Assembly: GCA_031213475.1 (NCBI GenBank)
Contig: JARUPZ010000007.1
Location: 10,501,458 to 10,565,457, forward strand
Origin: Nereocystis luetkeana
Taxonomy: Eukaryota; Sar; Phaeophyceae; Laminariales; Laminariaceae
Length of the DNA: 64,000 nucleotides
Reading direction: 5' to 3'
Shown here: positions 1-64,000 of the stretch, in pieces
Numbering within the stretch: position 1 is the stretch's first letter
Layout: every line of letters starts with the position of its first letter
Made by a program: the position numbers and the translations under genes
Notes under the pieces: generated by a model
The model's input: only the letters and a program-made list of their open reading frames with translations
The model's database searches: none
What the model was told of the DNA's origin: nothing

Positions 1-96
1 GGGTCTTTGGGTGTGCGGCGGATTGGGGGTGGGGTTGGCGTATATAGTACTCTCGTCCTTCAGGCAGGTGTAAGCCGCTTGGCGTTTGGGTCGCAT

Positions 97-149
97 TCAT
101 CTCCCCCGGAGTTTTTGAGGGGTTGTTAGGTTGATACACGGGGGGGGGT

Positions 150-180
<31 letters not shown>

Positions 181-395
181 ACACGTGTCATGCATGGCCG
201 CAGTTCGTATGACCATATAGACCCTCGCATCTCTACAATACCGGGACGGAGCTTGCGTCGGGCTTTCACCGACCAGGCGGACATCTGCTTGCACCAAGCG
301 CGACGCGCCGTGAGGTGTTAGGCGAGTCGCGGGAAGGGTGAGCTGCATCCTACCAAGAAACCGCTTGTGAGGCGGACTTTCTTGCATTTAGATGT
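97..395 (-). repeat. Dispersed repeat R1, copy at left edge
   Basis: It carries the R1 core (CATGCATGGCCGCAGTTCGT, GGGACGGAGC, GCGACGCGCCGTGAGGTGT). On the plus strand it begins with a run of about 35 G (141-179), i.e. poly(C) at the end of the element when read on the minus strand. Confidence 0.7.
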
Positions 396-616
396 TTAGA
401 TGGCAGCTTCAAGTCAAAGGGGAGGGGGGGGATCACCCCAAATACAATGACCGGAGACCTCCGACACGTGCGTAGAGCATGGTACCATTTGTTGTCGTAG
501 TACTGTCCCTCGTCAGAAGCGCCTGAGGACGCGACCGCACCTGGCGTATTTCTTGTCGATATGTATATACCAGGGTTCCCCCCACGGGGTTAACAGTTTC
601 CACACGTCGGACAAAT

Positions 617-785
617 ATGACATCACGATCTAGATCACCACTACCTATATCATCACCATCTAGATCATCACGATTTAGATCATCACGATCTAGATCATCA
701 CGATCTAGATCATCGCGATCAAGATAATCGCGAACTAGATCTAATCACCATATAGATCATCTATAGATAGATCATCTAGATCCTA
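617..785. repeat. Tandem CATCACGATCTAGAT repeat
   Basis: About ten imperfect copies of a 15-18-base unit built on ATCATCACGATCTAGAT. No gene signal inside. Confidence 0.85.
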
Positions 786-898
786 ACCAGCCGTTATGGT
801 ATGCTGTGCAGGATCTGCACGGTACAGATAGATCCAATCCAGGAAACAAGTGCTATGATAGATTCGTGCAGGCTGTACGGCTCCCCACCCCGAACGAT

Positions 899-991
899 TT
901 ACCGGCAGATCATGACCTGTGAGGACCGGGGGTTTGTCCGACGTGTGAACAGTTCTTTTCCCCCCCCACTTCTCTGTCTTGCGCCCACGGA
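899..991 (-). CDS. Possible last exon of the coiled-coil/IQ gene
   Basis: After the acceptor AATCTGCAG a phase-0 frame runs SVGARQRSGGGKELFTRRTN to a TAA at 899-901. It would close the gene with a 30-codon basic tail. Evidence is the acceptor, the phase and the stop only; the true last exon could lie outside the window. Confidence 0.28.
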   Translation of the reverse strand, partial: SVGARQRSGGGKELFTRRTNPRSSQVMICR

Positions 992-3900
992 CTGCAGATT
1001 GTTTTATGCGATGAGCCTGAAAGTGAGAACAACAGCTACCTGTGTTGTTTTTTCAAAAGCGATTGATCCTTTTAATGCAAGCACAGCAGTTAGCTGTGCT
1101 TATTTTTAAAAAAAAAGCGATTGATCCTTCTAGTGCAAGCCCAACAGCTAGCTGGGCTTTTTTTTTCAAGTAATTGATCCTTTTAAGGCAAGCACAACCG
1201 TTAGTAGCTGTGTTTAAAAAAAAAAGAAGAAGCGATTGATGCTTTTAATGCGAGCGCAAAACTGCTACCTGATCCTTTTGTTTGCGCGATTGTTTGCTTT
1301 TTATAAATGCGAGCTCAACATCTACCTGTGCTTTTTTATGCAATGACAACTGATGTGCTTGCTTTACCTACCTTCTCGCCGATTAACCTGTTCCCGACGC
1401 CTTCGTCACGCCCGGCCCCCTGAGAATGATGCGCGAACTTCGTTTTGAGGGTGCTCCGGATAATCGCCAGGCGCTTGGCAGACGGCACGGTCGAACCTCG
1501 CAAGTCGTCGGCGCTGTCAAACTGGTTGACGCACGCACGCACGCACGCAAACACGCACGCAAGCACGCCGAGATGGAGTTGGAGTTGACGAGATGGGATG
1601 TTAAAAAACGAATACAGATTAGCTTACGATCGGGGTTAGGGTTGGTCTGGTTGGCTCAGGGTTAGGGTTCAGGGTAGCTTTGATTGGCTTACGATCAGGG
1701 TAAGGGTTGCTCTGATTGGCTTAGGGTAAGGGAAAGGGTTGCTTAGAGCTATGGTTAGGGTTGGTCTGATGGGCTTGGGGTCGGGGTTAGGGTTGCTTTG
1801 ATTGGCCTAGGGTTAGCGCTAGGGATAGTAACATTCGTCTCGGGTTAATGCATATTTCTCGGAATGTTCCAGGGTGTAGCGAGGAGTTGATGTAGTGCGA
1901 ACTGCCAACCTTCTTTCCGAAGCTCACAACCATTTTTGTTTCCGGTTGTTGTACCTGGGCGAGCTTCTTGGAACCGCGGGGCGCGCCGTCCGATCCCGGA
2001 ATGGACCGCCGCCTCAGCATAGACCGAGCGGCCAACACGCGTTGTGCCTTGTCCGTCTTCCGTTGCTTCTCCAGCATGGTCTCCAACCGGTCTATTCGCG
2101 CGACTAGACTCCTCGTCTTGGCCTGTGGTTGGTGCGGGAAGAAAGGTTGGGGTATAGGCGTGAGAGAGTGGGTAGGCGGTGGGGGGTGATGGGGGGAAGG
2201 GGGGGGGGAGGGAGGGGGGGGGGGGGGGGGTACTCGATAGGAGATATGTACTCGATATCATGCAAGGCCGTAGTCTTATGACCATAGACCCTCGCATCCC
2301 TACAAACCCGGGACGGAGCACGTCGGGTTTTCGCCGACCAGGCAGACATCGCTTGCACCAAGCGCGAAGCGCCGTGAGGTGTCAGGCGAGTCGCATGAAG
2401 AGTGAACATACATCCAACTAAGAACCGGTAGTGAGGTGGACTTGCACGAGGATGACAGCTCCAATGGGTTAATTTATTTCCCGGTGTGGCCACTTCCAGA
2501 GACTGAAATAGGTTTACTATGTAACTGCCCTGTGGGTGCCTTACCACATACCAGTACACACTACGTGATGCAATCAATCCCCTTGTGCGGCGTTAGGGTT
2601 CACCACCCCGCACAAATAATCTATAACTCGATCGCCAGATGTGACCGACCGCTAAGAAACAAAAAAGGTATCCTCTGGTTGTCTAACTGGCAAAGTGAGC
2701 GGCGTGTTTTACAGTATCGTTACCAACCGACGCCAACCCAACCTATATTTAGTATATAGGGGTCGGTTCAGGGATTAGTGGAAGGAGCAATACGCAGATG
2801 GGCGTGACCGTGAGCTTGGCATGAATGTAGCGTAAGCAGGAAAACGTTGGGCACAGAGGAGGTCGATCCAGCGTCAAGCTTCGATGCTCATCGGGTAAGA
2901 CTACATGACGGGCCTAATCGAAGGCGGGGGGGGGGGGGGGGGGGGGGGGGGGGCATTCAGATTTGTTCCGAAATCGGACGCCTGCCGCCGTAGGCCAGGC
3001 AGAGCTGCAGTCTGGCTGCACGCGAACTATGTGCACGGTGCTCGTACGATGCTACTATCGTGTGGCTGATTTAGGCACTGACCAAACGGCGGTACATGTA
3101 AACGAGACACGGAGGAACGTCGTCACTGTTTTCGCGGTTTCGCGGTTTGTGTACGTATACAATCTCTTCGGGATTTCTCAAGAGACCAGAAAAATGGGGA
3201 CAACAAAAATGACGATCGCACGCACGCACGCACGACTTGATTCACAGCATGCATCGGGGTGGGGGTGGGGGTGGCGTCATCTGTCACGCAGGGTTATGTC
3301 CATCCTATCGCACCGAAAAAAAAAGAAGGTACCACCAAGAAAAAAAGGCACTACCAACTTAAAAAAAAATAAGGATAATAACTATACTGTAAGTACCCAT
3401 TTCGAGATGGCTGAAGTCCGTCTCCACTAGTTTACGGCCGAGGTTTCGACGGCAGACCACCGAGGAGGTTCATATTTACGATTGACCACATTGTCCAAAA
3501 TCGAACAAAACGCACGCACATCACAAATGTTGACGACAGTTTGCAAGTATCCTGCTGCCCGACTTCCTTCCCATTGTAACGACAGGAATGTTGTCTGTTG
3601 TCGGTGAAACCAACGCTAGCCTTACCCCAGGAAAATTCTCGGAATGTTCGAGAATATTGTGAGGTTTTACAGTAGTGTAGGCTACAATTACGGGGGACCA
3701 TAGTTAATAGGACCAAATATTGTCAGTAAAATGGTTAAATACATAGGTTTTTATGTATACCATAGGTCCTATTAACTATGGTCCCCCGTAATAACCATCG
3801 TTTCGAAGGTGGACCAAACCGTAAACACTACTGGTTCAGGAGGCACAAGTCCCTTGCGGCGGCGTTCTCCGTCACGCAGGGTTCTACTGGTGTGATCCTA

Positions 3901-6900
3901 CTATTAATATTGCGTTTGCCGTCCTACATTGTGCTGGCAGCATGAGCTTCAACTTTTGATCACTCATAAACATCCCCCGAAAAAAGAAGAGAACCTCTTG
4001 GACTATTGATATACCACAGTAGCCTATTGGACCACAGTAGCCTACTGGACTACAGCAGCTTCAACGTTGACCACTCATAAAACACCCCCCGAAAGAAGAA
4101 GAAAGCCTCTTGGACTACTGTAGACCACAGCAGCCTATTAGACTACAGTAGCCTATTAAACTATAGTAGGCTATTGGACTACAGTAGCCTATTGGACTAC
4201 AGTCGCTTCAACGTTGCTCACTCCTGAACATTCCTCGAAAGAAGAAGAAACATGAAGGGGAAACCACATTTATTTTTTTCATAATTTTTGGCATGCGAAA
4301 ACGCACAGCAGGCGTGTGAGTGAGTGTCAAGCACAAGCCAATGGCGAAAACAATATTGTTTTTCATCGGAAGAGAAGGAGGAGGGGGGGGGGGGGGGGAC
4401 AAAAATCTCGCCTTAAGCTCGCGCCACTGTCCGTGTATGTGGCTGTCCTTCCCAGACCGTATGGCGTGCTTCAGCCACACCCGCTTCGCCCTGTCCAGCT
4501 CGTCGCCCAGCGCTCTTCGAATCTGGTACACAATTTAATGTGGTGGGTATGACAGAAAGTTTGGATATATTTTCGACACGACTGTGAATGTACTCGCACA
4601 TATCTCAGTAAGACGCTAGTCGACCTGGAAAAAAGTGGCTGTAGTCCTCCTCGCGATAAAAATGAAGGCTCGAAGCGTAGTGGGGAAGAGGGGTGGGGGG
4701 GGGGGGGGAGATTGCTATATGACCCCGGACCTGAGGGGGAGAGAAAAAGAAGGGGGAAGATAATAAAGGGGAAGAGAAAACAAATAACACAAAAAAAAAC
4801 TCCGAGCATATCGTTTTTTTGTTTCGTTTAATCGGTTCTTATTTTTGTGAGTTTTGCCATCCGACAACGTGTGCAAGCAGCATGAACTCCAACATAGATC
4901 ACTCGTGAAACACTCCACGAAAATGATAACAAGAATAAGAAGAAATAAGAAGACCAAGGGAAACCGGAACAAAAATCGTACTCATTACGCTTTCCTTCAG
5001 TGATTTCTAGGTTCGCCATCGTGCCGCGTACATACTACCAGTACATCGATACTTTTTCTTTTATTTTTACGTTCGGCTTACCCCCGACTCGATCCGATCC
5101 CAAAGGCGACAGAGAGCTTCGATGCTGCGGCCCGGCAACGCAGCACGCACGGTATGGCAGAGCAGCGATCCCACGGCCAGACAAGATCAGAGACACAGGG
5201 GAGGAAGGGAAGGAGACGGAGGTGAAGTGCGAGCACGGGTTAAATGTTCAGCGCCGAATCAAGCATCTGTCGCCGTCGGTCGGTCGGGTCGGTCGGTCTG
5301 TCGGTCAGTCGCAAACTTTAGGCGCGGGATGCTTCAAAAGGATCTACGTACCTCGTAGGAGACCGCGGTTAGACCCCCTTGACTAATCGCCCTGACGGTT
5401 CCCTTCATAAATACTAGTATAGTAAGGACAAAATAGGTCTTGACGTGTCCGAAAAGACCGGTCTCCTATTTATACTACTGTAATAAGATACTGTAATAGG
5501 ATACCTGCTGACCGCGGTACGAACGAACCTGGCGGCGCGGCAAGCCAGCCATTCTCTCGCCGCTCGCTGGCACCGTTTCACGTGGTAGACGAAGGCGCGT
5601 ATGACCATGCGAGGCCTCGCCTTGGCCCCTCCGTTTCCGGTCGTCAGAAACCAACGGATCTTTTCCGTTGCCTTGTGAGCGAAAAAGGGGAAATCGTGGG
5701 AGATTGTCGTTGGTGGTGGTGGTGGGGGGGGTGGTGGCGGCGGCGGGGGCGGTGGTGGTGGTGGTGGCGGTGGGTGGTGTTGGTGGTTGTGTTGGTGGTT
5801 GTATGGTCGTTGATGTTGTAGTAGTTTTCATGGGTGCTGCTGGGTGTGGTGTGCTTCCAAAACGGGTGGGAGTTTTGTTTTTAGGCCAAAGGCTAGAGAG
5901 GTCTCTTCTGGATGGATCATTTTTGGTGGAAAGAGGACGTCGTGTGTTCGATGTCTGGAAGCATGGAGAACGCACGCTGCACGGCGAAGGATGTTTGTGC
6001 TCTTGCCTCGTCGAAACAAAACTCTCAGCCTTTTTTCGGAGAGGCTCACAAGATTCCACATTGCTGTTGCGTGCGCCACGACCTCTGCAACGGCCTCAAC
6101 CGGATGCATAGTTCTAGGCATACTATCAGGAAGTTCGTGCCCAGCTCAGATCACGAGGCCAGGGAGCGAGCGAGAAGAAGGACTGCCCATCTCTATGTTA
6201 CAAAGATCTCGAAGATGATTCGATACAATCCGCGGTTCCATCATTTTTGAGCCACATTTTGGCCCCAAGCTGTACGAGAAGCAGACCAACCCTTCTCTGC
6301 TTTTTCTCCATAAGTATGTGTAGTCTGTACACACGACGCGAATATGTACACCAGGGTATGAACATTCTCTTTTCTACCCAGGGATGTTTTTGAGTGATCA
6401 ACGTTGAAGTCGTGCTTCACATTGTAGGATGGCAAAAAACGATGCAATTGACCAAAATAGATTTTCCTTTCGGTTCAGGTTTCCCTTGATTTCCTTATTC
6501 TTTCATTGAAGCTACTGTAGTCCCACAGGCTACTGTAGTCCGATAGGCTACTGTAGTCCAATAGTCTACTGTAGTCAAACAGGTTTGATTATTGTTGCTG
6601 TTCCCCATGGTTTTTCTTCTTCGTTCGGGGAGTGTTTTTGGGCGATCAACGTTGAAGCTATTACGGGGGACCATAGTTAATAGGACCTATGGTATACATA
6701 AAAACCTATATATTCAACATTTTTTACTAACAATTTTTGGTCCTATTAACTATGGTCCCCCGTAATATTGCTGACTGCGCACTGGCGGAAGACAAACGCA
6801 ATACTACTGTAATATTCACAATGTTTCGGGTCCTTGCTCCTCGAAATATATTACGCATGTGCTCGTTCTGCAGAGGAGTCCAACAAGGAAAACAACTATT

Positions 6901-9900
6901 ACGGGGGACCATAGTTAATAGGACCTATGGTGTACATAAAAACCTATATATTTAACCATTTTTACTAACAATATTTGGTCCTATTAACTATGGTCCCCCG
7001 TAATAGCGCCCGCTCGCTATCTCGGTCGCGCGACAGACAGTTGGCTCACCAGGTATTTCCGCCGGACTCTGATGCCGATGTGGAGGTGGAGGTGCACGCG
7101 CCGGATGGAGAGCAGCACCTTGAATATACGCCGACTTGTGTACGCCTGCTCCGCCGCGGAGGGAGGAGAGGTTGTTCAACCGGGCAATACACATATATAT
7201 ATATGATATATATATATGATATATATATATACCTTATTTGTAAAGAAGGGCTACTATCGAAGTGAACCTTCGAGCCAAAGAGCTTTGAACCAAACGCCTA
7301 ATTCTCTACCAGGGCATGAAACAACGAACAACAGCAATGTTGCCCTCGAACTTTTTCCGAAATCTTTTCATTTTTGTTTTCTCCTTGGACGAAAGGGACC
7401 ACGGAGAGGTGAATGCAAGCACCAATGGAGATGTGTAGTCGCTGCGTCTCATGCTGACCGCTAATGTGTACGCAGGCAGCATAACGACCACCTAACAGTT
7501 CGTTTTTTCCTACACGTGCCAAGTCAAACCCCGCCGACTTGTGTGATCGACTGAATGAATACGGGGACACTCGGACGCGATCCCCTGTGTGACCCCCCCT
7601 CTTCGAGCTGTGAAAATATCCACCCTATTCCACATAGATATATACGCCGCAGAACAACAATTTGATACCTGGTAATGTTTTACGCCCCGAACGGACATAT
7701 CATCTACAGATCATACAGATCGTTCCCACCTCATGATCTAGATCGTTTCAAGGCAGATAGATAATCTATTCCCGATCTTGTTTTGGTCTAGCTCATGTTG
7801 CCGGGTGAGACCCGTATGATATACCGCCTGCATGATCTGGCACACGTTTCCTGGGTTAGATCTGTACTATTAAGCAGATCCTGCACAACCTCTCACAGCA
7901 GGAGGTGAGGAGCTAGATTATCTGTGAATAGATAGATAGAGAGATAGATGGACCATGATATGTCTGACCTTTCCGAGGTACGGAATGCTTTAATTCGAAG
8001 CGAACAAAATGAAAAAAAGGGGTTGAACAGACAAAAACCTAAAACAAACGTGGCACATCAACCCCCCCCCCTTTACTGCGGGCAAAACCCTCCGTGCTCC
8101 GTCCCGGCATTGTAGGGATGCGAGGGTCTATGGTCATACGACTACGGCCACGCATGATATCGAGTACCCCCCCCCCCCCCAAACTGCGGGCTGCCCAAAG
8201 ATAGGGCCGCTCGGGCCCCTGCAATGACCTCCCCCCCACCCCTCGAGCTCTGAAATAATATCCCCCTGGTATGTACGCGCGCAATTTGCTTTTAGCGTAG
8301 TGCGTATATGGAAAAAAAAACGGCATGAGCGCCCAGAGGTTGAAGATGTCTCTATTAGGAGCAAGAACGGTGAGCTCCGTTCCGGCAGTGTAGGGATGGT
8401 TGGTCAATGGCCAAATGACTAAGGTAAGCAACGAGTGAGTCCCCCCCCCCCCCCATCCTTGGCTCGCTCAGGAGAGCGGAGAGGCTCAACGCATTACATT
8501 CCCTGCCCCTCGCTTTTTTAGTTCGCCTACGGGCAAGTTACACAAAAAATGAAATGTAAGCGCCGGGCCTGAACTCGTCGAAGTCGCCGAACGCCGTTTT
8601 TTTTTTCAAGTCGGGCTTCTACCACGTATCTTATTCGGCGTCGACTATCCCACCGGCCATCAACTACGTAGGACATCTTGCAGTTCGATCCGGAGAGCGC
8701 CCGTGGGGGGGGAGATCGGTTTCTGCTGGAACTCGACGATCTCATGGGGGTTCGGCTGTTTCGTTGAAGTTCGCCCAGTTCATTGGACTCCTTCTGCAAA
8801 AAGGGTTTGTGGGATTCTACTCTTTCAAGGAGCCTCTGTCATTTTATCCAGGGTGTTTCACGGGCCATGACCCCCATCCGCGGGTCGGGCCAGGAAGGTT
8901 TCGAAGTCTCACGGGTCGGGTCGGGTCGGGTAGGGTCGGGTCGGGTCGGGTCGGGTCGGGTCAGATCGGGTGGGGTCGGGTCGGGTCGGGTCGGGTCGGG
9001 TCGGGTCGGGTCGGGTCGGGTCGGGTCGGGTCGGGTCGGGTCGGGTCGGGTCGGGTCGGGTCGGGTCGGGTCGGGTCGGGTCGGGTCGGGTCGGGTCGGG
9101 TCGGGTCGGGTCGGGTCGGGTCGGGTCGGGTCGGGTCGGGTCGGGTCGGGTCGGATCAGCTTCTCAAACTCTCGCGGATCGAGTCCGGTCATCGTTCACC
9201 CGACCCAACCCGACCTGGCCCGCGAGGTCTGACCCGACCTGTGAACAGGCCAAGATTTTTTATGGGGCTTCGAGTAGTATATCGGACTTCCGCCATTTCG
9301 TTAAAGCTCCGACTACGGTATCGGGTTTCGACTTCGGGCTAATCGGGCCCTCTTTTCTTCCCCTTTCCCGCACACCCCGCGTTCGCTATGCCGCCGCGTT
9401 GTGCGTGTCACCTTGAACGCCCGCTGAATCATCAGCGCAGCTTCGCCTTGACGGCGATCCTCCTTGCGCTGGGCCGAGAGCTTTAAGCCGGCAGCCCGCA
9501 TGCGGTTCACGGCGACCTTTTCTCGCCCGAGTCCATCACATGTCACAGCACGGCAACCCAATCCAAACATACACATGTGTATAAAAACTGGATAAGGGCG
9601 GGCGAATGATAAGGTAATACTTGTATTACAAACTTGAGTTAAGTTTACGATGTATTGTGCGCCTCGCAGGTAGAAATCAATCACGAATTACTGCAGTATG
9701 AGTTGTCTATTTGTTCGGGTTTGTATCGTACCTGGTAGGCTTTTCGTGAGTGTATCAAACAGGGGGCATACCGCAGTAGTAGTAACAGCAGCGCGAGAAA
9801 TGTTCAAATAAAAATCAGTCAACTGTGATGAGATCGAAGATTTGGTCGGAACTCATCTTTGCAAGCTGTGTGTGACGCTTCGATCGCGCGTACCACGAGT

Positions 9901-12900
9901 TTTGTGTAAACTCTTGGTAAGTATACCTGGTATATATATATGCCCGGCATTGAGTGGAACAACATGTGACTCCTGTGGAACTCAGGAAAAGCTGCATCAG
10001 TTCTGCTGATGAGACCTTCCTCGAAAATGTGAAGGTTTTCGTTGCAGTGTCGATTCGTGAGGGAGAAAGTAGATAACAACGCCATCAAGTATACCACGTG
10101 TCATGGCGGCTACATAGTTCCACAGGCACGATGCGTTCTACGACAGAGGTAGCACATTTCCGCTGATTTTTTTTCTGGATGACGGGGTTCCCTATTAACC
10201 CACAATCGTCGGAATGTCAGTCTCGTTTCGAAAAATGTTTTTTTCGTATGCTTGGGCCATGGGATTATTCATCGGAGTGGGATTTGATTTCTGCTGAAGT
10301 CGAGTGAGGATCCTCATAAACAAAATGGTACACCACTACTGTAGCATGCGTAGCACGTAAGTGAAGGCCCTATGCTGGAGCGAGTCTGCGATTTCTGCCC
10401 CGGAGTGCGCTTGCACCTTCTACTACACCACTGTACCTACCAAGGGGCTATGGTAACGCCTCCGAGACTAGCAAACACGCCTTCCATGCTCTTGACCAAC
10501 ACAACAAGCACACAACCCCTTTTCTCGCAAAACATCTAACACAACCTTGTTTCGTAAAACTTATGTACGAGTCTCTCACGTTTTGCGTCAATCGCGTTCG
10601 CAAGGGAGGAAAGGCGGCTCGTGAACTTTCCTTCTTTTTTGTTCAGCTGGGTCATGGGAAAAAAAAAATCGACAACCCTGACAATGAAGAACGCGGATCC
10701 CGGCAATACACCTGACGGACGTGAGCCCCCCGGCAGGTCAGAAAAAACAAAACCCAAAGACGAAAGAGGCGAAAAAATATTTTTCTCCGCTCCGTCGCCC
10801 CCCCAGAACCGCGGACGTCCTTCTGTCTCTGTTTCGCCAACTACCGGGGACCAGAGCGAATAGGACCGACGGTACACACAAAAAACTATATATGTATCTA
10901 TTTCTACTGACAATATTTGGTCCTACTTTACTATGGTCCCCCGGAATGGCAACACCTTCAGCCTCACCGTTCCCCTAACCCTCAGCGCAATCAACTGAAA
11001 CAGGCGAATGCTACGATAGTCATTCAATGCCGAAAGAACTCTCACGCCTGGCAGGACACCGCCCAGCATCAGGATGTACGGGGCAAACTGTACGATAGAC
11101 GCTTGGTTTTACTAGGCACCGACGCACACAAGGAAAGAGCACATGTCAGAAAGCGGTTGTCGTAGGTCTGCGACGGACGACGGCCTAGAAATACTTTTAG
11201 TGTGGGGGATCCTGAAAGTGTGACTGGCCACGCCTAAACATGCCACCTCTTTACGTATTTTCGGGTGCCGGTTCGGCGGTGGCGGTGGCGAAACCGTGAA
11301 AAACGCGCGAAAACTCATGAAACGTCACGAGAGGCCGTGAAACACGTGAAAAAGGGGCTGGGACGCTTACCACCAACATAGTGGCCTCCAGCAGCCCTTG
11401 CTGGCAGGCAAGCAGCGTGGCCGCCTCTAGCGCAGCTCGCTTCCTGTCACTGTTCTTCGTCAAAAGTTCCTGCAAAGGTCAGCCCCCAGGAGCGTAGAAG
11501 AGAACAAACGAGACACACCACGCCAAACGAGACAGCACAGGACTCTTCGTCGAAGCAGGCGATTGGCGCCTGCCAGGTACTATGAGGGAACGCTTGCGCC
11601 GAGTCGTAGCGACGCCGCAACACACAAGAGGGGAGTTCCGTGACCATACGATACAGAAGGATCAGGCGAGGCGGTGGGTGCGCCGAGGGTTCGGGGCGGA
11701 GCACTGAAGGAGCATCTACCTGCCAAAGAGATTCTTTGTGGCGGGTTTAAAACAGCCACCTCTTGCAAAACCCGTTCAGTGCGAGAACGAGCTGTCGCGG
11801 GAAACATGAACCAAAACCAAAAAAAAAAGATAACAACAACACACAACCAACATCGAATAACAACGACAGAACAACAACAACAACAACAACAACACTGCCA
11901 CCACCACCACAACCACCGCCATCAACAAATAACAGCTCCCTGCGTGTACATGTGAAACTCTTGATTCTTGGCGGTATTTTGAGCAACAGCTCGCCGAGAA
12001 AAGTGGGTGAAAAAAACGTTTTACCCTCGACCACTGTTCTGTACTCGTGTACTCCAAGCGGTGTGACCCAGATTCGAATAAAGGGATAGTAGTATGGGGG
12101 GGGAATATTAACCAGGACCCATCATACACACAAAGCACCTATATAGTCCAGCATTTTTACTATTAATAAGTATATTCAGTCCTCAAATTATGTTCCCCCC
12201 TGTATAGTGGACACGAAAACATCTCCCTGACAGTTTCATTCGGATAACGATTCCGGGGTAAGGGTCCGAATTTCAGGGCTATAGATAGGGGTTCGGTCAA
12301 AAATATTTCAACAATTGTATCGAAGCTGGTCCAAGCCATACGAATGCATGGCCTTTTTTGTTGTTTGGGGGGGGGGGGGAGGGGGTGCACGTCAACGCAT
12401 AGCTGTAACGCCGGCGTCGACGAGCGGGAGAATTAAATACATGAAGTAGAAAGCGGACAATCGGAAGTAGGGCATGCTTCACCTCCGCCATACGCCTAAA
12501 TCTGTGCAGCTCTTGACGTTACCCGTAGCTTGCCGGGAAAAAACATGTGGGTGAAAGACAACGGTGAAGGCGTTTCTCTTTTTTTTCTATTTGGGCTGCG
12601 TGCCGAGAAACAAAAGCAGAGTAAAGTAAAAGGAAGATCAGAATCGGGGCACGAAAAATCACCTCCGCCCTGCGCTGCTCCTTCTCGATGATTTGGGCTC
12701 TCGATTTTAATACCTTCGCCGCGCGCTCGCTGGTTCTGATTCGCGTCTGGGGTTAACGAAACGAGCACGTACGCATGTGTGAGTTGTGCATGTTGGGAGC
12801 GGGGGGAGGGGGGGGGGGGGTGGAACCGGCAGGTACTACGTAGTCGCAGTAGGAGATGAAGCTTTCAAGCTGTAGTAGCTGTTGAGGCGAGACGTTTCAC

Positions 12901-15900
12901 TCGCCTCCTTAGAGGGACGGACGATTGTGGGGTGTTGTCCAGAGCCACCACTAATAGCGCGAGGGGTAACGCCTCCTAGACCGGTGGGTAAGTTAGGCGC
13001 ATAAGTTAGGCGCATGGGGCGAGCAATGTCGTCGAAACGAGATGGGCACAAGGGGGACCGTATGGGTAGCGCCTCGACTCGATCTGTGGTGATCTCTGTA
13101 TGCACTTCGCTACTCGGGTCCATTCTCGTTCTGCGGAAGCGGTGGTATATATAACAAAGAAAAAACGGATGACAGCAGCTTTGGCAGGCGGGACACGAAA
13201 AATCGAATCGATAACAGTCGGAGTTTTAAGGTACAGCCAACCGGGGATCGACACCGTGAAAAAACAAACCGCGATCTCTCCGGATTTTCGAAGGTACAAG
13301 CAACCGTACTTCGACAACGGGCGACTATACTCGCGATCTCTCAGAAATGAGTCTGAGACAGATCAAGCGACGCTGCCCACCCCGCAAAAACCAAATCGCT
13401 CTGGTTCTAGCGGGTAAAAACAAGCACGGGCGCAGACAGAAGAACCGTGGCAGAAAAGCAAATGCCCATATCTAGAGGGTGCAAACACGAGAGCCCGTAT
13501 CCGCCCACCGACTTCTACTCATAAGTCTAGAACGTTATATCACTCCTAATAATAACTGATGGCAATCAGTGTTCGAACGCATCACCTGGTACCACCACCC
13601 CAAAAACAGAAATTCTCCTCGTCAGTCTCGCACATTAAGCCATTAGTAAAATAACTCAATCACGGGGGACCATAGCAATTAGAACCAAATATTTTAAGAA
13701 AACATAGGGAAATAGATAGGTTTTTGTGTCTACCGTAGGTCCTATTTACTCCCGTAATAGTCATACGTTTCAGACATATTTCCACCAGAACACCCGACGT
13801 TCATGTATGTACTCCTAATCAGTTTCGAGCATATTTCCACTCACAAAAATCGAGTTCTGCTCATGAAATTCGAACATATTCCCCCCCCCCCCCCCCTGGA
13901 ACGGTAAGCAACGACCACGCACCATTTTCAAGGCAGCCGTGGAAGGGCCCACGGCCACGTCCTCCCAAGCAAGTTTTGCCCTCGGTTTCAGTAGCACAGC
14001 TGTGCTTGGTCGAGTAGCCTCCGGGCCACCCGAGCGTCGAGCGTTCCCACCCGCTTTGTTGCTCGCCCTCGCGCTGTCGTAGGCTTCTCGTCCAACAACC
14101 ATCAACTCCTCTGGGCCCTGTACGCGCCCCCCCTCACTGTCCCCGTTGCCATCGTCGTCCTCGCCGCCACCCCCACCCCTTCCCTCGCCCCCTTCCCCGC
14201 CCCTGTCTCTGTCCACTTCCACCCACTGCGTGCGTTGAACCTCGAGCGTGGTGACATCCCTCGCTATTGTTACCGCTAACCCTCCATTCTCACCCCCCCC
14301 TCCGACCCCACTCCCGGCCCCGATTCCTACTTCTCCTCCTTCTCCTCCTCCTCCCCCTCCTCCCGTTCTTACGCCGGTTGCCGTGCGAGGGGCTCGAGCG
14401 CTTCGGGTGGCGGCGCCTCTCGCATCGGCCGAGAAGCGCGTGGACACCGACGCAGACACCACTCTCGAAGTTAGCGGTACGTCTGGAATCCGAGCCAGCA
14501 TCGACGGCGTGTGGACCGCCAGCGCCGTCGAAGGTCGGCGCCGTCGCCTCGGCACGCCGCCGCCGCCGTCGCCGCCGCCGCCACCACCACCGCCACCACC
14601 GCCACCGCCACCGCCGTACGGCGCGGAACTGTGCAAGTTGCCGTCCGGTCCCGTCATCGGGTCAGCGATGGCGGTACTTGCTTCTGTGACCGCGTTCTCC
14701 GTTGGGGCGGGTGGAGGTAGTCTTAAGCCCCTGCTGCGCCCCCCAGGGGTCCGGGAACGTGGGGTCCGGGAGCGGGGGGTCCGGGAGCCCGGGGTTCGGC
14801 AGCCGAGTGTACGGGAACCCGGTGTACGTGAACCAGATACACGGAAACCGGCGGACCTGAAACCCCCTCCTCGCCGCAGGCTGGGAGAGTTGTTGTAGGG
14901 GTCGGCGGGGAAGGGACCAGAGTCGGCCATCAGCCCTTCTGGGAGTTGACGCGTTGGGGGAGAGGACGGCACGCGCAACGCGGGGGTAAAAGCGAGTTGT
15001 CAGCGGGGAAAAGGCTAGGGTCACGCCAACTTACGTACGTACGTACGTACGTACGTACGTACTGTGCACGTTTCGCATCTACGCGCGCATTGCTGTGCAA
15101 GCTCCACATACCTCTACCTACGTTCGAGAAGGGTGTCTGTTTAGTGGAGAACGGAGGTAAAAGCCGGTGTCAGGTCCAGAATATGCTGCAACGGCGCACA
15201 CGGGTACGAACGAGAGTCAGCAGTTTCGGGGATAAACGGTATGGCCGCACCAATCTACGTACGAACTATAAGACCTATGCCGATGGAAAAGCGAAGTTGA
15301 AAAGTTTTTTTCAAATATATGGCTTTAAAAAAACAGCCGAAAATTTTCTCGTACCGCCGCTGTGGGGAAAAGAGAGAAAAATGTTTGATTTTTTCTTTTT
15401 TTTCCCCCAACGGCTGCAGGCGGCGCAATTTGTGTTTTTCTGGTCGCAAATTGTCAACACGGTGATCGAAACCAGCTCGTGCGACGATCGACCCTCGATC
15501 TCGACATAGACTCAGCCCACGGCCAACCCACTCGGTATCTGGCAAGCCCAACGAGTATAGATGACGGCCTCGAAGATATCAGGCGGATCCATGGTCTAGG
15601 GGGCGAGAGCTTGCCGGCGGCGTCGTACGGTATCCTCCCAAACCTGAAAAAAAGACTATTTTTTGCCATTCGAGACGGATGGAGCAGTTTTGTCTTCTGT
15701 TTTGTGCAAACCAGCGGCCAAATGTTTTTTTATCACACGCCTGGTCAGCTCCCGCCACATGACACCGGCCATGGTGTGAAGACGGTGACCCTAGGGTGGG
15801 TCGGAGCCCCTAACGAGCGCACTCCGTTCAGAATTCGTGACGCAATCGTTGGTTTTGTTGATCGATGTCTGTCGAGGACTCGGAATCTCGCCGCTTCGAA

Positions 15901-18900
15901 CCAAAGATCGGCCTGAGTTTTTCTCAAGCCGATGTTGGCCCAACATCGGCCCCAGATTTGCTTTTTTCGGGCTTTTCCAAAAGTTAGGAACTTTTTTTTT
16001 TCTTTAGGTGGCCCATAGGAAGCGTGTTCTGAATTGTTTTGGCGGGTATCTTTGAAATTCAAACTTTTTATTGCAACTTCGCTGTACCATTGGCATAGGT
16101 CTAAGGACCGTTTGCGTGACAATACGAAAATCAAATACCGAAACCGTGGTTACACGCTGGGGCAGAGAGGGGTACGAGAACATCAAAATAGATTGCACCT
16201 TCTTTTTTGCTACTGGGCTACGTACCGAACATATTTGTCTCACCGTCATCTGCCACCTCGAGAAGGTCGATAAAGCACCCAGCGACCGAAGATTTATGCA
16301 AGTACGCCTGTTCAGGTGCCAGATCACACAGGGGGGGGGGAATAATCGGTTCTTGATCCCGGATTCTGGACGAACGATTGAAGATCCTCCACAACTCTAC
16401 TGTACGAAGCTACCGTAGTAACTGCAAGAAGATCGTTTTTTTTTACGTCGGCCGCAGGTGTGATTCTTCTTTGAAAGTTCTCGCGAACGAGGAGGCTGAC
16501 TGCTCTCAGCGCAAAGGCCACTTTGTGCCGACATTACCCCGGGAAACCGCCTCGCGTTGAGTGACGAGTGCAATTACTTTGGAAATTCCTGCTACGTTGA
16601 GTGACGGTCGCAATTGGCGTAGGCGTGCCCGTATTTTTGCTTTTCCACGACCGCCGCCTCGATATTGCCGCTTACCCATAACTCACCACATTCAACGAGC
16701 TTCACAGAGTTTTCCGTTAGGTCGAAGGAGCTGTCTGCTGTGCTGCATATGAGGCACCTTGGGGGTGTCAGCACCAATCCCATCAGAAATCGGCCGGACA
16801 AACCCCTTGACCCAACTCTGAATTATATGGTACACAAAAAATAAACTACCGTGGGGGAGGAGGGACGACACCCGTGACGACCAAGACTTGTCCAGAAGGC
16901 CGGTAAAGGGTAAAACCCCCCACAAGTTGAGCCGGCAGGTGAAAGCGACGCCAGGAATAAACAAATAAAAAGGTACGAAGAACATGCTCTTGCTCACCGA
17001 CAGCCGGGACGCAACCGAGTACTACGGGGAGCACGTTCGGTGAGTTCGGGGTGTGTCGACTACGTGTATTACCTGGTACGCAATATCACTGCGGTGGTAG
17101 GCGCTACGTCATTGGGTGTGCTATCGACATCATGGTGGATGGACTCTGCGTACGAGACGGAGAGGGCAAACCCGAACCTTCACCCTAACCGTAACCCAGC
17201 GAAAGACCGCTATAAACGTAAGTTACTACAGATAATGAAACTTTATTAATAGTATGTGGGCCTCGGAACAAGTGGTGAACTCTGCAGCTGCAATCGTCCG
17301 TTGCTCACCCGGAAGTTTGTGAGCTTTTGTGCCGCTTTTTTCGACGCGATCGGCGCATCTTCATCGAAAGCCACGACCTCGTTGGCCTCGAGGGTTTTCA
17401 GCCTCTTTAGGGTCAGTTGAACCTGTTAAAAACAGGCACAAGTTACAGCATGCGTTGCCAATAGAGCTTTGCACCAGATGAAGATATGGTTGAGGCGAAG
17501 GTTGCTCCTGCTAGTAGTGCGATAATCCAGCCTGCGAACGCACTATAATTCGAGTATAGGTGATGTAGTTTACAGGGTGAACAGGGCGGTCGTGACACGA
17601 GTGACCCGATCTGGCTGTACTATCGTACGATACTGGTTTATACGGAGTCCGTACGTGCACAACAGCAGTACGGCACAGGAGTAGTACGAACGAGCACTGC
17701 TGTACTTACCGCTGTATCAACGTATCAACTGCCGTAGCCACAACCACCTCATGCCTTCGTGTTCGCGGAATGGTGTCGGCTGAAAGAGACTGACGTGCAC
17801 AGTTATAACATACATGTGTGCTGCTCTCGTGAACTTGTCAGCAGTGCCAACAATACGGTCTCACAGGGGAGATTGGGTGCCCTTTGTGCCAACAACAGGG
17901 CGCCGGTATATCGTGCGGTAATATACGTACATTCGAACGGGCGCGGAAACTGTCGAAGAATCTCGGTGGTCAAAACGACGTGCTCAGACAAAGTTCAAGA
18001 AGGTGTCTGTAGCGTTCAACCGATAGTTGCAACTACCGTAGCGTAGCACGTACACATATACAACACTACGGTCGTCTGCGTCCGGGAGTCTGCAAGGTTG
18101 CTTGCTGCCTACCAGGTGATATAAGAGCTACCAGGTATGAGTTGTGTCTGGCTTTAGCCCGACCAAACACGTTTATTTGCACGAAAAATGACCAAACCCT
18201 CCGCCTGCGAAGTGTGCCGTGACGCCAAAACTCACCCGAGGGCTATTGCCAGAGTGCCCCCCCGCCGACGGCGCCCTGCTCGACACCATCTCCATTCCCT
18301 GTGTGAAAGCCATGCTGCATGAACCAAGCTGCCTCTCTCTCGTCGTCGGCGAACGGTAACACTCACCGAGGCGTTTCTGTTTCTTATATCGTAATTTTTG
18401 GGAAAATTAATGGAAACCCCTATGTATTGCGCCGCATACTTAATTGCGCCGCGTTTGCCGATGCTGATTCTGATACGTATGCTGATGCTGTGGCTTCTCT
18501 GCGAAGGCTACCCGGACACATCTCGAACCGAGGTCTAGAACACCTTGCAGGCGCATCTACTCTCCTTCGCGGGGCCTGTCGGAGCTGTTGGCGAGGGAAT
18601 GGGCGCATCGGGAGTTCAGGTTCTAATAGCTGGAGTTGCGATTGCGTCATCATGTTTTTTTTCTGAAGCATTTGTCGCTGCACCCGCACATCGGCCAACC
18701 TTGCCAGTACCAGGAGTGCTGCATGGCTTGAACCCTGCCCCCGTGAAGAGGAAGGCGTCCCGATGCAGCAGCATGGGAGAGGGCCTGGTGCTCCTAGCTC
18801 GAAAACCACGATCTCCTGAAGCTGCTGCTCCTGCTGCTGCTGCTGCTGCGGCTTCCTCGACTCCTTGGTCCCGAGCGCGAGACGTGCTGCTTGACGAGCC

Positions 18901-21900
18901 AGCTTTTAGAACTTTGCTTGCGCCGATGGGGGTGGCAGGCGCGCTGCTTGGCCCGAATCTCGACAACTACCACAGCGCCTTCGGAGTGCTGACTTACAAG
19001 AACCCTTTCGAGCTCTCGGTGGGAGGGCACGTGCTGGTCACGACAGACTGGTGGTGAGTTGGATCTGGTGACTTCCTTGTGCTCGTGTGATGGACTGCAA
19101 CCGCGGTACGAGTACGCGTATCAGATACCTGGTACCTGGTGCATATTTTACACATCACCCAGGCGTCACCCAGAGTGTACGTAGAACTGCAGCAGTATGA
19201 GTAACTATGAACGTGTTAGGGCTGGTCGGCGTCACTTGCCCGGTTGCCTGTCCGGTGGCTAGTTCTCTTTTCTTCAGCTTTCAAGAGATTTTTACCAGTC
19301 AGTATGTTCTTCGTGCTTGCCCAGTGGCTACGCACGGATAGCTGGTACGAGGAACGAACGCCTGCTGCTGTGGTCTCCCCTTTCAGCTTGCGATACTCTC
19401 GCGATTCCAAGTCTACCGTATCCCCGAAGGGGAACCTTGCATACAGTATTTATACGTAGCAGTCATTTGCTACTGCTCTGTTCTGTTGTATGATACCTGG
19501 CACGAAGGAATGTAGGAGGACCTCGTGCGACGTACGTAGCACCCAGTACAGGAAAGGGAGGCTGTCGCATATAAACAGCTACAGCGCTAACTTTAGCTCA
19601 GTTGACACGAAGATCATAATCAATACGACATAGCATCTCGAGCACTTTAGGTGGACGTTCGAGATATTTTCCCGTTTTTCCATATACACATTGCGCCTCG
19701 CTCGGCTGCTCGACGGAGGTTGCGCCGCGTGCCTGCTTCGCTGTCGGTTTCTTTCTGCCAACCACAACCAGGGTTCCACCTCTCTTTGCTGTGGCCGGAG
19801 CCGGAATAGGCGGGCTGTACATCCTCTTCGACGCGGTGAGCAATAAAACAGCCACCCATGAATACAGCTGCGAGTCGGCACGACTTAAGTCACCAAGTTG
19901 CTATTAGTCGGACTAAGTGTCATTCGTTCCCGGACGTGCCGACAGTCCGACTTAGGAGGTTTCCACACTGGTACGGATGTTGAATACGGCATACATTTTT
20001 TTCGTTCTTGAGCCGGCCCCCCTCGGCCAGGAAGGGCTGATTTGGCTCGCTTCGCTCTCCTGACTTGAGTCGCCTGGCTTAAGTCGGCTTGTCGGCTTGT
20101 CGGCTGGCCACCTAAAGTCAGTTCGTTGGTTAACGGCACTTACACCAATTCACCAGGTTAGTTATCAGTCGTGATATCCTGCCGACTCACAGCTCTACCC
20201 ATAAACCCTTTTGGGACTTGGGGACCCTCGTCATGCGACCGAAGAAAACGACACCGGCGATCATGTCAACCGTCTGTTAATAGGAAGAGCCGCTGCACTG
20301 CGAGTGTATCGTCATACGCAGTATCCCGCTGCGCTTCACTCCGGGCACACCCCCTACCCCAGCAGTCTGGGCGGCCGTTCCGTTGTGGCCGATCATGTGC
20401 GTAGTCGTCACCTTTATTTCGACGCTTTCACACACCTCTATTATTGCCCATACATAGTAAATAGGGCCAAATACTGTAGGGTCGATCTTAACGAGGGCTG
20501 TTTTCCAGTTTTTTTTCGGTATTTTCCCGAAAATTCGGTATTTCTTGATATTTTCCTATAGGAAAATACCGAAATTTCTGGAAAATACTGAAAAACTGAA
20601 TAAACACTCCTCGTTAAGATTGACTCTTAGTAAAAATAGCGAAATTTATAGATTTTGTGTGTACCGCACGTCCTACCAGGTATTTAATATAGTCCCCCGT
20701 AATAGATAATCTAGATCCTAGCCTGCCGTTTTGATATGCTGTGCAGGATCTGTACAGTACAGATGGATCCAACCCAGGAAATATGCGCCACAGTAGATCA
20801 TGCAGATTTTATAAGGGTCCCACCGTGCAACAGGAGCTAGATCCCACATCAGGAATCTATCTCGCGCGGAAAAATATCTAGATCATATGGTGGGAGTCGA
20901 TGGTCTGAGTCTGAGGTGTGAAACCTTGTGGGATTTCAGGAGCTTGAGAGGGGACAAGCGACGGACCTCAGACTTCAGAGAGAAAAAGCGGCGAGACGAA
21001 ACGAAGTTTTAGGAGGTCTGTGACTTGACTGGATATCACGGCAAGTTATTGCTATAATACGAGGGAAGACAGTAATCGTGACCATATCTGGTAAGTAAAA
21101 CGTGGGAGAATAGTTTTTGGGCCCATCGTGGGTTCTCATTACTACATTAGTCCCCCCCGTAATTGTCGAGTGGCAAAGCAGGTCAAACTAACTGATTTGG
21201 TCTCTAAAAATGAAAATGTACGTGTCGAGCCACAAAACGTGCCCATCAAAATTCAAAGGCGCACATCTCCGCAGAATTTTACCGCAAACCAACCACTGCA
21301 ACTAGTGGGCGACATATAGTCAGCCTATTGATAAGTCACACCCCTAACGAGCACAGGATCGACCACACGCAAAGGATCCCGACGCTGCTGGGAAAAGGGG
21401 GCTATGCAATTTGTGCTGCTGCTGTACCGGAACCACGTTGCAGAGAGTTGCGTAGCACGCTCGCGTGATGCCCATTGTAGTGCAGATCAGTCGCCCCTGC
21501 TAAAAGAGGTTTGGCGAGACCGCGTTTCCAAGTTGTCAAGGCCGTGCGTTGTATGTGGCTCCCAAAAGGGAAACTTCTGCTGTGAATCGACGTGCGTAGC
21601 AACCAGCCAGCGAAACATGCAGCTTGGTGACGGGATTCCACGCAGTTGTTATTATTGAACGTGTTTACCTGGGGCAGCAGCATTATGCGTTCGTCAAGAA
21701 GATGATTGGAGTCTCAGGGGTAGGTAGGGAGGGGGGGGTGGCACTCGATATCATGCATGGCCGTGGTCGTATGACCATATAGACCCTCGCATCCGTACTG
21801 TGCCAGGACGGAGCATGTCGGGTTTTCGCCGACCAGGCAGACATTGCTTGCACCAAGCGCGAAGCGCCGGGAGGCGTTCGGCGAGTCGCATGAAGGGCGA

Positions 21901-24900
21901 GCTGCATCCTACTGAGAATCGCTTGTGACGCGGACTTGCATATGGATGACAGCGTCAATAAGGGGGGAGTTACTCATTATCATGCATGGCCGTAGTCGTA
22001 TGACCATAGACCCTCGCAGCCTTACAAAACTGGGACGGAGCTCGTCGGGTTTTCATCGAGCAGGCAGAGATTGCTTGCACCAAGCGCGAAGCGCCGTGAG
22101 GTGTTGCGAGTAGCATGATGGGTGAGCTACATCCTACTAAGAACCGTTTGTGGGGAAGACTGGCATGTGGATGAGAGCTCCAAATGAGTTAATTTATTTT
22201 CCAGTGTAGCCTCTTCCAGAGACAGCAAGAGGCTCACTATGTAACTACCTCTTGGGTGCCTTATCATAAACACTTGGTAATACGATCATTCCCCTTGTGC
22301 GGAGTAAAGAGTAACCACCCCACACAAATGGTCCAACTCGACCACCAGCTGTGACCGACCGCCAAAACTCAAACTGGTACCCTGGTTGTCCAGCTCAAGT
22401 AGTGATCGGCACGTTTTACAGTGTCGTTGCCAACCGACGCCAACCCAACCTGTGTAGGCATAATATATAGGGGGGGTATTCATTATCATGCAGGGCCGTA
22501 GTCGTATGACCTTAGACCCTCGCAATGCCGGGACGGAGAAGGGGGGGCGTAATCGGAACTGGGGACCTCGCTGCGACAAGAGCGTCTCTTGCATCATGAA
22601 AGCAAAGCCCTCCCCATGAACACAAGCTCATTCAGCCAAAAATAATTTGGATATAAATTTAAGAAGACACCTCAGCTGTGGTGAGATAAAAAAAATCGTC
22701 GAAACTCACATGGTACTTGAAAAGCTGCGTGTGATACTTCGATCACGCGTGATAAGAACCAAAAACAAATCAATGAGTATCGACACAAACTTCTGGATTG
22801 CCGCAGGCCTTGGAAACTCCGCAGGCGCAGCGAAGTCCGGCATGGCGAGACGTCTTCCTCACAATCTCCGTCTTCAGCTTCCAGGTACAAATACTGAATC
22901 ACAAGCAAGTATGTGTCAAAGCGAGATTAAAAGGCTGTTTTTCTGCCTCCAACAGCAGCAGCAGCAGCAGCAGCTGCAGCAGTAGTAGCAGCAGCAGGGC
23001 CATCGTGGACTTTGTTTGTTTTTTAAAGTCGCAGGAGAAAAAGGTCGAACTTGTGAACACACAAACGGTACGTTTTGTCTTGTTCGTGTGGCGTGTGGCC
23101 AGGAGTTGAATTCACGAGGTACAAGGGGGTGAAAAGGAGACCAACTCGTTCTTCGAGTACGTATTGTTTTGGCCTTCTACGGCCACGCCCTCCAGGTCAC
23201 GCCTTCCCTAAGCCCGGTCAACAAGCAGGAAATGACAAGCAGTGTACTCACGTGAAAGCGTTTTTTTCTACCCAACCACATTCAACACACCCAGCGTCCA
23301 TACGAGTACTGATTGGAAGAGGGGTGAAGCGAATGGATTCACGTTCGCGAGATGCCGATCTCAGTCGAAGAATAAACAGCGCGGAATCCGGCGCTGCTCG
23401 CGTGGCCATACCCGCCGCAAGTCGCTGCCCGTCTGAACGCCCCTCCCATCGAAACGCGCTGCTTTTCCCGTACGCCCAACCGCCGCCAAAAACGAAAACA
23501 ACAGTACTACCTGAGTGGGTTGTTGACTTCGTCGGGATGCCCCTACTGGGTGCTGGTAGGTTCGTTGGCGATTATGGCGGAGCGAGTGTTCACCGTCTTC
23601 GACGGGACGCGAGCTGGACTTTGGGTGTCCATCGCTACCGCGGTGCTGGGTCCTCTAATCGAGGTGGGAGTTCCGCGATTTGTTTTTGTTAACCCCTTTT
23701 GGGACCCGAAGGTGTAACTCTGCCTGATGCTATCGAAAATCGCCTGAGCGAAAAAAATACGGTGGCCAGGTTTCGTGGACAGCCACAACGTAAGCTGCCA
23801 GCGAGAAGCATGCCGTGGGCCCGTTGTGCGCACCACTGCTTGAGCTCCCGCCATTACCGCCGCCACCACCGCCACCGCCGCGCACACTCACTCAGGTATT
23901 GCTTGTGAACGCTTCAGACCTCTACGTTTACAACGGTGCCGACATCTGGGGCGTGAATAGCTGGATTCCGGTGAGGCAGTGCCGCGCGCGTGCGCGCATT
24001 GCTTCCGCGACTGAAGCCAACTGGACGTTTGCCGAGGGTACTCCGTGTGCTTTGTCAGATATGTAGCCGGCTGTACATGCCAACGTTCGAGGAGTGCGAG
24101 TGGCAATGGTAGGGCAGAATGCCTTCGCTTGGATGTTGGTGTTTCGAATCTCATTTTCGTCAAGCTATAAAAAAAATCCCTCAACATTGGCGTCCCATGA
24201 ACCTTACAAGGAACGTGTTGGGTTCGTACACTCGCGGTGTCTCATGGGTCCGTCGGAAAGCGCCTCCCGCTGTATCTGCTTGGGATGTATACACGTTGCG
24301 CTCGCTCTTCGTGTCGGGGTCCCGAAGCTCGCCTGCTAGTGGGTTTACCACCTTCTTCATCTGGCTCTATGCATATTCACAGTATCTCAAAACGGTGCCC
24401 GGTTGACTCAAGTCTTTAGTTTTTCTTGGGTCGTATCTCTGTGCGACACCTTGAACTAAACACGCGGCACGTCTATATCTGTACAGATTCGACCATGTAC
24501 CTGAACCTCATTGTCGTCTTGGGGAATCTCGCCGGGTTTGGGGAGAACGGGAGTGTGACAGTGGCGATACGTCTACTGTATGTAGGCGATCTTCAAGCTA
24601 ACAATCGCACTACAAACACCCGTGCGTTCAAGCTTGAACCTTGAAAAACTCGCGAACACCATCACCCGGCGCTTTGTTTGAAAACGCCAGGTGGTCTACT
24701 TCTGTGGCGGACCCGCGGTGGGAAACTTGGCCAGGGCGACCTATGCGCAGATCCGGGCGGCAGGAGAGGACCGGGCCTGATGTTGGTTTGTTGGCAGCCG
24801 CCACGGTTTTGATCCCCGTGTGTATGATACCCTGTCGATGCTGTTGATAGGCTGTGCGCGGGGTGATCAAGATGTGATGCCTTGAAAAGTTGTTCCAAAA

Positions 24901-27900
24901 GGCGTACTTGTACGTACGTGGTATACTTGGGGAGGGAGTTTTCTTGAAGATGCGCAGGTGTAGGGTTTTTGCTTCAAATAGTTGCAGTCGATTTTGTTTT
25001 TCACCTCTAGAGGGACTGCGGAAGAGTGAAGCTCTCAGGAATAATTTAATTGTGGCGGTACGTGTGTGACCGAAGGTGCTGTTGCTCGAACAACTCAAAC
25101 GGCTTTTGAAGAATACAGTATGGGCTCGCCAAATAAATAACACCGGATGCGAGCGAGGCTTAGGGCCTTATTGTGAGGACATCCTTGAACAAACCTTGAG
25201 CATAGGCCATTTTACAGCTGGTGGGATGTAGCGTAGCGCTGGCCGCCGAGTGTTTTTTTTTTTTTAGTCCAATTTTTCTGGGCGTCCTCTGAAACAAAAG
25301 TGAGCCTTGCGTTCGCGATAGGTTGTCTATTATTCGTAGGCCTAAACTTTTTTCTTGTATGTGACAGCAGAATGAGTTTGATTTTTTGTGCCAAACGCGA
25401 GGCACACCCCTGGTTAAACGGCGTACTGCTGAAAGCGCCGCTGCTGCTGGAATCGATCACATAGTCCGAATATGCGATGGGAGGCAGTCTCTTGGGAAGA
25501 AATATGCTACCAGTACGTGGGAGGCCAGCCATTTTGGGCGCGTCAAGGCCTATTTTTCCTTAGCGTACTGGGTTTAATGCAGAGGGAGCGGCCTGTTAAG
25601 GAGTCAAACCGCGGTCTCCTGTGGGATATGCTATTGGAAAAATATCGGGGTGGGGAGCCGTCTACAGCAGGCTGTTCTTGGCCCGCTTCTTAGTAGTAGC
25701 TGGGAAGTTCTTCATAGGTAGAGGCTGTGTAGCTCGCGCGAACGGTTTTCTGCGTACTGTGTATTTGTAGGCGCACCAGAAGGTGGGGAAGTTTCGAGCC
25801 GTCGCGCATGTTCCTTAATGTAAGCCCCAAGCTTTTACGGTGCTTGAAGCAATGGTGTGACACCGCGTACATAGCAGGTGCGGGTAAAAAGTTTCGAACA
25901 TGGAATAGCTTCGTATCGTTCGTTCAAATCCCGGTGGGACTCCAAAGCTTCGAGGGGGAAGCATGGCGAAACGAAACGGCGACTACAGCGAAAGCAGTGG
26001 CCGCTCGAAGTTGCATACGCTGCTTGCTGGGGTTAGGAAATACCTGATACATGATACCACACTGGACGGAAATATAAGGGCCGTTTAAACAGCAACATGA
26101 ATATCAAGCGGTTCTTACATTTACGCCCATAATAGAGTGTGCGTGTTGTTCACATTCAGCCGTTCTTTTTACCCGTCGGCATCCAGCACAACCATTGTCC
26201 GTGCCGATTCTTGAATCCAAGAAGAGATACTGTGGTCACGAAACAACGCCATGGAGATACTGCACTGCTGTTGTGCAGTAAGCAGAGTAGTAGACAATGC
26301 AATGCCATGTCATCATACTGGGTGCGACAGGCACGACACCGTAGACAGTAAAACTTAGCGTCCGAAGTGCACAACTCCCGCCTCCTTCCTGGACGGGACT
26401 GGAAGGACCGTTTTGGGCCCCCCTGTCCGCTCTTAACGCGTACCGTTTCGAGAGGAAATATAAGAATCGCTTGGTATATTCATGGTCTTGTTCCAACGGT
26501 CCTTACGCTTCCAATCCAGAGTGTTTCTACTGGTACTATCCATAAACGTTCCTCGTATTTCCGAGGTGGCCTCCTCGTGCAAGCGTCCAACCTTCACACA
26601 ACTATCAGTGGTCTCTAAGTAAGACGCTGGGGGGCAGCAAGGCAACGGTAAGCATCCTCTGCTCTACAATGATAAGTTTGGCGTCCGAACCCCCCAACAC
26701 ACCAAGTCGTACGTACGGCACGTGAGCAGCATACGAGGGAAATTGGAGGAGGTTGTTGAGGCCGCATTGTTTGTCATTTCCTTCGTCGAAGTACCAGACC
26801 ACCTGGATCCCACGAGAGTTTACAGTCAAGACAGGGGAGTTCTCGCTATAGGAGCTCATACTCGCGCTGTCCAGATATTGGTTCGTCGCTATCGTCGGCT
26901 CTGCGTGCGCTGCTGTGGCGGAAGGCAAACAGAAAACAAGAAAACAGCAAAGACTAGTTTCGGGAGATTTTCGACGCGTGCTCGTACGATACGTAGAGGT
27001 CCCACATACATGGTGAAAAAAAAACGTTTCTGACTGCCGGGGCTTCTTAACCCCGTTAGTGCTTGCTGCAGTTCCGTTGTGGCGGCAAACCGGTCAATTT
27101 CTAAGTAGTTTGTTCCCGAAACGGGACTGCAACACTAAATAGGTTAACCCAAAGTTGTTCGAAGTGTCGTTTTGTTTTTTCAGGAATTTTCGTTTTGTAC
27201 CTGTGACATACCTGGTACGAATTTTCGTCAGGTTAAGCGTGAACTTTTTCTCAAGATCCGTTTTTGATCTACTCAAGGCTCATTCTTTTCGGAGAGTTTT
27301 TTTCCGGAATTTCCCAAGTTTGAAATTAATTGGAAATATGTATCAAGATACGGAGACATTCTGTCACAATTTGTGAAATTATTCAGAAGCAAAAACATCA
27401 GGGAAGTTATATTTTACCTGGTACAATTTTCGAAGGAAAAAAAATACCGGAAAAATCTGGAAGATGAAAAAAACTGCCCGAAAAAAATGTGGAAATTATG
27501 AGAAAAAATCTCTGCGATAAGAATGGGCCTAATTGTAAGAAATTTATCGAATGAGGAGCCTCATGAGACGCCAGGTTCATCCCTACCGCAGTATGCATCA
27601 CCAACAGCTCGAAAGTGGCTGTGTATACTATTTATTACGGGGGACCATAGTAAATAGGACCAAATATTGTTAGTAAAAGTAGGGAAATATACAGGTCTTT
27701 GTGTATGCCGTAGGTCCTATTTACTATGGTCCCCCGTATTAGCTTTTCGTTTCACGCGTAATTATGATTTGATATATATACACGAGTGCAGTCAACACCA
27801 ACGTGTGCTTCATCCGACGCTTCTTACGGGCAGCAGCAGCGACCCTTCTGTGTACCAACGGCTCCTCTGCATCGGCGGGGCCTTCATGCCCTTTGGGCTT

Positions 27901-30819
27901 CTCGCGCGGTAAGCACCCTCTGGTGGCCATGACCTCGGCGAGCACTGCGGCGCCTCCCGCAACTCGCGCATCTTGATCTCCGTAGCCTCCTGCATCTTCA
28001 TAACGTCCCGCTGGAGTTGCTGGGCCTGTTGTCACGACGGGGCACACGGGGGGTACCCAAGAGGGTGCACTTGGGTTGCTGCGAAAAGCCTGCCAGGTAC
28101 ACTTGGAATTTTGGAATGTGACTCGTGCTACGCGTATCTTCTCCTAAAAAACAAATCCCACGATGACCGGACAAGAATTTACTCCTATTAATAATACGTA
28201 GGTTTTCCGTCTGGATTAAATTCCGAACCACTAAAGATTCTTGACTCCGGTTTTTGAAGGTCTCGATTTGTAAAGATCGCGTAAATTCTCGATTCTGAGT
28301 CAATATAACGTTGTGTTCGCTCTATATATCGTCTCCAAGAAAACAACAACAAATCATTTGCAGTAGTTCCTGCCGGGTGCTGCACTACTTCAAGATAAAT
28401 AAATATATCAATCGTTTTCACCCATATCCCCATGCGTATATTACAACTCTGTCCATGAATATAAGGGTTGTTTCGTACCAGGTATTCCACAAGAGGCACA
28501 CTTGTGGGTTTTAGAACGGAATAAAAACAAGGTCACTCTATGGTCACCTACGGACATTTTAGTTTTTACACGGCTACGCTCGTGCTGCACGCAACGGGTC
28601 GATAACCCTCGCGCGGAGGCGATCGTCATGGTCCAAACCACACCTCATCGGGTACCCTGTGTGTGGAGTTATCAGAGTTGACTGCCAGAGCATCACGAAA
28701 CGGGGTGACGGGACGTGCAGCAGCAATCGCTCGCCCGAGGCCAGCAGAAACTTTGTTTGTCAGCTCTATTTTTTATACTAATATTTAGTCAAAACGGTCA
28801 TCCTACTTAAGGACAAAGTGGTACGGTACATAGTGTGTCGTACCTGCTATTACGGGGGGGCATAGTAAATAGGACCAACATTGAGAGCAAAAGTAGGGAA
28901 ATGTATAGGCTTTTGTGTGTACCGTAGGTCCTATTTACTATGGTCCCCTGTAAATAGCAAAAAAATCGTCCTTCGGCGGTACGTGCGGTAGCGTGTCGCA
29001 CCCCCTTCTTCTCTGAGGCTCCCTCATCTCCACGACACTCACTCAACAACCGACCTTTATGAAAACAACCGTAGGCTGATCCCGATACACGCAATCCGTT
29101 GGGTCTACAGCAGTCTATTCGCTGACGAGCATTGCCGTCAAGACACGGCATCAGATCCGAAGATCAATGGTGAGGGGCCCCGTCAGTTGGGGAGAGGTCT
29201 GCTGTCAATATCAACAGTGGAAAAGTCTACCGCATGCGGACGGTTCAGCATGTATGTGTGTGTCACGGCAGTTTCCCGTCTGGACGCCCCCCGCCGCAAT
29301 GCACCGCGCCGTCGGGAGCACAGCTTGCCCACCGGTACTGTGGTGAGAGAGACAAGCAGCACATGATGTATGACCTCAGCCGTCGATGAAAAAAGGTCAA
29401 CTTGGAGACTCACGATTTTTCAAGTTCTTTCGTTCGACAGGGGTTCCGCCCGAAAACAGCACACCACTCGACACACACCACTCAAGGAAGTACCAGGTAC
29501 TACGTATTAAGAAAAAAAAAATCAGGGTCAGGGTCAAGTTCTTATTCCTACGTGACACAGGGAGTGAGTGCCCTACACGAATGTCAGTGTAAATGAACGG
29601 TTTTCTCTTAGGTGCCATGAAAACGCCGGGCCAAACTGTATTTGGCTCTAACTCCAAAGATTTTGAGGGCTGTCGCGCACGGCTGTAGTGCCTCGACAGG
29701 AACACGCACGCTACCGGACCAAACCTTGCCGATTTGCCGCGTGAGTCAGAGCCAGGGACAGCCTCATGACAGACATATCGTAGGAAACATGAAAACAGTC
29801 ATCCCATCGCGAGTCAACGATGGACGTGAAGCTGATCTCAACGCAAAGCTTGACCGACATCGAGCTTTCGTTTTCAAGAGGCTGCACGAGACAACACGCT
29901 GCAGAAGCTGGATGAAGGGATTCAGAGCAAGGGGAGGTGGGGGCTGGATGCGTGAAAGAAATCGCAGCAAATGGGTTCGACAAGAGAGGGGGGAAACTGT
30001 CGTTGTGGGCTCGAAAGAGGGAGAGGAAAAATCCGACCGCGTGGGCTAATACGAAACATCTGACCCAGCGGGAAAAAACAAATGTCAAAGCGGGTAGATG
30101 AGGCGTGAAACAGTACTTGAAGAAAAGGACCCGTAGGCAGAAAAGCAATGTCGCACCCATTGGGTTCCTGAGGCGCACCGCATCGAAAAGCAAGAAACGC
30201 TGAGCTGTGAACGGCACTAGCTGTCTTTCTTTGTCTATCCTGGGAAGAGGGCGATGCCAGGAGGCTTGGGACTGTTGTGCCCGGCGACCGGTATAGAAAA
30301 CGGAGGTCCACGCCGTTCGCTTCACGATATACCAAAACGGAATTACCGCGGTGCTATGTTATACTACTGTATTTTCGGGAAGCACTACGAAACGCGCAGG
30401 CGCACAGAGCGGAGCGAGGCGTAAGCCCCACCTTGATCTTCATCTTGGCCTGCACCAAACGGTGACCCTCCTCGAAAATTCCGCGAACGTTCGCTAGCGG
30501 CGCGGCCCGACCGATTTTGGACCCCCACGCCGCCGCCGACCTCTCCCGCTCCTCCTTCAGCAGCTCCCTGAGCCGCTGAACCTCCGCCGTCGCGACTGTG
30601 CGGGTTATGAGTCCCGCACCGGGAGGAGCAAAAACATGGGGCCAGATGCCAAATCACTGGTGATCAGACCCGTTCCACGACACGAGTTTTATTGCACAAA
30701 ATGGGACATAGACGAGACGTGTCACGCAGCTTGCAAAGTTGAGCATCAACTATTTTGATCAGTCGGACTCACAGCTGCTGACGTATTCCATAATTATATT
30801 AATATATACCTGGTACCTA

Positions 30820-30850
<31 letters not shown>

Positions 30851-33800
30851 TATGAATATATACCAGTATGTATATATATTTGATACACCCTGGTATATAT
30901 ATATGTATATTCGTATATATATAAAATATATAGCGGAAAGCGCGAGAGCGTGAGTTAGCTGCATTCGATAAAAATCGACGAGCAGTGGGAATGCTGAACC
31001 CTATGAGCGACAAAAAATAAAGGCACGTACCGGGTGGGAGAAGGGACGACACCTGTGACCACGGGTTGTCCAGAAGATCGCCGAGGGTAAAGCCTCCTAC
31101 GAGCTAGGCTGGAAAGTAAAAGTGATGAATACATACGAGTATATACCTGGTATATATAGGATATATATAGGATATATACACCAGGTATATATATATATAT
31201 ATTCCCGACACGGAAAAAAAAAAAACGTTGCCTACCTGGTGGTTCTTTTTCCGAATTGTGCTGTCGAAACACCTACTAATACTTACCCTGGTACTGCTGT
31301 ATGACATTTTGAAGCGGTATCACTGTGGGCAGTTGCTCGGTCGAGGGGCCGGCCTCTGCAAAGGGCAGAGATATTTTTTGCCTCAAAAGAGCTACCCCAC
31401 TACCGGCCGTCGTAGCTCGCGTCGTCGACGAAACCAACCGATTCTCTTTTTTTGACAAAGTTCTGGACCGGGAGGCGTTCTACGATAATGATAGAGGTTC
31501 ACCCGACATTTTCTGGGGCCCCTCACTTGAGGGGGTTCCGTATCTCACCCGAAAACTGATTTTAGCAGAAATCAAATTGTATCCCGATGATTAACCCCAT
31601 GGCCCAGGTATACCAAAACGTACTTTTTCGAAACAACATTATTGGCATTCCGACGAGTTTGGGTTAAGGGGCCCTGCCATTCAGAAACATTATAGCGGAA
31701 ATGTGCTACCTCTATCGTAGAACGAGTTCCAGGGGAAAAAAATATAACTACAGTAGGCCAAACCGCAGCCGAACTAATGACTGTGGACGACCCCAGGTCG
31801 TCACTTGGCTGAGGGGGGCGCTTTTTATGAGGGCGGCACTCTCGGCGGCTGTTGCTGTTGGCCGTAGCAGGCGCGTCGAATGCTCCGATCGGGCGCCAGT
31901 GGGTGCGGTGAGGTTGATGTACGTAGTAGCTGCGTGTCGGGTGACGTACGAGGTCAAAGCTCGCTACTGCTGTAGGGTAGCGTTCCACACGTACGTGTTG
32001 ATAAAAGGAGGGGGTTGGTGTTCAACGCGATCAACTTGTTTGTTTCGATCGCTTTGTGATATTCTGCTGCTACTGCTGCTACTGCTGCTACTGCTGCTGC
32101 TGCTGCTGCTGCTGTAGCTCTTGTTCGGACTGCTCTACAGCGCTGGTCCGACCTGGGCACGTTGCGCCTGTCGTTCTCCCCAATCTGAGGACGCTGCTAG
32201 GCACGCCCCTATACTGTTTACCGTCTCCTGAACAACAGACAATTCGTTATTTTACCCCCCTCCCCCCCTTTGCATTTTCTCACCGAAGCTGCGCACACGC
32301 AAGTTCGCCTCGCAAGCGGTTCTTAGTACGATACAGCTCACCCTTCAGCTCGCCGAACACCTCACGGCGCTTCGCCCTTGGTGCAAGCAACGTCTACCTG
32401 GTCGGTGAAAATCCGACGTGCTCCATCCCGGCATTGCAGGGATGCGAGGGTCTATGACCACACGACTACGGCCACGCATGATATCGAGTACACCCCCGCC
32501 TCCCACGGTGCTCCGTCTCGAAAGGGATGCGTGGTCAATGGTCAAGTAACTAAGGCAAACAACAAATGAGTACGCCCCCCCCCCCCGCGCCTGCTCCACC
32601 CCGGTATTATAGGGGTGAAAGGGTCTATGGCCATACGACTGCGGCCATGCATAACATGAGTACACCCCCCCCGAGCTTTAAAAGCGCTTTTTCTGCCTTG
32701 TACTCTGCGATCATGGAACTCTAACGCATTTCTTCATGGTAGCAAGAAGAATCAGTACCCTGAAGGTTCACCCTGGGTTAGCTGTAGTTTGGCTTAATCC
32801 TGTTCAAGAAGCTAATAAAAATGTCACGGTCAGAGGCCATCGTATCATTCTTCCGGAAGGTGATTCTGAGTTTTGCGTCCATCTCACCTGCCAGGCGGGC
32901 CCGCGTCTCCTCCGCCGCCTTCTGTGAGCTCACCACGTCTTCTTTCACAGTTTCCCTGGCTGCCTCTCCCGCCCTCTTCTCCATCAGGCGCGCGTCGGCT
33001 TCTATCCTGCGGGCTCGCTGCCGGCTGGCATCGAGCAACGCCTCGTGCAGCTGACACCAATTTTCGCGTCAAGACAAGTAAAGGAGGGGGGGTGTACTCG
33101 ATAGGAGAGATGTACTCGATCCCATGGATGACCATAGTCTTATGACCATAGACCCTCGCATCCCTACAATGCCGGGACGGAGCACGTCGGGTTTTCACCG
33201 ACCAGGCAGACATTGCTTGCACCAAGCGCGAAGCACCGTGGGGTGTGCGGGGTAGAAGTGATTCTATAACGTTGTAACGGTATAATCCGTATACTGCTGA
33301 AACAAACGATCGCACACTTATTGTACTGTAAATCCAAGCGTCCTGAAGGGGTTGGGGGATTTTTGCAGCTTTCGTTCACCGTTCTAGCTGTTCATTTACG
33401 GTGTCTTTACACAGGCCAAAGTGGGTGGATAGGTGGGTCAGTGGGTGGCTGGGTGGGTGGGTAGCCTGGTTGGTTGGAGAGTGGGTGCTTGGGTAGGTGG
33501 GATATATATATATATATATATATGTATATCTGTCCTGAAATATCTCGATCAAATAAGCTGGGGGATCGCTAACCTGTTCGGTACGTGTAAGATTGTACAT
33601 GTGCACGTCTCTCACCTGGGCCCTGAGAGTTCTACTGGCGTCCAAGGCTCTTGCTCCGTCCGCAGCAGCGCGTAACTCCTTTCAGAAGTTCGGGCGTTCG
33701 TGGGGAGAGGGGGGGGGGGGGGTACTCCTTTATTGCTTGCCTTAGTCATTCGACCGTTGACCACGCATCTCTTTCGAGGCGGAGCACCGTTCCTACTCCT

Positions 33801-36800
33801 GGTAGAGACACCTGCAACATTTGGTCGCTCGTTACGTTGTTTTCATGCATTCCATAGAAATTTTACGCTAACCTTGTCCCCTTCCTGTTTCGCCGCCTGT
33901 GGCCACCATCTATCTCCCAGGATAGCGATCGTTTCGTCTCGCTGCTATCTAGTGTACCAAACTCCTCCTCGTCACATTCGTCTACAAAAGTTCGGGCGCG
34001 GGGTGTGTGTGAGAGCGGAGGAGGTTAAACATTCGAGGGCGGAGGCCGCCGCTAGCACAGACGGCGTTGCCCAGCTACACCGATACGCTAAGCCTTAAGC
34101 TTAGGAACATAACGTCCGCGGAGTTGTAAAGAGCGTACTCAATTTGGGCTATTCTCATTAGCTAGAAATAAATCAGCTAGTTGCAAGCTTTACGTACGTA
34201 CACACGAAAAAAAGGTGATGGACATCATCGTGACAGTCAAGCCTTGTGCCCGTGGTTACCAACGAACTTTATTGCTTAGATTTCGTACGAAGAAGCTCCG
34301 ATTACTTTATTTTTCGGTTTTCTACTCGCGGTTTCCCTTTTCTACCCCAGCGTTTCGCCAAAGAACACCTCTCCACCCCCCCTCCATTGGCTCAGGCCTC
34401 ATTTGGTTTTACTGCGCGTGGGGCACAACACCGTCTCTCTGCGCCCCTGGACACTTTTTCAAGATAAGCTTTCTTGCGGCATACAATTTTCGCAGGGGTC
34501 ACTATTCAGCGTATTTCTCGCTCGCTGAGAGACGCACGGGATGCCGGCCGTATTCTCCTCCCTGTGTCCCTTTTCTTACCTCAAGCTTATTCCACGCTAC
34601 GTTTCTTCTTGCAAGCACTTTGCCCCCAAAAACACGGCTGCAGCTTTCGATTGATGCCAAGATAACAACAGGCTATTCTTGAAAACTAAAAAAAAACGTG
34701 GCTGCACTTTTTACTGGTCCGACGAAAACAGGGTGTAAAATACGATCAAGAAACTGCGCCTTGGACCACGGGTGTGACACACACACACAAAAATACAACA
34801 TCTTGCTGTTAATTTGACAACAAGCCCGTCTCAGCGCTGAACACACCTCCGCCGAAAGGAATCCCTTTCCAGCCTCTTCTGCTCGGTCGCGTAATGCCGA
34901 CACGCAAGCGTGGAACTCCCCATCGGGAACGCCACGTACCAACCCCAACGAGGCCAGGCCCTCCGTGAGGACCTGGTCAGCATTGTACAGCAGTGGTGCA
35001 ATTGTTGTGGGCGGTGAAGAGCGCGCTCTTGGGTGTATTTTTCCTGAGTCACTCGTCAGCGAGGGTATAGTATATTTCGCGATGCGGGTATGTACACGCA
35101 CTACAACGAAGAGTGGGAAAAGGTCTTGGTGTGTTTCATCGCGGCGGTACTATTATAATTCAAGGCGTGAAATTGTTTCCATCTACGAGTCGTACGTTAA
35201 CCAACTACGATCGTAGTGGGTCTGGGTTGAATTTATTCAATTGATGCCTTTATTTTGTATGACCGGATCAAAACCGAATATTAAGAGCACACGATGTTGG
35301 TATAGAGCAGGCACTCCGCTGCGAATATTTAAGGAAACGAGCTGCTATCGCTGTGGCCGTGGTGTACCATATCGAGCTGCGCTATGATTGCCCCCAAATG
35401 CCGATGAACCCCCCCCCCCTCCAACTCCGTGAACAAAGGTGAGTAGTCATAGGACGGTCGTTTTTTTCCTTGCCTGTCCGAGGCCGATCACAACCGGTTG
35501 GAGGGATCGGTTCATTTGCGCCTTCTCCAGAGCCTGGCCGGTACAGAGGAGGTGGTAAGACAAAGGACAAGACGGACGACGTCAACGGACAAGACGGGAG
35601 AACGTCAACGAACAAAAGACGGGAGAAGGCCATGAAAAAGACGGAAGAAATGAACGGACAAAAACGGAAGACGTCAGCGAACAAGACGAAGGAGGTCAGC
35701 AGACAAAACCGAAACGTCAACGGATATGACAGGAGATGCCAACAGATAAAAAACGGGCGACGTCAACGGGCAAGACGGACGACGCCAACAGATAGGAGGG
35801 ACGACGTCAGCGACAAAACGGGAATAAGTCAAAGGACAGAGGGATGACGTCAACGGAAAAGAGGCGGCACACCAGTGGAAAATACCACCATATATGTACT
35901 GCAGCGGCAGTGGATAATATTGGTATGTGCTGTTCACCATTGCTTGTGTTTTTTTTTTGTGGTTGGACGGTTGTGCGATCCACTTGGCAATCGGCATCCA
36001 GGCATACTTTGAGCAGCATCAGTCGTTCACGGTGTGTCTTTCAAGCGAGACCACCGCCGAAACACCGTAATTATTTTTTTCCGAGGGTGTCCGCTATCTT
36101 CCGGGTTACACTACGCTTGGAAACCTACACAGTATGCGAACACCTGCAGGCAGCGATATATTGGAAATCGAAATTTATAGAAGTGCATACCATAATACAG
36201 CCAAAAGCGCAGTAACGGCAAAGTGCGTTCGTTTGAACGTGCGGTATGCTTCAAGTGCGTTAAGGTATCCATAGACAAGGAGTTACGCGCAGTGCTACGT
36301 ATACGTATGAACAAACCGCATACATCCAGACTCGACTAAAACAAAAAAACGCTGTTTTTGCCAGGGGGCTATGCAGCTGCCCACCCACGAGGGAGAGTCG
36401 GTTGCTTCGTTGTTCGTGGGATCGTGGCGGTATCGTTCGAATTGGATTCGACAACGACATGCTGGTACCTGGTGTCATACGTGCTGACACGATCATAGAT
36501 ACCAAGCAAAGCACTTTGGAGACAGGCGGAAAGGGTGGGTAGGTGTTGGGACCGCGGGGCGGGATAAGAGGGTGCTTCACGCTCGCCGATAAGGGGAAAG
36601 ATCTGCTGCTTCGTTTCTTTGAGCGGGGCTATTCGGGTGTTGTTCGAAATGACTTCAAGGTCGCAAAAAAACTTCGAGAGTTACGCTTGGCGAGAAAACG
36701 TGGCTAAGACAACGGGGGACAAACAGACGGACAGACAGAAATCGGGTTTTCGAGACGGGGACGCCAATAGACACCGGGGAATACCTCGTCGACAAAAGAC

Positions 36801-39800
36801 AGAGCGGCGGCAGGCAGATGGTGGCACAATTCCTACACTCCCTTACGCGAAGTGCCAAACGAGCGGTACCTCGAACCTCGAATCTGTATCGCACAACTCA
36901 TAATCCCTTTAAAGAAGACAACATTTGTGATCAACGGCTGCCCCCCCCACGACCAGAAAAGCGCCTAACGTGCCCCTTACGCCCGCATGCTCGGGCCCAT
37001 ATCAGCTGCTACGGCGGGGGCGGTTGTATGGGGTTGTGCGAGTTACCTGACGCAAATCCGCGGCCTCTTTCTTCGCCGCAGCAAGCCTTTCCTGGGTCTC
37101 CTGCAAACGCCGATGGAGCTCCGCCTGACATCGTTCTTGAATGGCTACCGACCCCAGACTGCACCACACGGAAACCAAGGAAGCATGGCGGCAGCAGTGA
37201 GACGCAGCGCATACAGTGCTATCGCTCCGTATCCACCAAACGAGCTTGTCTGCCCTGATGATCGAGTGTATCTCGCCCTAAAAAAAACCATTGGAATCGG
37301 TGTTACCCGTTAAACTTTTTCGCTTACACCCCTCAACACAGTTTAAATTCACACGAAAACGGTGCGCTCGCTTTTGGTATGGCACCCGGTCTGAGGTACA
37401 AAACGCGCGCGCCGGCTCAACAACGGCAGGAGGTGACGATAATGGCATTCGTAGGTGGAAACCATGTCGCGAGCGCTTTTTCTCGACAAAGTCAACGAAA
37501 TCTATTTTCACGCACGCTTCGTCATAAACCGGTGGTGGCTCAGAGCAGGGGTCCACCAATCGGGAAGGGGGGGCGAGTAGGATGGCTCCTGGCACTCTAT
37601 CCCAGCCGTGGGTCAGCGTCGTTCTTTGCTATTAGCGCGCCTAAGACAGGACCGACAAGGTAGAAATGGGAACGAGTCGAAGGAGGACAACATCCTACAA
37701 AAACCCTTTCCCCGACGAACACACGACACATCAGCTGCCCCTGCTTTCGCTTTATTGTTCGGCTCGACAGACGCAGCTACTCCCACGCTACCCTGAACAA
37801 CTGGTTCAACACACTCAGCTACTCCCGCGCTCCACTTCTGGATGGTACAAGAACGACAAATCTTGCAGCATTCGCCTCTCCTAGTGTTTCCCCGCCCTGC
37901 CCCCCCCCCCAATCCATCCGCCAAAGCTACAATGGAGGACCGGGAACGAATCGAAGGAGGGAAGAACCCCACGACAATCCCCTTCTCGTAGCACAAGCGA
38001 CAAAGCAGCCACGCCCTATTTCCCCCTCTTGGTTGGTCGAAGGACGAACCTCGCAGTAGTCGCCCCTCCTTCTGGCTCCCCGCTCTGCCTTCCCTGGCCC
38101 TCCTCCCTATACGCCAAAGCCTCCGCCGCCGCCTTTTGCGCCGCTCTCGCAGCCCCGGCGCGCTCTTCGTCCAGCACCCTCTCCAGCTCTCGGATAGAAA
38201 TCTTGGCGTTTCGGACCGCGAGGAGAGCCTCCTCCGTTGTTGATACCTGCAGGCTGTACCGCCTCTCCCACCTGGCTAATTAAATAGCATCACAACAATA
38301 TGCAGGGATAGGTGCGTAGGTTAATCTCCGTAGAGCTGCACCCTAAGCTGTCTTCGTTGCATGAAATTACTTGAAACTGCTACGAGATCGTTTTAGTTGT
38401 ATTGTAGTAAAAGGGCTTACTAGCCCTTTCAAAACTGCACTCCAAGGTTTTGGAGAATATTAATGCCGTGGAATATTTGCAAGTCTGTTCACTTGTGATG
38501 ACCCGACCCGCGGGTTGGGTCGGGTTGGGTCGGGTCGGATCCGGTCAGGAGGTCTTCAAAATATCACGCGTCGGGTCGGAGTCGGATTAAGTGACCGACC
38601 CGATCCGCGAAGTTTGACCCGGCTCGTAAACAGCAGTGGAAAGTCGAGTCTGGGCGTTAATATTTCGGCGGTATTTGTGGTAATAAGGTCAATTCATTAC
38701 GGCTTGTACTGTCACAGGGCGTGGGTGAGGAAGGAGGAGATGCGGGCGAGACGGAGAAAGAAGGGCCCTAAAGCGTCAAAATCGGATTTCCATTGATTCC
38801 CTGGGCGAGAAATATTATATGCAAACCGATTCCACATCGGTGATGCCCATCTACTACGAAAATTCAAGAGCGCATTTTGTCAGCCTGCGGTGTCTGGCGG
38901 CGTAGTTGCACACATAGATATATATGCCGTCGACAAATCGAGTCATGTGATGTCGCGGGCCTCAACAAAAACCAAGTTTTGGAGCCTCCGTAATTGCTCC
39001 CTGTATTTCTAGGATGGATAGACTTACCGTCGAGAGAGGCCAGTATCGTAGTAATCAAGGCTAGTGCTCTCCCAAGTGGTTATTGATTTCACCATAAAAA
39101 CCTAGAAGGAAATATTAAGATTCAGCTTAACATCCTCACCTGCCGCCGCCTCAGCTAGCCCGACGAGCCGCTCTTTGTGCTGTGACGACTCCACCTGGCT
39201 GCCACACACAGCCAGCGGGTTTCCAGCGCAGGCGCTATTTTCCGTCCCTCGGCTCAGACCGATCGCCTTGGCGGTTTTACACCTCGCGTTCCCCCGTGCC
39301 TCCGCAGGCAAAGACGGTCTCTGCTTGGACCTCCGCGATCGCCGGCCTTGCTTTGGTCGCTTGTTGCGCGCGACATATGCACCGTGGGGGATGGGGCGGT
39401 TGCGATAAAGCAGGATTTCGTTTACGTACGAGAAGTTGAAACCCAGGTCGAGCAATTCAATGGAAATTATTATCACCTGTGGATTATGAGGTTCTACCCA
39501 ATGGTTGACAGCCATCGGTCACGAGAACAGTTACACTTGTTGGTTTGGGGAAAAACGATACTATTAACAAAGTACTTTGTCACGCTGGCTAGGGAAGAAG
39601 CGTCATCTCCGGTTTGTCGCGTACGTATATACACGAAAAAAATGTTTTCAACGTTACCCTCTTTCTGGTCGAATGCGGTCGAACCGGTGGGGCTCGGCTG
39701 TACATATATGTGCGGGATTGCGGAGCGTTCATGGTAATTCTCGGTAGCGTTCAAATGACCCAGCCGAAGGCGAGAGCGTCCCCGTTCCGTAGTGAGCGCG

Positions 39801-41304
39801 CACAATGGTTTATTCGAAGCCGTTATTGATAGGAGCACCTCTGACCCGCCTGTCTGGGAATGGCGCACGCGAACATACGTTCACAGATCGCTTGCAGAGA
39901 ACAACACCCCACAGTGAAAAATAAAACCCTGCCTGATGTATGCGAGTATCGTTCGGTTACACGGTACCGAACGCACCTGGTACAGCAGTAGAGCATCGTT
40001 CGATGTAAGATACTGATGTACGTACGATGCTTTGATGAACCACGCCTGGTAGCTCGTAATAACAGCTGCTTTCCAATAGTGATTCTACAGGCCGTATCGC
40101 CGTCTGAAAATCTGTACAGAGGAGAATACCAGATGCGACGAGGTTCCACCCGGAATAGCAAAAGCGAACGACGCTATGCGGATCGAAGAAATGCGGGGGT
40201 CCTCGAAGACAGCACGTCGAGTACTGCTCATACCCGCATGATTTCCTCACCGAGAGGCCACTACTACCCCTTTTGTGACCCTGTGTGCGTACTTACTTAA
40301 GATAGACGCGAGAATTTCGATACGATATACTGTACCATCAGGCTAGCAGGAGCGAGCAGCGGTAAGTATTACCATGTTGCGCGTGTGTCGTGCAGCTTCT
40401 TAGCGTTCCTGTTCGAACACATCCACTCAACACCCCTGCAACCCAGCTTGCGTGCTTCTTGAGACCGATACTGTAATTATCATACCGACACACTTCTCGA
40501 CAAGTTTCCTTCTCGAGTTTCAAAGGGGTTACAGCAGTAATACTGGCACGTACAGTAGACATACCAAACACGACAGGTAAACGAACGATACTCACCGACA
40601 CCTCCGTCTTCTCTCTAATCTTTTTTTCGCCCCACGCTTGAAGCACACAACGCAGGCTTTCTCGTGCCCTTCTCCCTCCGGGAACGCCCAGCGTAGAGAT
40701 GCACGTCGCCAACAGATCGTCGAAGCCGTCGCAGCTGGTGTCAGGGGAATCGACGCATGCGCTTGGTTCTGGCTTTGTTGGTGCGGTGGACGCAGCGGGA
40801 GCCCGTGGCAGAAGGGGCGACACAAGAATCTCCGCTGCTACTGCTGTATCGGTCCTTGCCGACCTCGAGAAAGCAGAGACGATCTTGGCTGAGCTGTACG
40901 GTGTTCGCGATGAAAAAAGGTGGGTTGCGTACGAGTATATATGAACAGAAACAGACCGGAAGACGAGACTGCTGTGTGATTGAGAGCGAGTCGTTTGGTG
41001 CGCCAACAGGTTGCACCTGATGCACGTACTGCTGTACCAGGAATGTAAAATACGTGCGAGTACGAGTATGAATATGAAAAAAACGCTACGGGCGTTAAAA
41101 ACTGGCATCGCCGACAGAACCTCGAAGCTTTCAGCTACGTTATGGAGTGCGTCGAGAGTTTAAGAGAAAACGCCGCACACCCTACCTGGTGCCGTGCCTG
41201 GTCTTCCTGCTGAAGGTTCTAGACCCGCCAGGCTGGCTTCCGACGAACCCGCCCGCCAGTGGATAGCACTGGTTCGCCATCGCTGTCCGAGCAAGCCCCT
41301 CCAT
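899..41304 (-). CDS. Multi-exon coiled-coil / IQ-motif protein gene
   Basis: I do not recognise a named family. Proposed exons, 5' to 3' on the minus strand: 41304-41186, 40893-40596, 39194-39140, 38275-38050, 37158-37047, 34972-34847, 33050-32888, 30595-30432, 28025-27828, 17422-17309, 11469-11371, 9480-9412, 5671-5513, 4522-4397, 2122-1955, 1521-1372 and perhaps 991-899. Each was found as an open, codon-like stretch between an AG acceptor and a GT donor (except the 4522-4397 exon, whose donor is unclear). The phases join correctly all along, including the non-zero joins (2 at 41186/40893, 1 at 39140/38275, 2 at 38050/37158, 1 at 32888/30595). Together they give about 812 residues. The middle is rich in Glu, Lys, Arg, Ala and Leu in heptad-like order (coiled coil). 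The later part has calmodulin-binding IQ-like segments (ALMIQRAFK; RCQRAAREWLACRAAR). Such a layout is common in cytoskeletal, centrosomal or flagellar proteins, but that role is inference. The INSIG gene lies in its largest intron on the other strand. Least certain are the ends and the 28.0-17.4 kb join. Confidence 0.72.
1060..1345. repeat. Tandem ~60-base repeat with hairpin words
   Basis: Four to five copies of GCGATTGATCCTTTTAATGC followed by a small inverted repeat of the type AAGCACAGCAGTTAGCTGTGCTT and an A or T run. The unit is about 60 bases and decays towards 1340. Confidence 0.8.
1372..1521 (-). CDS. Coiled-coil/IQ gene, exon 16
   Basis: A 50-codon exon, phase 0 at both ends, between TCAACCAG and gtaggt. 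It reads FDSADDLRGSTVPSAKRLAI IRSTLKTKFAHHSQ and ends NRLIGEK. The flanking intron carries an ACGC dinucleotide-type repeat just upstream of the acceptor. Confidence 0.58.
1628..1832. repeat. Telomere-like GGTTAGGGTT tandem block
   Basis: At least eight copies of GGTTAGGG or close variants are interspersed with TTGGTCTGATTGGCTT in a unit of roughly 50-60 bases. It is not a pure telomere array, so an interstitial or subtelomere-derived minisatellite is the likely reading. Confidence 0.75.
1955..2122 (-). CDS. Coiled-coil/IQ gene, exon 15
   Basis: A 56-codon exon, phase 0 at both ends, between AACCACAG and gtacaa. It reads AKTRSLVARIDRLETMLEKQ RKTDKAQRVLAARSMLRRRS and ends GSDGAPRGSKKLAQ. A coiled-coil segment is followed by a basic, flexible tail. 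Confidence 0.62.
2225..2765 (-). repeat. Dispersed repeat R1, long copy
   Basis: The block from 2240 to 2760 matches the one at 21961-22470 over its whole length with many substitutions. It includes the part GACCCTCGCATCCCTACAA next to a poly(G) run, the GCGAAGCGCCGTGAGGTGT core, and a further 300 bases ending CCAACCGACGCCAACCCAACCT. No transposase frame is seen. Non-autonomous interspersed element. Confidence 0.75.
3688..3792. mobile_element. MITE, TTACGGGGGACC family, copy 1
   Basis: Perfect 25-base-plus terminal inverted repeats (TTACGGGGGACCATAGTTAA ... reverse complement) surround about 50 internal AT-rich bases (AAATATTGTCAGTAAAATGG). No coding capacity. This is one of about 11 copies in the window. 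Confidence 0.88.
4010..4205. repeat. Tandem CTATTGGACTACAGTAGC repeat
   Basis: An 18-base unit repeated about six times, broken by two copies of a CGAAAGAAGAAGAAAGCCTC segment. The reverse complement of the unit recurs at 6510-6583. Confidence 0.8.
4397..4522 (-). CDS. Coiled-coil/IQ gene, exon 14 (end unclear)
   Basis: After GTGTACCAG it reads IRRALGDELDRAKRVWLKHA then IRSGKDSHIHGQWRELKARF, a basic helical segment that follows naturally from the IQ region. It then runs into a run of 16 C (minus strand). No convincing donor is seen at that point; a phase-0 site GCT|gtgcgt at 4307 would extend the exon across the homopolymer. Confidence 0.52.
5513..5671 (-). CDS. Coiled-coil/IQ gene, exon 13, IQ-like region
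   Basis: It starts after GCTCACAAG and reads ATEKIRWFLTTGNGGAKARP, RMVIRAFVYHVKRCQRAARE, WLACRAARFVRTA. The aromatic and Arg spacing (VIRAFVYHVKRCQRAAR) resembles tandem IQ motifs and continues the IQ segment of the previous exon. Donor GCG|gtcagc is used here because it keeps phase 0. The nearby AG|gttcgt (exon end 5529) is a stronger site but would leave phase 2, unsupported downstream. Confidence 0.58.
5700..5812. repeat. GTG/GGT simple repeat
   Basis: An imperfect trinucleotide run. The long open frames on both strands here are a consequence of low complexity. Confidence 0.8.
6510..6583. repeat. Tandem GCTACTGTAGTCCAATAG repeat
   Basis: Four units, the reverse complement of the 18-base repeat at 4010-4205. 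The flanking GTTTTTGGGCGATCAACGTT is also shared in inverse orientation, so both belong to one larger inverted duplication. Confidence 0.75.
6661..6765. mobile_element. MITE, TTACGGGGGACC family, copy 2
   Basis: 105 bases with TTACGGGGGACCATAGTTAA ends, flanked by TA on both sides (6659-6660 and 6766-6767). The TA duplication is the hallmark of Tc1/mariner-type insertion. Confidence 0.9.
6899..7003. mobile_element. MITE, TTACGGGGGACC family, copy 3
   Basis: It lies 133 bases from copy 2, is nearly identical in sequence, and is again flanked by TA. Close spacing and high identity suggest recent or local insertion. Confidence 0.9.
8911..9153. repeat. (TCGGG)n satellite
   Basis: About 48 almost perfect copies of the pentamer TCGGG in about 243 bases. 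It can be read in several frames as RVGSG or PDPTR repeats, which are artefacts. A small relative with a similar flank (GACCCGACCC) lies at 38505-38545. Confidence 0.95.
9412..9480 (-). CDS. Coiled-coil/IQ gene, exon 12 with IQ-like motif
   Basis: It reads LSAQRKEDRRQGEAALMIQR AFK and ends at AAG|gtgaca. IQRAF matches the start of an IQ calmodulin-binding motif. The acceptor (GGCTTAAAG) is not strong; CGGCCCAG, twelve bases further in, is an alternative. Confidence 0.5.
10842..10947. mobile_element. MITE, TTACGGGGGACC family, decayed copy
   Basis: The ends are CCGGGGACCAGAGCGAATAG and TTTACTATGGTCCCCCGGAA with the typical centre (CTGACAATATTTGGTCCTA). The left arm is mutated. Confidence 0.7.
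11371..11469 (-). CDS. Coiled-coil/IQ gene, exon 11
   Basis: A 33-codon exon between CTTTGCAG and gtaagc reads ELLTKNSDRKRAALEAATLL then ACQQGLLEATMLV. It is helical and phase 0 on both sides. Confidence 0.62.
12089..12207. mobile_element. MITE, divergent copy with TTAATA insertion
   Basis: The ends are TATGGGGGGGAATATTAACC and TTATGTTCCCCCCTGTATAG. The centre TTTTTACTATTAATAAGTAT has six extra bases (TTAATA) after TA compared with sister copies (TTTTTACTAACAAT). Confidence 0.6.
13662..13760. mobile_element. MITE, TTACGGGGGACC family, right arm shortened
   Basis: The left end CACGGGGGACCATAGCAATT and the centre are intact. The right arm reads CCTATTTACTCCCGTAATAG, so part of the arm is deleted. 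Confidence 0.7.
13923..14978 (-). CDS. Low-complexity open frame, possible extra exon
   Basis: A stop-free stretch of about 1 kb on the minus strand ends at a possible phase-0 donor, ATG|gtgcgt. The product would be rich in Gly, Arg, Ser, Pro and Thr. It has about eight repeats of the type SRTPG near its N-terminus (14730-14850), a Gly run coded by GGC/GGT repeats (14575-14620), and Glu/Asp/Gly blocks. It lies between two exons of the coiled-coil gene on the same strand, so it may be an additional or alternative exon, but I found no phase-0 acceptor at its start. The plus strand is also open here because the sequence is simple and GC-rich. Coding status is open. Confidence 0.33.
15028..15062. 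repeat. (ACGT)n microsatellite
   Basis: Nearly nine copies of the self-complementary tetramer ACGT. Confidence 0.9.
16835..16990 (-). repeat. Dispersed repeat R3
   Basis: It shares the segment GGGAGGAGGGACGACACCCG / TTGTCCAGAAGGCCGGTAAA with 31035-31110 and, inverted, with 44560-44620 and 46050-46110. Confidence 0.65.
17309..17422 (-). CDS. Coiled-coil/IQ gene, exon 10
   Basis: A 38-codon exon, phase 0 on both sides, between TTTAACAG and gtgagc. It reads VQLTLKRLKTLEANEVVAFD then EDAPIASKKAAQKLTNFR. It is 10.4 kb from the previous recognised exon, and that intron contains the INSIG gene. Confidence 0.6.
18599..24780 (+). CDS. INSIG-family membrane protein with plastid-type presequence
   Basis: Six exons: 18599-19053, 19772-19835, 22807-22884, 23505-23663, 23896-23970, 24691-24780, giving 306 residues. 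All joins keep frame; the first splits a Trp codon (TG|G), the rest are phase 0. INSIG hallmarks: TTDWWVPPLFAVAGAGIGGL (exons 1-2), SPAWRDVFLTISVFSFQYYL and SGLL (3-4), ERVFTVFDGTRAGLWVSIAT (4), and LYVYNGADIWGVNSWIP joined to VVYFCGGPAVGNLARA (5-6). Four to six hydrophobic segments follow. In animals and yeast INSIG proteins sit in the ER membrane and control sterol synthesis. Here residues 1-24 form a signal peptide, then SEAFVAAPA, an ASAFAP-like motif with Phe at +1, and a Ser/Arg/Ala-rich stretch. In stramenopile algae that marks plastid import. Exon 4 could alternatively end at 23711 (DPK), but ending at 23663 gives the better family match (GPLIE-VLLVN). Exon 1 contains a poly-Ala run from GCT repeats. 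Function in this organism is unknown. Confidence 0.88.
18818..18852 (+). repeat. GCT trinucleotide run inside INSIG exon 1
   Basis: It codes for an Ala-rich stretch (EAAAPAAAAAAASS) in the presequence-to-domain linker. Length variation here would keep the frame. Confidence 0.85.
20441..20703. mobile_element. MITE copy split by a second foldback element
   Basis: The left part (CATAGTAAATAGGGCCAAATA, 20452-20478) and right part (20628-20703) are the two halves of a TTACGGGGGACC-family MITE whose left tip is decayed. Between them sits a separate palindromic element, and the right half has an additional CCAGGTA insertion. Confidence 0.7.
20479..20627. mobile_element. Palindromic element nested in a MITE
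   Basis: About 148 bases with inverted ends GGGTCGATCTTAACGAGG / CCTCGTTAAGATTGACTC and an inner foldback of GGTATTTTCC-type words. It is bounded by TA (20477-20478 and 20628-20629), so it probably also targets TA. No coding capacity. Confidence 0.7.
21740..21955 (-). repeat. Dispersed repeat R1, short copy
   Basis: It carries the R1 core from CATGCATGGCCGTGGTCGTA to GACGCGGACTTGCATATGGA, adjoining a G run at 21728. Confidence 0.75.
21961..22475 (-). repeat. Dispersed repeat R1, long copy
   Basis: Homologous over about 500 bases to 2240-2760, ending TATATAGGGGGGG, and followed at once by the first 80 bases of another R1 copy (22478-22545). Head-to-tail arrangement as in the 50-52 kb array. 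Confidence 0.78.
22953..23000. repeat. CAG trinucleotide repeat
   Basis: About 13 CAG/TAG units in INSIG intron 3. Confidence 0.85.
24781..27634. other. Stretch with no recognised gene
   Basis: Between the INSIG stop and the next MITE, mostly inside the 28.0-17.4 kb intron of the coiled-coil gene. I see short open frames on both strands but no convincing splice-bounded exon. A foldback copy lies at 27045-27147. Confidence 0.5.
27045..27147. mobile_element. Foldback element, CTGCAGTCCCGTTTTGGG family
   Basis: Arms: GTTAGTGCTTGCTGCAGTTC on the left, and TTCCCGAAACGGGACTGCAACACTAA-type sequence on the right around TTTCTAAGTAGTTTG. It ends AATAGGTTAA. Same layout as copies at 46.3, 47.6 and 62.1 kb. 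Confidence 0.65.
27635..27739. mobile_element. MITE, TTACGGGGGACC family
   Basis: A full-length copy with the AGTAAATAGGACC subtype of arm, flanked by TA on the left and TA one base further on the right. Confidence 0.88.
27828..28025 (-). CDS. Coiled-coil/IQ gene, exon 9 (3' border uncertain)
   Basis: After the acceptor ACAACAG it reads AQQLQRDVMKMQEATEIKMR ELREAPQ, clearly helical, then a Pro/Arg/Ser-rich part. The donor CCC|gtaaga at 27827 keeps phase 0 for the next exon. Other donors at 27916 (gtgctt) or 27933 (gtcatg) would end it earlier in another phase and need an extra exon. Confidence 0.52.
28850..28953. mobile_element. MITE, TTACGGGGGACC family
   Basis: A full-length copy, AGTAAATAGG subtype, with a longer G run in the left arm and CCCCTGTAA at the right end. 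TA lies on the left side. Confidence 0.85.
30432..30595 (-). CDS. Coiled-coil/IQ gene, exon 8
   Basis: It starts CCGCACAG|TC and ends AAG|gtgggg. It reads ATAEVQRLRELLKEERERSA then AAWGSKIGRAAPLANVRGIF and EEGHRLVQAKMKIK. Two helices flank a short linker. Phase 1 in, phase 0 out. Confidence 0.68.
30800..30945. repeat. AT-rich (TA)n microsatellite region
   Basis: TA-dinucleotide runs with GGTATATATAT words; TACCTGGTA at 30807-30815. Similar tracts lie at 7186-7235, 31136-31204 and 33503-33525. Confidence 0.85.
30935..31130 (-). repeat. Dispersed repeat R3
   Basis: Starts AGCGGAAAGCGCGAGAGCGT and continues with AAAATCGACGAGCAGTGGGA, GGGAGAAGGGACGACACCTG and GGTTGTCCAGAAGATCG. It is the reverse complement of the 44.6-kb copy. 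Confidence 0.75.
32063..32116. repeat. CTG trinucleotide repeat
   Basis: About 18 units of CTG/CTA. Not part of any supported exon. Confidence 0.9.
32270..32665 (+). repeat. Dispersed repeat R1, one copy plus partial copies
   Basis: R1 core in plus orientation (CGCAAGCGGTTCTTAGTACG, CACCTCACGGCGCTTCGCCC, ATTGCAGGGATGCGAGGGTC, GGCCACGCATGATATCGAGT), then two shorter pieces each ending in a C run (32574, 32666). Confidence 0.75.
32888..33050 (-). CDS. Coiled-coil/IQ gene, exon 7
   Basis: The acceptor is GGTGTCAG and the donor G|gtgaga (phase 1). The peptide LHEALLDASRQRARRIEADA, RLMEKRAGEAARETVKEDVV, SSQKAAEETRARLA is a long coiled-coil stretch. The phase-1 end is matched by the phase-1 start of the next exon 2.3 kb away, a good argument that the two are spliced together. 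Confidence 0.7.
33085..33250 (-). repeat. Dispersed repeat R1, copy beside exon 7
   Basis: R1 core immediately upstream (gene sense) of the 33050-32888 exon of the coiled-coil gene, truncated at GTGGGGTGTGCGGGG. Confidence 0.75.
34847..34972 (-). CDS. Coiled-coil/IQ gene, exon 6
   Basis: A 42-codon exon, phase 0 at both ends, between GCTGACCAG and gtgtgt. It reads VLTEGLASLGLVRGVPDGEF then HACVSALRDRAEEAGKGFLS. It is less charged than its neighbours but open, and bounded by good splice sites. Confidence 0.55.
35550..35865. repeat. Degenerate GACGTCAACGGACAAGACGG repeats
   Basis: About 15 imperfect copies of a purine-rich unit of about 20 bases; eight still contain CGTCA or GACGTCA. The open plus-strand frame across it (KTDDVNGQDGRTS-like) is most likely a by-product of the repeat. 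Confidence 0.8.
37047..37158 (-). CDS. Coiled-coil/IQ gene, exon 5
   Basis: The acceptor is GTGCAG|T and the donor CAG|gtaact. The coded peptide, LGSVAIQERCQAELHRRLQE then TQERLAAAKKEAADLRQ, is a clear amphipathic helix with Leu/Ala at heptad positions. It starts in phase 2 and ends in phase 0, matching both neighbours. Confidence 0.68.
38050..38275 (-). CDS. Coiled-coil/IQ gene, exon 4
   Basis: This exon contains VSTTEEALLAVRNAKISIRE, LERVLDEERAGAARAAQKAA and AEALAYREEGQG, a strongly helical, charged pattern typical of coiled coil. It ends GCGAG|gttcgt in phase 2, and the next exon supplies the single T needed. An alternative start at the GTA after CCTGCAG (38250 region) would also be in frame. 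Confidence 0.65.
39140..39194 (-). CDS. Coiled-coil/IQ gene, exon 3
   Basis: A 55-base exon between GCCAG and gtgagg reads VESSQHKERLVGLAEAAA and ends in phase 1. It joins in phase with the following exon if that one uses the TTTAATTAG acceptor at 38276. Confidence 0.55.
40596..40893 (-). CDS. Coiled-coil/IQ gene, exon 2
   Basis: The acceptor is CGTACAG|C and the donor TCG|gtgagt (phase 0). The exon reads SAKIVSAFSRSARTDTAVAA, then a Pro/Ala/Ser linker, then a helical segment with GFDDLLATCISTLGVPGGRR and LRCVLQAWGEKKIREKTEVS. The helical part is compositionally like the later exons. The phase-2 start fits the proposed first exon. Confidence 0.62.
41186..41304 (-). CDS. Coiled-coil/IQ gene, putative first exon
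   Basis: An ATG at 41304 opens MEGLARTAMANQCYPLAGGF; a second in-frame ATG at 41280 could be the real start. The exon ends ACCAG|gtaggg in phase 2, which is what the next exon needs: AG plus C restores a Ser codon. The N-terminus is Gly/Ser/Arg-rich, without an obvious signal peptide or membrane segment. The choice as first exon rests on the Met and the phase match only. Confidence 0.5.
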
Positions 41305-42631
41305 AGGCGCTTGTCTATCGTTACTAATATTAATAGCTGCCATCGCCGTACAACAGCAGCCGGCGAGCTACTTATTTATACGGTCGTAGGGGGAGTCCCT
41401 GTCACCCAGTGTTTATCGGAGAGGTGCGATAGGTAGGTGTCAAGCCGACGACTCTGTAATCTCGTTGAAAGAGCGTCTGTGGTGAGGTAACCTGGCGCTA
41501 TAGCTGATTCGAGCACGAGTACACACGCCTATTGATAGTGAAATCTCGACGAGAATGAAGGCATGACTATTTTAATTTGGAAAATACGAAAACTCGTTAA
41601 CCGGTATTCTTGATCAACAAAAGCGTTTCGCTACTGCGAGTACGAGTACATGCGACACATCTGAGTTATGCGTACTTTTGAAAGTGCCAATCGACCTGCG
41701 CAGATCGTTGATCCGCGATAATTTTCCGTCGATGTGGCGATCAGACAGCGGTGGTTGTTGTCACTCGATGACTATGTGAGGGGCACACCGCCAGTACAGT
41801 ACGCCAACAAGACGGTGATGAACAGACCCCCACCGTTTCGTACTACATAGTCAAGATTACGACACCAACTACAACTACTGTCAATCTCATCGGAATCAAC
41901 GTCACATAGCGCATCGTGCATCATGTATGCATGCATCGTGGTGGGGCGTCTATTTCATTCACTCTGAGTTGTGTTTTTTTTTGTGTCGTTGTCCACCGGT
42001 CTAAAACAACGGCTGCCTGCGCACGACGACGTCGTCATACATCATCGAAAATATATAGACGCCGTTACAAACGAAACGGCGGTGCCATAACGGCAAAAAT
42101 ATTTTAGGAAACCCTGGTTTGCACCATCTGCAAAAGACTACAGGTTTTATCTTCACGTCGACCGACTCGCGCTCCAGCGCAAAGCGCAAACAGCTCTAAG
42201 CAGCGCAACCCCCGGGACGCTCGCGGAAGCTGCAATGCCGACCTATAATGAGGTGAGGCGAAAAGTGCAGCAGGTGGAAATTGCAACCCACCTGATTCGA
42301 CTCCTCTTTTGTTCCTGCACCGAAAAAATTACATGATGTGGAATCTGGATTGCTGTAGAAAAGCACCGCAACTTCCAATTGCGGTGTTTCGCCGCAAGCG
42401 AAAGCACGCGTCCGAGGCTCAGCCAGCTGAGATTCGGCACGGAGATAAATTCGATTCGCGACAAGAACCCCCCTCTTGTTGGGAGCGAACGGTCCTCCGC
42501 CCCCGCCGTTCCGCCGGTCATTGCGTCGCTGCCCGCAACCAGTCAGTTTTGTTCCTGACAGGTCCCTCCCTCGATGATGAAGAGACCCTCGGATTTTTCA
42601 CTCGACCTTTCTTTTTGTTTTGTCTGTCCAA
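41305..42631. promoter_or_regulatory. Divergent intergenic region, coiled-coil gene / histone H1
   Basis: The 1.3 kb between the two proposed start codons must hold both promoters if both starts are right. I see no clear TATA box. The H1 side (42.42-42.63 kb) is GC-rich, then T-rich just before the ATG. No exon was recognised here. Confidence 0.45.
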
Positions 42632-45600
42632 ATGCTAAACAAACCACGGGAGCAGATGGCGTTCGAGGCAATCCTCACCCTGAAAGAGCGGAGCGGCTCT
42701 AGCGTGCAGGCTATCAAGAAGTGCATTGTCACCAAGTACCCCGACCTCGCCTTCGCCCCGCACCAGCTGCGCAGCGCGCTCAAGAAGGGGACGTCCACGG
42801 AGAAGTTCATCAAGGTACGATATAAACGTCGGGCGATATTACTACTCTTGCCACGCGAAGGGAGCACCAGCCCACGTGGCCCCGGGCGTGGCTTGATGTG
42901 ATGGCCTCGATTTGTGTATTATTTTGTGTCTTTTTTTTGTAGACCCCTCCATATTTTCCGGTCTTGTGCGCGGGGTTGATTGGCGCTGGCCGACAAAGAA
43001 AGCAGTGCCGCCGCCACAGCATCTATGCTCTGGTGCGCTCCGAGCAAAGGCGAGGAGACCCCCGCTCCCGTTGCTGACTGTTGCCGTGGTTAGGGCGGGG
43101 CGGGGCGGGGCGGGGCGATAGATGCCTGTGATTGGACGCGAGCCACACGAAGATTTTTACCAGGTGTGTTTCTTGTCGTCAGTCACTATTAATACTACTG
43201 CTGTGGTATCATATATATGGTCCCGAGTATAGGCGGCTGTTTTCCATTGTTGAGTTTTCGGCCTGTGGTCGCTCGCTCGCTCGCTCGCTGGCTGGATGCA
43301 ATTGGCCCCTACAGCAGTATTAATAGTAGTAAATTCTTATTTCAACGGCGGGAGAAGATCAAGCTTGAAGGCGATCGACACACACACGATAAGCAGGCGC
43401 CACCGGCACCTCGGTGTCCGTCGCAACCAGAACGGGTTGCCGCCAAACGCGCAACCGACGGAGGGAGGAGTGTGATTTGTATCATCTCCAGCAGCAGCGC
43501 ATCCCGCAAAAAGGAAGGGCCTCGTCGCCGAGGCTATGAGACTCTCGTGGTGGCAGGCTGCTACGGGTACAAGTTACAAACAGCAGGAGCAAAAACTGCA
43601 AAAATTGGGTTCCCCTCCCCCCCTTTTTTTTGCGGTCTTTTTTCTCTGTTTTCTCATGGAAATGTGCCAAACGGCTACATCCGAATGCGCATAAAGCCTG
43701 TACTTGCAGGCATAATGCATACCAGGTACGTCCGAAAAAGTAAGGGCCGTTTGGATAGCTATATATAGCAATATCCAAACGGTTCTTTCCTTTCCGGACA
43801 GATTGGTACTTCGTGGAAAACTACCAGGTGTAAAAAAAAAAGTTCACCAGTCTCAGGCAAAGAAAACGAGTGAACGTGCTGAAATATGTCGAATTGAGTG
43901 ATGTATGTTGAGCCACACAAACCTACCACACCCGGTACAGCACCACACCCGGTACAGCAGTATGCACCTTATGATATCACACGGGGTGGTAAGACAACAC
44001 CCCTCCCCCTGGGACGAATTTTCCTTCCGAGCCGGTTTTCGCGAAAATAACGGGGGCACACCGAACCACAATAGGGGTGGGCTTTCTGCTGTAGCGAATA
44101 TCTCGCTGAGACCTTTCCACAGGCGGCGCAGCGCTCGGCGTTAGTACCGCTGTCCCCGTTCCTCAAGAGATAAATAAATAAGCTTCAGAAATTCGTCCTA
44201 TTTATAGCGGGTGTGTTGACTCTGCGCGCTCCGTGTTGTTCGTTAGCGGAGCAGATTAACGAAGAAAGAGAGCGCGACTTTTCCTCCGGCAGTAGTTTCG
44301 ATGCTTGCTGTACATTCGACCTCCGAGGGCGCTCGAAATTGATCAGATCATCTACCGATTCCAGATGCAGTTACTCCGGCAAGCTCAGGCGACGGCGATC
44401 CAGTGGTCCCAACGGAGATGCGTAACATCTGTTGCAGTGTACTTTTGTGCTTTTATCTATTTGTTTGTTTATTTATTTATTTATTCATTTGTTATCTTCA
44501 CTTTTTACTGCTGTCCATCTTAAAAAACTCGTACAAGGTTTTATCCTCAGCGATCTTCTGGACAAGCCGCGGTCACAGGTGTCAGTCCCTTCGTCCCTTC
44601 TCCCCCCCGGTATGATACGTATCGACATTTTTGTCGCGCAGAGGGTTCAGCATTCCCACTGCTCGTCGATTTTCATCGATCGTTGCTAACTCACGCTCTC
44701 GCGCTTTCCGCTAATCATATTTTTTCGCAAGAAAAAAGTCCTTACCGTACGAGTACGAGTATGCACTCGGTGAGACTCGAACCCACGAGATTGATCTTAG
44801 TAGGCACGCGAATTACGTACCAAGCCACCATGGACGCCCGCTACTGCTTTGCTGTATGAGTACAAACTGTGCTGTATGAGTACAAACACTGAGGGTTTTT
44901 TTTTCAGTTTTTCAATACATAGTCCCGAATGAAAATCCTGCGACGACGTTATCGGACGATGAAAGATGATACACGATGTAAACGACGATCGGCGATGCTC
45001 GGAATATTTAGCACTGGAGGGATTACGTCGAGGTGCTTTCGAGAGGAGGGATGTGCTACTTGTGCACACCTTGTATGGTACTCTGCCGGAATACGTGTCC
45101 ACATAAGTTGTACCAGTACCCCTCTATATAAGCTGCAACGGGAGCTATAGGTTAAATTGACAGACGACACGAGAACGTGGAAGTGTGGTGAGCTTAGGCT
45201 TTATTTCTACCAATCCGCCGGAGGTTGAAAAAAAAAAGAAGGAAAAAAGTACCCTTCTAGGATATAGAACTTGGACAAACACTGGGTGTAGTGATGTAGT
45301 TGGGTAGGACTGATGTAGTTGGGTAAGAATAAGGTTAAATGTGAAAACAACACACACGTTCGACAGAAGCAAGAGAAGTGCCTCCGTGCGCCAATACTGG
45401 TGCTCTCTGTGCGTATCCGTTGGAAAGCGAAGCAGCAGCAGCAGTATTACTGTAATAGCAGCAGTAGCAGCACTACTGGTGTAGCAGCAGCACTACAGCA
45501 GTAGTATCAGCAGCTGCACTACAGTGTAGCAGCAACAGCAGCAAGGCAGCACAACAAAGCAAAAGGCAGCGGCCGGCCTAAAACTATAATCTGCTGTTTA

Positions 45601-48600
45601 GTGTCGAACGAAATGAACTCCGGTTTCTCATACATACCTGGTGCTACTGCTGTATTCATACATACTATGTCATATCTCATACCCTGGTGCATGTATACCG
45701 TACGCACCAGGCACGCTATAAGAATACACGAAATACTGAATACCGATCCCATGTTTGTTGTTTGTTTTAATGTTGAATGTTGAATATTGAATTTTGAAGC
45801 CCGTCTTGAGGGCGCGGTGCGTTTAGCGTTCAGCTTCCAGCGTTCAGCGCTCAGCGACAACCAGAAAAATTGCCGGTGTATAAACCTGAGCACTGGCAAC
45901 TGCCACAGCTCTTGATTGTGCCGCGCTGCGCGGGCTTCGCATATCGGCAAATCTGCGAAGGGGCCCCTATCAATATTTATTTTGCCCACCGAAACCGAAT
46001 TAAAGAGACGCGGCGAGCTGGTTTTTTGTTCAACCATAGTTTTTACTCTTCAGCTCTCTGGATATGCCGTGGCCACAGGGGTCTTCCCTCCTCTCCCCCG
46101 GTATCAACACGCCTCCAGTCTTATCGCGCAGAGGGTTCGGCGTTCCCACTGCTATTAATATTAATAGTCGATTTTACTCTTAAGTTTGCTCTCGAGCTTT
46201 CCGCGATGAGAAAAAGGCACGTGAACTTTTTTTTTGGGGGGGGGAACCGGGCAGAGGATTTGAACCCGGGCCCTCATGCGGTACGTGCTGGTATCCGAGG
46301 TTAACCTTTTCAGGACTACAGCCCCTTTTTGGGACAAAGTTGAGTGGTTTGTCCCCAAAACGGGACTGCAGTCCTAGAGGGGCTAGGGGCGACCGTTTTG
46401 TCCTGTGATTCCAGCATTCAGGCCCGCACCTTTTACGAGTGCAAGGTCCTCACATGAACACGATATTTTTTTTTATGTTTTTTGTTTTTTCAACCCTCCA
46501 CCCTCCACTCCCACTCCACTCCACCGTCGAAAGTCGTGTCTCTTTGTCCCCCTCTCTCATGCTTGACCGCCAGCAACAGCTTCCTGGTGTTGCTGTTATC
46601 TTCGTATGTGTACGTAGACCCGGCGGCATGCATCAGCGCATCCAGTGTACGCCGTGGATAAATTAAAAAAACACCATGGTAGGTGGCAGAGATTCAAGAT
46701 TTTCTATGAATAGTCGTTAGTATTGGATGGTGCAGCGGGTCGTTTTTTTGTTGCGTGGTGCGTACCTGGTGTTTATTTAGTATGAGTAATTCTCGTTTTT
46801 TTTTTCAAGTTTTTTTTGTCTTTGCGTTGCTGGGTGTTTTTCGTCCAGCGCATGGTAGCTGCGTTTTTTGTGTATTTTTAATTCTTCGGTTGACACGAGT
46901 ACCAAGGGTAGCTGCTTCCTTTGTTGTAGTGAGGACGATCGATCGTGAGTCTCGTGGACGAAATCACTGCCTGGTGTAGTAGTACATGTGCGTGGCCCTT
47001 GTCTGTCGCGGAGTGGCGTCCAGCTTGGACCGCCATCGGCACAGAGCTTAGCGAACGGCTCTGTCCCAAGTAGTCTGTGGTCACTCTGTAATCGTCAACG
47101 TATGTACCAGCACTTGTGATATGTGTTTATAGTAGTTAGCCTTTTTAGTACTACACTTCGCCGAACCGTCTATTTGACTGTAATTGCAAGTAAGTTTGTA
47201 CCCAAAACGGGATGCAGTTCTAAACAAAGGGGTTGAGGGAGCGTTCTTATAGGAGACTTTTCTTTTTTGCCAATTCGTTTTGGCGAAAAAGGAAAAAAAA
47301 AAACTCAGGAAATGTAAGAGACAGCGAAAAAACGGGAAATCTTGCGAGTAGCATAATGTAAGATTTTCAGAAAAAAAACAATACTGGAGAAAAAGCAACG
47401 TACCCGTTGATACAGCAGTAGTAGTAGTCCGAAAATATACAGCTACATGTGGTACTGCTGTGTACTTCGTGTGAACATACCAGGTACTGCCCGGGGTTCA
47501 GCAGTGCTGGTCATGCTTCGTATTCACGTACTGCAGTGGAAAACTACAGCTGCATCACGAGCTTACAAAATTAACTTGACTGTTCGTGGCGTTTGTTTCG
47601 AGCATACAGCAGTACATGACTATTAGAACCGCAGCCCCGTTATGGGGAAACCCCCCTCATATCCCAAGTAGTTTGTCCTCAACACGGGGCTGCAGTCCTA
47701 AATAGGTTATTAATCTCTCATTATGGGCCAGGCTCGAATTGTGTCAGGCAGGGTGTGCCCTACTCGTACTTTAATTTCAGTATGAAAAGGGCAGTCACGG
47801 CTATTAATAGTCCAAACCTCGACCCTGAAATTCTTGAATCCAAAAATTGCAGTTACTGCTGCCGTAATCGCGCGTACTACATATACACAACTGCCTGATA
47901 GAGGTAAGTGTGGGAACGTATACAGTTAGTGCTGTGAATTGTGCGCGTGTATCACCGAAAAAAGTGTTCGGTGCTTATTTTTCATTTTGTCTAGACACCG
48001 AGAGATCGCAAGTGACAAGGCCGAACGACATAATAGACAATCCGATCATGTTTTCACATTTCCCCCGAATCTACCCATAAGTGGCTACTTCAATCGCTCA
48101 GAGCTCAAAATCGCACGTTCTCTTGAAGGGAGTCGCCGGAGCGCACTTTTAGGTTTTTCCAACGCACCTGGTCATGTTGTATTCCACATTCCACAGTTTG
48201 TATGGGTGCAGGAACCTATTGTTACAACGGGGCAAGATTTACCCAACCTGTTTTTAAGAATTTATGGTGTGTGCCGTATATGTTTGCCCCAAAACTTGCC
48301 CCAAGGTATTGAAGAAGCATACCAGGTACCAGGTATATAACATTTCCTTTTTTCTAATCAACCATACAGAAAGAAATGCGAGCTTTGTTGCCAGCCATTC
48401 GAATTCAGTTCTTGATACCAGGTATACTATTACGGGGGACCATAGTTATGGCCAAATATTTGTTATTAAAAATGGTTAAATATATAGTTTTTTATGTATA
48501 CCATAGGTCCTATTAACTATGGTCCCCCGTAATAGTGGTAGGCTCTACCGACGTACTATTAATAGGAGGCAGGGAGGACGGAGAGAGGGGGTCAATCTCG

Positions 48601-51600
48601 AGTACCTCGTGCTTGATGCGCATAGGTGCGCGTGTAAAACAGAGGCATGCGAGCAGAATGCACGGCACTGTCCGCCGCCTATTGATAAGACCTAGCCCAC
48701 TGTAGCTCGTGTACTGCTGTTGTGGTGTTTGCCGCACTGGTTTTTTGCCCCAAGATTTGCCCCCAAGATCCCGAAAAGGTGGCATTTTTTTTTTGTAGAT
48801 GTTGATCGCCTCATTCATTTCGAAAACAAATGGCGGGAACGCTTGCCGGAATGTGTAGGCAGGTGCGTGGGAAACACATGGAAGAGAGCTCTTGCAGCAG
48901 TTCCGTTCAGGAGAACGTCAGATTTGGATATCTACGCGATTGAAGTCGCTATTAATGGGAAGCAAAGGGGAGATCGGTGGGGACTAACTGTAAAAACGAG
49001 GTCGGATTCTGTGACGTTCGGACAAGGTCATGGTGATAATTACACCCAAAAATGCCTGATGTAACGAACAAACGGGTAACGTAAATTAGAAAGACGTTCG
49101 CCCCCTCTTTTCTCTCGCTTGCCTCTGATGCGTTGGGGCTATTTTATCAATGGTTGGTATTTATTTTCGGTCGCGCGTATGGTTTAGTTGGTTTAGTTAG
49201 ATACGACGTATTCGACGTGCACTTCTACTGACAGTTTTTTTACTCTAATTAACCCTAAGACACTTCTGGTAGTTGTTGTATACGTGCATACGCTTGACGA
49301 TTGCGGCGGGCGTTTCAGAAGGACTTCATCATGCTATGCGAACCGTCGTGGTCACCGAATCACAGCATGACAGCTGACGTATTTAAAGGGTTCAACACAA
49401 AATAGTTTCGAGGTTATATGCCACTCACCACCGTCATTATTTTGGTCTGTTATGTTGACGATGCCAGGTTTACGTTGCCGGACCTTTTGTCACTTGCTTT
49501 TTATTTTACCACTGCGACGGATATAAGTAAGAACCGGTTTGGGGTGTGAATACGTGAGAAAAAAAAAAGAACAAAACGACGCGTACATTTTCGAACAGAG
49601 TGGTGTATTTCGTTTTCAGTTCGTGGTGGTAAGTAGAGACTGCAGGTTTGGCATTACCCCGTTGGTTTAATACGAGTGTATATTATACGTATTTTTTCGT
49701 CGATTTTGTTGTTCCTTGTTTTTGTTTTTGTACAGCATCACTTGCCGTGCGTTTCTGCACGCTACGTAACAATGCTTTCGTCGTGCACCATTTTGATATC
49801 GCCGCGACTTATCTTGTCGGCTGGGTCCGGTTGATTGTCCGTTACTATAACAAGCTGTATATAAACCACATCGCGCTGGGATTTTTTTTTTACTGTGTGT
49901 CCCCCCACTTGTGCTCACCGGTTGCAGTTCAGCATATACGATAGTGTGCTTGTTCCAGTTGCAAACGCTTGCGCGTACAGATTCAAGTCATTGGTGTACT
50001 CCTCGTATTTGTGAGGCATATGAGGCCTGGTTTAAGTTGAGTCTAGTCTGCCGACCGGGTAGGTTTCGTCTTCCAACTCTTTTCGGAAAACGCTAGCGAC
50101 GCGTTTGTGGTCAGCGACAAGGTTTTCGACGCGGCTCGTGGGTTTTTATACATGCAGGTTGGCTTTTTTGACACCCCGTTGCGCTTGCCCCCTAGTCCCC
50201 CGTCGGGCAGTGCGCACACCGGAAAATGAAGTGATATTTTAAAGTTGTCATGCATATGCAAGTCCGCCTCACAAGCGGTCCTTCGTAGGATGCGGCTCAC
50301 CCTTCATGCGGCTCCCGGAACACCTCACGGCGCTTCGCGCTTGGTGCAATCAATGTCGGCCTTGTCGGTGAAGCCCCCGGCGTGCTCCGTTCCGACATTG
50401 TAGGAGTGCGAGGATCTGTGATCATTCAACTACGGTCATGCTTGATATGAGTACCCCCTCCCCCCCTCGGGTGTTGCATATCAACTAATTCGACGCCGTC
50501 ATCCATATGCCGAAAAGTCTGCCACACAATCGATCCCCAGCGGGCTGCAGCTCACCCTACACCTCACGGCACTTCGCGCTTGGTGCAAGCAATGTCGGCC
50601 TGTTCGATGAAAACCCGACTTGCACCCTCTCATGCGAGGGTCTTACCGTCATACGACTACAGCCATGCATGACATGGGTACACCCCCCCCCCCCCCCCCC
50701 CTCGCAGGGTCTATGGTCATACGACTACGGCCATGCATGAGATCGAGCACATCTCTCCTATCGAGTACCCCCCCCCCCCCTCCTCGGCGAGGTGAACAAC
50801 CTTTACTCCGCACAAGGGGGAATGATCGTGTCACTTAGTGTTTATGGTAAGGTACCCACGAGGCAGTTACGTAGTACGCTCATTGCGGTCTCTGGAAATG
50901 CCTACACCGGAAATTAAATCAACTCATTGAAGCTGTCATCCATATGCAAGTCCGCCTCACAAGCGATTCTTGGTAGGATGCAGCTCACCCTTCACGCGAC
51001 TCGCCAGACACCTCACGGCGCTTCGCGCTTGGTGCAAGCAATGTCTGTCTGGTCGGTGAAAACCCGACGTGCTCCGTCCCGGCATTGTAGGGATGCGAGG
51101 GTCTATGGTCATACGACTACGGCCATGCATGAGATCGAGTACATAATTCCTATCGAGTACACCCCACCCTCGGCGACGTAAATCAATTATTCGGCGCTAT
51201 CATCCATTTTCAAGACAGTCCACCTCACAAGCGGTTCTTAGGAGGATGCACGTCATCCTTCATGCGACTCGCCCAACACCTCACGGCGCTTCGCGCTTGG
51301 TGCAAGCAATGTCAGCCTGTTCGGTGAAAACCCGACGTGCTCCGTTCCAGCATTGTAGGGATGCTAGGGTGTATGTATGGTCGTACGACTACGGCTATGC
51401 ATAATAATGAGCCCCCCCCCCCACTCCCCGTTGATGCAAATCAATTAATTCGACGCAATCATCCTTATGCAAGAAAGTCCGCCTCACAAGTTGGTAAGAG
51501 TAGGATGCAGCTCACCCTTCACGCGACTGGTCGAATCCCTCACGACGCTCCGCGCTTGGTGCGAGCAGTGTCGGCCTGGTCGATGAAAACCTGACGTGCT

Positions 51601-53580
51601 CCGTTCCATGCGAGCGTCTACGGCCGTATGCCTATGAACATGCATGACATGAGTCCCCCCCCCCCACCCCCAGTGATTCGACGCTGTCCCATCTGCAAGA
51701 ATGTCCGCCTCACATACGATTCTTAGTAGGATGTAGTTCACCCTTCATGCCAATCGATGAACAGCTCAAGGCGCCCCGCGCTTGATGCAATGTCGATGTG
51801 GTCGGTGAAAGCCTGACGTGCCCTGTCCCAGCACTACAGTCTGTAGGGATATGTGGATCTACAATCATACGACTACGGCCATGCATGACGTAAGACCCCC
51901 CCTTCCTCCCCGGGGATATTTGATGACGACCTAGGATGAGTTTCTGTTGTGTGTTTACCTTTCTGTTTCTTCCTGACCCTGTTCGATGCTACTATCGTGT
52001 GTTTCTACGGGGGCCCATAGTTCATAGGACCAAATATTGTTGGTAAAGATGGTCAAGCATATAGGTTTTTATGTATACCATACCTGGTAGGTCCTATTAA
52101 CTATGTTCCCCCGTAATAATATATATTGTCACTACTGGCAGGCTCTCCTGTCGAAACTGTTGCAACCGGTACCTGGCCGACGTCCTACCCGCTATATTCG
52201 CTAGGCGAGACATGCCTGCCAACTAACCATCATCCCACCCCACCCCTCCGACCGCACCCCGCCTTCGCAAAGGTGAAAAATTCGTATAAGCTGAGCCCCG
52301 CGGCGAAAAAGCCTCCGCCGAAGCCGAAGAAAAAGGTGGTGAAGAAAGCGCCGGTAAAAAAACCCAAAAAGAAAAAGCCGAAGAAGGTCGTCAAGAAAAA
52401 TACCACCACCAAGAAAAAGACCGCCGCCGGCGCTGTCGTCAAGCGAACGGTCAAGAAGAAGCCCGCCGCTACCGCTGCATCTCCCGGTGGGGGCACGGCG
52501 GGATCGTCTCCCGCGGACGCCGCTCCGGCTCTTGTTGATGGGGCGGTGGCGGCTCCCGGGACCCCCGGGGCTGCGGGAGGGGGGGCACAGTCTGCGCTGC
52601 CCGCTTCCGCTAAGAAGAGCAAAGCCTCCGGTACTCCCAAAAAGAAGGTGGTGAAGAAGGCGAAGGCTACGATTATCAAGAAGAAGTCCCCTGCGAAGAA
52701 GGCCGCGGCTGGAGTTCCACTAAAGAAGAAGCCTACGACGAAGGCGGCAGGAAAGACAACACCAGTCAAGAAGAAGACGACCGGGGCGGCTGGTGCTGCG
52801 GCGGGGGGAGGGGCGGGGTCGGCAGGAGGAAAGAAAAAGGTCGCCCCGAAGAAGAAAGACGCCAAGCCTGGTGCCAAGAAGGGCGCCAAGCCTGGCGTTA
52901 AGAAGACCGCCAGCCCTAAGCTAAAGAAGGACCTGACGGCCAGCCCCAAACCGAAGGGCGCGGCCGCAACAGCACCCAAGAAAAAGAAGGATCAGGTTGG
53001 AGCAGCAGCATCAGCACCCAAGAAGAAAAAAGATCCGTCGGCAGCGGCACCAAAGAAGAAACAGGATCAAGCTGGAACAGCAGGCAAAAAGAAAAAAGAG
53101 CCGCCTGCCGCAGGAGCACCCAAGAAGAAGGTTGCCCCCCCCGCACCCAAGCAGGCTGCTGTATCCAAGCAGGACCCGAGTACTGCACCCGAGGACCCTA
53201 AGAAACCCGAGGAACCTCAGGGATCCCAGGGGGCCCAGGGGGCCCAGGGGGCCCAGGGGGCCCAGGGGGCCCAGGGGGCCCAGGGGGCCCAGGGACCTCA
53301 GGGACCTCAGGGACCTCAGGGACCTCAGGGACATCAGGGACATCAAGGACCTCAGGCCCCGAAGGAGCCTAAGGAGCCTAAGGAACCTCAGGCAGTTAAG
53401 GAACCCCAGATGTCTAACGGATCTGGGGCACCTGCGGCACCCGCGGCACTCGCAGCACCTGCGGCACCTAAGGAACCTCAGGGGCCCCAGGGTTCCCAGG
53501 GGCCTCAGGGACCTAAGGAGACTCAGGAACCGAAGGAGCCTGTGCCTCCGGTGCCCTCTGCGACGGTCACCCAGTCGTGA
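42632..53580 (+). CDS. Linker histone H1 with very long intron and Gln-Gly tail
   Basis: Exon 1 (42632-42814) codes most of the winged-helix globular domain: MAFEAILTLKERSGSSVQAI, KKCIVTKYPDLAFAPHQLRS, ALKKGTSTEKFIK. Exon 2 (52273-53580) continues VKNSYKLSPAAKK, the usual end of that domain (FIK-VKNSYKLS), then an about 270-residue Lys/Ala/Pro tail of KKK and KKP blocks, typical of DNA-compacting H1 tails. The last quarter departs from this: about seven AQG then several PQG and HQG triplets, followed by KEP and APAAP blocks. Both splice sites are phase 0 (AAG|gtacga; GCAAAG|GTG). The total is about 496 residues, long for H1 because of the tail. The intron is 9458 bases. The ATG at 42632 gives MLNKPREQ before the domain; the ATG at 42655 or an unseen upstream exon are alternatives. 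The protein would bind linker DNA on nucleosomes in the nucleus. Confidence 0.85.
43741..43784. repeat. Small inverted repeat
   Basis: GGCCGTTTGGATA and TATCCAAACGGTT surround an AT-rich loop (GCTATATATAGCAA). It lies in the H1 intron next to a TACCAGGTA word (43720-43728). Confidence 0.75.
44545..44715 (+). repeat. Dispersed repeat R3
   Basis: GATCTTCTGGACAAGCCGCG ... TTCAGCATTCCCACTGCTCG ... CTCACGCTCTCGCGCTTTCC, highly similar to the inverted copy at 30.9-31.1 kb. Confidence 0.75.
44765..44845 (-). other. tRNA-like sequence (box A and box B)
   Basis: On the minus strand, GTGGCTTGGTACG (box A-like, 44816-44829) and GTGGGTTCGAGTCTCAC (box B within a T arm, four pairs plus one G-T) lie at tRNA spacing. 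The acceptor ends pair only in part. A decayed Ser/Leu-type tRNA or a tRNA-derived retroposon head is likely; a working tRNA is doubtful. Confidence 0.3.
45431..45546. repeat. Imperfect CAG repeat
   Basis: Alternating CAG, TAG and CACTA words, with TACAGCAGTA at 45504-45513. In the H1 intron. Confidence 0.8.
46045..46210 (+). repeat. Dispersed repeat R3 with doubled TTAATA insertion
   Basis: As the 44.6-kb copy, but CACTGCTCGTCGA is replaced by CACTGCTATTAATATTAATA-GTCGA, two TTAATA units inserted at a TA. Confidence 0.7.
46295..46390. mobile_element. Foldback element, CTGCAGTCCCGTTTTGGG family
   Basis: AGGACTACAGCCCCTTTTTG and GTCCCCAAAACGGGACTGCA form the two arms around GTGGTTTG. It ends CCTAGAGGGGCTAGGGGCG. 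No open frame. Confidence 0.7.
47135..47235. mobile_element. Foldback element, decayed copy
   Basis: TTTTTAGTACTACACTTCGC and GTACCCAAAACGGGATGCAG are the arms. The left arm is strongly mutated. Confidence 0.5.
47625..47710. mobile_element. Foldback element, CTGCAGTCCCGTTTTGGG family
   Basis: Arms GAACCGCAGCCCCGTTATGG and CCTCAACACGGGGCTGCAGT around CCCAAGTAGTTTG, ending CCTAAATAGGTTA. Confidence 0.7.
48430..48532. mobile_element. MITE, TTACGGGGGACC family (in H1 intron)
   Basis: An intact copy with TA on both sides. The left arm has lost a few bases after CATAGTTA. A TACCAGGTA word lies at 48416-48424, directly beside it. Confidence 0.88.
50247..51900 (+). repeat. Array of R1 repeats in H1 intron
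   Basis: Six to seven head-to-tail units of about 230 bases, starting near 50247, 50500, 50926, 51190, 51435 and 51675, with a partial unit at 50700-50780. Each runs CATCCATATGCAAGTCCGCC, CCTCACGGCGCTTCGCGCTT, GGTGCAAGCAATGTC, GTCATACGACTACGGCCATG, and ends in a run of C of variable length. The units differ by many substitutions, so the array is not recent. Confidence 0.85.
52005..52115. mobile_element. MITE with internal CCTGGTA insertion (in H1 intron)
   Basis: A nearly full copy that differs from its sisters by seven extra bases: ATACCATA-CCTGGTA-GGTCC against ATACCATAGGTCC elsewhere. The insertion creates TACCTGGTA at 52081-52089. It lies 150 bases upstream of the second H1 exon. Confidence 0.85.
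53212..53352 (+). repeat. Coding tandem repeat GGCCCAGGG / GGACCTCAG in H1 tail
   Basis: Nine-base units GGGGCCCAG (Gly-Ala-Gln) repeated about seven times, then GGACCTCAG (Gly-Pro-Gln) repeated five times and variants with CAT (His). The frame is kept throughout, so the repeat expands as collagen-like Gly-X-Gln triplets. The second part (53341-53540) repeats the theme with AAGGAGCCT. Confidence 0.88.
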
Positions 53581-56500
53581 TCAACCTGTCGAGTGATCTT
53601 CTTTATTCCCCGGTATTTATTTCAGCGGGGGCGGGAAGGGCGTGGGAGCGGGGTGGGTGGGGGGGGGGGCTTTTTTGTTGTCGTTGGTCGGGATAGCGGA
53701 ACGCGAAAAACTTGCAAATCGTCGCATCTCCACGTGTTGCTGCGTACCTGATAGCCACCCACCCTCTTGTGAAGTACAGACGAACGATTAAACCGTCTGT
53801 CGTTTTGGTTCGCTGGTTTTGCGGCTTGTCCGTCCCGCCGGTGGTCTCGAGCGTTTTCTGCTTCGCGGTTATTATTTCTTGGACGCCGCAGCTGCGGCCG
53901 CCAGTAGCCGTCGACGTCGCGGATCCTCACGGCAGAGAGCAAACAAGTGCTTCGTTGGGGAACTGGCGGTTGTTTGCATTAATGCATTTGTCGGCGCATT
54001 TCGGCACACTACGGTTGACTCGGTCATCGCGACGGAGGGTCGGTGGATGGGTGGGTGTGAGTCGGCATTTTTCTGCTGCTTCCAGGTGGTTTGATTGAAC
54101 GGGGTAGGTATGGGCACGGACGGCCGCTTCGGTTACTATTTGGTCCGGAAACGGTGACGATTCAAGTTGTTGCTGTTGCTGCTAGTGATATTTGTCGGAG
54201 GGTTCACCCGGTTCGACCCCTCGGTGACGAACCGCGATCGTTCATGCGTCACTGCTGTCGGCCCTCGCCCCCCCCCCCCCCCCCCCCCCGCCTTCCCCGC
54301 TCCTTTCGCCACTCTGTACGGTAAGGGACCTTACTCGGGGGACGTTTTTAGAGGTGTATATCCCGGTGTCCTCTGTCTCTTGTACATTTTTTCGGCGGTG
54401 CTTTGCTTTCCGAAAGACCTCCGGTTTTTACGGACCGTCCTGTATATTTACGACGTACTGCTGTGGTGGTGACTAGCAGCAGCAGTAGTATTTAGTGATG
54501 CTGTTGCTGATGATATGCTGCTGCTGCTCTACCGCTACACCCTCTTTTTTTGTTTCATTTTTGCTGTGTTCCGTGCCGCGCCCGTTGCTAGCTGTTGACT
54601 GGGGACCCGCCCTACTCGGATCTTGTCACAAGGACGCGAGAAAGACGCGTTGTTTTTAGTCGCATGCACGTGAAGTATTCCGTTTTAAGGCTATGTAGAG
54701 GTGTGCACCGAGTTATTAATAGAAATAAGTAAGGAGTACGTATTATTTTTTTTTCGCGTTTTTTTTTTTTTTTTCGCGAATAAGAATAAGGGAAACCAGA
54801 TTGATTTTTGAGAACGCGACGGGAAGTCTGGACTCCCGCCTACCCTTTCATGGGTGTGTGCCTATGGTTCAAGCGCGCGCAGTACTTCGTTAGATGCTAT
54901 CGCCCTGTCCGCTTTGCCCTCAGACCGCCTCATACGAGGAAGCGGTGGTTCGGCGCTTTGTGGTAGGTTTGCTTTCGTTGTTATAATATACCCCCATTTG
55001 GTCGTTGGCTATATATACTCCATGCAGTGACGGTCTGTGCATCATCTTCTGTTCGTCTTGTTCCCCCTTTCTGTTTTGTGGCGGTCACAAACGTTTTTTT
55101 TTACTGCGATGTGCCGTTTGCGTTGCGCTCAACACGACAAAAGCGATGGAGCTCTCCCTTGGCCAAACACGCGCCCGATGAACTGCGATTGAAAGCTTAC
55201 TTACCGTTACTATGCCATCGAGAGCGGGGCGCGTGCAAGCCTTCGTGTATTTGCAGGGTGCGGGGCGTGCAGCAGCAGTAGTAGTTGTCCTCGTGTGGCG
55301 TGGACCGGTTGGGCTGCGATTGGCCGTCAACATCTATCTCTTTGAATTCGATGTGTCTTTCGGATTGCATGCTGTGATGAAAAAAAAAAACTTGTACCGG
55401 AAGCTGGGGCTACTAGTTCTACCCGGAAATATATGCTGGTGTCGGGCCTATCTATTTTGTCAAATAGACGAAGATCCGTCAAAAATAGCAGCAGCTACCA
55501 CCACTAGCGTGTCGGCGGCGAAAATGCGCCGAAGAGACCCGTATTTTGTAGGCGGATGTTGTCGCCGTTCACCGCTGCAGGTTGATGCTTATTTCTGAAA
55601 TGCAGCGCCAATTTACGGTATTGGCGTGCTGTTCAAAGTGTACTGTTTTCTATTGATGTTCAACAGTCGGACGAGGACGAGGCTTACCTTAACGTCGCGA
55701 ACATGATAATTCCAGCGTGCGCAGTGCCACGTATATACCACATTTCAAATGAAAAAAACAGATACTCTCCGTATCGCACACGGCGAGATACTCGTACGAA
55801 ACGGATCCGGCGATAGATCAAACCTTTTTTTTGGCAAATCGTGCCGTTCGGTCCACAGGGGACCCGCGAAGGTGGGGCTTGGCGCAAGCAGCTTGCCTCC
55901 GTGTCAGCTACTCCTGCTCGTGGCCGCAACGCCGAAACTACCGTCCTACCGAGTCATGAAAAAAACGTGGGTCATGCCTGCTTGGGGCGAACTGGGCGGC
56001 TAGTTAAAGATATCGGCGGCTTTTTTAAAAACTCGGTGGCCCGTTTCAAAACTGTATGGAGTTTTACTAAAAGGGTTCCTTCCACTCTTAGTTTATTAGT
56101 CGCGCTGGGGAATCAAATAGTATCTATAACTACGTACGCCGGATGTCTTTCCATCACACTCGCTCCTTGCCGGCCGTTCTCTCGATTCGATCGGGACCAA
56201 GTGTTGAAGCGACCGGACGCTGAGGAAGACTGGAGGATATGTTGAATGGCAGGCGCACCTGTCTGCTTTCGGCCGATGATATTTATGCGTCGGGAAGGGA
56301 AGGAGGGATCTTACAACGCGGGCCGCCGACGAGGAGTACAGGAGGAAGCGTCTACTCTTGTTACTGGAATATGACCGGGAGGCCCGCTGTGTGCCGACGA
56401 TATTTATGCGTCAGGCTGGAGCTAAGCTGCTGCATGGTGGCTCTAGGATTTAACACGCTGAATCGTCGCGACTCTCCTGACCAGTGTTGCGTGGAGGGTC

Positions 56501-57364
56501 CACTATAAAGTCATTGATTGGGGGATCCTTGCTGCAACAATGGAGGTTCGAGAATAAGTTCCCTATCCCGGAACGTCTTCCTGTGTTTGAAGAAAACAGT
56601 ACCCGAAAAATGGCAGTAGGCCAACAAACCTGGTGTTCTCTTAACACCACCCGAAAGTTTGAGATCATATTCAAACCCTCTCTTCACCTGTCAAACGATA
56701 CACCTTCTGGTCACGTGTCAACTCGTTGTCTATACACATCGCCCGCAAAGCGCTTGGTCCCTCGAAATGAACCGCGTTCCCTGTTCTACCAGGTTCTACC
56801 ACAGACTGGATTATTGGAAAACCGAGGGAACTTGGACATTTATGGGCTTGGGGGAGCCAACCGGGAAAATGCTCCAATTTCACCATCAACGTGCTTAAGA
56901 TAGCGGGTGAGAGCCAGTCCCGGGAGTGACTCGTGGGCTCACGCTGCGGCAACGACGATTAGTGACAAAAATACAACTGATCGAGACATAGTATTGCCTA
57001 TTTGGAAACGCTTATTAGCGAATGCCTACTTGCAAATGTCACGTTTCGTGATATTTGTGACATCGACTATTTTGGTTCGTTCGAAATCACCCTCAAGGAT
57101 CCTCCAACACTCGTAGTATTAAATCTCAAAGGACACGTCCAAAAAGGGGAAAAAAAAACATGAAGCACGACACCCCGGAGAAGGGCGTGGATAATCCCAC
57201 CGGCCGTTTCAATATAACATGTCGGATAACTCGGCCAGGGCACGATCTGCATCGACGAGAATAGTTCACCAAACTGTCTTCCGCTCTATCAACTATATAC
57301 CCCTGGAAGGTCATGATGACGGATGTCAAACGATACCCCTAGACTACTGCGAAAACGGAATCCA
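53581..57364. other. Convergent intergenic region, no recognised gene
   Basis: Between the H1 stop and the protease stop. It contains C and G runs (53656-53669, 54269-54289), CAG/CTG words around 54475-54530, and A/T runs near 54750. Short open frames on both strands lack splice support or a recognisable domain. Confidence 0.55.
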
Positions 57365-57420
57365 CTCTAATTCCAAGTAGATTGTACCCAAAACATTGGC
57401 TCAGTTCGTAAGCGGTTAGG
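57365..57420. mobile_element. Half foldback element at the 3' end of the protease gene
   Basis: TTCCAAGTAGATTGTACCCA-AAACATTGG-CTCAGTTCGTAAGCGGTTAGG matches the centre and right arm of the foldback family. The left arm is missing or beyond recognition. The protease stop codon (TTA on this strand, 57416-57418) falls at its edge. Confidence 0.5.
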
Positions 57421-60400
57421 AGAGCCGAAAGAATAATACGTACGCTGACGTTCCTCCGACTCGAACAGGGTTTGTCGGGGCAACCCTCGCGTCGTCAAAT
57501 GTGTGCCACTCGTCCACAGTACCGCCGCCTATTCGGCTGCGACAGTGGGCTGTGTAGTGCCCCCCCTGCAACCCCCCCATGTGGTTACATACCGCGTACA
57601 GCTCGTACGTGGGAAGCGGAGCGACAGAGCGGTGGCCGCCGCCAGTCCCTCTGAGAAGCCGATCTCTCACCCCCGACTGCTGCTCCGATTGCCAACGATC
57701 CGCCCCACGTCCACCACCACCACCACTACCCCCACCACTACCACCACCCTCGTCACCGCCACCACTGCCACACACGTCACCGGAGCAAAGCGCTCCCGGA
57801 GTAGAATACGGGGCTAGATCGAGCCCCGACACAGGGAAATCTACCATGGTTGACAATTTTTCCCGGCTGGTGGAGTTGTACTGAAATCGCTTGAGGTGGA
57901 TGACCAGTACCGAGGGATACCGGTGCACGGCGAGACACTTGGAACTTTTTCGACGTCGGTTGCACCGCGCGCAGACGGGTCGGTTGTCCCCGTCGAGCGT
58001 TTCCTTGTTGGTGAACGCACGAAGGCAATCTTCGAGGGTGCACCCTTCCCGAGGTACGCCGCCGCCTCCGTTTGGTTCCTGGCAGAGGGCGTACGTAAGT
58101 ACGTATGTAGCAGTTGTGTCATTAAATACTAATGATGTGATACAATATCACCATTAGTATGTTTGCCATCTGGCAAAAGTGCATCATAAGCTTTAACGTT
58201 AAGCACTCATACGAAACTCATTCCCCCAAAAAAAATGAAACAAGCGAATCTTATGTATTCGTTTTTATTTTTGTTTTTTTCCCTCCGACGACGTCCACAA
58301 GTGAACTCGATCTTCATGGTCGGTAGGAAAACTGAAACCCCAATATGTGATAGCATCAAGCTGGTTTGCCGTCGAAGCCGAGCTATGTGGTGAAAACACT
58401 GTTAAACTACAGTGTGGAGCGAGGTGGGCAAGGGAATGAGATGCGCGTTCTCGGGAGGCTTCGTTTCGGTGACAATGGGCATGGTCTCGGCGTTTTGTTT
58501 TAAAGTTGCCACTTGGACAGCGAGGATCGAACCAGCGATCTGACGGTTCCAGAAAACGATGTCCTGTCGACGACGCCAAGTGCCGAGGGTATTATACCCC
58601 TGAGCTGCTGGTAAAAGGTTAACGCACTTCCCACCCAGGGTAAGCCTTACGAGGAATATCCTTATACAAGCTTTCCCCCCTTCTGAATGACGGGGCCTTT
58701 AGTCTTCGTATGGAGTCTTCCGTACGTGCCAATCACACCCAAACATTTGAACAGTCTCTGCGGACCCAGGGGAGACGATATTTTGGTGTACCTGGTATAA
58801 TATACCAGTGGGAGATATCATCACTTCCTGTCAAAGGTTGTCTCTAAGAAGTCGATCCGAATAGCTTCATATTTAGGAAAGGGGCGGGGCCTTACATTTC
58901 CGAACAGAGTGGTACACCACATCTAGCGTTCTTGCAGATTCGGGAATATTTTCTCTGCTGGGTACGTGTATTCCATGTAAAGGGAAGGTGGGCCAATCTA
59001 CAATATGTTGTGGAACGCGGCCGCGGAGGTCGAGCGCTAGCGTAAGAAACCAAAGTAGGTCATTCTGAGGGAAATCGTGCGTCATGCACTCATGTCGAGT
59101 CTGCAGCCGAGCAATGCAGCTGTCATCGTGTCGAGAGCAAACCTGAGCCCTTTCGCTGAAACCGGCCGTTGTGTATACTAAATCATCTGAGCAGGGTGTG
59201 GACAGGAGGTTTCCAACTGTTTACTACTTGCCACCTTGAAAGCAGGGACAGTCCGCTAACGAGGTTTGCATCGGAAAATGCGGCAAGGGAACACACTTCT
59301 GAGAAGGTATTCTACCTGTTGAGCTAATTTCAGTCACCTTCTCACAAAATAAATGGTTTTGGGGGCTGGAAGCACCCAATCTCGTCAGCATTGATCCCCG
59401 GGGCACCCCTCCCCGTCACATACGAGTACGAGTACTAACCCTTGAGGCCTTCGTCACGCTGAAAAACAATTTTAGGTAAACTCACCGTGCCAGCTCTCGA
59501 GCCAGCCACCGATCCCCGCCGACCCGCCCCTATCCCACCACCCCCACCCGCCGCCGCTGCCCCATCCGATTGCCGACTAGGAAGCGGCACAGAGAGGTCA
59601 AAAAAGGGATCGAAGCAGTGGCTGACGTTGCCGCAGCTCAGGCAGGAAATACGGCTCTGAAGCTGGCCGCAAAACATCCTTGTGATATCGCTGTCGTTCC
59701 GAGCAAGGTGCAGAGACCACGCTCTGTCCGCCTGGTCCTCGGCGGAGAGCCTCGACATCGCCTCGTCGCTCAAAGGCACTGGGGTGGGAGGGGAGGGGGG
59801 TCCGTGCGCGTCTTGTTGTCGTGTTGCCGTCGAGCTCCCCCCCCCCCCCCCCCCCTCGTCGGCCTCGTCTGTTAAGGTCTTCTGCAAGCCCGTCCAAAAA
59901 AAAGCGCAAGAACTCCTGCCGTTTCCGCGAGGGGTACGTAGCGTAACGTGGCGAAGGCTCTGGTGGGTATTTTGTTGCGAAAAACATAGCCTATCTTTGA
60001 AAACATCATCCGTGACGAACGTAGGCGCGAACGCAGCGCGACGAAAAGCGAAACACACTAATCGGAAGGGTGGCTGATGATGCTCTGTGGCACCTTGAAC
60101 CCCACCGAGCCCCAGCATTTACGGGGCCTTTTCCGTGTTTGCCAAATCCTGTGTGGCGGTACGGATTGTTTGCGTAGAAGAACCGAATGCTGTTTCTTGC
60201 GTTTTCTTCCCCCACCATGTTGGCCGGCTTTGTCGAACGCCACATATGCTCAAGTGGGACACACGTAAGTGGCTAGCCGCTCCGGATCGCGTTAGCTGAG
60301 TACACGTCCCCTATAAGGAACACACACATTTTGTGCAGGGCAGTATACCTTCGGCGTCGCTTCTTCTTCGCCTAGGTCTCAAGAGTTGTCTTAGAGTTGT

Positions 60401-63400
60401 GGCGTGTTCTGCCGTTTTCGTGGTATCTACACGTTGGCTCCCTCCAACTACACCCACGGAAATGCTCGAGCTTGCCCAGCATAGCTCTTCTTCTCTTGCA
60501 ATAACCTATGGCCAGAAAATCTCAGTGGGACTTTCGAGGGGGAGAGGGGGGAGGACACACGAACTCCGCCCTCTCTAGACAGCATTTGGAGGAGGCATCG
60601 CAAGGAATAATGTTCCCGTCGACGTTTGCCCAAGAAAAGGTGGATGTGGAAACATAGTAGTGTAACCACCACACAGGAACGTCGGTATGCTGCTGATACG
60701 ACATACATTTTTTTCTTCCACGCCGGCATCATGCGGCGTGTCTTCTCGTCAACATCTCTACTTAAGCTAGGTTGAATGAGGAGTAGGCGTTTCCTCGCTA
60801 GATTTTCGAGGCAAGGGTAAATTCATAAGATTGGGATCAGCTTTTTGACAACGACACGTAAAAATCAGCCTTGGATAGCCCGCCTACCTGGCAATCTTGC
60901 TGACCGTATCCGGAAAATTGAGGCGCGAACTTTCCGACTTGGCGCTTCACCTGAGGGAATGAAGTGGGACCGGAGTGGGAGAGGGCGTGGGGAGGAGGCT
61001 CCGCGTTAAATCCTGGACTGGGTGACGCACTATTAATATCAGTAGCACTGGGTTGGCAGGGTGGTTGTCGTGCAGTATTGATATCTTCTGTAAGTAGTGA
61101 CATGATCTTTTCGAAGCTGGGAGGAGTTTGGAATGGACAACCTTGTTGGAGCTCTCCCTTTGTACGAGGAGTACAAAGGGGGATTACTTGGAGTCGTGAA
61201 CGTTTGAAGCACGAAAGTAAGACCTTGTTTTTGGCATGGTGCGTTTTTTCGGCTGATCAGGCGAGAGCACCAACCATCGTGTTAGAGGCACTGCTACGAT
61301 ATATCAGCGTTTTATCATGACCGATTGGATGCGGGCCAAAAGGAATTGCTGCGAGCATCGTTTGACACGACTGACAACACAACCACACGGAAACGTTGAA
61401 GCTCCTAATCAAAGACAGCCACGCTGGAGTGTTGCGCATTTGTGCAGCGGCTCTGAACTCGCGTACGGCAAGGACTCAATCATTGACGAATGAGAAAAGC
61501 GTTCGTGAGGTCGACCACGATGTCTGTCCTAGCTGCCGAGTCGCCGTTGCTGCCTGTGATACTCGAGGGATACCTCGCCGCCATTTAGGAGCACCTGTTG
61601 TTTTTTTCCCAACAATGCTAAATACGCTAACAAGGTTGCGGGTCGTTGAGAGGGAAGTAACTGCAGAGGACGGTTTCGTACCTCGAACCTTTCGTGTGTT
61701 CTCGTGCTGTAGCAAGCTCCCTTCACTGTGGGTCGAGCGTTTCTCGTCAAATCAGCTACTGTTGTCGCAGCTTTATGATATGCACTGCTGTTGTCCGATG
61801 TCATTTGCGCAAAACACGTGTCATACAAACCCCACCCCGACAAAAAATGATATAGATAGATCTTGCAGGATCATACAAATCAGGAATTTATCTGCCCCGA
61901 AAAAAATTACTAGACCCTAAAGTGGGGAATCTTACCGGTCCGATATGTGCAATACATCGAGCCAGCACTCGACGCGTGTTTTGCCTTATAGGGGAAGCTC
62001 CTAACCTTTCTGAGGCTCTATACTCACGTGCATATAGTATACTAGCTCTATACCTCATCCACAAAAACTGAACAAAACACTAAATCAAGGTCAACCCCTT
62101 TAGAACTGCAGTCCCGTTTTGGGGGCAAACCACTCAAATTCCAAGTAGTTTGTTCCCAAAACGAGACTGCAGCCCTAAAAGAATAAACCACCTCATTGCC
62201 TAGGTAGATGCACCACAAATGCTGTTGATAAAAAATACGAATGATGCTCTAACGATGTCGGATACGTAGTGCTTGAGCGTTGTCAGTGCCCTTAAGGAGC
62301 CCGCCAGTCATAAGTAGTTTGGCCAAAAAGTGCTACGTACGTCTATCGTGGCAAGAGCCACTTACCTGAAAATACAGTTAGCTTAGGAGATTCCATTTTT
62401 CGGGCACGGCAAGGTCTCTTTTGGCCATGACATACTAGATTTAGTGTAGGGGGGTAGTCGGTCAAGGGGTCAAATCGTGGCCTCCTATTCATATCGTATT
62501 TGCTCACCTGAGCAGGAGACACATTCGAGTGGGCAGGCGACGCCTCCACTAATCGCACCAACTCCCCGAAAGCCTCTGCCAGGGCCCCTCGGGTGGGACT
62601 CTTCTGGCAGAGGCGTTGCTCGTGCAGGCGTTGCCGGAACAAATCGACCAGCGCGTCGGTGTGCAGCAGGCACTGCAGGCACGCGTTCATGAAGCACGTG
62701 TTGCCTAGGTTCTGCAAACCGACTAAACACTCCCCGCGTCCGACGTCAGCGTGGGCAACCTTCGCCCCCATGGTTGTTGCCGCCCTCCCACAGTTCAGGC
62801 CCACTTCGGTGCCATTCTGCTTGCAGGCGCCGCCGCTACCGCTACGGCCACCGCCACCGCTTTCGCCGCCGCCGCCGCTGCCGCTGCCACTGCCGAAGGG
62901 TTCTCGTCGCCCCGAGTAACGACCAGTCTCCGATTGACAGCCCCCGCCACCTCCACATGTTAAATACGCGTGATCCTTCGACGGACGTTCCCCTCTGTCG
63001 CTATTTCTATCGCTCGGCGTTTCCTTTTCGGGGAGATGCCCCGACGGAAATCTCTCCGTCGCCAAAGCTGCCGCCGCTGCCGCCGCCGCCGCTGTCCGAA
63101 GATTCGAGTGCCCCGAATCTCGATCCCGATCTCGATCTCGATCTCGCTCTCGCCTCAGTCTCATAGCCGACGAAGAAGAACCTCTTTCGTCGCGGCCCCC
63201 TATCGCTGCCCTTGCCCCCCCACCCCCCCCCAGCTCTTGCTCGGCGTTGACACCCGAACCATCGATCGACGGTAAGCGGTCGAGCTCTAGAGCCGAGGGC
63301 GCTGTGGAGGGCGCGGCGCGGGTACGCCCGCTTCGACCCTCCTGCTGCTGGTTGTCCCTGCTGCCCTTACCGCTACCGCTACCGCTACCGCCACCGACTC

Positions 63401-63938
63401 CTGGTGACCACCGAGAGCTGTCGTTGTCTGCCTGCTCGTGGTCCCTTCTGTCGGCTACTCGACCCCTGCGCGAACTTTGGGCAACAACTCGCTGATATCC
63501 TCCGGGCTCCAGGTATGCATTTCCGCTCCCAGATGGGGACTGGGCCGCATGAGTCCCTGCCGTTAACGACGACGAACTGCTGTGCCTTGTCGACCCGCTG
63601 GGTGCTTCGTCCACTTGATTGCTGACGCCAGTACTCGATCTACCACCACCCCAACAGCTGCCGCTGCTGCTAGTGCCACCGTTGCTTCCACCAACGTGCG
63701 GCGCCTTGGTGCTTTGACTAGACGAGCGTGTTGCCCCTCTAGTGGTGGAGCCAGTGTCCCCCCCTTCGACCCCTCTAGCTGGGGTGGTGGTGGTGGTGGT
63801 GGTGGTGGTGGTGGTGGTGGTGGTGGTATCAGTCCCGATCACATCGATGGACGCTCTCAACCCGGACAACGTGTCGAGGGAGCTGCTGCCCCGTCGCCGC
63901 GTGGGAAACACGTTCATCCCCCCTTGTCGCTGTCTCAC
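57416..63938 (-). CDS. Ubiquitin-specific protease (peptidase C19), 5' end open
   Basis: Exons 63938(or beyond)-62508, 60950-60888, 59915-59486 and 58078-57416. The C19 motifs appear in order: Cys box GLQNLGNTCFMNACLQCLLH (catalytic Cys of NTC), VKRQVGKFAPQFSGYGQQDC joined to QEFLRFFLDGLAEDLNR, zinc ribbon CLSCGN ... CARC, SVLVIHLKRFQYN, and the His/Asp boxes GGHYTAHCR and WHTFDDARV, then YVLFFRLS and TAA. These belong to USPs of the USP4/USP15 or plant UBP type, which remove ubiquitin from proteins. All introns are phase 0. About 400 residues before the domain are Ser/Gly/Arg-rich with a poly-Thr run; no DUSP domain is seen. The first in-window ATG is at 63917, but the frame stays open to the window edge, so the start may be outside. 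Exon 3 is 430 bases, one more than a multiple of three, because of 19 C at 59837-59855: the frame breaks there as written. A second zinc-ribbon half and an acidic insert are present. Confidence 0.88.
58121..58165. repeat. Small inverted repeat
   Basis: ACTAATGATGTGATA and its near reverse complement TATCACCATTAGT surround CAA, forming a possible 15-pair hairpin in the last protease intron. Confidence 0.7.
58495..58615 (-). other. tRNA-like sequence with extra bases
   Basis: Minus strand: CAGCTCAGGGGTATAATACC (box A-like) and CGCTGGTTCGATCCTCG (box B) are separated by more than the usual distance, and acceptor pairing is poor. Either a tRNA pseudogene with intron-like spacer or a SINE head. 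It lies in the last intron of the protease gene. Confidence 0.3.
59837..59855. repeat. Run of 19 C inside protease exon 3
   Basis: It codes a Gly run on the minus strand. Upstream the frame is QEFLRFFLDGLAEDLNR-RGRRGGGG; downstream the family frame (AEDQADRAWSLHLARNDSDI) is shifted by one. A run of 18 would restore the frame. Confidence 0.8.
62095..62185. mobile_element. Foldback element, best-preserved copy
   Basis: Left arm GAACTGCAGTCCCGTTTTGG and right arm CCCAAAACGAGACTGCAGCC are close inverted repeats, with CAAACCACTCAAATTCCAAG between. It lies in the first intron of the protease gene. Confidence 0.8.
63781..63828. repeat. GTG/ACC trinucleotide repeat (poly-Thr)
   Basis: About 15 ACC codons on the minus strand, giving a Thr run in the disordered N-terminal part of the protease. 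Confidence 0.88.
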
Positions 63939-64000
63939 AGAGGGGGGACGCGCCGTTGTGGAAGAGTCTTCTCGCGGCTGGGCGGGCGCCCGGGCTTCCC

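Follow-up and report, generated by a model that had tools for sequence, protein, structure and literature searches.

Repeated TACCWGGTA words in a brown algal DNA window as probable footprints of transposon excision

Within a 64,000-base stretch of Nereocystis luetkeana DNA (the window), the word TACCWGGTA occurs 20 times (about one per 3.2 kb) against 0.52 expected (s.d. 0.69; maximum 3 in 100 dinucleotide shuffles), and we consider it very probably a footprint left when a cut-and-paste element excises. Such an element would target TA and duplicate it on insertion, and is most likely of Tc1/mariner type with short non-autonomous copies. One hundred order-3 simulations gave a mean of 0.46 and a maximum of 3, in line with the original prediction that chance would supply well under one word per 64 kb. 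Only words bounded by TA at each end and with a central A or T are in excess: the central base is T in 11 words, A in 9 and C or G in none, and replacing the bounding TA by any one of the 15 alternative dinucleotides yields only 0 to 2 occurrences apiece. Comparisons beside the window used the foreign parts of two further contigs, L001 and L002. The first 3,640 bases of L002, a contaminant contig held as a separate public record, contain three TACCWGGTA words and three copies of TATTAATA (considered below), and neither word occurs in the bacterial sequence of L001 and L002 (11,701 bases). A literature search for TACCWGGTA returned no transposon title among the matches listed, and Rfam at gathering score gave no matches.

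The word is exact at all 14 positions first listed, and the count of at least 14 was an undercount, with six further words at 7666, 9729, 9924, 17070, 18129 and 58789. The full set is as follows (no strand assigned; exact word matches unless described otherwise).
52081..52089, TACCTGGTA, 7-base gain CCTGGTA at CCATA/GGTCC inside the MITE-1 copy 52004..52119
20674..20682, TACCAGGTA, 7-base gain CCAGGTA at GTCCTA/TTTA inside the partial MITE-1 copy 20627..20705
7666..7674, TACCTGGTA
9729..9737, TACCTGGTA
9924..9932, TACCTGGTA
17070..17078, TACCTGGTA
18129..18137, TACCAGGTA
19126..19134, TACCTGGTA; an imperfect neighbouring word at 19133, TACCTGGTG, has one TA in common with it
27209..27217, TACCTGGTA
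27415..27423, TACCTGGTA
28476..28484, TACCAGGTA, with a degenerate MITE-2 end starting 34 bases away (28442 onward)
29491..29499, TACCAGGTA
30807..30815, TACCTGGTA, separated by 2 bases from a copy of TATTAATA
31144..31152, TACCTGGTA
43720..43728, TACCAGGTA, located at the left terminus of a MITE-2 copy; either a scar or an altered element end
47478..47486, TACCAGGTA
48320..48335, two words TACCAGGTA (48320, 48327) sharing one TA, exact tandem
48416..48424, TACCAGGTA, adjoining a MITE-1 copy
58789..58797, TACCTGGTA, between two open frames resembling ubiquitin hydrolase
The frames around 58789 lie one above and one below the Pfam cut-off. Two doubled words had been described; the pair at 48320-48335 is indeed an exact tandem, whereas the second unit at 19126-19139 is imperfect. 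Across word classes A to C, words sharing a TA number 3 against 0.65 expected (P 0.024), an excess that is only suggestive.

Insertion alleles were provided by MITE-1, a TA-duplicating MITE with ends TA-TTACGGGGG...CCCCCGTAA and a TA directly outside 18 of 22 ends (found by pattern in the window, L001 and L002). The window holds 11 matches, two of which may be one copy.
52004..52119, forward strand, scar-bearing copy (repeat matching, alignment)
20627..20705, forward strand, scar-bearing partial copy (repeat matching, alignment)
3684..3800, forward strand, copy without scar (empty-site comparison)
6655..6770, no strand assigned, copy without scar
6895..7007, no strand assigned, copy without scar
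10838..10950, reverse strand, copy without scar
13657..13760, forward strand, copy without scar
20453..20480, no strand assigned, fragment outside the alignment, perhaps part of the 20627 copy
27631..27745, forward strand, copy without scar
28846..28958, forward strand, copy without scar
48426..48537, forward strand, copy without scar
Exact CCWGGTA gains of 7 bases at a TA occur in three MITE-1 copies (two in the window and one outside it, at L002:2764), and sister copies lack them; alignment thus bore out the two window cases, 52081 and 20674, that had been read in this way. Among 15 aligned MITE-1 copies, the gain is present in one copy at one site and in two copies at another, and these two could be a single event if the copies are sisters. 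A candidate fourth gain at L002:2824 showed no clean 7-base gain on alignment and was excluded from the count. Among gaps longer than 4 in a gapped self-comparison of repeats, length 7 was the most frequent (39 gap rows); of 23 distinct 7-base entries, 9 map to three sites, all exact CCWGGTA gains, and the other 14 are not CCWGGTA. One of the latter, near 51834, adds TACAGT-like bases. The proposal that a TA duplication plus a 5-base remnant is left after excision is best able to explain these exact gains.

The flanks of TACCWGGTA show a palindromic preference for a second TA seven bases away: TA stands at -7/-6 in 12 of 38 arms against 2.7 expected (P 9e-6), this being the best of 12 spacings examined and first noticed in the base table. 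With the arm common to a MITE-2 end removed, the proportion is 11 of 37 (P 4e-5). Together with the TA-only flanks and the TA-sharing tandem words, this signature supports the TA-targeting origin originally put forward.

Further support for an excision footprint comes from MITE-1 itself, as the footprint implied by its ends, TATTAATA, is also in excess in the same DNA (14 in the window against 0.30 expected at order 2 or 1.1 at order 3); of the 16 TTAA palindromes, no other is clearly enriched.
3902..3909, TATTAATA, implied MITE-1 footprint (no strand assigned, here and below)
12161..12168, TATTAATA
17244..17251, TATTAATA
28186..28193, TATTAATA
30797..30804, TATTAATA
41328..41335, TATTAATA
43187..43194, TATTAATA
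43318..43325, TATTAATA, sharing a TA with TACAGCAGTA (43310)
46153..46166, two TATTAATA (46153, 46159) sharing one TA
47802..47809, TATTAATA
48557..48564, TATTAATA
54714..54721, TATTAATA
61031..61038, TATTAATA
MITE-1 ends are TTA/TAA, and joining TTA and TAA over their common TA would yield TATTAATA by the logic proposed below for TACCWGGTA, with 4 bases between the TAs, inside the reported range of 0-4. The flanking context of TATTAATA (C-TA) matches that of MITE-1 insertions: C, A and T at -1, -2 and -3 occur in 15/26, 14/26 and 14/26 arms, compared with 12/18, 10/18 and 7/18 for MITE-1's own flanks. A palindromic target preference is therefore present for both words, as TA at -7/-6 for TACCWGGTA and as TAC-TA for TATTAATA. 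TATTAATA had come up in word lists ahead of its assignment to MITE-1, so the agreement is a fit and not a blind prediction.

The original prediction placed the source of TACCWGGTA outside the window, yet its lineage may survive within the window in old copies of a palindromic MITE whose ends read TA-CCA...TGG-TA. Although a direct search of the window for a TA-flanked inverted pair with CCW ends, as originally suggested, found none, an all-against-all comparison of 266 TACC[AT] starts (window plus foreign parts of L001 and L002) recovered MITE-2, a short palindromic MITE with ends TA-CCACTCTGTCCGG (for example 43720-43808), whose copies in the window are old and diverged. Seven copies or single ends were found.
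43720..43808, no strand assigned, palindromic copy, right end CCGGACAGATTGG-TA, candidate TACCWGGTA source lineage
26055..26141, forward strand, degenerate copy, left end TA-CCACACTGGACGG, right limit approximate
26441..26526, forward strand, degenerate copy, left end TA-CCG, limits approximate
49507..49606, no strand assigned, degenerate copy, ends TA-CCACT...AGTGG-TG
28442..28477, forward strand, single degenerate end starting TA-CAACTCTG
28788..28823, reverse strand, single degenerate end TA-CCACTTTGTCC
58879..58914, reverse strand, single end TA-CCACTCTGTTCGG
Six ungapped matches to MITE-2 ends reached at least 19/30 (four being the consensus seeds), against a maximum of 18 in 20 simulations. 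The four seed ends start CCA because only TACC[AT] starts were compared; the other four start CCA (two), CAA (one) and CCG (one). When 15 CCA/TGG joints were tried, 3+2 was the one strongly enriched (20 against 0.51), and 2+2 and 3+3 both gave 0. MITE-2 ends carry the target signature of the scars weakly: 3 of 8 have TA at -7/-6 (P 0.016), falling to 2 of 7 (P 0.085) once the end doubling as the word at 43720 is set aside, and 5 of 7 have T at -7 (P 0.015).

We infer from these sequences a mechanism in which excision would leave the TA pair together with roughly three terminal bases from either side of the element. Ends beginning CCA would give broken ends ...TACCA and TGGTA..., whose last bases host end joining would pair as an A:A mismatch, and repair to A or T would produce TACC(A/T)GGTA with 7 bases gained; the new TAs could then be hit again, giving tandem scars. 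Donor ends of the CC(A/T)GG type, as originally envisaged, are not required, as 3-nt CCA overhangs with this mismatch would suffice. The link from MITE-2 ends (CCA/TGG) to the words is weak, the copies being old, and the case for this lineage as donor is weaker than that for the footprint reading itself; because most scars are exact, direct donors would be younger relatives outside the window. Pfam comparison of 10 of the window's 136 listed open frames gave no transposase match.

A variant of the footprint reading, which we regard as a genuine but lesser possibility, invokes an unseen donor with CCAGG or CCTGG ends and 5-nt overhangs that would pair except at a central A:A (or T:T), MITE-2 being unrelated or a distant cousin. 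Such pairing resembles the footprint of Sleeping Beauty, which has the form TAC(A/T)GTA, and would account for the A/T centre with four good pairs; the one-base A:A overlap is a weak pairing, and a 5-nt CCAGG overhang would explain CC(A/T)GG at least as well. Most scars also look younger than the MITE-2 copies. Against this variant stand the failure of the direct window search for an inverted pair, the weak target signature of MITE-2 ends and, in two reports (PMC7913693, PMC9976928), published footprints of 0-4 bases; the stretch between the TAs of TACCWGGTA is 5.

The near-palindromic form and high excess could also suggest a functional DNA motif that selection has spread (the site of a regulator, or a word linked to methylation), a very improbable account given the three exact insertion alleles in MITE copies, the target signature seven bases out, the second, unrelated TA-bounded word in excess and the words with a TA in common. 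Microsatellite-like expansion of a CCWGGTA unit, by slippage or tandem growth, is slightly less probable again: it would suit the exact and imperfect pairs at 48320 and 19126, but 17 of the 20 words lie outside both, with differing flanks, and sister MITE copies have no prior unit at the gain sites. Chance or assembly artefact is scarcely credible, as 0 of 100 shuffles reached 20, simulations never exceeded 3 and the word recurs in the separate record of L002. Among known elements, piggyBac was rejected (TTAA target and footprint-free excision, against a TA target and 7 bases gained here), as was PIF/Harbinger (Tourist; 3-bp duplication and mostly precise excision), since inspected MITE-1 flanks are TA...TA without a 3-bp direct repeat and footprints are left.

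Related words gave a mixed picture. TACCWGGTG/CACCWGGTA occurs 13 times against 1.16 expected without the target signature, and was counted against the footprint reading. Simple scar decay is not a convincing source of it: other one-base neighbours are near background (16 against about 10.5), and the signature is missing from its flanks (Fisher P 0.005 and 0.009). The class C word TACAGCAGTA is clustered, with 9 of 12 in 40-48 kb, and so may have a local cause; 7 of 28 TACWGTA lie inside 18-base tandem arrays and 7 of 47 TACGTA inside one 30-base run. Nine viral contigs hold a doubled TACCWGGTA word; L006 has a third copy, and the other eight have no more than the pair. The viral contigs gave no match to the MITE-1 core, the MITE-1 end or two MITE-2 end patterns; an inner MITE-1 word found in two of them was dismissed as a sign of kinship, the likeness being confined to that word.

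As described in PMC7827188, PMC7913693 and PMC9976928, the footprints of Sleeping Beauty, ZB and Passer share with those here the TA target and its duplication and a palindromic preference around TA; they also have element-end bases between the TAs and arise by end-joining repair, as proposed for the words here. They differ in retaining 2-4, 0-3 or 0-4 bases, whereas here one word with 5 is dominant, and in target signature (ATATATAT in ZB and AAGTACTT in Passer, against a TA seven bases out). Sleeping Beauty footprints equal its 3-nt overhangs, according to PMC7827188. Excision footprints are a known kind, and the scars here are unusually uniform and dense. The usual grass Stowaway end is CTCCCTCC, whereas the ends in this window are TTACGGGGG and CCACTCTGTCCGG and the host is a brown alga. 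Stowaway-like MITEs moved by mariner-like elements are otherwise alike in being short and non-autonomous, with a 2-bp duplication, and in leaving footprints of element-end bases, as proposed here (PMC4561436). A rice survey likewise catalogued excision products left in the genome, and describes messy outcomes (8 of 94 perfect; deletions, where present, averaging 18 bp and fillers 13 bp; PMC4423477); recognisable scars here are one uniform word, and messy scars would be invisible to a word count. In the brown alga Ectocarpus, 17 Mariner-Tc1 families with almost 12,000 copies, most non-autonomous, are reported, and the words "footprint" and "excision" do not occur in the main text of that report (PMC12477816).

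We tentatively suggest, at somewhat less than even confidence, that end joining in this alga is so unusually uniform that each of several TA-targeting families has a footprint word of its own that hardly varies, and that excision is frequent enough for scars to be more numerous than resident copies and to form a readable record, family by family (TACCWGGTA, TATTAATA and perhaps TACAGCAGTA, TACWGTA and TACGTA). Given 20 and 14 words against 11 MITE-1 matches and 7 MITE-2 copies or ends, a tally restricted to resident copies would underestimate activity. Strains are usually compared to reveal transposon excision; were every family to stamp a recognisable word of its own, one genome would suffice to count past events, date them by their decay and assign them to a family by end bases and target context. 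The uniformity of the scars also bears on double-strand break repair in brown algae, where the central A/T ambiguity would record a mismatch fixed either way.

The word TACCWGGTA (W, A or T), which we read as the excision footprint of a TA-targeting, Tc1/mariner-like element, occurs 20 times in the window, an excess that bears out the original prediction and enlarges its list of 14. Neither 100 dinucleotide shuffles of the window (mean 0.52) nor 100 order-3 simulations (mean 0.46) yielded more than 3. The centre base is T in 11 words and A in 9, never C or G, and the CCWGG core with each of the 15 non-TA flank dinucleotides gives 0 to 2 words apiece in the window. Since the enrichment is limited to TA flanks and an A/T centre, the feature is defined as TA-CCWGG-TA.

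Insertion alleles came from a comparison of repeats with themselves, gaps allowed, without TACCWGGTA as a guide (513 alignments kept). The commonest gap length above 4 was 7 (39 rows), and exact CCWGGTA gains at three sites (52083, 20676 and L002:2764, the last on a public bacterial contig described below) accounted for 9 of the 23 distinct 7-base gap entries, the other 14 being other changes or alignment shifts. These gains were placed on an alignment of 15 copies of a TA-duplicating element, MITE-1 (17 rows, two copies being entered in both orientations).

MITE-1 structure: TA, TTACGGGGGACCATAGT ... ACTATGGTCCCCCGTAA, TA; 104 to 117 bases in fuller copies; the coordinates of the finding (52004..52119) are those of one copy

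The gain at 52083 is carried by 1 of the 15 copies; those at 20676 and L002:2764 occupy an identical MITE-1 site in 2 of 15, differ in centre letter and may stem from separate events or from one. Self-comparison and alignment thus recovered the exact 7-base gains previously proposed for two MITE copies in the window. The word also adjoins a MITE-1 piece at L002:2824, where it is not a clean gain. In a different repeat family, TACAGT-like bases are gained (7) at 51832-51842, which may be a further footprint type.

MITE-1 also lies in the foreign ends of L001 and L002, two public bacterial metagenome-assembled contigs (JALZVY010000272.1 and JALZWD010000061.1) in which alga-like DNA is fused to bacterial DNA (about 7400-7898 and about 1-3640, respectively); these are probably chimeric or contaminated assemblies. 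L002 additionally holds a short palindromic repeat (2952-3042, ends TTAACCCTTTTAGAACCGC), resembling piggyBac in its TTAA ends. In the window, ubiquitin hydrolase pieces stand in separate frames, one above and one below the Pfam cut-off; the best named match of the first among candidates scored is the brown alga Discosporangium mesarthrocarpum (48% identity), and some unnamed proteins score higher. The DNA is therefore probably that of a brown alga or of a close relation. The window also carries a long array of CGGGT units (8902-9157) and a 486-aa frame rich in lysine, proline and alanine (52120-53580), whose collagen-like repeat matches Pfam Collagen at E 2.3e-7.

The arms of the scar word, read outward from each TA, carry T at -7 in 20 of 38 and A at -6 in 23 of 38. 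The TA pair at -7/-6 is found in 12 of 38 arms, both arms of site 52081 among them, vs 2.7 expected (p 9e-6); this signature, spotted first and tested afterwards, is the strongest among 12 spacings tested. Such a signature would be expected from transposase target preference and not from a binding motif.

MITE-1 may leave a footprint of its own. Its ends start TTA, and excision retaining three bases per side, joined across the common TA, would give TATTAATA. This word occurs 14 times in the window vs 0.30 expected at order-2 and about 1.1 at order-3 (mean 1.07, maximum 6 in 100 simulations). It alone is in clear excess among the 16 xy-TTAA-yx palindromes, and among the 16 TA-xy-yx-TA words it is joined only by the TATATATA repeat; having stood in frequent-word lists before the match to MITE-1, it represents a fit and not a blind prediction. 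Its arms show C at -1 (15/26), A at -2 (14/26) and T at -3 (14/26), a flank context that is that of MITE-1 insertions (12/18, 10/18 and 7/18, respectively, at the 18 TA-flanked ends among 22 identified across the window and contigs L001 and L002). As a TTAATA gain was absent among the 6-base gaps of the self-comparison, the MITE-1 footprint is inferred from words and context.

All-against-all comparison of 266 TACC[AT] starts uncovered a candidate source of TACCWGGTA, the older palindromic family MITE-2 (TA-CCACTCTGTCCGGAAATGTAAGGACCGTTTGG).

43720-43808: whole MITE-2 copy
26055, 26443, 28442, 28823, 49507-49606 and 58914: degenerate MITE-2 copies or ends

The consensus has six TA-anchored ungapped matches of at least 19/30, four of them its seeds (maximum 18 in 20 simulations), and eight with one gap allowed (reversed window maximum 17). 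For the seeds, starting with CCA is a selection effect of a search that set out from TACC[AT]; the four non-seed ends start CCA (2), CAA (1) and CCG (1). MITE-2 ends weakly share the scar-word target signature: TA at -7/-6 in 3/8 (p 0.016), T at -7 in 6/8 (p 0.005) and A at -6 in 4/8 (p 0.11), or 2/7 (p 0.085), 5/7 (p 0.015) and 3/7 (p 0.24) once the end that doubles as a flank of the 43720 word is set aside. That word overlies the whole copy's left end and may be an altered end and not a scar.

Joining CCA to TGG with a one-base overlap would create an A:A mismatch and give TACC(A/T)GGTA. Among 15 joints tried, this 3+2 joint numbers 20 vs 0.51 expected, the 2+2 and 3+3 joints 0 each; smaller excesses are seen for 1+1 (TACGTA, 47 vs 15), 3+1 (TACCAGTA, 6 vs 1.6) and 1+0 (TACTA, 116 vs 68). 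TACCWGGTG/CACCWGGTA, with 13 in the window vs 1.16 expected (e.g. 18110, 36466, 43158 and 45635), lacks the target signature in its flanks and does not fit the footprint reading; the TA and TG flanks of the MITE-2 copy at 49507-49606 may be a clue to it. Further TA-bounded words in excess in the window are TACGTA, TACWGTA (21 left outside the 18-base tandem arrays at 4010-4210 and 6513-6579, which are rich in TACAGTA/TACTGTA, vs 6.9 expected over the whole window) and the non-palindromic TACAGCAGTA (12 vs 0.13 to 0.27, e.g. 43310 and 47605), which has 9 of its 12 sites at 40-48 kb and at 39981 and 43310 has a TA in common with other words.

In published work, the transposases of Sleeping Beauty and mariner make their nick three bases into the element, and the footprint that end-joining repair leaves after Sleeping Beauty excision equals the 3' overhangs (PMC7827188). 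Reported footprint lengths are 2-4 bases for Tc1/mariner and 0-3 for ZB (PMC7913693) and 0-4 for Passer (PMC9976928); Stowaway-like MITEs are described as leaving a 2-bp duplication plus element bases (PMC4561436), and rice excisions as mainly messy, perfect in 8/94 (PMC4423477). Titles and abstracts among the matches listed, which cover the subscription literature thinly, described no genome-wide footprint word in algae; almost 12,000 Mariner-Tc1 copies in 17 families are reported for Ectocarpus (PMC12477816).

The original prediction placed the source element outside the window. The old MITE-2 copies qualify this by offering a candidate lineage within it; as these copies show a divergence that most scars lack, the direct donors would, as predicted, be elsewhere, as younger relatives. 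The footprint reading does not depend on the MITE-2 link, and its odds are unaffected by the weakness of that link.
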